A DNA stretch of 34,006 bases. Origin: an uncultured Alphaproteobacteria bacterium. Lineage in GTDB: Bacteria > Pseudomonadota > Alphaproteobacteria > Micavibrionales > Micavibrionaceae. The notes under the pieces are model-generated. The model was not told the origin of the DNA and made no database searches. It was given only the letters and a program-made list of their open reading frames with translations. Below are positions 1 through 34,006 of the stretch, in pieces. The position numbers were made by a program, and so were the translations under genes. Location: NCBI GenBank assembly GCA_937923625.1, contig CALDTV010000028.1, positions 1-34,006 of the forward strand, given 5' to 3'. How positions within the stretch are numbered: the first letter of the stretch is position 1; each line of letters opens with the position of its first letter.

Positions 1-806
1 TGGGTTTTGACATTTAATGTCTTAAACCATGTGGCTAATGTTTCAACGCTATAAACGGAGCGGTGTTTGCCGCCCGTGCAACCAATTGCGATGGTGAGGT
101 AGCTTTTACCTTCATGGGTGTAACGCTCTAATAACGGCTCAATTAGATTTTTAAAATTCGTCATAAAATTTTTAAAGCTTTCATCTTTTTCAATATAATC
201 ACCGACACGTTGATCTAACCCCGTTAGGGATTTGAGATTTTCATCCCAATGCGGGTTGCGTAAAAAACGTACATCCATGACGATATCCGCCTCACGCGGC
301 ACGCCGTTGCGAAAACCAAAAGAAGTCAAGGTGACGGCCAATTTTTGATTTTTATCTGGATTAAAATTTCCTTCTATTAAGCGGCGTAAATCATGTATCG
401 ACATTTCCGTTGTATCAATAACAAGATCAGCTTGTTCTTTTACAACAGATAACAAAGCTTCCTCTTTATTGATGCCGTCACTAATGGGGCGATCTTGCGC
501 CAATGGGTGCTTACGGCGTGTTTCCGTGAAGCGTTTTTGAAGAATGCTATGTTTACAGGTCACAAAAATTAATTTTGCGCTGTGGGCTTTTACGGCTTGC
601 TGTAATTTTTCTGCGCTAAAATTTCGGGTGCGGCTATCGACGCCAATCGCGATAGGTCTGCCCGAAGCATTTTTGAGTAAATCATCAATAAGCGCTAGCG
701 GGAAATTATCCAATACCTCATAGCCGATATCCTCCAACGATTTTAATGCCGATGACATCCCCGCACCTGATAGGCCAGTGACAATAAGAAGTTGTTTTTG
801 GCTCAT
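1..806 (-). CDS. rapZ: RapZ family nucleotide-binding protein, 3' end cut by window edge
   Basis: Reading leftward from the ATG at 806, the frame stays open to the window edge (about 268 codons), so the C-terminus is missing. The N-terminus has the P-loop GLSGAGMS typical of RapZ (YvcJ family). Near the visible end, GCTGGKHRSVY matches the conserved glycine/His-Arg motif of the C-terminal domain. In Escherichia coli RapZ binds GlmZ/GlmY RNAs and recruits RNase E. In alphaproteobacteria the family usually sits in the chvI-chvG-PTS neighbourhood and its role is less clear. The start codon overlaps the stop of the upstream membrane protein as ATGA, which suggests translational coupling. Family assignment is confident; the exact function here is inferred from the family. 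Confidence 0.93.
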   Translation of the reverse strand, partial: MSQKQLLIVTGLSGAGMSSALKSLEDIGYEVLDNFPLALIDDLLKNASGRPIAIGVDSRTRNFSAEKLQQAVKAHSAKLIFVTCKHSILQKRFTETRRKHPLAQDRPISDGINKEEALLSVVKEQADLVIDTTEMSIHDLRRLIEGNFNPDKNQKLAVTLTSFGFRNGVPREADIVMDVRFLRNPHWDENLKSLTGLDQRVGDYIEKDESFKNFMTNFKNLIEPLLERYTHEGKSYLTIAIGCTGGKHRSVYSVETLATWFKTLNVKT

Positions 807-1381
807 GTTCTTAGCACTTTTTTTCGATAGTAAATTAAGGCGATTAAACCAAGATTGGTTATCAATAATGAGAACGGAAATAGGGCCGTAATGATTGAGA
901 TATTTGCTAATGCCAATATGGTAAAAAAATGTTTAAACCCGCCAAGTAGAAAACTCATAACGGATTCTTGTTCAGGATGGTGCCAGCTTTTGCGATAGGT
1001 TGGGTAAAAGCCACCTGCATCAATAAGGGTGATAAGGATCACTGACCACAATGCGGAGCCGGTAAAATACCAAAGTGGAATGGCCGTAAGCGATAGCACA
1101 AACGCCCATTTATCGCTTTTCCCCACAATAATTTCATCGCGCATTTTATATCCAATACCCGCAATGCCAAATGAAATAAGGGCGGAGGCAGCCATAATGC
1201 TACTGCCAATACCGCCTCCATCTGATAGTTGCGCGAAAAAGCCTATAGCGGTCAATAAACCCCAAATAAACCAAGAGAATGGATGGGGTTTTGTTTTACC
1301 CTTATAAATAGACCGCAAGTAAATAACATAGCTTGCGCCCATAAATAAGAGACCGATGATCGTAAAAATTTCTTTTTCCAT
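803..1381 (-). CDS. Conserved multi-pass inner-membrane protein (possibly PQ-loop-like)
   Basis: This 192-residue protein is almost entirely hydrophobic, with about six or seven predicted membrane segments and short polar loops. A conserved-looking stretch near residues 30-60, HPFSWFIWGLLTAIGFFAQL followed by a run of glycines, sits where a proline/aromatic helix break would be expected, as in PQ-loop/SWEET-like or PnuC-like transporters. I cannot assign it to a named family. Its ATG shares one base with the chvG stop (TAATG), and its own stop overlaps the rapZ start. It is therefore almost certainly translated as part of the chvI-chvG-rapZ operon. In many alphaproteobacteria an hprK gene lies in this position; this protein has no P-loop and is not HprK. 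Confidence 0.8.
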   Translation of the reverse strand: MEKEIFTIIGLLFMGASYVIYLRSIYKGKTKPHPFSWFIWGLLTAIGFFAQLSDGGGIGSSIMAASALISFGIAGIGYKMRDEIIVGKSDKWAFVLSLTAIPLWYFTGSALWSVILITLIDAGGFYPTYRKSWHHPEQESVMSFLLGGFKHFFTILALANISIITALFPFSLLITNLGLIALIYYRKKVLRT

Positions 1382-3282
1382 TATGCCTTCATTAATTTTA
1401 CAGAGAATTTAGCGCCGATACGCTCATCTTTATCATCACGAATATTTTCTGCCCAAATCTCACCATCATGGGCGTCAATAATTTGTTTGGAAATGGATAG
1501 CCCCAATCCAGAATGTCCACCATAATCTTCGTGTGGACGCTCTGTATAAAAACGCTCGAAAATATTATTTATTTTTGCCTCTGGTATGCCGATTCCCTCA
1601 TCGCTAACGGTAACAATTATATGATTTTTTATAATATTTGCTTCAATAATGACCGCGCCATTTTCTGGGCTAAAAGAAAGTGCGTTACTGATTAGGTTGC
1701 CAAAAACTTGCGCGAGACGGTCTTCATTGCCGCGCACATTCAAGTCAATAGCATCATCAAGGGAGAGAATAATTTTTTCGTCCCGTCGGTGATCATCTGA
1801 CTCCAAACGATCTAACGGCTTTTTATAGGCGTCACGAAGGCGATATAAAAGTGCTTTTAAATCAACAGCTTCCATTTGTTCCCGCGATAATTCCGCATCA
1901 AGGCGTGATGCGCTGGAAATATCGCTAATTAGGCGATCAAGCCGCTGGACGTCATGATGAATAATATCCATCAGCTTCTCACGGCTTTTATCATCTTTCA
2001 CCCGCGCGGCTGTTTCAACCGCACTGCGGAGGCTGGTGAGAGGGTTTTTGATTTCATGTGATACATCTGCGGCAAAGCGTTCAATCGTATCCATACGATC
2101 CCACAACGCGTGCGTCATGTCACGAAGCACGACAGATAGTTCGCCAATTTCATCACCGCGTTTGCTCATATCTGGGATTTCAACATGACGGCTTTTGCCA
2201 ACACGAACAGCCTCAGCGGCTAAGGCTAATTTTTTTAGGGGACGTCCAATAAGACCAGATAAATAAATTGACAGCATAACTGTAATACCAAGTGATCCGA
2301 GGAAAACACGAAAAACATCAACACGGATATCAGCAATTTTTTGCTCTAACTCATTGCCGTCTCGCACCAACAAAACGACGCCTAAAACTTGTTTGACTTT
2401 TTGGATGGGTGCGGCAGCAGTTAAAATGATCGAGCCATCTTTTTGTCGCCATGCGGTGGTGCTAATATCGCCCATAAGGGCCATGCGACTGTCAGGAAAT
2501 GTATCAATATTGTTAATCGTGCTAATTGGAAATTTTTCTAACTTGGTCTGCATAGGGATTAAATCCAAAAATCGTGCCGCGGATTGATCGAACAAAGCAT
2601 TTAAATTCATTGGGTGCGGTTCGGCTTTTGCTTGCTCTGCTTGTATAGAGCCATTTGCCCCTGCAAGCGCCGTAGCATCGGCAAGCAAGCCGCCATCAAC
2701 ACTAAATAATTTTGCGCGACTGGAGGCGTTTTCACCAAGGCGGCGCATCATCTGTCTTGCAAATTGTGGCTTGATTGCTTCTATTTGCATCGGGTCTTCA
2801 AACGGGATAGGAGATATTTGAAAAACGGGTCGTACCGCGCCCTCGGATAAAGCACCAGAGAAAAACCGTGCTTCAGAACGCATAGAGTTTAGCTCTGCTT
2901 CAATTAAACTATCGGTATACTGTCCTAAATATAAAACGCCCAAGCCAAGGATCATGATCGCAATAATATTGACCATCAAAATCCGCACCGTCAGCGAGCT
3001 CATTTTTTCTGACGAAGAGCTCCACCGTTGGTCAATGGGGCGGTGATCAGGTGCGTTATGTTCTTGGTTGTCGACTCTGCGTTTAAAAAGAGGGAACAGG
3101 ACTTTTTCCTTTAAACTAGAAAGCCCTGTTTCTTCTTTTTTATCCTGTCGATTAGGAGTTTTGGCGCTATTCTTTGTATCGATACCCGATGCCGTAGAGG
3201 GTTTCGATGTGGTTGAAGTCGCCGTCGACGTTGCGGAATTTTTTGCGGACGCGCTTGATGTGGGAGTCGATTGTTCTGTCAT
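1381..3282 (-). CDS. chvG: ChvG-type sensor histidine kinase
   Basis: Membrane sensor kinase partner of ChvI. Order of parts: a Ser/Thr/Ala-rich N-terminal tail, a membrane helix near residues 97-118, a periplasmic domain of about 200 residues, a second helix near 327-347, a HAMP linker, HisKA with the H-box [13 protein letters not shown] (phospho-acceptor His near 410), then HATPase boxes [18 protein letters not shown] and [10 protein letters not shown]. Known ChvG/ExoS proteins respond to envelope or acid stress. The start is uncertain. The ATG at 3282 makes the gene overlap chvI by 116 bases. The next usable start in frame is the ATG at 3006 (541 residues), which would begin almost at the first membrane helix and lose the cytoplasmic tail that relatives have. 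I see no GTG or TTG in frame between the two. Confidence 0.9.
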
Positions 3283-3865
3283 CTACATAGATATTCTCAC
3301 CATATGCCAAATCAATCAACTGATCTCTGTTTTTAACATGTCCTGGGCGCTGAGCGAGGGCTTTAACCAGTAAATATTCGGTGACGGTTAAATTAACGGG
3401 GTCGCCTTTCCACGTGCAAAGGTGGCGGGAATCATCCAATGTTAAATCGCCACGTTCGACTGTTTCTTCGGATTTTTCGTCATTTGCTGGCTCTGCCTGT
3501 AATTGTTGGCGTCTTAAAAGGGCGCGTATGCGCTCAATTAGCAAACGTTGGGAAAAAGGCTTGGTGATATAATCATCCGCCCCCATGCGCAGGCCAATGA
3601 CCTCATCGACTTCATCATCCTTGGAGGTGAGGAAGATAACAGGCAGGGATGATGTCTCCCGCAATTTTGATAAAACTTCCATGCCGTCCATACGGGGCAT
3701 TTTTATGTCCAAAACCACCAAATCAGGCGGGTTTGTTGTAATGCCCTTAAGGCCTTCTTCGCCATCATTATAGGTTTTGACATTAAAGCCCTCTGCCTCC
3801 AAGGACATGGAAACAGATGTAATGATATTGCGGTCATCATCTACTAAAGCGATATTTTGCGACAT
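3167..3865 (-). CDS. chvI: ChvI-type OmpR-family response regulator
   Basis: A 232-residue response regulator. The receiver domain begins [13 protein letters not shown] (acidic pair), has the phospho-acceptor Asp in [13 protein letters not shown], and the conserved Lys in DDYITKPFS. The second half is an OmpR-type winged helix ending [12 protein letters not shown] and GIGYRYKE, which binds DNA as in PhoB/OmpR relatives. I chose the ATG at 3865, not the upstream ATG at 3895, because AAGGAATC lies about 6 bases before it and ChvI proteins typically start MSQ-IALVDDD. The gene is followed by chvG and heads the operon. The 233 bases upstream, shared with the divergent lipoprotein gene, should hold its promoter. 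Confidence 0.94.
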
Positions 3866-4098
3866 ATAAGATTCCTTTTCGTTAGTTACGAACATATTTA
3901 ACGCATTCTCATTAAAAAGCGAAAAAAAGCGTGTTTAAAGGCCAAATTAAGATTTTATTGTGTTTATTTCAATAATTTGGGTCATATCAAGGCTTAAAAA
4001 TAGTTACATTTAAAATCAAGATTTTTATTTTGTTGTAATAAGGTTCAATACGATTAACCTGAATGTGACTAAAGAGTTTAACTTAAAGGATTATAACT

Positions 4099-4536
4099 AT
4101 GCCCTTGAAAATAATAACCTTACTATTTTTAACAATAACTTTATCTGCGTGTTCGCATAAAAAACTAGATACCAGTTTGCAAACCCTTCAAGGGCAAAAT
4201 ATACAAGTTGCCATTAATTATTTAGGCATACCAGACGATAAATTTACCCTGCAGGAAAAAGAAGTATATGTTTGGGGACGGGAACAAACAACGGTTCGTC
4301 AAAGCCCGATTGGCACCTACGGCAGTGTTGGATATGGCTCTCGCGGTGGCACATTTGGCGGCGTTGGTATTGTGTTTGGCACACCAAGTTCTAGCTACAG
4401 AGATAATTCTTTTTGCCAAATAAAAATAGTGACAGATCAAAATCAAACAATCGAAAAAGTTGAACGCGATAGCGCAGGCCGCGGATGTTCAAAGTACAAT
4501 GATGTTTTTGAGAATTTTGAACAAAATAATCTATAA
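4099..4536 (+). CDS. Small predicted lipoprotein
   Basis: This 145-residue protein starts with a Lys, a hydrophobic stretch and the lipobox LSAC (Cys near residue 19), so it should be a signal-peptidase II lipoprotein anchored in the envelope. The middle is rich in Gly, Ser and Tyr (around residues 75-100), and two further Cys occur in FCQIKIV and GRGCSKY, which could form a disulphide. The segment QVAINYLGIPDDKFTLQ followed by VYVWGREQ loosely resembles small outer-membrane lipoproteins with a SmpA-like start, but I cannot assign a family. AAAGGA lies about 8 bases before the ATG. It is transcribed divergently from chvI, so regulation by ChvI is plausible but not shown. Confidence 0.8.
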   Translation: MPLKIITLLFLTITLSACSHKKLDTSLQTLQGQNIQVAINYLGIPDDKFTLQEKEVYVWGREQTTVRQSPIGTYGSVGYGSRGGTFGGVGIVFGTPSSSYRDNSFCQIKIVTDQNQTIEKVERDSAGRGCSKYNDVFENFEQNNL

Positions 4537-5109
4537 AATTTTCTGATAACCTCAGTTATAAAAAGAATCGTTTTTATATATATATAAATGATAAGAAATT
4601 ATTAGCCTAGGCACACCCGTCGACAAAATGGTTAACAAATGGTGCTAATGAAAATGTAAGCCTGTGGGTGTGTACAGTCATCCCTTAACTATTCTCATAA
4701 GTTACTGTGTAACGCTTAATATCTTTATCTACATTTTTAGGGTAAATTTTTCATAAGCGTCTTATTGCAATACAATGAAATTAGAACAAATTTGATTAGA
4801 TTCATACTGTATATTCACCTGCTTAATTTAATAAGATCACTATATTGATGGTACTTATTTTATAGCAATTACGGAATAAATTATACCAAATAATATAATT
4901 AACTTAGAAAATTTTGAAACTATATCTGATTTTATGACGACAGTGAGGCTATGATTATACGAAGATTTTATATACTAAATAAAAACTGAACAAGGAAGAT
5001 GATATAAATTTTCGTGATGAACTTCAAAAAGAATTTAGAGAGTTTTTGATAGATCGAGGCAAATTATATATAAGTTCATTACATGACTAGAAAAATAATA
5101 TAAAAGTTT
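4537..5109. other. 573-base AT-rich gap without a recognisable gene
   Basis: No convincing coding region on either strand. It holds an alternating TA run near 4577-4586 and a spaced inverted repeat, CACACCC at 4612-4618 and GGGTGTG at 4666-4672, of unknown meaning. A short open stretch at about 4987-5090 reads as 34 residues ending FLIDRGKLYISSLHD before a stop. It has no good start codon and may be a decayed gene end. The gap separates the chv/rapZ region from the quorum-sensing cluster and may mark an old insertion edge. Confidence 0.6.
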
Positions 5110-6003
5110 TTATTTCACCACCTTCGTAGCACTGCCAGATTTAATGTAGTAAGACTTTTCAAAAATCTGGAATAGATCTTTTAATGTAATTATTTCTTTT
5201 CCAGTAATATATTCTCTAATATACTTAAGGTTATAGCATGGAATCACTGAGCATAAGTGATGTTCATAATGATGCCAAACACCGTGCGGTGCTAACATAG
5301 CTCCTTCTAGCCAATTTAACTTAAGTCGATGAGTGTCGTCAGTGCCTTGATGCTCTAGCCACGTCCTAAACCTAAAGAACATCATAAATGTTGTTATTAA
5401 GGATGTATACCACAGGATAGGAATGACCATTAACTCTAGTAGTACGAAAGTAACTGTGAATACAACATTCAAAATAGTAATAAATATATAATGATAATTT
5501 TTATTAGGTTTAGAGTTTAAAATAATCCCGAAATAGTCTGTAATTGAAAATCCAAAAATATCATAAAAACCATATTTAAGAATTTTAGGAATCGTAATAG
5601 GTAAATCCCATTGAGGTGCTTTTTGAGAACGGTGCATTAATTCTGGATCATGCTCCGTATTCATGTTCTTGTGGTGTGCAAAATGTAAATTTCTATATCC
5701 ACTAGTTGTTAATCCTAAGAGCCCAAAAGCAATAAAATCACTTAAAAAATCATTTATGGTTTTGTTTTTATTTATACTGTAGTGGGTGCCATCGTGACCT
5801 AAAATAGCAAGAGCATGTTGTCTATTTCCAATCACAAAAAGTGTTATAAAATAAAAAGAAAAATGATTTATCGTAACAGCTAAGTACATAAAAATAGTTA
5901 TTATAAACCAATCTAGTAAGGCATGCCTTGCCCAAGAAAAAGTATTTTTAGGGTTTAGCTCTTTCAAAACAGATTTCGGAATTTCTTTAATTGGATTGTT
6001 CAT
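5110..6003 (-). CDS. Integral-membrane fatty-acid desaturase family protein
   Basis: A 297-residue membrane di-iron enzyme. All three histidine boxes of the family are present in order: HDGTH (70-74), HFAHH (107-111) and HHYEHH (244-249). Hydrophobic helices lie around 30-60, 90-102 and 175-212. Such enzymes use O2 and electrons from a ferredoxin or cytochrome partner to desaturate or hydroxylate acyl chains at the membrane. I chose the ATG at 6003 (GAGG about 8 bases upstream) over a TTG eight codons earlier. The gene diverges from luxR. A palindromic operator (6057-6074) lies 53 bases upstream, the same distance as the matching operator has from luxI, so quorum control is likely. The substrate is unknown: membrane phospholipid, acyl-ACP or the AHL signal itself are all possible. 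Confidence 0.86.
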   Translation of the reverse strand: MNNPIKEIPKSVLKELNPKNTFSWARHALLDWFIITIFMYLAVTINHFSFYFITLFVIGNRQHALAILGHDGTHYSINKNKTINDFLSDFIAFGLLGLTTSGYRNLHFAHHKNMNTEHDPELMHRSQKAPQWDLPITIPKILKYGFYDIFGFSITDYFGIILNSKPNKNYHYIFITILNVVFTVTFVLLELMVIPILWYTSLITTFMMFFRFRTWLEHQGTDDTHRLKLNWLEGAMLAPHGVWHHYEHHLCSVIPCYNLKYIREYITGKEIITLKDLFQIFEKSYYIKSGSATKVVK

Positions 6004-6056
6004 ACTAGCCTCACATGTTGATCTCAAGAGCCTATAATTAAACCAATATAGATTAG

Positions 6057-6074
6057 CCCCGTAATTTAACGGGG
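6057..6074 (+). promoter_or_regulatory. Putative lux box A between desaturase and luxR
   Basis: CCCCGTAATTTAACGGGG is an 18-bp dyad with 6-bp arms. It differs at only two of 18 positions from the element upstream of luxI read on the minus strand. It lies 53 bases from the desaturase ATG and 125 bases from the luxR ATG. A TTATAG-like -10 falls about 20 bases beyond the palindrome on the desaturase side. LuxR-family operators are typically 18-20-bp dyads at the edge of the -35, so this is the expected form and place. Binding is inferred. Confidence 0.72.
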
Positions 6075-6199
6075 TATTATTGGAAACTTCTAAGGTATTG
6101 AAAAATAAAAATATTTATAAGACTTTGGTAAGCGTAAGTCTGAGTTTATGTGTTTTTTATTCTGAGTACAGTGTGATTACCATTGCAGGAAAAACCATA

Positions 6200-6949
6200 A
6201 TGAAAAATATCATCGCTTTTGAAGATTACTTGCAGCGCTCCAACCAAGCCCAATCTGAAGATGAATTATTCGCAATTTATAAAGAAGCTGTGGGCTCTCA
6301 TGGCTTAGATAGAGTTCTTTTATGCCTTGCTACTGAGCATCAAGATATAGGCAAAGTGGCTGGTCTAGGCGTTATGCATAATTATCCTAAACATTGGATG
6401 GATTATTATTTTGAAAAAGGACTAGATAAAATAGACCCTGTAATGATTTATGGTTTGAGAAAGATGGAGGCCTACACGTGGGAAGAAATACCTCGTAACA
6501 TGAGCTTATTAAAAAAACAAAAAGACTGTCTAAGTGAAGGGCAAGAATCTGGACTTTATAATGGAATATGCACCCCGTTACGAGGACCTGAGAATTCTCT
6601 CGCTGGATTGAGTCTGGCTTCTTCGGAAAAGAAAGATTCTTTTAGCGGTAATTTAGATATGATTACAGCATACAGTAATCATTTTTATATTGCTTATCGC
6701 CGCATTAACCAAAAGGGAAATAATCACACTAGAAATCAAACAACTCAGAATTATGCACTTACCCCTAAACAAAGAGAGATACTAACTTGGGCTGCGATCA
6801 GTAAGACTAACGAAGAAATAGGAATAATACTTGGAATATCACCAAGAACCGTGGAATGGCACATGAAAACTATATATGAGAAATTAAATGCATATGGTCG
6901 TGTATTAGCAGTAACAAAGGCAATTACTTATGGCTTAATTCACCCTTGA
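6200..6949 (+). CDS. LuxR-family acyl-homoserine-lactone-responsive regulator
   Basis: A 249-residue quorum-sensing regulator. The N-terminal half is an autoinducer-binding domain with all six residues conserved between TraR and LuxR proteins: W66, Y70, D79, P80, W94 and G122, each offset by nine from TraR numbering. The C-terminal part, from about 187, is a LuxR HTH (LTPKQREIL, then TNEEIGIILGISPRTVEWH). I chose the ATG at 6200 because AGGA lies about 10 bases upstream and the length fits the family. An in-frame TTG at 6080 would add 40 poorly conserved residues. The gene converges with luxI, so this is a cognate pair and not a solo. It probably binds the two palindromes at 6057 and 7804. 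Confidence 0.94.
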   Translation: MKNIIAFEDYLQRSNQAQSEDELFAIYKEAVGSHGLDRVLLCLATEHQDIGKVAGLGVMHNYPKHWMDYYFEKGLDKIDPVMIYGLRKMEAYTWEEIPRNMSLLKKQKDCLSEGQESGLYNGICTPLRGPENSLAGLSLASSEKKDSFSGNLDMITAYSNHFYIAYRRINQKGNNHTRNQTTQNYALTPKQREILTWAAISKTNEEIGIILGISPRTVEWHMKTIYEKLNAYGRVLAVTKAITYGLIHP

Positions 6950-7138
6950 TCACGGATATTCTTTTTTATACGCTTATATTCTTTTTTACTTATTCTTTGT
7001 GAAAACATAGAAATATAAAAACTTAAAAATAAGATACGATAAATAAATTTATTTTGGCGACTTGCTTCATTTTTTAAAAATTCTAAAGATTGAATAATAT
7101 AAAATACTTTGAAAAAATTATTTTTTTTCTTTTTAGCT

Positions 7139-7750
7139 TTACGCCGCAACTTTTTTCCTAGTAAAAATTTCTTGTTTATCAAGTTTTTTAAAATTTTCAT
7201 AGTTTTCCTGAGTTATATTCAAAATTGCTGCCTGTATCCTTTGTCCATCAATAAGCTTAGGCTTTCCTAAGTAGCGGTAAGCGCAGCCATTTTTTTTGAA
7301 AACTTGCCTTAAAATATATGAAGGCATTATTCCAATAATACTTGATATTTTATTTTTAAAACTAAAAACGAAATAAGCATTTACCAAATCACGTATTACT
7401 TTTTCTCTTACTTCAGGAGGCAGGTTTTTCTCAACACAAAAACGGGTCCCTTCCCAAATATCTTTTTCTAAAAATATATTATGATCATCTACCATCTCGG
7501 GAAAAAGGTCTTGTAACATTGATCGGTGAGATACAGGTGTTAGCCTGCAAACCCCTATGGCATGGTCTTTTGCTGATTTATAAACAATGTATTTTGCGGA
7601 GGGGGTATCATATTGATCATATTCAAGTTCTTTATAATTAAAAACATCATAATTTTGCCTTTCAACAAAACTTTTATAGCGCAGCTGGTGTTGTGACAGC
7701 AGTAATGAGCCATGTAGATGCATATTTTGGTAGTCAATAAAGAAAATCAT
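7139..7750 (-). CDS. LuxI-family acyl-homoserine-lactone synthase
   Basis: A 203-residue autoinducer synthase, making AHL from S-adenosylmethionine and an acyl-ACP or acyl-CoA. The family's invariant residues fall almost at LuxI numbering: R24, F28, D45, D48, R69, F83, E100 and R103, seen in LRYKSF, YDQYD, GVCRL, LFPEM and WEGTRFCV. The usually invariant Trp near 34 is Tyr here. The ATG at 7750 has AGGGG about 6 bases upstream and gives the normal MIFFIDYQN-type start. An upstream ATG at 7783 is unlikely. The palindrome at 7804-7821 lies 53 bases before the start and should give LuxR-dependent autoinduction. The acyl chain cannot be predicted from the sequence. Confidence 0.94.
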   Translation of the reverse strand: MIFFIDYQNMHLHGSLLLSQHQLRYKSFVERQNYDVFNYKELEYDQYDTPSAKYIVYKSAKDHAIGVCRLTPVSHRSMLQDLFPEMVDDHNIFLEKDIWEGTRFCVEKNLPPEVREKVIRDLVNAYFVFSFKNKISSIIGIMPSYILRQVFKKNGCAYRYLGKPKLIDGQRIQAAILNITQENYENFKKLDKQEIFTRKKVAA

Positions 7751-7803
7751 ATGAGCCCCTATAAATTTACAAGTATGCTGCATTTATCTTTTGAATAAAA
7801 AAA

Positions 7804-7821
7804 CCCCGTTGAACTACGGGG
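7804..7821 (-). promoter_or_regulatory. Putative lux box B between luxI and phyH
   Basis: On the minus strand this reads CCCCGTAGTTCAACGGGG, matching box A at 16 of 18 positions with both arms identical. It is 53 bases from the luxI ATG and 49 bases from the first ATG on the phyH side (7871). A T-run follows on the minus strand, so it could be mistaken for a terminator. Its position between divergent genes and its twin at 6057 argue for an operator. Confidence 0.74.
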
Positions 7822-7941
7822 GCTACTCTATCGTATGCGATTGTTATGTTTTTTTAGAAATTAAAAAAGCATGGAGAATTTTATGGGTACAAAACCAAAA
7901 GAACAGGTGCACTACTTACAAAATCTAGCATTTGCCAAGAA

Positions 7942-8619
7942 ATGGCAACTAACCCACTTGTGCTAGGAGTTATGGATCATTTTCTTTTACAAAATTGCTC
8001 ACAGTACCAGATCAATCTAACTCAGGGTATTTCGATTGGTGCTAATGAGGATAAACAAGTTATTCATAGAGATGATAACATGTTTCCTTATGTTCAAGCC
8101 CAAGGTGAAAAAATGATTAACTGTATGTGGGCTATCAGTGATTTTACGACTGATAATGGTGCAACAAGACTAATCCCAGAAAGTCATTTGTGGTCATGTG
8201 AAAATATTATAGACCACGAACAGATCTTAAAAGCTGAATCTATCGAAGCCTCTTATGCAGAAATGACGGCGGGTTCCGTATTAATATATTTTGGCTCTAC
8301 ATATCATAGCGGTGGCCAAAATATAACAGATCAAAATAGAATAGGAGCTGTTATAAGTTATAACTTAGGGTGGCTTAGACAAGCTGAAAATAGCTATCTT
8401 GCTTATTCAAAAAAAGATCTACGGTTAATGAACGAACGTTTACAAAGATTACTTGGTTATTTTGTTCACGAACCAAATTTAGGATCAGTGGACGGTCAAG
8501 ATCCTATAAATTTAATTAAAAATAATGAGTATCGTTCAAGTGAGTTTCTGGAGTTTATTCCAGAAGAAGCTCAAAACATACTCAGGGAATATAATAATAT
8601 CTTAAAAAATGCAGCTTAA
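7942..8619 (+). CDS. PhyH-type Fe(II)/2-oxoglutarate dioxygenase, 5' end abnormal
   Basis: From the only in-frame ATG (7942) this gives 225 residues with the double-stranded beta-helix signatures: the HxD iron pair in IHRDDNMF, NGATRLIPESHLW, and the distal iron His in YHSGGQN followed by an Arg about 11 residues later. Relatives hydroxylate acyl-CoA-like or lipid substrates. The frame is open upstream to 7858 and encodes GEFYGYKTKRTGALLTKSS, which looks like the conserved region preceding NPLVLG in PhyH proteins. So the ATG start cuts into conserved sequence, and the usual first 50 or so residues are absent. An ATG at 7883 with a good GGAG ribosome site is in a different frame. The gene may be 5'-truncated, frameshifted or unusually initiated. 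It lies downstream of lux box B. Confidence 0.75.
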   Translation: MATNPLVLGVMDHFLLQNCSQYQINLTQGISIGANEDKQVIHRDDNMFPYVQAQGEKMINCMWAISDFTTDNGATRLIPESHLWSCENIIDHEQILKAESIEASYAEMTAGSVLIYFGSTYHSGGQNITDQNRIGAVISYNLGWLRQAENSYLAYSKKDLRLMNERLQRLLGYFVHEPNLGSVDGQDPINLIKNNEYRSSEFLEFIPEEAQNILREYNNILKNAA

Positions 8620-8689
8620 TTTAAAAAATTAGTATTATTTATTTTTAAATAATAACAAGGCTATCTATTTAGTATTTTAAGAGGATTTT

Positions 8690-8959
8690 ATGACACCTAA
8701 TGTTTCCCAAACAGACGTAATGCTTTCTATTCTTCACTTAGATAGAGGAATCAATTTCACTAGTCATCTAGAAGTTATTTTAAAAAACCTCCAAGAGAAC
8801 CCAGAAGAATTTAATACAAAAACTGCTTTAAAACTAATCGATGTAACAAAGTCTATTAGAGGTTGTTTTCATGACTGTTATTCCAATCATCTATACAGCG
8901 ATAATGATTTTGATAATTTGTATGAATTGGTAAACGATTTAATGGTAGGTCGAGATTGA
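8690..8959 (+). CDS. Hypothetical 89-residue protein, last gene of the quorum-sensing cluster
   Basis: A small acidic protein with no recognised family. It appears mainly alpha-helical, with two Cys in GCFHDCYSN. AAGAGGA lies about 5 bases before the ATG, which supports translation. It follows phyH by 70 bases on the same strand and may be co-transcribed with it from the promoter near lux box B. It has no signal peptide or membrane segment, so it is probably cytoplasmic. It is the last gene before the island attachment site at 9106. No function is proposed. Confidence 0.6.
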   Translation: MTPNVSQTDVMLSILHLDRGINFTSHLEVILKNLQENPEEFNTKTALKLIDVTKSIRGCFHDCYSNHLYSDNDFDNLYELVNDLMVGRD

Positions 8960-9105
8960 GATTTGAATGAGAAGGTGCTGTCAGACAAATAGTAAACATT
9001 ATGCCGTGAGAGGCTCAGATAACTAGGTAATTGCATTTCGATGGCTCACTTTATGGCACACCTAGAAAAGCTAATAACTTAAGTCGTTGGACTAAATAGG
9101 GAATT

Positions 9106-9132
9106 TAAGAAAATTGGTGGCGGTACAGAGAT
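9106..9132. repeat. Island attachment site, left end (attL)
   Basis: 27 bases identical to 15772-15798. The repeat consists of the last 18 bases of the tRNA-Met gene (minus-strand sense, including CCA) plus 9 bases beyond it. It begins taagaaaattgg and ends gtacagagat; the flanking bases differ on both sides. This orphan tRNA tail, 6,666 bases from the real tRNA gene, marks the far end of an integrated element. Confidence 0.93.
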
Positions 9133-9134
9133 AC

Positions 9135-9157
9135 GCTACCGATTTTGAAATCGTAGC
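9135..9157. repeat. Imperfect inverted repeat next to attL
   Basis: GCTACCGATTT and AAATCGTAGC pair over about 10 bases with one bulge and a two-base loop. It lies just inside the island end and could be a recombination-directionality site or a weak terminator for the leftward cassette. Its role is not determined. Confidence 0.4.
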
Positions 9158-9202
9158 ATTTCTGCGTGTTGTAAGAGCTGTGTTTTTCAAATTTCGTCAT
9201 TT

Positions 9203-9223
9203 TGTATCACAGTTTGTATCACA
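9203..9223. repeat. Candidate integrase arm sites, left end
   Basis: TGTATCACA occurs twice in tandem (9203-9211 and 9215-9223), 12 bases apart. The same word, plus a one-base variant, occurs with the same 12-base spacing at the other island end (15696-15716). Paired short repeats inside both ends are typical arm-type binding sites of tyrosine integrases. Confidence 0.55.
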
Positions 9224-9228
9224 AAACT

Positions 9229-9819
9229 TCAATCATTAGCTTTAAAATTTGCTGATACAAATTTTGATAACGGCAATTCTGCTGATTTTGGTCTTAAAAG
9301 ATGATTATGAAGCATTCTTCCTAACTTATCATAACCTATAGCACTTAGAGAGCAGACTACATTATCTTCAAAGCTTATCAAATCAGTGTGTGTAGAACAG
9401 ATTTTATTGAAAAAAACAATTCCTCCATATTGTAAATCTGAGCAATCATGAGGTGGTAAATACATTGCTCTAAAAATTTTATTGTTTGATAAATTCATAA
9501 TAAAAGCTCGCAATTTATTTACTTCAAAAACGTTTTTATATGCGTCAAAAAAATTTTCAAAGGGAATTATAGGACATATTAGAATGTCTTCATTTTGAAT
9601 TTTATCGTTCTCAGGAGATAAATCACATTCATGAGTAAGAATAAGAACTGTTCCTTCAACAGTCATAAATTTACGATTGTCTTTGTTACACAACGGATAT
9701 CTTATGTCTTCGCAAATCATGCCAGCACCAAAAGGCAAACCATTCACAGGACCATAAGTAGCTTTATGACTTGTAAAATTATCTAATATTTCTTTTGTGG
9801 CAGTTTGAACAGAATACAT
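9229..9819 (-). CDS. Hypothetical protein, third gene of the TIGR04255-like cassette
   Basis: A 196-residue predicted cytoplasmic protein with no family I can name firmly. Visible features are a Gly-rich start (VNGLPFGAGMICEDIRYP), a strongly hydrophobic strand with conserved-looking polar residues, TVLILTHECDLSPEND, and a second Cys-Pro motif in ILICPIIPFE. The His-Glu-Cys-Asp cluster could be a metal or catalytic site, but this is inference. It starts 8 bases after the stop of the 86-residue gene and is clearly in the same operon. It is the last gene at the left island end, a usual place for cargo. Confidence 0.72.
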   Translation of the reverse strand: MYSVQTATKEILDNFTSHKATYGPVNGLPFGAGMICEDIRYPLCNKDNRKFMTVEGTVLILTHECDLSPENDKIQNEDILICPIIPFENFFDAYKNVFEVNKLRAFIMNLSNNKIFRAMYLPPHDCSDLQYGGIVFFNKICSTHTDLISFEDNVVCSLSAIGYDKLGRMLHNHLLRPKSAELPLSKFVSANFKAND

Positions 9820-9827
9820 GTTTAATT

Positions 9828-10088
9828 CTAGTCATTTATAATCTTTACAGATGAGAGTAGTGCTGAATGTATAACCTGCTGCTCTTTTTTTGACATATAA
9901 TAAGATGGAGTTTCACTTTGCGACCAATAAGTTGAATCATAAAGAAGATTTATATCTGAAATATAGTCTATTCCAGATAACTTAATATTAGGTTCGTATT
10001 CAGAAATTTCTAATGGTCTGTGCTCTGCCATCAAGTGAGATGATGATTGAGAAATGTCAAAATCATATATAATTGGTGGTATTATCAT
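9828..10088 (-). CDS. Hypothetical 86-residue protein, middle gene of the cassette
   Basis: A small predicted soluble protein that I do not recognise. It is rich in Ser, Tyr and Ile, with no signal peptide or membrane helix. The central part (ISEYEPNIKLSGIDYISD) could form beta strands, and the C-terminus is probably a helix. The ATG lies two bases after the stop of the upstream TIGR04255-like gene, which indicates coupled translation and probably a functional link such as complex formation. The tight packing on both sides is the main support that it is a gene. Confidence 0.7.
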   Translation of the reverse strand: MIIPPIIYDFDISQSSSHLMAEHRPLEISEYEPNIKLSGIDYISDINLLYDSTYWSQSETPSYYMSKKEQQVIHSALLSSVKIIND

Positions 10089-10090
10089 GC

Positions 10091-10840
10091 TTATTCTTCC
10101 ACAATTTTTTCAAGTGTTTCAGGTCTAAATAAAGAGAAAAATTCTTCTTTTTCTTTTTGATGTGCTGTTTCAATCCAAGAGATAACTTTTTCTTTATCTT
10201 GTAATGACTCGACATCTTTCGAATATACATCCAAGTCAACAAGTAAGTTCATATCAATATTTACACCTTTTAAAAACGATGGTGTGCTCAAGCGTACTAA
10301 AGCTTCAAAGTTATCCCCTAGAAGCTTTTTATAATTAAGATTAATATTTTTAGTTAGTTCCTGATTGCCAACATTAACTTTGATTTCTAGGTCATTTAAG
10401 CTTGATATATAGTGACTCTTTTCATTCAAAGCATTGATATACCTTATACCTAAGCGAGTAATTTCAAGCTTCGGAAATGTTTTAAATAAAATATTGATAA
10501 CATTTCTAATTTCTAAATAATATTGTTCCCAGCCAGCGTATTCCCCTACATTATTATATGCAAGAACGTGAGTACCAATTCTTACTGACCTGTTTTTTTC
10601 TATATTATTAAGTTGCATCAATGGCTGATGCTTGAAATCTGAGTCTTGTAGTCTAATTTGTGTAGGAATATCAGAAACAGGCAGTCTTGTATGTTCGTAA
10701 TCTTGCCACGTATCAACAGCAGCTAGTTTTCCAACTACAATTTCTGAAATTTCATGCGTTTCAAACCTGATTTCGCATATGGCTTCTGCTATGGAGTCTG
10801 TAATAAGCTTATTTGGTAGATTCATTGATAAGTCATTCAT
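10091..10840 (-). CDS. TIGR04255-like family protein
   Basis: A 249-residue protein resembling TIGR04255, a sporadically distributed family of unknown function. Supporting stretches are the start IAEAICEIRFE, the strand RIGTHVLAYNN followed by YAGWEQYYLEI near residues 90-110, and ITRLGIRYINAL near 145, which are the family's typical conserved positions. It has no membrane segments. It heads a three-gene operon (stop to next start two bases). Patchy distribution and repeated location in mobile islands make a defence or stress role possible, but nothing in the sequence proves an enzyme activity. The 126 bases upstream separate it from the recombinase gene and should include its promoter. Confidence 0.72.
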   Translation of the reverse strand: MNDLSMNLPNKLITDSIAEAICEIRFETHEISEIVVGKLAAVDTWQDYEHTRLPVSDIPTQIRLQDSDFKHQPLMQLNNIEKNRSVRIGTHVLAYNNVGEYAGWEQYYLEIRNVINILFKTFPKLEITRLGIRYINALNEKSHYISSLNDLEIKVNVGNQELTKNINLNYKKLLGDNFEALVRLSTPSFLKGVNIDMNLLVDLDVYSKDVESLQDKEKVISWIETAHQKEKEEFFSLFRPETLEKIVEE

Positions 10841-10929
10841 GTAAAGCCTTTTTCGACCTTAAAATGTAATTTAAAATTATTAATAGCAAGTTAAAAACGA
10901 ACACTGCTCAATAATTCTAACAGATAAAT

Positions 10930-10962
10930 AACACTATGTGAATCTGCCATTTACATAGTGTT
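10930..10962 (-). terminator. Inverted repeat, probable terminator of the short recombinase gene
   Basis: AACACTATGT and ACATAGTGTT form a perfect 10-bp stem with a 13-base loop, starting five bases beyond the recombinase stop on the minus strand and followed by ATTTAT. The U-tract is weak, so it could instead be an operator for the cassette downstream. Confidence 0.5.
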
Positions 10963-10966
10963 AGCT

Positions 10967-11548
10967 TTATATCATTTGTACTACCTTTTTTTGTGCATCA
11001 ACATCTGCTTCGATATAACGCTGTGTCATGTTCAAAGATGAATGCCTTGCAAGCATTTGAACGTCACGAATTGAACCACCAACAGTTGATATTTTCTTAG
11101 CCGCATTTGTAATGAATGTTCTTCTTCCGCTATGAGAAGAACAACCGATAAAGCCCATCTTGTTGTACCAAGTTTGAAACATATTCACGATTACTTGAGC
11201 TGAAGTACTATTTCCTCTTTCTGTCTTGATGATATTGCCCGATAGAGTGCAATTAGAAGCTTGATATTGTTGCAGTGCTGATTGCAATTCTTTATTGAGC
11301 CAAATCACACCTCCAGAAGAGCCTTTTGATGCCGTATTTTGTAATTTGATGCAGTCTGATATCTCCCCATCTGCATCAATGACCATCTCCCACGTTATAT
11401 TAGCGATTTCCTTCGCTCTAAGCCCTGCACGTGTTGATAACAGAAATATCAGCTTGTTTCGTTCAGCGTGTCTTGTACCGTCTAAAAACGACAATAGAGC
11501 CGTGTGCTGATGCTTTGTGAGTGTTTTTGCTTGTTTTGCCAATCCCAT
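10967..11548 (-). CDS. Short tyrosine recombinase
   Basis: A 193-residue protein that is essentially only the catalytic domain of a tyrosine recombinase. All active-site elements are visible: Arg in TRAGLRAKEI, Lys in TASKGSSGG, HxxR in SHSGRRTF, His in LARHSS and the nucleophile Tyr in TQRYIEAD. I chose the ATG at 11548 because AGAGGA lies about 7 bases upstream. A longer start at 11617 is weaker. It lacks most of the N-terminal core-binding domain of phage integrases. It is the second recombinase of the island and lies mid-island, not next to an attachment site, so it may act on internal sites, resolve dimers or invert DNA. Confidence 0.88.
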   Translation of the reverse strand: MGLAKQAKTLTKHQHTALLSFLDGTRHAERNKLIFLLSTRAGLRAKEIANITWEMVIDADGEISDCIKLQNTASKGSSGGVIWLNKELQSALQQYQASNCTLSGNIIKTERGNSTSAQVIVNMFQTWYNKMGFIGCSSHSGRRTFITNAAKKISTVGGSIRDVQMLARHSSLNMTQRYIEADVDAQKKVVQMI

Positions 11549-11872
11549 ATCTATTCCTCTCATTATATTATTTACGTTAGAGAGAATTTTAACATTGGCC
11601 ATTTCCACTGCAACCAATTCCGTTAATGTTTTATATAATAATTTCAGTATCTTAACTGCGACTGATTAGCTTCTTTATGTTTCATAATCAGTCGAATTTA
11701 CTTGACTTTTTTGTCATAATAATATATACTTATCTTGCTTAAATAGAAAAGCAATTTCCCAAAATTGAAATACGTAGCCAATGCCTCAAAAGACTAAATA
11801 TCTTTGAAGTAAACTGTATATACGTTCCATTTCAGCTGAAATTTTACGATTTAAAGAAGTGCATCTCTATTA
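11549..11872. other. Divergent intergenic region in the island
   Basis: Between the recombinase (leftward) and the HUH-like gene (rightward). It contains a clear sigma-70-like promoter for the rightward gene, listed separately. I see no gene. If the rightward gene is a rolling-circle initiator, its nick site might lie here, but I could not identify one. Confidence 0.5.
11702..11730 (+). promoter_or_regulatory. Sigma-70-type promoter for the HUH-like gene
   Basis: TTGACT at 11702-11707 and TATACT at 11725-11730 are separated by 17 bases, close to ideal. It points at the gene starting at 11873, giving a leader of about 135 bases. Confidence 0.6.
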
Positions 11873-12601
11873 GTGATGGAGACATTTTTTCGTAATTCAT
11901 ATGACCACCACGATTTTGATGCCGAGCTACAGCTTGTCACCAATGTATATTTTATTATCAAAAAGAAAGTAGAAAAAATGAATCAAAACAGTTCCTATAT
12001 GCCTAGATTCGATAAAGAATTTATAAAGCAATATTCTGATAAATATTACTTTTTGAAATCATTACCCGAATTAATTCAAAGCCAGCTAGATGTATATACT
12101 TCGTACTTCATGACAGTAACATTCAAGAATACCCACTATAAAACCAAATATGACCGATACAGACAATATTTTCGCTACTTCTATAGAAATCTCAATCAAT
12201 ATACGCTCTCACGCTCCAGAACTAATCATACAAAATCCATTATAATTTTGATACCTGAAGAATCATATCATTGCGTATCAAGTCAAAAATTTGCGTGCAC
12301 ACATTTTCACAGCATTCTATTTGTTCACAATAATAATCTACAGCGTTTTAACAGACGATGTGTTTTAGCTAAAGACGATGCTGACCGTATATATTTTAAC
12401 GAAAAGCTATTATCACCTTATCCAGAGACCAGCGATATTGCTGTTAAAAGAAGCGACCTTGTGTGCTGTTCTCACCACGTCAAAAAACTAAATTATGCAC
12501 ATGACATTTACAAAACAGCATTTTATATAAATAAAAATTTTGTTAATAGTTCATTTGAATATGACCAGATGATGCTGTTTAGCAAATTATACAAAGCATA
12601 A
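11873..12601 (+). CDS. Putative HUH-type replication initiator or endonuclease
   Basis: A 242-residue protein of no firmly recognised family that shows the three motifs of HUH rolling-circle initiators in the right order: a beta strand FMTVTFKN (like motif 1), FACTHFHSILFV with His-x-His (motif 2, metal binding), and TAFYINKNF with Tyr-x-x-Lys (motif 3, nicking Tyr). It is basic and rich in Tyr and Asn. The ATG at 11873 directly precedes MMETFF; the ribosome site is weak. A ribbon-helix-helix gene follows at once. This would allow the island to replicate after excision. The alternative is an unrelated protein with a chance HxH, so confidence is moderate. Confidence 0.5.
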   Translation: MMETFFRNSYDHHDFDAELQLVTNVYFIIKKKVEKMNQNSSYMPRFDKEFIKQYSDKYYFLKSLPELIQSQLDVYTSYFMTVTFKNTHYKTKYDRYRQYFRYFYRNLNQYTLSRSRTNHTKSIIILIPEESYHCVSSQKFACTHFHSILFVHNNNLQRFNRRCVLAKDDADRIYFNEKLLSPYPETSDIAVKRSDLVCCSHHVKKLNYAHDIYKTAFYINKNFVNSSFEYDQMMLFSKLYKA

Positions 12602-12609
12602 ATAATGAT

Positions 12610-12765
12610 ATGAGAGAGAAGAAAAAGCCTATATCAATGAGATTAGAGCCTAACCTGTTAAAAAGTATTGATGAAGTATCGTTACTAGTCGATATACCTA
12701 ATAGAACCGCTTTTGTAGAACAAGCCTGTTCTGAATATTTTCAAAAAGTAATACTGAAAATATAA
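12610..12765 (+). CDS. Small ribbon-helix-helix DNA-binding protein
   Basis: A 51-residue protein. PISMRLEPNLLKSIDEVS followed by IPNRTAFVEQACSEYF matches the Arc/CopG fold: a short strand, a helix, then a second helix starting at the Asn-Arg-Thr turn. AGAG-type purines precede the ATG at 12610. It starts 8 bases after the HUH-like gene, so the two are probably co-transcribed. It may repress the initiator promoter, as CopG does on rolling-circle plasmids, or be an orphan antitoxin. It ends two bases before the convergent gene. Confidence 0.72.
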   Translation: MREKKKPISMRLEPNLLKSIDEVSLLVDIPNRTAFVEQACSEYFQKVILKI

Positions 12766-12767
12766 GT

Positions 12768-13853
12768 TTATCTTTCTAAAACGATATCATCTAGAGTAAC
12801 GCTAGATGAGTGATTAATTGTTTCTACTTCTTGCGTTTTATTGTTGTTTTTTGCCTTAGATTTTGCTTTGTACTTTTTGAAAAAATATTTCGGCGTAGCT
12901 ATCACTATATATATAATCGATATTAATGCGGCCAATAAGAATACCATTCCAATATACATAAGAGACTCATCTTCCTTAGCTCCTATGTAAGCCGTGAATA
13001 TAATAAAAGTGACCAAAATTGCCCAAGAAATTTTAAGACGTTTTCTAATTTTAGTATCCCCTTCAAACGTTACTTTTTTTGCAAGAATCTCCCTTTGAAT
13101 TTCTTCTTCTTCGTCTTTCATCTGCGCTTCATGTTTTCGCTTAATATACTCATCCCATGAGCCAAATTTGATTATTGCTTTAGCACGAGTTTCTAATTCT
13201 TCAAGAAGCTTCTGTTTTGACCGTAATGCAAGAGTGATTTTTTCACATTCAGTTTGTGCCTTGTCACGTTCATCAAATTTATTACCATTTTCAGCTATAT
13301 CAGTTTGTTTATTAAGATTTTTTTCTAGCTTTTCAACTTCATCTTTGACTTCGAAATATGTTCTTGGAGCATCATTTAAAAAACGCATATTTCTTTCAAT
13401 TTCTTCATTATTTTTTTTCTGCTGTTTCTCGCTTTGAACTACATCAACTTTATGATGCCGTGAAGTGATATCTTTTAAGATTTGAACAGCCATATCGCTT
13501 GCTACAGCAGTGATACTTTTTCCATTATCAAACAACAATGTAACTTTTATATTTGAATTTTTTGTATCAATAGAAGAAGCGACACCAACCAACAAACCAG
13601 TAAGAGCATTTTTATTATTGCCGTAAGCACTGCCTGCCATTGCTCCAACAGAGCCTTTTAAAGCTGTTTTGCCTAAAGAAGTTTTTGATTCTCTTGAAGA
13701 TGTGATTTTCTTTAGCTGAGCAGACAAATCAATTTCAAATTTGTTCCATAGTTCTTTAGAGATTAAGTAGTAACGATTGTTCTTTTCACATATGTCTACT
13801 GTTTCTGCCCTATAATCACCTCTGATTTTATTTAATTCCACTAAAGCTTGCAT
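12768..13853 (-). CDS. Coiled-coil protein with two C-terminal membrane helices
   Basis: A 361-residue protein of no recognised family. Residues 60-95 form a small-residue, Gly/Ala-rich segment (SVGAMAGSAYG, LLVGVASS) like membrane-inserting glycine-zipper stretches. Residues about 135-265 are highly charged and predicted coiled coil, rich in Glu, Lys and Gln. Two membrane helices follow near 273-292 and 298-320. The tail is basic and ends TLDDIVLER. There is no signal peptide. It diverges from the XRE regulator gene across about 75 bases and may be controlled by it. The layout recalls membrane effectors of defence islands or superinfection exclusion, but this is only an analogy. Confidence 0.68.
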   Translation of the reverse strand: MQALVELNKIRGDYRAETVDICEKNNRYYLISKELWNKFEIDLSAQLKKITSSRESKTSLGKTALKGSVGAMAGSAYGNNKNALTGLLVGVASSIDTKNSNIKVTLLFDNGKSITAVASDMAVQILKDITSRHHKVDVVQSEKQQKKNNEEIERNMRFLNDAPRTYFEVKDEVEKLEKNLNKQTDIAENGNKFDERDKAQTECEKITLALRSKQKLLEELETRAKAIIKFGSWDEYIKRKHEAQMKDEEEEIQREILAKKVTFEGDTKIRKRLKISWAILVTFIIFTAYIGAKEDESLMYIGMVFLLAALISIIYIVIATPKYFFKKYKAKSKAKNNNKTQEVETINHSSSVTLDDIVLER

Positions 13854-13929
13854 CTCTAAATCCTATATAATTTACAGCTGTGATTATATTCACGTATTGT
13901 CATTTTTGCAACAGCGTATCCTGTTCTCA

Positions 13930-14151
13930 ATGAATAGAAAGCAAGCAGAGCTCGAAGTCGATAAAATAATTGCGAAATTAATGAAAATTCGTAAAGAAAA
14001 GTCGATTTCTCATGAAAAATTAGCAGAGTTATCTGGCTTAAATCGTTCGACAATAAGCCTCACAGAAGCAAGAAAATCACAGCCAACACTTCTTACGTGT
14101 ATTTTGATAGCAGATGCGTTAGATGTGAATTTAGAAGAAATAATTAAATAA
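13930..14151 (+). CDS. XRE-family helix-turn-helix regulator
   Basis: A 73-residue single-domain Cro/CI-type DNA-binding protein. The HTH is clear in KEKSISHEKLAELSGLNRSTIS, followed by the usual KSQPTLLTCILIADALDVNLEEI. I chose the ATG at 13930; an in-frame TTG at 13897 would add 11 residues. Three bases after its stop comes the end of the convergent integrase gene. It diverges from the coiled-coil membrane protein gene, so it likely represses that promoter and its own, acting as the island's switch. Confidence 0.85.
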   Translation: MNRKQAELEVDKIIAKLMKIRKEKSISHEKLAELSGLNRSTISLTEARKSQPTLLTCILIADALDVNLEEIIK

Positions 14152-14154
14152 AGC

Positions 14155-15705
14155 TTATTCGTATCGCTTTATTTTTGAGATATCCAATCCAAAATTTAGT
14201 TTGTTCATCTCATTGTGTTTCACTTCTAAAGAATATTCTTCTTGATAACCAGCATGTGTATCTTTGCTTTTACCATGCCCAAATATTTCTCTCATAACAT
14301 GCTCGTTTAGATGCCTTTGCTTTTCATTATTAATAGCTGTATGTCGAAAGCTGTGAAAATTTTTATGTTCTTCAATCAAGTTCTGTTCTTTTAGCTTTTT
14401 TAAAAAACTATTTACAAACCAATCAGACATTTTTCTACACGATATGTCACCAGATGCCGTTTTAAGCTTCATAAATAACATTTCTTGCTTATAAGACTTT
14501 ATCTTTTCTACATAATTCAAAAAACCCAGAGAAATTAAGTCATCATGTATTGGAATCACCCTTCTAGAGTTGTTTGTTTTTAAACGTTTTTCGTAAGTTT
14601 CATCAGTGATATCAATATACCAAATGCCGTTTTTACATTTAATCTCTGAAAGTTTTATCTGTGCAATTTCGTTTGCTCTTGCACCAGTATAAAGCGCAAG
14701 TATAGCCCCCCAATGACGCTGTTGTTCTTTGTTAGCGTACTTGCCTACTGCAAACATGTCATTGTAGAAAATAGCTTCTAGTTCTTGACGTTTGTAATTT
14801 CTAATCACTTTTTTCTGTTTATTCTTAACAGATTTGAAAAAATCGAGCGCAAATACGGCTTTGCTATCAATTAGTCCTCTCTTTTCAGCCCAAATTAAAA
14901 GTGACTTGAACTGCACGACATACTTCATTTGAGAGCGATGACTTAAAATTGTTAGTTTTTTAGAGCCTGCAATTTTAATGCATTCATGAATGTCTGTTAT
15001 ACCCCTGTATTCTTTTTTCTTCTTAACATTTGCAGGAAAGACACGAATATTTTTAGAGAATTTTTCTGCTATAAGTTCATGCGTCAAATCTTTAGCCAGC
15101 GGATTTCCACATAAATCGTTAATGTTTCTCAAAACAGCTTTAAAATCATCTTCTGATTTTTTAGACCATGAGTCACCTAGTTGCTTATCTGTAATGAATC
15201 TATCAATTATATCGCTTAAGCGTAAATCATTTGAAATTGTATTTTGAGCTTGAGCCACAGCTAACGTAGATGTAATTGCAGACTGTTTTTTAGATGCATG
15301 ATGTTTCTGATAGTACAGAAAAGCTTCTTTATCGAAGATGCTCGAATAATTCTTGTTAGAACCGAATTCCATCACGAAAAAATCGTCTAAAATGATATTA
15401 TCTAGCGGGTCTATTGCTTCATACATGTCAGAGAGTATTTTGCCTCGATGATACATGTGATTGAGATTATCTTGTAAGTCATCAATCTCGTTTGACGTTA
15501 ATGAACTTTTTGTCATTATAATTTTCCTTATTAATGTTGATTTGAAAAGCGCAGTTTGACGACAAGCTGTTTTTAAGCTTAATCGTATGAAAACTTTATC
15601 GCTGAAATGATTTTTTAAATGTTTCGGAATTCTACAATGAAAGTAATAAATTCCGTTGCGCAAAAGCAGATATGTTGCATCTACTTTTCTCATTTTGTAA
15701 CACAT
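14155..15705 (-). CDS. Site-specific tyrosine integrase of the tRNA-Met island
   Basis: A 516-residue integrase. The N-terminus (DATYLLLRNGIYYFHCRIPKHL) resembles the DUF6538-type arm-binding start common in alphaproteobacterial integrases. A core-binding domain is followed by the catalytic domain with Arg in YTGARANEIAQIKL, HSFRHT, and GHGKSKDTHAGYQ supplying His and the nucleophile Tyr. It begins 67 bases from the 27-bp attachment repeat in the tRNA-Met 3' end and reads away from it, the classic position for the element's own integrase. The ATG at 15705 is used; an ATG at 15693 is also possible. Its 5' end overlaps the candidate arm site TGTAACACA, suggesting autorepression. Confidence 0.92.
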   Translation of the reverse strand: MCYKMRKVDATYLLLRNGIYYFHCRIPKHLKNHFSDKVFIRLSLKTACRQTALFKSTLIRKIIMTKSSLTSNEIDDLQDNLNHMYHRGKILSDMYEAIDPLDNIILDDFFVMEFGSNKNYSSIFDKEAFLYYQKHHASKKQSAITSTLAVAQAQNTISNDLRLSDIIDRFITDKQLGDSWSKKSEDDFKAVLRNINDLCGNPLAKDLTHELIAEKFSKNIRVFPANVKKKKEYRGITDIHECIKIAGSKKLTILSHRSQMKYVVQFKSLLIWAEKRGLIDSKAVFALDFFKSVKNKQKKVIRNYKRQELEAIFYNDMFAVGKYANKEQQRHWGAILALYTGARANEIAQIKLSEIKCKNGIWYIDITDETYEKRLKTNNSRRVIPIHDDLISLGFLNYVEKIKSYKQEMLFMKLKTASGDISCRKMSDWFVNSFLKKLKEQNLIEEHKNFHSFRHTAINNEKQRHLNEHVMREIFGHGKSKDTHAGYQEEYSLEVKHNEMNKLNFGLDISKIKRYE

Positions 15706-15716
15706 AATGTATCACA
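15696..15716. repeat. Candidate integrase arm sites, right end
   Basis: TGTAACACA (15696-15704) and TGTATCACA (15708-15716), 12 bases apart as at the left end. They overlap the integrase start region. Confidence 0.55.
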
Positions 15717-15771
15717 GTTATGTGATTCTGTCAAGTAAAATCGATATATGTTGTTGATTTTAAACGAAAAA

Positions 15772-15798
15772 TAAGAAAATTGGTGGCGGTACAGAGAT
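15772..15798. repeat. Island attachment site, right end (attR), inside the tRNA-Met 3' end
   Basis: 27 bases identical to 9106-9132. The crossover segment covers the CCA, the 3' acceptor strand and part of the T arm of the tRNA gene, so integration leaves a complete tRNA. Confidence 0.93.
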
Positions 15799-15856
15799 TT
15801 GAACTCCGGACACAAGGATTATGATTCCTCTGCTCTAACCACTGAGCTATACCGCC
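15781..15856 (-). tRNA. tRNA-Met (CAT), elongator type
   Basis: On the minus strand the gene runs from GGCGGTA to TACCGCCACCA. The acceptor arm, D arm (GCTC/GAGC), anticodon arm GAGGA-ATCATAA-TCCTT and T arm all pair. The anticodon is CAT. Elongator Met is more likely than lysidine-modified tRNA-Ile because of the GAGGA/TCCTT anticodon stem typical of tRNA-Met, but sequence alone does not fully exclude Ile. CCA is encoded. It is the integration target of the neighbouring island. Confidence 0.93.
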
Positions 15857-15939
15857 ACGCTTGATTGGGTGTTATCGCGTAAAATCGTGGTTTTTGTCAA
15901 GCACCATGAATGAAAAAGCTTTTATGCTCTAATATCTCA

Positions 15940-16728
15940 TTATGAAGGGCCATTCCCACCATTGTTAGGACTTACTGAAGCTACTCTTTCAGAGTGTTCT
16001 ACAGATTCTTCTTGTAATGGAAATCCTCCTGCTTCAATCAAAGTGAGGGCGAGATCCTCGCAAATATAACCGTCCTTATTTCCAAAAAAGCCATCCTCAT
16101 CCAGAGTGCGCATTAGCTCGAGTATTCTCTCATCATGGGGAGAAAATGAGTTTGCACTTACCAGTATATCTGCTGCCGTTTGTTTTAATTCTTCTACTGT
16201 GTGCGGTGTATCTTCTTGGTGGTTATTGGCCCAAGCAATACAATTTTTTGCCATACCATATAAAGTCCTGCTATCGTCAGGATTGATAAAAAAGGCACGT
16301 TCATACATAAGATCAGCTTCCTCAAACATGTGTAAATGGCGGTATGCTGAGCCACATAAACTATGCAGTAGTGCGTCTGCTTTGTTAAGTTGTAAACCAG
16401 ACATTGCGTATCTTACGGCATTCTCATACATCTCAACTCTGTCTTCTGGTTCCAAGGTTTTAGCAATATGTATGCATGTTTTGGCAGCATTGGAGTAAAG
16501 AAATTTATCCTCAGGATAGCGCTCTAATAATTCATCAATATAATCTAAAGCACGCTCTCTTTGGTTGTCTCTAATGAGGCGGTGAACATTATCCATTTCC
16601 GCCCTTGTTGCGCGTTCATGAGACGCTGGTTTCGAGCTAGGTCTTCTAGGAGGATCAGATCTCCTCGCAGCAGCATTGGCGTCTCCGCTTAGCGATAACG
16701 AAGGTCTCTCTTTATTATCATCAGCCAT
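15940..16728 (-). CDS. TPR-like helical repeat protein
   Basis: A 262-residue protein with a polar, disordered N-terminus of about 45 residues and then several 34-residue helical repeats (about residues 50-200), for example DYIDELLERYPEDKFLYSNAAKTC and ADLMYERAFFINPDDSRTLYGMAKNC. Such repeats mediate protein-protein contacts. The C-terminus is again polar. There is no signal peptide, so it is likely cytoplasmic. AAGGAAAATTAAA precedes the ATG. It lies between tRNA-Met and mnmA and reads leftward like both. The partner is unknown. Confidence 0.8.
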   Translation of the reverse strand: MADDNKERPSLSLSGDANAAARRSDPPRRPSSKPASHERATRAEMDNVHRLIRDNQRERALDYIDELLERYPEDKFLYSNAAKTCIHIAKTLEPEDRVEMYENAVRYAMSGLQLNKADALLHSLCGSAYRHLHMFEEADLMYERAFFINPDDSRTLYGMAKNCIAWANNHQEDTPHTVEELKQTAADILVSANSFSPHDERILELMRTLDEDGFFGNKDGYICEDLALTLIEAGGFPLQEESVEHSERVASVSPNNGGNGPS

Positions 16729-16788
16729 TTTAATTTTCCTTATTAAATAATAAGGATGTTTTATAACGATAATTATTAATTATGTAAT

Positions 16789-17982
16789 TTAAGCGGCTAA
16801 TGGCATTTGGCTATTAAGCGCTTGAATAATCCAGCCGCCGCCTAAAACGCGATCAAGCATAGCGCCATTATCAGAGCCATAGCAAACGGCGGCCTGCCCA
16901 GCGGCAATGCCATATTGCGCGGCATCTAAGTGAATTTCAGCCAGACCATTTTCCTTGCCATAGAGGATTGCTGTGGCGGCTTTGCTGACAGAGCGTAACT
17001 TTACATTAATTTTGATACCTTCTGTCGGAATTTCAGTCAGCCAATTACAATCTGTAATAGTGATGATATCACGCGCCAAGGCTTCTTTGGGGCCAACAAC
17101 AACTTGATTGCTTTGGGGGTCAACACGAACAACATAAAATGGTGAATTATCGTCGTTATTTCCACCACCAATGCCCAACCCTCTACGCTGACCGATAGTG
17201 TAATGAATAATGCCGTCATGCTCGCCCATAATGCGCCCATCAAGATGCACAATATTTCCATGCTTTTCCGCATCGGGTCGAATTTTCTTCACCACGCTGG
17301 CGTAGTCCCCATTGGGCACAAAACAAATATCTTGAGAATCTGGTTTATCACAAACCAGCAAGCCCAAGCGTTCCGCATGTTTGCGGGTGATGTCTTTTGT
17401 CCAACCACCAAGGGGGAAGCGCAAAAAATTTAATTGCTCTTGCGTTGTCGCAAACAGGAAATAGCTTTGATCTTTGGTGTGGTCAATGGCGCGGTGCAGT
17501 TCGGCCTGCCCAGTTTCTTCATTTGTGACACGCTGAATATAGTGACCTGTTGCCATGCAATCTGCTCCAAGGTCTTTGGCAACTTTAAGAAGGTCTTTAA
17601 ATTTGACAGTTTGGTTGCAACGCACACAGGGGATGGGGGTTTGCCCGTTCATATAACTTTCGACAAAATTATCCATGACGCCTTGTTTAAAATTATCTTC
17701 ATAATTTAGCACATAATGTGGGAACCCTTTTTCCTCGGCGACGCGTTTGGCATCATAAATATCCTGTCCCGCGCAACACGCACCTTTACGATCAACCGCC
17801 GCCCCATGATCATAAAGTTGCAAAGTCACCCCAACAACATCATAGCCCTCTTCATGCAACAAGGCCGCCGTGACACTGGAGTCAACGCCGCCTGACATGG
17901 CGACGACGACGCGGGTGTCTTGCGGGGCTTTGGCGATGCCTAAGCTATTGGGGCCTAAACTGTTGGTGGGTGTGTCTGTCAT
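16789..17982 (-). CDS. mnmA: tRNA-specific 2-thiouridylase MnmA
   Basis: A 397-residue enzyme that thiolates U34 of tRNA-Lys, -Glu and -Gln using ATP and a sulfur relay. The ATP-pyrophosphatase P-loop is SGGVDSS (30-36). The two catalytic cysteines lie in [11 protein letters not shown] (C122) and [23 protein letters not shown] and [11 protein letters not shown] are further family signatures, and the C-terminal beta-barrel is complete. Its length is normal for the alphaproteobacterial family (the N-terminal 20 residues are an extension). It has its own promoter region in the 307-base gap upstream. Confidence 0.97.
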
Positions 17983-18289
17983 GGCGTTTTTATACTCTAA
18001 ACCAACAAAATCGCAAGGATTTTTCGCTAAGTAATTGTTTTTGCTTAGTAAATTAACTTCCTTCAGTTTGTTTGTTATTTTATGGGGGGTGGGGGGGCTT
18101 TTTATTTATTTTGTAGAAAATCTATAGGGCAGACATCGCTATCGTTTCTTGATAACGTTGCTTTTGGTAAGTAAAGCATATAGGTATAATAAGACTTTAT
18201 TCCTATTAAATCAAATTAATTATTAATTGTTTGACATAACTATTAATTTGTGTATATTAAGTTTCTTAATTATTAAATAGAAAAAAATT
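17983..18289. other. Divergent intergenic region with a G-tract
   Basis: No gene seen. It contains GGGGGG-T-GGGGGGG at 18084-18097 and the promoter at 18231-18258 for the rightward gene. Confidence 0.6.
18231..18258 (+). promoter_or_regulatory. Sigma-70-type promoter
   Basis: TTGACA at 18231-18236 and TATATT at 18253-18258 with a 16-base spacer, 31 bases before the ATG at 18290. Confidence 0.6.
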
Positions 18290-18811
18290 ATGACCCTCCC
18301 TAATCGCGCAGAAAGCTTGGCAACCCTAGATAGACTGAAAGCGCGTTTCGGCCCGCTTACCAGAGAAGTGCCCACAAGTATTATGCCGCGAGCAGAGGCG
18401 GAAGCAGTTTTAGACGCGCTATGGCAAGAGCAAGCTAATCCAACGAGTATCCATGCCTTGAAAGCAGAATTTACGGATCCTGTTGATCCAAAACCATTTA
18501 GCAGAACGCCTAATATCGTGAAAAGCCTATTAGAAAACGGCCTATTCAAATACGCACAAAACCCACGATATGATTTTGCGGCAGAACAAACAGTTTGGGA
18601 AGCGTACATACCAGAAGGCGTAAACAGAAGTTTTGAGAGTTATTTCTACGACGTTTATTCAGGAAGAGATCCTCATGTTAGAGGGGTTCCTTTTGCTAAA
18701 GGCCAAGAAGAAGGTGCGATTTTAGATGCCTTTGGTTTTTTTAAATCCTCACAAGATAGGCAGGCTGTTATTGACCATCATAAGGCTAAGCTTGACCTAA
18801 AGATCGCATAG
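18290..18811 (+). CDS. Hypothetical 173-residue protein
   Basis: A predicted cytoplasmic protein with no recognised domain. It is mainly helical at the N-terminus (RAESLATLDRLKARF), with a polar central part and a region rich in aromatics (ESYFYDVYSGRDPHVRGVPFAK). No signal peptide or membrane helix. It is preceded by a good promoter 31 bases upstream and followed by a second small unknown gene at 18957 in the same direction. Codon use resembles the housekeeping neighbours and not the AT-rich island. Confidence 0.72.
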   Translation: MTLPNRAESLATLDRLKARFGPLTREVPTSIMPRAEAEAVLDALWQEQANPTSIHALKAEFTDPVDPKPFSRTPNIVKSLLENGLFKYAQNPRYDFAAEQTVWEAYIPEGVNRSFESYFYDVYSGRDPHVRGVPFAKGQEEGAILDAFGFFKSSQDRQAVIDHHKAKLDLKIA

Positions 18812-18956
18812 GGCTGGATTTAATATGGGCGCATCACAAGATAGAAAAAACGCAGAAGTTGTCTGCGATGATGATGCGGAGAAGTTTATTCTTAATGATT
18901 TTTATGTCATACTCTTGAGCTAAAGAAACAAAGTCGTATTTTAAAAAGATCATAGT

Positions 18957-19385
18957 ATGAAAATTTTACCAGTCGATAGAAAAATAGATTTAGCTTTTTT
19001 GCGTGATATTGGCTTGATGCGTATGGCCATCCATGGTGAAAATGCACCGTTTGAAGACTTGGAGGAAATTTGGCGCGACCGTACTCCCCCAACAGTCAGA
19101 AGAACATTTAAAGAGCACGTGACAGATTTTTTTGCAGGTAAAGATATGTCTGCAGGTTCTTACTCGGCTCATTTTAGCAATTTTGCATCAACAGGCGATG
19201 CCGTTTTGAAAAAGGATGGTACTTTCTTTCCTGAAAAGAGAATTGATCTTCTAAGCTTTGCGGCAAAAAAATCTTATTTAAGCGATGAGGAAAAAGATGC
19301 GGCAAAAAAAGAAGTCGAATCTTTTAGTGGTGGACAAATTAGTAGGCAAGGTGCTCGACCTCAAGGACCACTTAATCGTGATTAA
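18957..19385 (+). CDS. Hypothetical 142-residue protein
   Basis: A soluble, charged protein that I do not recognise. The start MKILPVDRKIDLAFLRDIGLMRM suggests a strand and a helix. The middle (VRRTFKEHVTDFFAGKDM) is helical, and the C-terminal 25 residues are Gly/Gln/Arg-rich and probably disordered. It follows the 173-residue gene by about 145 bases and precedes the tmRNA gene. Both small proteins may form one transcript. No function is proposed. Confidence 0.68.
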   Translation: MKILPVDRKIDLAFLRDIGLMRMAIHGENAPFEDLEEIWRDRTPPTVRRTFKEHVTDFFAGKDMSAGSYSAHFSNFASTGDAVLKKDGTFFPEKRIDLLSFAAKKSYLSDEEKDAAKKEVESFSGGQISRQGARPQGPLNRD

Positions 19386-19464
19386 GGTTACAACAAAAGT
19401 TTTTTGAATTTCTTACGCTTTAAATCCTATTTGAAAAATTAACTCATTTCCTCTATATTATAGT

Positions 19465-19890
19465 TTCGGGTTTGCCCGATATGACGCTAAACGGAATTGC
19501 GGAATAAGCGATCGTGGACCCGGGGGCAGTACCCGGCAGCTCCACCATTTTACATTTTTGATTTTACGCGAAAACGATTTCGCGGGCTTGCAGTCGCAAG
19601 CCTTGGTAATGCCAAGAAATAATTTTGTGTAAGGCGGCGGGGCTGAAACAGGATCGACACGCGTGGTAAAGGCTTTTTACGGTGTTCGGTGTTTCCGCCG
19701 TTATCGGATAAATTTGATAGTTGCAAATGACAACTCTCAGTTCGTAGCATCTAACGACAACTTCGATGTTGATGTTAGACTAGCTGAAGCTGCCTAATTT
19801 GGTCGCTTAAGCGCGTTACATAAATCCCTTCGCCCTTGAACCGGTGAAGGTGGGGTTCGGTCAGTTCCTAGCAACAGAATACTGGCCATT
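19465..19890 (+). ncRNA. ssrA: Two-piece (circularly permuted) tmRNA
   Basis: Rescue RNA for stalled ribosomes, in the permuted alphaproteobacterial arrangement. The acceptor piece comes first and ends CGGCAGCTCCACCA at 19547. The coding piece starts GGGGCTGAAACAGGATCGAC at 19639, and its GGGGCTG pairs with CAGCTCC of the acceptor stem. The tag frame begins at the resume codon GCA at 19723, preceded by GATAGTT, and ends at TAA 19795-19797. It encodes 24 residues starting ANDNSQF and ending RLAEAA. The segment between the pieces, with three hairpins, is presumably removed. The outer ends are approximate. The tag is degraded by ClpXP, with help from SspB, which is encoded next. Confidence 0.93.
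19567..19616 (+). repeat. Tandem hairpins in the tmRNA intervening segment
   Basis: Three perfect stem-loops in a row: CGCGAAA-ACGA-TTTCGCG (19567-19584), GCTTGC-AGTC-GCAAGC (19586-19601) and CTTGG-TAATG-CCAAG (19602-19616). The first two are echoed at 19908-19942. They are likely recognition or processing structures of the tmRNA precursor. Confidence 0.7.
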
Positions 19891-19907
19891 TTTCATTTTT
19901 AGATTTA

Positions 19908-19942
19908 CGCGAAAACGATTTCGCGGCCTTGGGGTCGCAAGG
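19908..19942 (+). repeat. Second copy of the hairpin pair, behind the tmRNA coding piece
   Basis: CGCGAAA-ACGA-TTTCGCG (19908-19925) is identical to 19567-19584, followed by CCTTG-GGGTCG-CAAGG (19927-19942). The sequence just upstream (a T-rich run ending in TTTACG) is also similar in both copies. Confidence 0.7.
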
Positions 19943-20150
19943 TTAGTCATCATTTCTTGAGAGAGAATTTTGTCGCTGGACACGCTGTGTCCTCTTTTCC
20001 ACAATCAATAAATTATTTCAGTGTTTTATCGTGGCTTTGTTATGGCGAATATGTGATTCTGTTATTTCCAAAAGGGCTTTTTCTGCCTAATTAAGCGCCC
20101 AAAGTGCGAAGGTGCTTGATTTTCAACCCGAATAGAGTTTTGATAGCATT

Positions 20151-20642
20151 ATGAATGAAGATGACGAAGAAATCCTAAGATATGACCGTATGGTCGAAAA
20201 TGCCCTAAGGGGTGTTGTTCGTGAAGCCGTTGAGGAAGTCATGGCTGAAGGGTTGCTTGGGGATCACCATTTCTACATTACGTTTATGACGGATTATCCG
20301 GGCGTAAACATTCCAGATTATCTGAAAGACCGTTATCCGGGTGAAATGACAATCGTCTTGCAATTCCAATTTTATGATTTGGATGTTGATGATGAAAAAA
20401 TGCAAGTCACTCTGTCATTTAATAACGTGCCAGAAAAATTGGTTATCCCGCTAGCGGCGATTACTATTTTTGCGGATCCTTCGGTTAATTTTGCATTGCA
20501 ATTTCAACCCATGGGCGATGATGTTGAGCCAGACTTGGACCCAGATGGTCATGATGACCCAACAGGCAGTGATGATGACAATGACAAAGCCGATAATAAA
20601 TCGGGTGAAGTTGTGTCCCTCGATAAATTCCGCAAAAAGTAA
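20151..20642 (+). CDS. sspB: Alphaproteobacterial SspB, ClpXP adaptor
   Basis: A 163-residue adaptor that binds ssrA tags and hands the tagged protein to ClpXP. Conserved stretches of the SspB-alpha family are present: ALRGVVREAVEEV, HHFYITFMTDYPGV, YPGEMTIVLQFQFYDL, SFNNVPEKLVIPLAAI and FADPSVNFALQF. A very acidic, disordered linker (about residues 122-150) leads to the C-terminal tail VVSLDKFRKK, the expected ClpX-docking peptide. It sits just downstream of ssrA, which links tag and adaptor genetically. Confidence 0.94.
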   Translation: MNEDDEEILRYDRMVENALRGVVREAVEEVMAEGLLGDHHFYITFMTDYPGVNIPDYLKDRYPGEMTIVLQFQFYDLDVDDEKMQVTLSFNNVPEKLVIPLAAITIFADPSVNFALQFQPMGDDVEPDLDPDGHDDPTGSDDDNDKADNKSGEVVSLDKFRKK

Positions 20643-20772
20643 CAAATCTTTATTTTTCCTCCGTGCTCGTGTCGTAATATGTCTGAGTGATATAAAAATA
20701 TCTGCTGCTACTTGCGCCTTCTTCAAACAGGAAAAATCAAAAATTTAATGCGGCGATCAATGATATAAAGCT

Positions 20773-21777
20773 ATGAGTGAATTTTGGAACGATAAAATAA
20801 ATTTGGACGCAGGCCCCTATAAGGTCTTGATTAAGCGTGATCAATTTATTGATGTCGCGCGTGACAGCCGCGTTGTTAAAATAAAAGTTTACTACCCGTC
20901 TGATTACGCTACCACAGGTGAAAATCTATCAGAAAACGATCTTGCGGTGCCTACCCCGTTAAAATCAAAGGCAGATTTGCCTGTCATTATATGGTCGCAT
21001 GGATTGGGCGGTAGTGTGGATGGTGCATCATTTCTCTCCCGTTACGTGGCTTCATATGGTTACGTCATTGTACATGTTCAGCATCACGGGACGGATAGCA
21101 GTCTGTGGGAGGGCAAAGAAGGTCACCCATGGGACATTATTCGCAAAACAAAAATATCACGGGAGACAACGTTTGATCGTTATCATGATATCCCCTTCGC
21201 GCTCGATCATTTATCCGCATGGATGGCGAAAAATGAAGAAGTTGGTGATATTGCAGATTTAACCAATATGGGCATGTCAGGACATTCGTTCGGCGCGTTG
21301 ACCACACAAGTGATGGCGGGCATGAAATTCCCCGATAAATTTGGCACCCTTCAAAGCTTTAAAGAGCCACGCTTTAAAGCAGGTATTCTTTATAGCCCGG
21401 GATCGGTGGAACATTTGGATGATCCTGACCCGAAAGACGTTTATCCGTCGATTGATATTCCACTCTTTCATATGACGGGCACAGATGATGGCTCCCCTAT
21501 TTCAGATCGTGATTACACCATGCGCCTTGCGCCGTATGAACATACAACACAGGCGGAAAAATATTTGCTGGTGCTCAAAGATGGCGACCACATGGTTTAC
21601 AATGGCAGCCGTGGAAAGCTAGGTCAAAACCCCAACCGCGAAAAGCATGAGAATATTATTAAGATCGCCGCGCTAGTGTTTTGGGACGCGCAGTTAAAAG
21701 CTGACGCACGCGCGCAGGATTGGCTTAACGATGATGGTTTCAAAACATGGTTGAGCGATGAAGGTGAGTTTAGTTAA
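20773..21777 (+). CDS. Alpha/beta hydrolase (PAF-acetylhydrolase / dienelactone-hydrolase-like)
   Basis: A 334-residue esterase-like protein. Visible elements are the oxyanion strand PVIIWSHGLGGS (near 75), the nucleophile elbow MGMSGHSFGALT (near 165), a likely acid in FHMTGTDDGSPI and the catalytic His in LKDGDHMVYNG. The layout with a His-Gly motif after a long strand matches platelet-activating-factor acetylhydrolase-like proteins. There is no signal peptide, so it is probably cytoplasmic. The substrate is unknown. It follows sspB by 130 bases and probably has its own promoter. Confidence 0.85.
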   Translation: MSEFWNDKINLDAGPYKVLIKRDQFIDVARDSRVVKIKVYYPSDYATTGENLSENDLAVPTPLKSKADLPVIIWSHGLGGSVDGASFLSRYVASYGYVIVHVQHHGTDSSLWEGKEGHPWDIIRKTKISRETTFDRYHDIPFALDHLSAWMAKNEEVGDIADLTNMGMSGHSFGALTTQVMAGMKFPDKFGTLQSFKEPRFKAGILYSPGSVEHLDDPDPKDVYPSIDIPLFHMTGTDDGSPISDRDYTMRLAPYEHTTQAEKYLLVLKDGDHMVYNGSRGKLGQNPNREKHENIIKIAALVFWDAQLKADARAQDWLNDDGFKTWLSDEGEFS

Positions 21778-21807
21778 AAAGAAAATCTTATAGATTTTTG
21801 GTCAAAG

Positions 21808-23364
21808 CTAAACTGGTCCATCAGCTAAAGTTTTTCTCATTTGAACTGCAACGGCATCTCGTTCTCTAAGAGGGGTCATTACAGCTTCTGGAACCCTATC
21901 AAGTTGGCGGATCATCTCTTGTAAAGCGACGTTCATGCGTGTTTCTGCTTGCGCTGCTGTAAAATCATTTAATAGTGGAATCTTATTCTCATTGACGCCT
22001 ACGCGACTGGTAATTGTCCCGTTAATTTCTCGCCCTAATTTTTGTTGATGCGCTAATTCGTTCATACGGAAAGCTTGTATAGCTTCAAGCATCGGTAATT
22101 GTATTGTTGCAGCAAGGGATGCTTGATCCGGTAAGTTCTGTCTTGCTTGCGCAGTGCTTATAGACATTGTGTGAAAATTACCTGCAAAAGCTTGCATGAA
22201 TGCTAGGCCTTTATCTATTCTGGCGAGCGTATCTTCAATGTTACGAGGAACATTTGTTGCGGCAATCCCAGCAATTAACCCGTCTCGATCATTGGCATTT
22301 GCTTCAAGAGTTTCACGCTCTTCTTGCAGTGCGTCTTTATGCGCCAATAATATATTGTGGTACGCATTTAAAACTTCTAATAAATGGTCAACTATTTTCA
22401 AATCTTTACTGAGTAATTCATTATCCGCTGCAGCAATTTTAGGGATTTTTGCTGCCTCTCTTTGCACTGCTGCTAATGGCATTTCTTCTGCGGGTAAGAG
22501 AGAAACGCGCGACGAGGATCTATTCCGAAGTTTCGTAAAAAATCCTGGATCGGGAATAACAATTTCACTCACGTCTACTTTTCTAATTTCAGCAGCAACT
22601 TTTGATAAATGAGCTGTTAAGTTTCTTGGCTTGGCGGCATTATCAATAAAATCTTTAGACAACCATGCGACGACGGCCTTTACTTCAAGCCCTACATCCA
22701 TCGCATAGCTTGTTATTTCTTCGGCAGATAGGGGGTTTAAATTTTGTGCTTTTATTTTTATCGCGTCTCTATCCAATTGTGGTATGGGAAAGTCCAAAGC
22801 CATTTCCCGATCTGAAAAATCTAAGCGGCGGACTTTGTCCAATGCCTCTTCTTCTTTTGCTAATGCTGTCCTTAATTCACGTTGTTCATTTTTGCTATCT
22901 ATAAAACTTACTACATCTTCTATTGTGGTTTTTCTGTAAGCAGGTAACAGGTGTAATAAACGTTGTTGAAGACTATATTCTTTGCCATAGCTGGGTGCCC
23001 TATTAGGATTGTTACTATTGGAAATTTTGATTTCGACATCGCCATAGATTAGTCCATACCCACTTTTAGCGAGTAATCTTTTGACGTCCCTGTCGAACCA
23101 TGCTTGCTTTGTATCGGGAAGTCCCTCTTTGTCTAAATGATCTAGACGCGCTTTATACTCTCTGTAAGTTGATCTTAATTTATCATTACTACTATATATA
23201 AGATCATTACGTTGTTCTTTGGTTAGATTCTCAGGCCCAGTTAGGGCAGTGTAGGTCCAAATAATAAAATCTGAATCTGTGGGGTATGTTGTGCGTAGCT
23301 CTTCTAATCGAGTAGCGACTCTCTCTTCCCATCTTGATAATTGTGTGCGTTCAGCAATACTCAT
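21808..23364 (-). CDS. Hypothetical 518-residue helical protein
   Basis: A large soluble protein that I do not recognise. It is predicted almost all helical, with charged coiled-coil-like segments near 165-190 (NEQRELRTALAKEEEALDKV) and 335-365 (HKDALQEERETLEANAND). The second half, with repeated polar helices and a Gln/Ala-rich stretch (STAQARQNLPDQASLAA), faintly resembles TelA-type (toxic anion resistance) proteins, but the match is too weak to name. No signal peptide or membrane helix. It is convergent with the hydrolase gene and divergent from the ABC ATPase gene. Confidence 0.72.
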   Translation of the reverse strand: MSIAERTQLSRWEERVATRLEELRTTYPTDSDFIIWTYTALTGPENLTKEQRNDLIYSSNDKLRSTYREYKARLDHLDKEGLPDTKQAWFDRDVKRLLAKSGYGLIYGDVEIKISNSNNPNRAPSYGKEYSLQQRLLHLLPAYRKTTIEDVVSFIDSKNEQRELRTALAKEEEALDKVRRLDFSDREMALDFPIPQLDRDAIKIKAQNLNPLSAEEITSYAMDVGLEVKAVVAWLSKDFIDNAAKPRNLTAHLSKVAAEIRKVDVSEIVIPDPGFFTKLRNRSSSRVSLLPAEEMPLAAVQREAAKIPKIAAADNELLSKDLKIVDHLLEVLNAYHNILLAHKDALQEERETLEANANDRDGLIAGIAATNVPRNIEDTLARIDKGLAFMQAFAGNFHTMSISTAQARQNLPDQASLAATIQLPMLEAIQAFRMNELAHQQKLGREINGTITSRVGVNENKIPLLNDFTAAQAETRMNVALQEMIRQLDRVPEAVMTPLRERDAVAVQMRKTLADGPV

Positions 23365-23466
23365 TTAAAGCCTTCAATATTGTGAATTGCAGAGTAACAT
23401 CTTCTTATTATTATGTCAATAAAAATCAACATTGCGTCATCATGGGAATGATTTACAAATAGAGCC

Positions 23467-24393
23467 ATGAAAAATTCTGTTGAGATAAAAAATCTAAAAA
23501 AGACCTACGCCGCGCAGAAGAAATCTCCGGCGAAGGAAGCGCTTAAAGATATTACGCTGGATATTCCGCGCGGGTCGATCTTCGGGCTATTGGGGCCGAA
23601 TGGTGCGGGGAAATCGACGATCATTAATATTATGGCAGGGCTGGTGGTTAAATCATCGGGCTCCGTTAAAATTTGGGATGAAGATATTGATACCAGCCCC
23701 CGCAACAGCCGTGCGGCGATTGGTATTGTGCCGCAGGAAATTAATTTTGACCCATTTTTTACACCGCGCCAAATTTTGGATATTCAAGGGGGGCTTTACG
23801 GTGTGCCTAAGCCGGAAAGACGTACGGCTGAATTGTTGGAAATGGTTGAGCTGACCGATAAAGCAGAGGCACATACACGAAGCCTTTCAGGCGGTATGAA
23901 GCGCCGCTTGATGGTTGCCAAGGCGCTGGTACATACACCACCCATTTTGGTGTTAGATGAGCCGACAGCAGGCGTTGATGTCGAGCTGCGCCAGATGTTG
24001 TGGCAAAATGTTAAGAAACTTAACCAAGATGGTGTGACAGTTGTACTGACCACGCATTATTTGGAAGAAGCCGAAGAACTTTGTGACAAAATCGCGATTA
24101 TTAATCACGGTGAAATTGTTGCGAATGAAGAAAAAGAAACATTGTTGGCGCGTATTGATGCCAAAGAAATTCGTTTTCGTTTTCAAAATGTAGTCACGGA
24201 GATTCCTGCCGCGCTGGAAAAATTCAATGCGGTAAAAGAAGGGCGCCGGACTATCGCGATGCGCTATTCGCCTGCGGATCAATGCGTTGAAGAAATTATT
24301 GGTGTGTTGCAAACATTGAATAATCCTATCGCTGATATCTCGACTGATGAGAGCGATTTGGAAGATATTTTCCTTCAAATCACCCGTAACTAG
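23467..24393 (+). CDS. ABC-2-type transporter ATP-binding protein, YadG-like
   Basis: A 308-residue ATPase with all nucleotide-binding motifs: Walker A GPNGAGKST, Q-loop in GIVPQEINF, signature LSGGMKRRL, Walker B ILVLDEPTAG and H-loop TTHYLEEAEEL. The C-terminal 80 residues match the extension of YadG/DrrA-type exporters, and the length equals that of E. coli YadG. Such ATPases pair with an ABC-2 membrane protein (YadH). None is next to it here; a CBS-domain gene follows. The permease must be elsewhere or lost. The start ATG at 23467 is divergent from the 518-residue gene. Confidence 0.92.
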   Translation: MKNSVEIKNLKKTYAAQKKSPAKEALKDITLDIPRGSIFGLLGPNGAGKSTIINIMAGLVVKSSGSVKIWDEDIDTSPRNSRAAIGIVPQEINFDPFFTPRQILDIQGGLYGVPKPERRTAELLEMVELTDKAEAHTRSLSGGMKRRLMVAKALVHTPPILVLDEPTAGVDVELRQMLWQNVKKLNQDGVTVVLTTHYLEEAEELCDKIAIINHGEIVANEEKETLLARIDAKEIRFRFQNVVTEIPAALEKFNAVKEGRRTIAMRYSPADQCVEEIIGVLQTLNNPIADISTDESDLEDIFLQITRN

Positions 24394-24473
24394 GGCGTTT
24401 CCTTGATTTTCAGTGCGCGTTATGCTTTACTGCGTGCAATCTTAAACACATTTAAAAGAAAGAGTATAATATT

Positions 24474-24917
24474 ATGCCACAGATTAAAGATGTAATGTCA
24501 CCAAATTTCAAATTCATGTCACCAGACAGCCCTGTTTCAGAAATCGCACAACAAATGCGCGATATGGATTGCGGATTCATGCCAATGGCAGAAAACGACA
24601 AAATGGTCGGCATGGTAACAGACCGCGATATCACGATCCGTGCCGTTGCTGAAGGTAAAAACCCAGCAGACGTTCAGGGTCGCGACATCATGACTCCAAA
24701 AACATATTATTGTTACGATGATCAGGATGTTGAAGAAGTTTGTAACAATATGGGCGAAATCCAAGTACGGCGCTTACCTGTTGTAAACCGTGATAAGCGT
24801 CTTGTGGGTATTGTCTCTATGGGTGATTTAGCCCAAGTGGCAAGCCGTCCAAATGTTGGTCAAACACAACAGCAGATCACCGCGCAAATTGCACAGAACA
24901 AGCAGCAAGCTGCATAA
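24474..24917 (+). CDS. Two-CBS-domain protein
   Basis: A 147-residue protein made of a single pair of CBS domains: first MSPDSPVSEIAQQMRDMDCG to VGMVTDRDITIRAVAEG, second MTPKTYYCYDDQDVEEVCNN to LVGIVSMGDLAQ. Such pairs usually bind adenine nucleotides and sense energy state, often as stand-alone regulators. The C-terminal tail is Gln-rich (QTQQQITAQIAQNKQQ). It has a short purine-rich leader (AAAGAAAGAG) and is followed by a clear terminator, so it is probably the end of its transcript. Confidence 0.92.
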   Translation: MPQIKDVMSPNFKFMSPDSPVSEIAQQMRDMDCGFMPMAENDKMVGMVTDRDITIRAVAEGKNPADVQGRDIMTPKTYYCYDDQDVEEVCNNMGEIQVRRLPVVNRDKRLVGIVSMGDLAQVASRPNVGQTQQQITAQIAQNKQQAA

Positions 24918-24970
24918 TTACCGCTGCTCTGTGCGTTAGTTGCACAAGCAAGACGGGTAAATATTTTTTT

Positions 24971-25004
24971 AAAAGGAGGGCGCAAATTGTGCACCTCCTT
25001 TTTT
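24971..25004 (+). terminator. Rho-independent terminator behind the CBS gene
   Basis: AAAAGGAGG and CCTCCTTTT form a stem that is extended inside by GCGC/GTGC, with a small loop and a trailing T-run. The complementary A-run suggests it also works on the other strand. Confidence 0.85.
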
Positions 25005-25129
25005 GTGGCTGATTGGAAATTTACTGCTTACAGGTGGAATGGGCATATTGTAACACTATCTTTTTATCTGATTATTATTTAAGAATAAGCGTCTTCGGGC
25101 TTGCCTGCATGACGGCATTTTTAAATAAT

Positions 25130-25206
25130 GCGCCCTTAGCTCAGCTGGATAGAGCGTTGGTTTCCGGAGCCAAAGGCCAGAGGTTCGAATCCTCTAGGGC
25201 GCACCA
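25130..25206 (+). tRNA. tRNA-Arg (CCG)
   Basis: Complete 77-base cloverleaf: acceptor GCGCCCT/AGGGCGC, D arm GCTC/GAGC, anticodon arm TTGGT-TTCCGGA-GCCAA, T arm AGAGG-TTCGAAT-CCTCT, CCA encoded. The anticodon CCG reads CGG as Arg. No integrated element is seen next to it. Confidence 0.95.
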
Positions 25207-25407
25207 TTTTTTCGTATGGTGCCCTAAGCTTTAAGCGCCAAGCGATTTTATTCTCATTAATTTTCTCAAAAATATATTATTGAAGTTGATCGGATTACAT
25301 TAAGTATTTGTAATACATAGCGTTTTTACTTTTCCTCTCCTTCGATTATCAAAATATTAAGTTTTTTGATATAATTTACATATTAAATATTATTTTTAAG
25401 GAGTGTG

Positions 25408-26190
25408 ATGGCTGATTTTAACAAAATAAGAGAAATGCCAACTGAAGATACAGAGTTTAACCTTGGTGCTTTGCCGGATATTGCGTCAGCCGTTACCGCA
25501 GGAAATATGGGCAGGGCCGTTTTTAAGGGAATTGAGGGCTTGGTGCCCGAAGATGGCGCGGCCATTATTGTTGATAGTGCGCTTGCGTTAAGAGGGCGCG
25601 TCAGATTGTCTGGCGAAACCGAGATCGCAGGGCAGGATGTCACATATGCAAGCCAAGCCTATGTCTCTGGAAGCTTAGATGGCTTTGATGCAGGCGTCCA
25701 AGGTCACGTTAATTTTGGCGAAGATTTGGGTGATGGACTTTCTGTTAGGGCGGGTGGAGAATTTAATTTTAGTTTAAATGATCAGCGTGTCGGTGCTTCC
25801 GCTGAAATTAGTCAGAGCGTAGTAGGAGATGAAAAATTTAGTTGGCAAGCGGATGCTGGCTTTGAGCTAAGCCACGGTAATGCATGTGGATCTATTTCAG
25901 GGGAAGTTAAATACGGCCAAACAGCGGGCGTCTTTGGTCGTGCTGCAGCTGGCATATGCACAAATGGTGAAAATGGTATCGGCTTTGAAGCGGGTGTTCA
26001 CACTTCGCTTGTCGGTATTGGTGCTGTTGCAGGGACAGATTTGAGTGGCTCTTTTGCTGGTGCGATTGTAAGTGAAGTTCAACTGGAAGCTGGTGTTCGG
26101 ATCGGTTCAGATAATGTATACGAAGAGAGCAGAAGCTTTGGAACTGGTGGAGATGTGACACCATTTGTTAGAGCGAACCTTGGATTTTAA
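25408..26190 (+). CDS. Glycine-rich beta-repeat protein, possibly barrel-like
   Basis: A 260-residue protein. From residue about 60 to the end it shows alternating polar and hydrophobic residues in many short strands (SGSLDGFDAGVQGHVNFGEDL, SVRAGGEFNFSLND, GVFGRAAAG, EAGVHTSLVGIGAVAG). It ends VTPFVRANLGF, with a C-terminal Phe as in outer-membrane beta-barrels. Yet the N-terminus (MADFNKIREMPTED) is not a signal peptide. AAGGAG lies 6 bases before the ATG at 25408. It may be a non-classically exported or cytoplasmic beta-roll, or its true start is missing. No family is assigned. Confidence 0.75.
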   Translation: MADFNKIREMPTEDTEFNLGALPDIASAVTAGNMGRAVFKGIEGLVPEDGAAIIVDSALALRGRVRLSGETEIAGQDVTYASQAYVSGSLDGFDAGVQGHVNFGEDLGDGLSVRAGGEFNFSLNDQRVGASAEISQSVVGDEKFSWQADAGFELSHGNACGSISGEVKYGQTAGVFGRAAAGICTNGENGIGFEAGVHTSLVGIGAVAGTDLSGSFAGAIVSEVQLEAGVRIGSDNVYEESRSFGTGGDVTPFVRANLGF

Positions 26191-26368
26191 TCGTATTAAT
26201 TAAAAACTAAACTTTCCATTTTACGACATAGTAAATATTTCTACCTCGGTGGGAGTGGTCCGTTTGAGGTAAAATAGAATTTCTTAACGATTTATTAATT
26301 AATTAATTTTAAGCTAAAAAAGTATAAAATTTTATCTAATTTCGCCCGTAAAACTAACAGGAGGTATC

Positions 26369-26863
26369 ATGCAGCTAAACGATCCAGCAAGAGCTCAACC
26401 TTCTGTTTCACGGCGCCAGCGACAAAAATCGAGTTTAGATTTTACAAATGACATCATCATTATAGATGATGACCGAGATGACCGCCGCATGATCGGTAAT
26501 ATGTTTTATAAAATTGATGCACGGCAAGAGCTGCGTTATTTTAAAAACGGCGAAGAATTTCTTAATCACTTACAATACCAAAATCATTTCTGGAACGACA
26601 GTAAAGCATTGGGTTTGCCCAAGTTGGTCTTTGTCGATATGCAGATGCCAGTTACAGGCGGTATTGAAACCATTAAAGCAATAAGGGGAAGCGCACATTG
26701 GCGTGACGTTCCTGTTGTTCTAACCACGGGAAGCCGCGATGATGTGAAGATTGAGCAGGCCTATGCGTTAGGAGCAAATGCATTTTTATCAAAGCCCTTT
26801 AGCCAGATTGATTTAATGCAGGCTATGTCGCATGGCTTTAATTACGCTTCTACTTTAATTTAA
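26369..26863 (+). CDS. Receiver-only response regulator (CheY-like)
   Basis: A 164-residue protein with a 30-residue polar N-terminal extension and one receiver domain: acidic patch IIIIDDDRDDRR, phospho-acceptor in LVFVDMQMPVTGG, Thr in VVLTTGSRDD and Lys in AFLSKPFS. It has no output domain, so it acts by protein contact or in a phosphorelay. AGGAGG precedes the ATG. It is convergent with the hybrid kinase gene, 13 bases apart, and is a natural phosphotransfer partner for it. Confidence 0.92.
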   Translation: MQLNDPARAQPSVSRRQRQKSSLDFTNDIIIIDDDRDDRRMIGNMFYKIDARQELRYFKNGEEFLNHLQYQNHFWNDSKALGLPKLVFVDMQMPVTGGIETIKAIRGSAHWRDVPVVLTTGSRDDVKIEQAYALGANAFLSKPFSQIDLMQAMSHGFNYASTLI

Positions 26864-26876
26864 AATTGAGCACGTC

Positions 26877-29000
26877 TTAGTTGAGCACTCTTTTCTTCTT
26901 TTCGTCATTGATAGCAGGAAGAGAGAAAGTAAAAACTGAGCCTTCATCAACTTTAGAGCGAACTGAAATTGACCCTCCATGTTTTTCAATGATTTTTTTG
27001 CAAATGGCTAAACCAAGGCCACTGCCCTCGATATCATCTGCTGAATGTAGGCGGTGGAAAGGCGTGAAAATACGTTTTTGTTGGTTGTGGTCGATTCCCA
27101 TACCATTATCAGCGATGTAAACGGTACAGCCCGAATTATCATTAACGCTGGCGCTAACTGTTATGACTGCAGGGCGATCAGGGGATCGATATTTGACCGC
27201 GTTGGTAATGAGATTGGTAAAAAGTTGCTGCATTTTTACAGCATGCACAGGCCATACGGGTAAATTTTTAACGATAATTTTAGCATCATTTTCTTGAAGC
27301 CATAGATCATGAAGATCAATCACATCTTCAACAATTGTTTTAAGGCAGGCGTCTTCTTTACCTTCTGAGCCATGCATTATTTGTGAGAAAGATAATAAAT
27401 CATCAATCAAATGCTGCATACGGTTAGAGCTAACGGCCATACGGTCGATACAATTATGAACTTCTTGATCTTTTATTTCTATCGTTTGTTCTTCAAGCAT
27501 TTTACAAAACATAAAGATTTTGCGCATAGGTGATTTTAAATCATGCGCAACAGTATGTGCAAAATCTGATAATTCACTATTCGATCTTTCAAGCTCATTT
27601 TGATAATCATGCAGATCAATCTCTAATTGATGCTTTTCAATGGCGTTATTAATTGTGTTCCAAAAACGGTCTGGATTAATATCTTCTTTGGTGATGTAGT
27701 CTTTTACGCCTGCCTTCATGGCTTCGATGGCTGTGCCACTATCACTTCTGCCTGTAATAATCACCACAGCAGATTTTATTTCTTTACCAATTTTTTTGTA
27801 TTTATTTATCAGATCAAGCGCAGTGCCGTCTGGTAGATAATAATCCAATAAAATACAATCAGGCGTTTCATCCTGCAGAATACGCTCGGCTTCTTTTAAA
27901 TTTGCAGCTTCTAAGATATCATTTTTGGTTCTGCCGCCAGTCAAAATTGCCTTATATAAAGACCTATCTGCATTACTATCATCAACAATAAGTACGCGTT
28001 TGTCAGGAACATTTTTATTGCTCGGCGTGGGAAGAATTTGTTTTAGAGAGGCAGATTTTTTTAAGCCAGATTCCCCGATGATAACATATTTATTGTTGTC
28101 ATCATTTTTGGCTTTATACATAGCCTGATCTGCTTCTTTCATAATGATATCAAGAGTTTTTCCCGCATCAGGAAAAATAGCAATGCCAATACTGAGGCTT
28201 ATTTCAAGTGCGATATCACTCGGAAGATTGATCGGTTTTTCAACCTCTTCAACAATTTTTTCAGCAATATGACGGCAGAGTAATGGGTTAATTGATTCAC
28301 CGCCACCATCAACATAAACGACAAATTCATCACCGGCATAGCGCGCGACAACATCACTGTTGCGTAAGGCTTTTTTTAAACGGTTGGCGACTTCTTTTAA
28401 AACAACGTTCCCTGTTGCATGACCGTGTGTGTCATTGATTTCTTTAAATTTATTAAGGTCAATAAACATTAACGCTTCTTTGCGTCCTGCCCGTTGTGAC
28501 TGCTGAATCATTTTCTTCGCCGTTTCTTCAAAAAACGCACGGTTTGGAAGGCCCGTTAAATCATCGTAATAGGCACGCTTAGCGAGCTCAATTTCAGTTT
28601 GCTTGCGAAAGATCGAGGACTGAATGACTTGTTGCAGAATATAGCTATTGCTGTGTTCCTTCACCATATATTCTTGCGCGCCCGCATTAAGTGCTTTGCG
28701 CGACATTTCATCATCTTTGGTTTGCGTTAAAATAATAATGGGTACATTGGGCGCTAATTCTTGAAACATTTGAATATGTTCGATGCCGTTACCATCGGGT
28801 AAATTAACGTCGAGCAAAATCGTATTATATTCTGGATGCTGTTTTAATTGATTAATCGCCGCCTTTAATGTTGCGACCTGAGTCATATCATATTGAAAGG
28901 CGTAATGGCGTTCTTGTTGGTTCATTAAGGATTTTACGAGGTGTGCATCCCCTATATCATCTTCAACATGCAGGATGTTTAAGGCGGCATTATAACTCAT
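26877..29000 (-). CDS. Hybrid REC-GGDEF-REC-histidine kinase
   Basis: A 707-residue cytoplasmic protein with no membrane helix. Order: receiver 1 (ILHVEDDIGDAH, Asp in ILLDVNLPDG, Lys in YMVKEHS; 8-130), GGDEF domain (DLTGLPNR to about 310), receiver 2 (VLIVDDSNADRS, ILLDYYLPDG, YITKEDI; about 335-460), a coiled linker, HisKA (FAHTVAHDLKSPMRK, His near 490) and HATPase (NLITNAVKY, IADNGMGI, GSGLGLAICKKI). The GGDEF motif is AGDEF, and an inhibitory-site RxxD (RNSD) lies five residues before it, so a product-inhibited diguanylate cyclase is plausible. It could couple phosphorelay input to c-di-GMP. It is flanked by three receiver-only genes. Confidence 0.93.
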   Translation of the reverse strand: MSYNAALNILHVEDDIGDAHLVKSLMNQQERHYAFQYDMTQVATLKAAINQLKQHPEYNTILLDVNLPDGNGIEHIQMFQELAPNVPIIILTQTKDDEMSRKALNAGAQEYMVKEHSNSYILQQVIQSSIFRKQTEIELAKRAYYDDLTGLPNRAFFEETAKKMIQQSQRAGRKEALMFIDLNKFKEINDTHGHATGNVVLKEVANRLKKALRNSDVVARYAGDEFVVYVDGGGESINPLLCRHIAEKIVEEVEKPINLPSDIALEISLSIGIAIFPDAGKTLDIIMKEADQAMYKAKNDDNNKYVIIGESGLKKSASLKQILPTPSNKNVPDKRVLIVDDSNADRSLYKAILTGGRTKNDILEAANLKEAERILQDETPDCILLDYYLPDGTALDLINKYKKIGKEIKSAVVIITGRSDSGTAIEAMKAGVKDYITKEDINPDRFWNTINNAIEKHQLEIDLHDYQNELERSNSELSDFAHTVAHDLKSPMRKIFMFCKMLEEQTIEIKDQEVHNCIDRMAVSSNRMQHLIDDLLSFSQIMHGSEGKEDACLKTIVEDVIDLHDLWLQENDAKIIVKNLPVWPVHAVKMQQLFTNLITNAVKYRSPDRPAVITVSASVNDNSGCTVYIADNGMGIDHNQQKRIFTPFHRLHSADDIEGSGLGLAICKKIIEKHGGSISVRSKVDEGSVFTFSLPAINDEKKKRVLN

Positions 29001-29419
29001 CTTTACTTCCTTTCATGTAATAAAGTGTTCTAAGAAATCTATCAGCATACATATGTAATAAATCATTATTAGCATATAGATTATGAAATGGCCATGAAGT
29101 TACTAAAACTTTTAAATAGTCATAATTTAATGAGCCTTGAAGTATTAGTTATATTTATCAATGACTTAATTATATTTTAAAAAATCTTTCTAAGGATGGT
29201 TTATCGGGCGTAAATTTATTTTTTTGCTGTAATAGTTTATGTTTATCAATGACTTATCTGTTTCGTTTTGTGTTTTTATCGATTTTTTACGTTCATAAGC
29301 TTAAGAATACAGCTGTATCGGTGAAAATTAGCAAAAACGTGCATTTTGCGTAAAAATATGTCATAGTGTCTGAAGTTAAATTGAATAAATTCGATTATTG
29401 AAGTAATCGATGAAATAAA
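29001..29419. other. 419-base AT-rich divergent intergenic region
   Basis: No gene seen. It lies between the hybrid kinase (leftward) and a receiver gene (rightward). It contains the 15-base word TTTATCAATGACTTA twice (29154-29168 and 29242-29256), listed as a finding. Promoters in both directions must lie here. Confidence 0.6.
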
Positions 29420-29845
29420 ATGAAAAAATTAAGCGAAAATATTGTGACTGATAAAGCCCCTGCTGCCTTTACTTCGGTTGATCCAACGATTTTGATCGTT
29501 GATGATTCTTCCTTGGACGGTAAAATTATCGAGCGTCAGGTCGAGCTGATATGGCCCAAGGCAAAAATTTTGTCTGCGGCCTCTTTAATGGATGCTTATG
29601 ATCTTTGTCGTCACGAAAATATTGATATCTGCTTACTTGATTTAAATTTGCCTGATGGTCATGGCGCCGCTTCAGTTTTAGAATTTAGACGCTTTTTTGG
29701 TAAAAAACCTATCATTGCGGTTTCTGGATCTGATCAGGCCGACGTTGCGATCAATGCACGCAAATTTGGTGCAGATGATTTTATTCAAAAATCTTCTATT
29801 ACCAGCTTGGCTTTTGAAAATATTTTACGCCAACATACTGCTTAA
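29420..29845 (+). CDS. Receiver-only response regulator
   Basis: A 141-residue protein with a 25-residue tail and one receiver domain: ILIVDDSSLDGK, phospho-acceptor in ICLLDLNLPDGHG, Ser in IIAVSGSDQ and Lys in DFIQKSSI. Its sequence DLNLPDG and the DDS start resemble the receiver domains of the neighbouring hybrid kinase, so it may be a paralogue or partner. No output domain. It is divergent from the kinase gene. Confidence 0.9.
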   Translation: MKKLSENIVTDKAPAAFTSVDPTILIVDDSSLDGKIIERQVELIWPKAKILSAASLMDAYDLCRHENIDICLLDLNLPDGHGAASVLEFRRFFGKKPIIAVSGSDQADVAINARKFGADDFIQKSSITSLAFENILRQHTA

Positions 29846-29908
29846 CGAAAAAATTTTTTATTTTTTAATGATAATTACTCTGTGATCAAGTTGTCACTCA
29901 TGGGTCTT

Positions 29909-30346
29909 CTAAACTTCATCATCATCGCTTAGAGCGCGGAACCAGCAAATCTCTACGGCTTGGGCAATACGCTGAAATTCTTTAATGCCATTGGCTTTCA
30001 CAATATAACTATTTGCCTGATAATTATAACTTTTCATGATATCGGCTTGATTTTTAGAGCTTGAAAGCATGACGACAGGAATCGAAGCAAGCTTTTTTTG
30101 TTGCTTAATGTCTTGCAAAACTTCAGGTCCATTAATACCAGGCAAATTCAAGTCTAACAAAATTAGATCAAAATCAGGGCTATCTTTGTGATCGCCCCTT
30201 TTATACAACATATCTAGAGCGATTTCGCCGTCACGCGCAACATGCATCTGTTTGGGGACTTTGAAGGATTCGAATGCTTTTTGGGCAAGAACAATGTCTT
30301 TTTCGTCGTCCTCTACTAAAAGAATATGTGCCATGCGGTTAGTCAT
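29909..30346 (-). CDS. Receiver-only response regulator, Rcp1-like
   Basis: A 145-residue protein with one receiver domain of the Rcp1/CheY-like type often paired with phytochrome-like or hybrid kinases: HILLVEDDEKDIVL, the insertion KRGDHKDSPDFDLILLDLNLPG, SSSKNQADI and SYIVKANG. The segment EFQRIAQAVEICWF at the C-terminus is typical of that subgroup. AGGAATTTTAA precedes the ATG at 30346. It converges with the 141-residue receiver gene. Confidence 0.92.
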   Translation of the reverse strand: MTNRMAHILLVEDDEKDIVLAQKAFESFKVPKQMHVARDGEIALDMLYKRGDHKDSPDFDLILLDLNLPGINGPEVLQDIKQQKKLASIPVVMLSSSKNQADIMKSYNYQANSYIVKANGIKEFQRIAQAVEICWFRALSDDDEV

Positions 30347-30649
30347 TTAAAATTCCTAATATTATTATAAAAAAGTAAAGCAAACACATGTTTACATAAA
30401 ATAAATCGGGATTGTCTTAATTTTACGTTACCGTGCTTTTTTGTGTATTCATATCAACTGATACAGTTATATTTTATAAATATATGCTACAAAGTTAAGC
30501 GTAGATTTATATAAATACAAGAAGATTTTTATTAAATATGAATGGCTTACGCTAAATTCTGTGCTGGTACTAATTTAGTGTCATAACGCACTTTCTATAT
30601 TTATCTAAAACTCGCATTATCTGAAGACCCTTAAAAAAAGTTATATATT
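30347..30649. other. 303-base AT-rich gap
   Basis: No gene and no clear terminator seen. It should contain the divergent promoters of the Rcp1-like gene and the dipeptidase gene. Confidence 0.5.
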
Positions 30650-31393
30650 GTGAAAATAATCTCCCCGGCAGAGCTTGTCCCACTCGATATTTTTCTAAGC
30701 CATGCGCCCATCAAGATTGATTTAGTCTACGCAGATAAAAATCATCCGCGTAATATTTTTGATGCATCAATTTATCATAAGACTGCCCGCTTATGGATGC
30801 ACCAAGATTTGGTCGTTATCACTTTGCTTGTGGCGCGTATTTTAAAAGACAAACAAAATTGGACTTTAGAAATAAAAGATAGTTTGCGCACTGTTGACGC
30901 ACAAGCTGCCATGCAGGAAACAGATATTGTGAAGAAAAATCCACAATGGATGGAAGAGCCGCGGTTTTTATCTTCCCCTGGTTTGGGGGGGCATCCACGC
31001 GGCATGGCAGTCGATGTTTGCGCTTTGGATCAAAATAAAGCGCATATTGATATGGGTACAGAATTTGATGAAATGACCCTAGCGGCAGGGCGGAATTTTA
31101 CGGATCTGCCAAACCACATTTTAGAAAATCGCAAAATTTTAGAAGATGCCTTTTTAACGGCAGGGCGTGCCGTGAATAAAGTGGTCTGGCCGCTTTCTTC
31201 AGAATGGTGGGATTTTCGTTTCCCACATAGTTATAATAGCGCGTTTAAAGCTTTGAGCGATTCTGATCTACCGCCACAAATGCAGATGACAAATAAGGTT
31301 GAGAATAATATTCCAAATTTTGATGACGCGCATTTTTCAACCCTTGCGAAAACGATCACAGATGCGGTAGATAAGCATTATGAAGATATATAA
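30650..31393 (+). CDS. VanX-like D-Ala-D-Ala dipeptidase family protein with an altered zinc ligand
   Basis: A 247-residue M15-type peptidase-like protein. Family features are Arg in KDSLRTVDAQ (R80), the zinc motif GGHPRGMAVDV (H115, D122) and SSEWWDFRFP (E185). The third zinc ligand, normally His in EWWHF, is Asp here (D188). Asp can bind zinc, so it may still be active, possibly with changed substrate. There is no signal peptide, which fits cytoplasmic VanX/DdpX proteins that cleave D-Ala-D-Ala. The start is GTG at 30650 with a weak ribosome site. The gene overlaps ribF by 14 bases. Confidence 0.82.
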   Translation: MKIISPAELVPLDIFLSHAPIKIDLVYADKNHPRNIFDASIYHKTARLWMHQDLVVITLLVARILKDKQNWTLEIKDSLRTVDAQAAMQETDIVKKNPQWMEEPRFLSSPGLGGHPRGMAVDVCALDQNKAHIDMGTEFDEMTLAAGRNFTDLPNHILENRKILEDAFLTAGRAVNKVVWPLSSEWWDFRFPHSYNSAFKALSDSDLPPQMQMTNKVENNIPNFDDAHFSTLAKTITDAVDKHYEDI

Positions 31394-32300
31394 TAAGCTG
31401 GATCAAGTGATTGATGCTGCCAAAGGCGCGGTGATTGCGATTGGCAATTTTGATGGTGTACATCGTGGTCACCAAGCCTTACTAGCGCATGCAGCAAAAA
31501 TTGCGAAAGCACAAAATAAAGAATTAGGGGTGCTAACGTTCGAGCCGCATCCGCGTCGCTTGTTTCAACCAGATCAGCCGCCTGCGCGCTTAACTCCGCC
31601 AGACGTAAAAGCCTGGAGATTGCAACAATATAACGTTGATCACTTATTCTCGCTTGATTTTGATTGGGATTTTGCCAGCCAAAGTGCGGAGGATTTTATC
31701 CAAAATATTTTGATCAATGGTTTTGGTGCGGCGCATATTATTGTGGGCGATGATTTTTGCTTTGGGCAACTGCGTAAAGGCTCGGCGGAAACAATCAAGG
31801 CCGCTGGCTTGCCGATAGATGTCATGTCCAAAGTACAGGATGACCAAGGTGAAGTTATCTCGTCCAGCCGTATCCGGCAACTTATTCGTACGGGAAATAT
31901 TGATGCCGCCAACCAACTGTTGGGGTGGGAATGGGAAATTCGTGGCACAGTTTTTCGTGGGGATCGTCGTGGTCATGAGCTTGGCTATCCCACGGCTAAC
32001 ATTTTACTGACCGATATGATCCACCCTGCTTATGGTATTTATGCCTGTCGCGTACAGATCGAAGGAGAAGGTGATTGGCTGGCCGCCGCCACAAATATCG
32101 GTATCCGTCCAATGTTCGAAGTCGCAGAGGGGCAAGTCGAAGCCCATATCCTCGATTTCCCTGATCGTGATATTTACGATAAAATCTTGCGCGTCAAACC
32201 CATTAAGCGTTTACGCGGCGAAGCCAAATTTAACTCCCTTGATGATTTGATCGCCCAAATGGACAAAGATTGCCAAAAAACCCGTCAAATATTGTCTTAA
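31380..32300 (+). CDS. ribF: Bifunctional riboflavin kinase / FAD synthetase
   Basis: A 306-residue enzyme that phosphorylates riboflavin to FMN and adenylates FMN to FAD. The N-terminal nucleotidyltransferase domain has IGNFDGVHRGHQALL and VGDDFCFGQLRKG, plus SSSRIRQLI. The C-terminal riboflavin-kinase domain has GDRRGHELGYPTANI and AATNIGIRPMF, with the catalytic Glu expected in VEAHILDF. Length is normal. Its ATG lies inside the 3' end of the dipeptidase gene (14-base overlap), so the two are translated from the same message. Confidence 0.96.
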   Translation: MKIYNKLDQVIDAAKGAVIAIGNFDGVHRGHQALLAHAAKIAKAQNKELGVLTFEPHPRRLFQPDQPPARLTPPDVKAWRLQQYNVDHLFSLDFDWDFASQSAEDFIQNILINGFGAAHIIVGDDFCFGQLRKGSAETIKAAGLPIDVMSKVQDDQGEVISSSRIRQLIRTGNIDAANQLLGWEWEIRGTVFRGDRRGHELGYPTANILLTDMIHPAYGIYACRVQIEGEGDWLAAATNIGIRPMFEVAEGQVEAHILDFPDRDIYDKILRVKPIKRLRGEAKFNSLDDLIAQMDKDCQKTRQILS

Positions 32301-32418
32301 ATCAGCTAATTTTACGTATTATTCACACCCTGTGGAAAAATAGTTGACTCAATGGCAAGAAATATGACATTTTGCGCTGCTTTTAGCGGAGCAGAATAGA
32401 TAAATAGAGGATAAAATC

Positions 32419-32868
32419 ATGAGTGTATTAGCGGCAAAATTAACAACTGCGTATACATCAAGGCAAGAGGCAGAACCATCAGAAACGCGAACTACCGCTG
32501 TCATTATTGACCTTTTTACGCGTCAACATATCAAGCCAAGTAGGGGGCTCTCTGTCTCTAGGCACCAAATAGATGCGCTTTTTAACATAGCCTCAAGCAA
32601 TAAAGAACTGGCTCCATTGCAACGAGCGCGGCAAATTAGACTGCAAGACGCCGTCATTGCGTTTTCTTCTGAAGCTGTAAGGGAGGTAAAAAGGGTAGAG
32701 CCTGTATCAACCCAAATTACTTCTATGCAGCAACAACAACAAGCTGGCGGTATATTAAAAATGCGCCGTGGCAAGCGTGTTGCATTACGTAATAGTCAAA
32801 AACAGGCGCAAATGCGGCAATTGGCTGAAAATTTAAGACAGCCAGCGCCTTCTTTTTTTGGTAATTAA
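32419..32868 (+). CDS. Hypothetical 149-residue basic protein
   Basis: A soluble, Gln- and Arg-rich protein without a recognised domain. The middle is helical (SRHQIDALFNIASSNKELAP), and a Gln stretch (MQQQQQAGG) separates it from a basic, probably disordered C-terminus (KMRRGKRVALRNSQKQAQ). GAGGATAAAATC precedes the ATG. It lies between ribF and the transporter on the same strand, with gaps of 118 and 38 bases. The basic tail may bind nucleic acid, but no function is proposed. Confidence 0.68.
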   Translation: MSVLAAKLTTAYTSRQEAEPSETRTTAVIIDLFTRQHIKPSRGLSVSRHQIDALFNIASSNKELAPLQRARQIRLQDAVIAFSSEAVREVKRVEPVSTQITSMQQQQQAGGILKMRRGKRVALRNSQKQAQMRQLAENLRQPAPSFFGN

Positions 32869-32906
32869 CACTGCAAAAGCAATGAAAGGGCGTTTATAGT
32901 GAATCT

Positions 32907-33839
32907 ATGATCGACCTCGTGCAGCTTTTAATTGCTAATATTATTCCGCTTTATATCTTAATCGCGCTGGGGTTTGTGGCGGGTAAATGGCTGGATGTTA
33001 ATTTGCCGTCAATGGCAACCGTGGCGATTTATATCTTGGCGCCTATCGTGAATTTTGGTGCGATGGCGCAAATGACTTTCACGCCAGAATATCTGGCTCT
33101 GCCAATCATTATATTTATTGGTTCCGTGACGATTGGAACGATATCCTATAAAACGACGCAAAAGCTTCGTAAAAATAACACGGCTAATTTGGTGGGCATG
33201 GCGAGCGTCACAGGCAACACGATGTATTTTGGCCTGCCGGTGATTTTGGCGCTCTTAGGGCCTGAATGGGTTGGGGTGTACGCGTTATTAAATTTAGGTA
33301 CGTTTTTAAACGAAGTCGGGTTGGGGTACTTCTTTGGCGCGCGTGGAGAGGCCACGGTAAAGGGCGCAGCGCTTAAAGTCTTAAAATTCCCTGTTATTCA
33401 TGCCATTTGGCTAGGGCTTTTGTATAATTTTTCGGGTTTATCGCTCCCTAGCGCCTTTGTGCAATATTGGAATTACACCATTGGCGCGTGGGTGTTGATT
33501 GGTATGATGATTATTGGCATAGCATTATCGAAGCAATCAAGATTGGATGTTGATCTAAAATTACTGGCCAATTTGTTTGTCCCCAAATTTATCATCTGGC
33601 CGCTTTTCACTTTTGCGATTATTCTAGCAGATATTTATTATTTTCAGGCCTTTGGGCAAGAGATTTACATGATGGTTGCCATTATTGGGGCCGTCCCTCT
33701 TGCGGGTAATTTAGTTGCGTACGCTTCTAATTTTAACCTTCAGCCCGAACGTGCCGCCGCCGCTGTCCTTATCAGTACAATTTTGGCCTTTATAACCGTG
33801 CCGTTGGCGGTGATTGCGGTAAAGCTTTTGATGGTGTGA
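32907..33839 (+). CDS. AEC-family (auxin efflux carrier-like) membrane transporter
   Basis: A 310-residue protein with about ten hydrophobic membrane helices in two halves joined by a polar loop near residues 88-100. The start (IANIIPLYILIALGFVAGKWL) and the Asn-containing crossing helix (TGNTMYFGLPVILALLGPEW) are typical of the AEC family, which exports organic anions or related solutes. The substrate cannot be read from the sequence. It follows the basic protein gene by 38 bases and is followed by a terminator-like hairpin at 33929. Confidence 0.9.
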   Translation: MIDLVQLLIANIIPLYILIALGFVAGKWLDVNLPSMATVAIYILAPIVNFGAMAQMTFTPEYLALPIIIFIGSVTIGTISYKTTQKLRKNNTANLVGMASVTGNTMYFGLPVILALLGPEWVGVYALLNLGTFLNEVGLGYFFGARGEATVKGAALKVLKFPVIHAIWLGLLYNFSGLSLPSAFVQYWNYTIGAWVLIGMMIIGIALSKQSRLDVDLKLLANLFVPKFIIWPLFTFAIILADIYYFQAFGQEIYMMVAIIGAVPLAGNLVAYASNFNLQPERAAAAVLISTILAFITVPLAVIAVKLLMV

Positions 33840-33928
33840 TGTCTTGATTTAAAGGCGGTTTTTAGTCATAGTGCCTGCATGCAAAAACACAGCAATAGCA
33901 ACATTCATATTCTTGCGCGAATTATCAG

Positions 33929-33955
33929 CCCGATCCTATAAATGAGATCGGGTTT
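33929..33955 (+). terminator. Terminator-like hairpin downstream of the transporter gene
   Basis: CCCGATC (33929-33935) pairs with GATCGGG (33946-33952) around a 10-base loop and is followed by only TTT. It is a likely end of the rightward transcript. The remaining bases to the window end show no complete gene. Confidence 0.65.
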
Positions 33956-34006
33956 CAGATGCATTTCCCCTATAAATTATACGAAGACGAGCAATAAAGA
34001 TTATGA

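Follow-up and report, generated by a model that had tools for sequence, protein, structure and literature searches.

A desaturase-type gene linked to a LuxR-LuxI pair and lux-box-like palindromes in a relative of Micavibrio

We analyzed a 34,006 nucleotide stretch of DNA (hereafter, the window) from an uncultured alphaproteobacterium of the family Micavibrionaceae. A gene for a 297 amino acid membrane desaturase-type enzyme (5110..6003, reverse strand) is divergent from one for a LuxR-type AHL receptor (6200..6949, forward strand; 249 amino acids from the conserved start), which converges on a gene for a LuxI-type AHL synthase (7139..7750, reverse strand; 203 amino acids from the conserved start), the latter orientation being as originally predicted. 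Divergent from luxI is a 5'-truncated gene for a PhyH-type Fe(II)/2-oxoglutarate oxygenase (7873..8619, forward strand), followed by an 89 amino acid open reading frame (ORF) of unassigned function (8690..8959, forward strand), whose sole relative among 142 genomes of the order is encoded in a genome of the same genus (G015), on the contig that carries the module. Alignment with relatives places the starts of the desaturase gene at 6003, of luxR at 6200 rather than at the TTG at 6080, and of luxI at 7750 rather than at 7783, where the longer ORF begins. In the 2.05 Mb genome, one LuxR (Autoind_bind), one LuxI and one PF00487 desaturase were found, all in the window. Three features go beyond the original prediction: two exact 18-bp palindromes, CCCCGTAATTTAACGGGG (6057..6074), between the desaturase gene and luxR, and CCCCGTTGAACTACGGGG (7804..7821), between luxI and the phyH remnant; a small basic ORF (6940..7200, reverse strand; 86 amino acids) that overlaps the 3' end of luxI and weakly matches (5e-4) the model of a small protein encoded next to luxI in relatives; and an integrative element at tRNA-Met.

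The LuxR-type protein combines the two domains of such receptors, Autoind_bind (PF03472, 4e-23) and GerE (5e-15) in Pfam, and contains all six predicted pocket residues, W66, Y70, D79, P80, W94 and G122 (numbered from the methionine at 6200), at positions that we take to be the TraR residues shifted by nine. The LuxI-type protein matches PF00765 (1e-20; 74.5 bits against a cut-off of 24) and, in line with the original prediction, retains R24, E43, D45, D48, R69, E100 and R103, which presumably form the catalytic motif, along with a tyrosine at position 34, where we take tryptophan to be usual. Domain and catalytic residues thus assign it to the AHL synthase family, and AHL production is predicted.

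The desaturase scores 85.1 bits against PF00487 (cut-off 29.7) and contains the three histidine boxes HDGTH, HFAHH and HYEHH, which places it in this family; introduction of a double bond is predicted, and it could equally be a hydroxylase. No solved relative was detected by sequence at E 0.01. With the AlphaFold2 model, which is confident (pLDDT 93), Foldseek returned one match at E <=0.001, 8xks_K (TM 0.65), and the alkane hydroxylase FtAlkB at E 0.02 (TM 0.53). The sole named model matched is that of the L-arginine hydroxylase GntB (NCBIfam NF041365), but at 64 bits, far under the cut-off of 380, the window protein is not a member.

Of the two outward flanks originally predicted, the desaturase stands (PF00487, 8e-24), whereas PhyH is recognizable (PF05721, 3e-20) but its gene is incomplete. 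Homology opens at GEFYGY (7873), with an in-frame stop at 7855-7857, and the earliest ATG, GTG or TTG in this frame, where the ORF begins, is at 7942; the Pfam alignment starts at profile position 68, positions 1-67 being missing, and about 57 codons are gone. A search of the window with the first 69 residues of a relative matched 7873-7914 alone at E <1. The remnant keeps the conserved residues H42, D44, H122 and R133 (ORF numbering), which we take to be the ligand residues of the family (HxD...H and the 2OG-binding Arg), and belongs to a different PhyH lineage; its fold model has a pLDDT of 37, from 8 alignment rows only and without an intact control. The gene is probably a pseudogene with an inactive product, so the claim that both enzymes are coupled to quorum sensing fits the relatives better than the window. 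The relatives' PhyH proteins are full-length, with the ligand residues in place, and their profile (13 rows, including that of the window) matches the solved oxygenases DhiD (6e-41), SwnH1 (1e-39) and PrhA (2e-38), and phytanoyl-CoA dioxygenase (2a1x) at just 6e-7.

The original prediction proposed a conserved neighborhood as its check, and such a neighborhood is kept in ten loci: the window and nine from a scan of named genomes. In that scan, the top 9 of 23 desaturase loci contain luxR and luxI, 7 of the 9 also phyH, and in the remaining 14, no luxI was found within the flank covered (up to 8 kb per side; shorter in five). Counting the truncated copy of the window, phyH is present in 8 of the ten. 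The linked desaturases, 40-50% identical to that of the window, form a single clade (support 95/94), and no copy of this clade independent of luxI was found in the collections searched. Among the 142 genomes of the order, 8 have a desaturase match at 1e-8, and the strong matches (E <1e-80), in 7 genomes including that of the window, all lie beside luxR-luxI on the same contig. More distant desaturases occur in 19 further genomes of the class; luxI is present in 7 of these, always on a contig other than that of the desaturase. LuxI comes from another clade in two marine genomes that are nearly identical, while their desaturase and LuxR remain with the group. Two loci (L054 and L065) whose LuxI falls within the linked clade show no desaturase; their contigs stop within luxR or shortly after it, which makes them uninformative on linkage. 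Strain records of Asticcacaulis machinosus LKC15W and A. tiandongensis 3.1105 contain luxR, luxI and the desaturase gene as open frames.

The desaturase gene is divergent from phyH-luxR-luxI in 7 of the 10 loci, and the window is rearranged. When neighbors were grouped by BLAST, with Pfam and NCBIfam scans of the named proteins besides, the coding-side families present in at least 5 of the 10 loci were the desaturase, LuxR, LuxI, PhyH, the small ORF and a helix-turn-helix protein that, from its sequence, we read as XRE. Among eight plasmid records matching the desaturase, even the best reached just 24.5% identity across 79% of the query, and none therefore represents a plasmid-borne member of the clade. 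The genome of Pseudomonas fontis, whose desaturase is unlinked, encodes two Autoind_bind proteins, and the covered flank of this desaturase has no match to the LuxR model at E 1e-4. The label "Bryobacterales" of one linked locus (L074) may be a binning error.

The two palindromes, CCCCGT-N6-ACGGGG, stand upstream of the desaturase gene and of luxI, are the sole exact matches to this pattern in the whole genome, and are putative LuxR binding sites. The window contains three matches at <=2 mismatches, two of them exact, against 0.19 expected, an after-the-fact figure since the pattern was derived from the two sites themselves. Across the genome, such sites number 35, against 74 for a reversed control, and both one-mismatch sites lie inside ORFs, so a wider LuxR regulon is unsupported. 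In relatives, the half-sites differ from those of the window, and the desaturase-side and luxI-side sites tend to match within a locus: in 7 of the 10, the locus's own pair scores higher than any of 200 shuffles, and random re-pairing of the ten loci never attained the observed sum in 20,000 permutations, a test affected by relatedness because loci group by similar half-sites and some cross-locus pairs equal own pairs. The pairs of G066, G079 and G078 (16.5, 17 and 17) fall inside the shuffle range (95% point 17, maximum 18). From box center to start codon, 23 distances in nine loci, with the corrected start of the window desaturase, span a promoter-like 50-78 nucleotides. We infer from these sites that luxI and the desaturase gene are induced together by LuxR-AHL. 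The paired sites support the proposed coupling to quorum sensing in most of the ten loci, and its extension to both enzymes is weakened in the window by the truncated PhyH.

The setting of the cluster could be taken to mean that the genes are adjacent merely through an AT-rich mobile island. The cluster (4537-9105) has a GC content of 31.8%, compared with 45.5% at 3167-3895 and 41.3% at 15940-34006, and abuts the integrative element, which begins at 9106; the module is also patchy across the order. Nevertheless, the 27-bp repeats do not enclose the cluster, and no third att copy, which would have placed it inside a tandem island, was found within 3900-16000. Moreover, the module genes of L074 and L077 are close to their surroundings in GC content, and those of L036 are 5-7 points lower. 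Given the linkage kept in ten loci at this level of divergence, the monophyly of the linked desaturases and the paired sites, we reject a chance neighborhood as highly improbable.

We tentatively favor, with somewhat less than even confidence, an autoregulated and self-contained LuxR-LuxI module whose enzymatic product, a dedicated membrane desaturase or hydroxylase, would oxidize the acyl chain of the AHL or its precursor. LuxI would make an AHL; LuxR-AHL would bind the palindrome upstream of luxI, giving positive feedback, and the one between the desaturase gene and its divergent neighbor, so that desaturase is made; this enzyme would then oxidize an acyl chain, with the AHL or its acyl precursor as the likeliest substrate, and signal chemistry or threshold would shift after quorum. 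In most relatives, the PhyH-type oxygenase may act as a further enzyme, a step probably lost in the window. Gene order, and probably common control sites as well, tie the desaturase to the signaling system in a limited number of bacteria, which suggests that these chemically tune their signal or membranes when cells are crowded.

A more specific proposal, which we consider possible yet doubtful, is that the LuxR-controlled desaturase and PhyH convert the LuxI product, or its acyl precursor, to an unsaturated or hydroxylated AHL private to the co-evolved LuxR, as a cassette spread across several bacterial lineages. A precedent for the favored module itself is strain MOLA 401, with oxidized and unsaturated AHLs for which desaturases were proposed (PMC5479921). 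Against that module, we count that tests of the QscR-controlled products of P. aeruginosa, including a possible desaturase-domain protein, on labelled AHL showed no modification (PMC6113619), and that Novosphingobium LuxI proteins in a foreign host yielded C8, C8-OH and C10-OH AHLs (PMC5012321), as well as the foreign LuxI of the two marine genomes, the damaged PhyH of the window and the three loci with unremarkable site pairs.

The exchange of LuxI type while desaturase and LuxR stay together would also suit a module in which the AHL is ordinary and LuxR-AHL turns on the desaturase, with PhyH in relatives, so that dense populations remodel their membrane lipids or make a lipid product. The usual substrates of PF00487 enzymes are acyl chains on lipids or on CoA, the paired sites fit equally, and this is the sole desaturase found in the genome. 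We nonetheless regard lipid output as rather unlikely: the lack of a strong match in 135 of the 142 order genomes, some of which are incomplete, and of luxI-independent copies of the clade in the collections searched would be odd for a general membrane enzyme, and no lipid-pathway gene is common to most clusters among the coding-side families.

The oxidative enzymes might instead lower the signal and raise the quorum threshold, through an altered substrate pool, an antagonist or signal loss. The model is QscR, which is divergent from one linked operon, its only ChIP-seq target, encoding possible hydroxylase-domain and desaturase-domain proteins and delaying quorum sensing (PMC6113619). Similarly, a site separates the window luxR from the divergent desaturase gene, and the cluster contains both exact genomic sites. 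However, in the relatives luxI itself has the same control sites as the enzymes, QscR lacks a synthase of its own, and the authors of that study identified no homologs of the three PA1895-1897 proteins in any organism (PMC6113619), all of which makes such a brake distinctly improbable.

AHL diversity is normally attributed to the substrate choice of LuxI. Within the collections searched, this desaturase clade occurs solely next to luxRI and seems to share its control with luxI through matched sites, which makes it a candidate for signal modification or for a built-in brake. The role of phyH beside luxI becomes testable in Asticcacaulis strains, as regards the desaturase, and in relatives whose phyH is intact. 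AHL-type genes are now also placed in relatives of Micavibrio, a predator; among titles and abstract openings, no report of AHL signaling by Micavibrio was found.

The expected proximity of phyH to luxI in alphaproteobacteria is already on record, in the novR-novI-phyH loci of Sphingomonadaceae, where luxR, luxI and phyH are likewise adjacent, in some cases near mobile elements (PMC3704786, PMC5012321, PMC4288048). We also found luxR-luxI-phyH on Novosphingobium and Variovorax plasmids and luxI-phyH on a Sphingobium plasmid, with no desaturase among the annotated neighbors of these three loci; the three cited papers likewise do not use the word in their main text, and no report of a desaturase dedicated to luxRI was found in the open-licence literature. 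In the novR-novI-phyH loci, phyH follows luxI, whereas in seven of the loci described here it lies ahead of luxR and points away from the desaturase gene; the copy in the window is truncated. In MOLA 401, desaturases and a P450 are proposed to modify AHL chains after LuxI, as we suggest for the desaturase here; excerpts of that report name no linked desaturase gene (PMC5479921). QscR and PA1895-1897 resemble the window in arrangement: QscR, a LuxR-type receptor, is divergent from a single linked target and directly controls its products, among them a possible desaturase-domain protein (PMC6113619), and such control is proposed for the window. There the receptor is an orphan; here it is joined to a synthase and a desaturase in a single unit, and lux-box-like palindromes upstream of both the desaturase gene and luxI are new.

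The window is an entire 34-kb contig of a 2.05-Mb genome (28 contigs, completeness 99.8%) in which single Autoind_synth, Autoind_bind and PF00487 proteins were identified, all three of them within the window. Here, a desaturase gene (5110-6003, minus strand) is adjoined by luxR (6200-6949, plus), and an inverted luxI (7139-7750, minus) is followed by a phyH-like frame (7942-8619, plus); all four are above the Pfam cut-offs, and gene starts were placed by alignment with relatives. The original prediction of a luxR/luxI pair flanked by a desaturase and a PhyH holds for the first three genes, with the PhyH gene being damaged at its 5' end. The window carries a rearranged form of the module, with a broken phyH.

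The luxR-luxI-desaturase module, frequently with phyH, is real and conserved. Among the 142 Micavibrionales genomes, the LuxI family has matches in 53 at E 0.001 (48 of these above the cut-off), and the desaturase yields 8 matches at 1e-8. Seven of these, the window counted, are strong, and all seven lie beside luxI plus a phyH. When the aligned desaturases were used to search named genomes, 23 loci were obtained, the best 9 of which (42-50% identity) contain luxR and luxI in the flank in every case and phyH in 7, with no phyH seen in the flanks of two Asticcacaulis strains. Beside the other 14 desaturases (≤38% identity), luxI was not seen within flanks of up to 8 kb, shorter in five. The neighborhood proposed for checking, luxI with both a desaturase and PhyH, is therefore recurrent. 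Because 6 of the 9 named loci coincide with order genomes, the distinct linked loci number 10, the window included; when 23 unlinked desaturases are added to the phylogeny, these ten fall on one side of a branch (95/94). In a wider control of 385 sampled genomes of the class, 19 other desaturase matches were obtained at 1e-30 (best score 139.7 bits vs 492 for the window); luxI is present in 7 of these 19 genomes, in every case on a different contig from the desaturase match.

Homology between the window phyH and its intact relatives begins at GEFYGY (7873). A stop codon lies in the phyH frame at 7855-7857, and no in-frame ATG, GTG or TTG occurs from that stop to 7942; therefore, about 57 N-terminal codons have been lost. 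An ATG at 7883 with a plausible ribosome-binding site is out of the phyH frame, over the bases encoding EFYG. The remnant keeps 225 open codons and the HxD, H and Arg ligand residues, and its AF2 model is poor (pLDDT 37), which says little without an intact control. The gene is probably a pseudogene. Phylogenetically, the window PhyH clusters with those of two order genomes, G028 and G086 (91/91 and 95/97 in two trees), and belongs to a separate lineage from the PhyH of other desaturase-linked clusters. Its grouping with the latter was rejected (AU p 0.008). PhyH is associated with quorum sensing beyond desaturase-linked loci: the order contains 13 strong homologues, 10 of them near luxI and one beside luxR (G125), and the other two lie close to contig ends, at distances of 223 and 119 bases.

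The desaturase is divergent from phyH-luxR-luxI in 7 of the 10 linked loci. In the LuxI tree, 8 of the 10 linked rows belong to one 10-row set (100/98), the two other members of which stop at contig edges. In the near-identical genomes G078 and G079, LuxI belongs to another clade, and the desaturase (95/94) and LuxR (89/79, modest) group with the linked set; such a combination in loci L034 and L035 possibly reflects a synthase swap. In the LuxI alignment, 11 of 13 proteins end in VA or AA, reminiscent of a proteolysis tag. Several linked loci contain a small ORF overlapping or following luxI, encoding a protein of about 80 amino acids that is possibly a small regulator (window 6940-7200; L031 6744-6980; L033 7876-8127; L036 7028-7291; L074 5162-5404; and L032 5222-5461, where it is placed after the desaturase); this gene also adjoins luxI in loci L054 and L065. 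An XRE-like HTH gene near the module is not specific to it, since such genes are found near many desaturase-free luxI genes. Less frequent neighbors are genes for signal transduction, which recur at 4 loci, and those for large repetitive proteins, at 3. An 89-aa protein (window 8690-8959; L031 495-827) has matches in just 2 of the 142 order genomes at E 0.001, near the desaturase-luxRI module in both.

The module is probably under LuxR control. The palindrome CCCCGT-N6-ACGGGG, a pattern derived post hoc from the same two window sites, occurs exactly once each in the desaturase/luxR and luxI/phyH gaps and nowhere else in the genome; two one-mismatch sites both lie within ORFs, and at up to two mismatches there are 35 sites, fewer than for the reversed control (74). 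Relatives carry other half-sites, such as CCTACGT, ATCACG and CCCCACGCG, and within a locus the site upstream of the desaturase resembles that upstream of luxI. When within-locus scores were summed for the ten loci, none of 20000 random re-pairings attained the total, a permutation influenced by relatedness, as loci form groups sharing similar half-sites. In 7 of 10 loci (all except those of G066, G078 and G079), the own pair outscored every one of 200 base shuffles. With ties counted, it ranked first in its row in 7 loci; it came second in G079 and G078 and fifth in G066. A stricter earlier version of the test found no candidate pair in A. machinosus. Across 9 of the loci (without G078), 23 distances from box center to alignment-placed start codon span 50-78 nt. 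In the window, the distance is 62.5 nt for the desaturase (start at 6003) and 134.5 nt for luxR. Co-variation of this kind is what a single LuxR serving both promoters would produce, LuxR binding itself being inferred.

The desaturase gave a confident AF2 model (pLDDT 93). Its top solved-structure match is 8xks_K, a chain of a motor complex (E 2e-4, TM 0.65), and the third is the alkane hydroxylase FtAlkB (E 0.02, TM 0.53); given these matches, the enzyme may carry out either desaturation or hydroxylation. The intact PhyH relatives most resemble DhiD, SwnH1 and PrhA, with phytanoyl-CoA dioxygenase (2a1x) only a distant match, so that phytanoyl-CoA should not be assumed as the substrate. Among linked-locus neighbors, no other family of metabolic genes is present in the majority of clusters, which favors a substrate supplied by LuxI or primary metabolism. 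The acyl-homoserine lactone (AHL) signal or its precursor is our tentative prediction, at somewhat below even chances; lipids are a less likely substrate.

An integrated element probably abuts the cluster at 9106-15798, bounded by two identical 27-bp direct repeats at 9106-9132 and 15772-15798; the latter copy overlaps one end of a tRNA-Met gene (15781-15856, minus). Within the repeats are an ORF that looks integrase-like (14155-15705) and a second with a Phage_integrase match (10967-11617). Positions 4001-16000 are AT-rich (30-36% GC per kb vs 33-47% elsewhere), low GC being common to this element and the quorum-sensing cluster, which lies outside the repeats. A tmRNA at 19455-19888 is marked by ARAGORN with an asterisk, which we take to denote the permuted two-piece form.

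Among the literature matches listed, mainly open-licence with few subscription papers, there was no report of this luxRI-linked desaturase family. The adjacency of phyH and luxI in sphingomonads, mentioned in the original prediction, is described in PMC3704786, PMC5012321 and PMC4288048. According to PMC6113619, the single linked operon under the control of Pseudomonas aeruginosa QscR encodes a possible hydroxylase-domain protein and a possible desaturase-domain protein and delays quorum sensing; assays in that study detected no AHL modification. That the enzymes of the module similarly act as a brake on quorum sensing seems to us improbable. In P. chlororaphis, a desaturase operon lies downstream of PcsR2 (PMC7683790). 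For modification of the signal or its precursor, the reading we prefer, a precedent for the idea is MOLA 401, for which AHL-modifying desaturases were proposed by the authors (PMC5479921).
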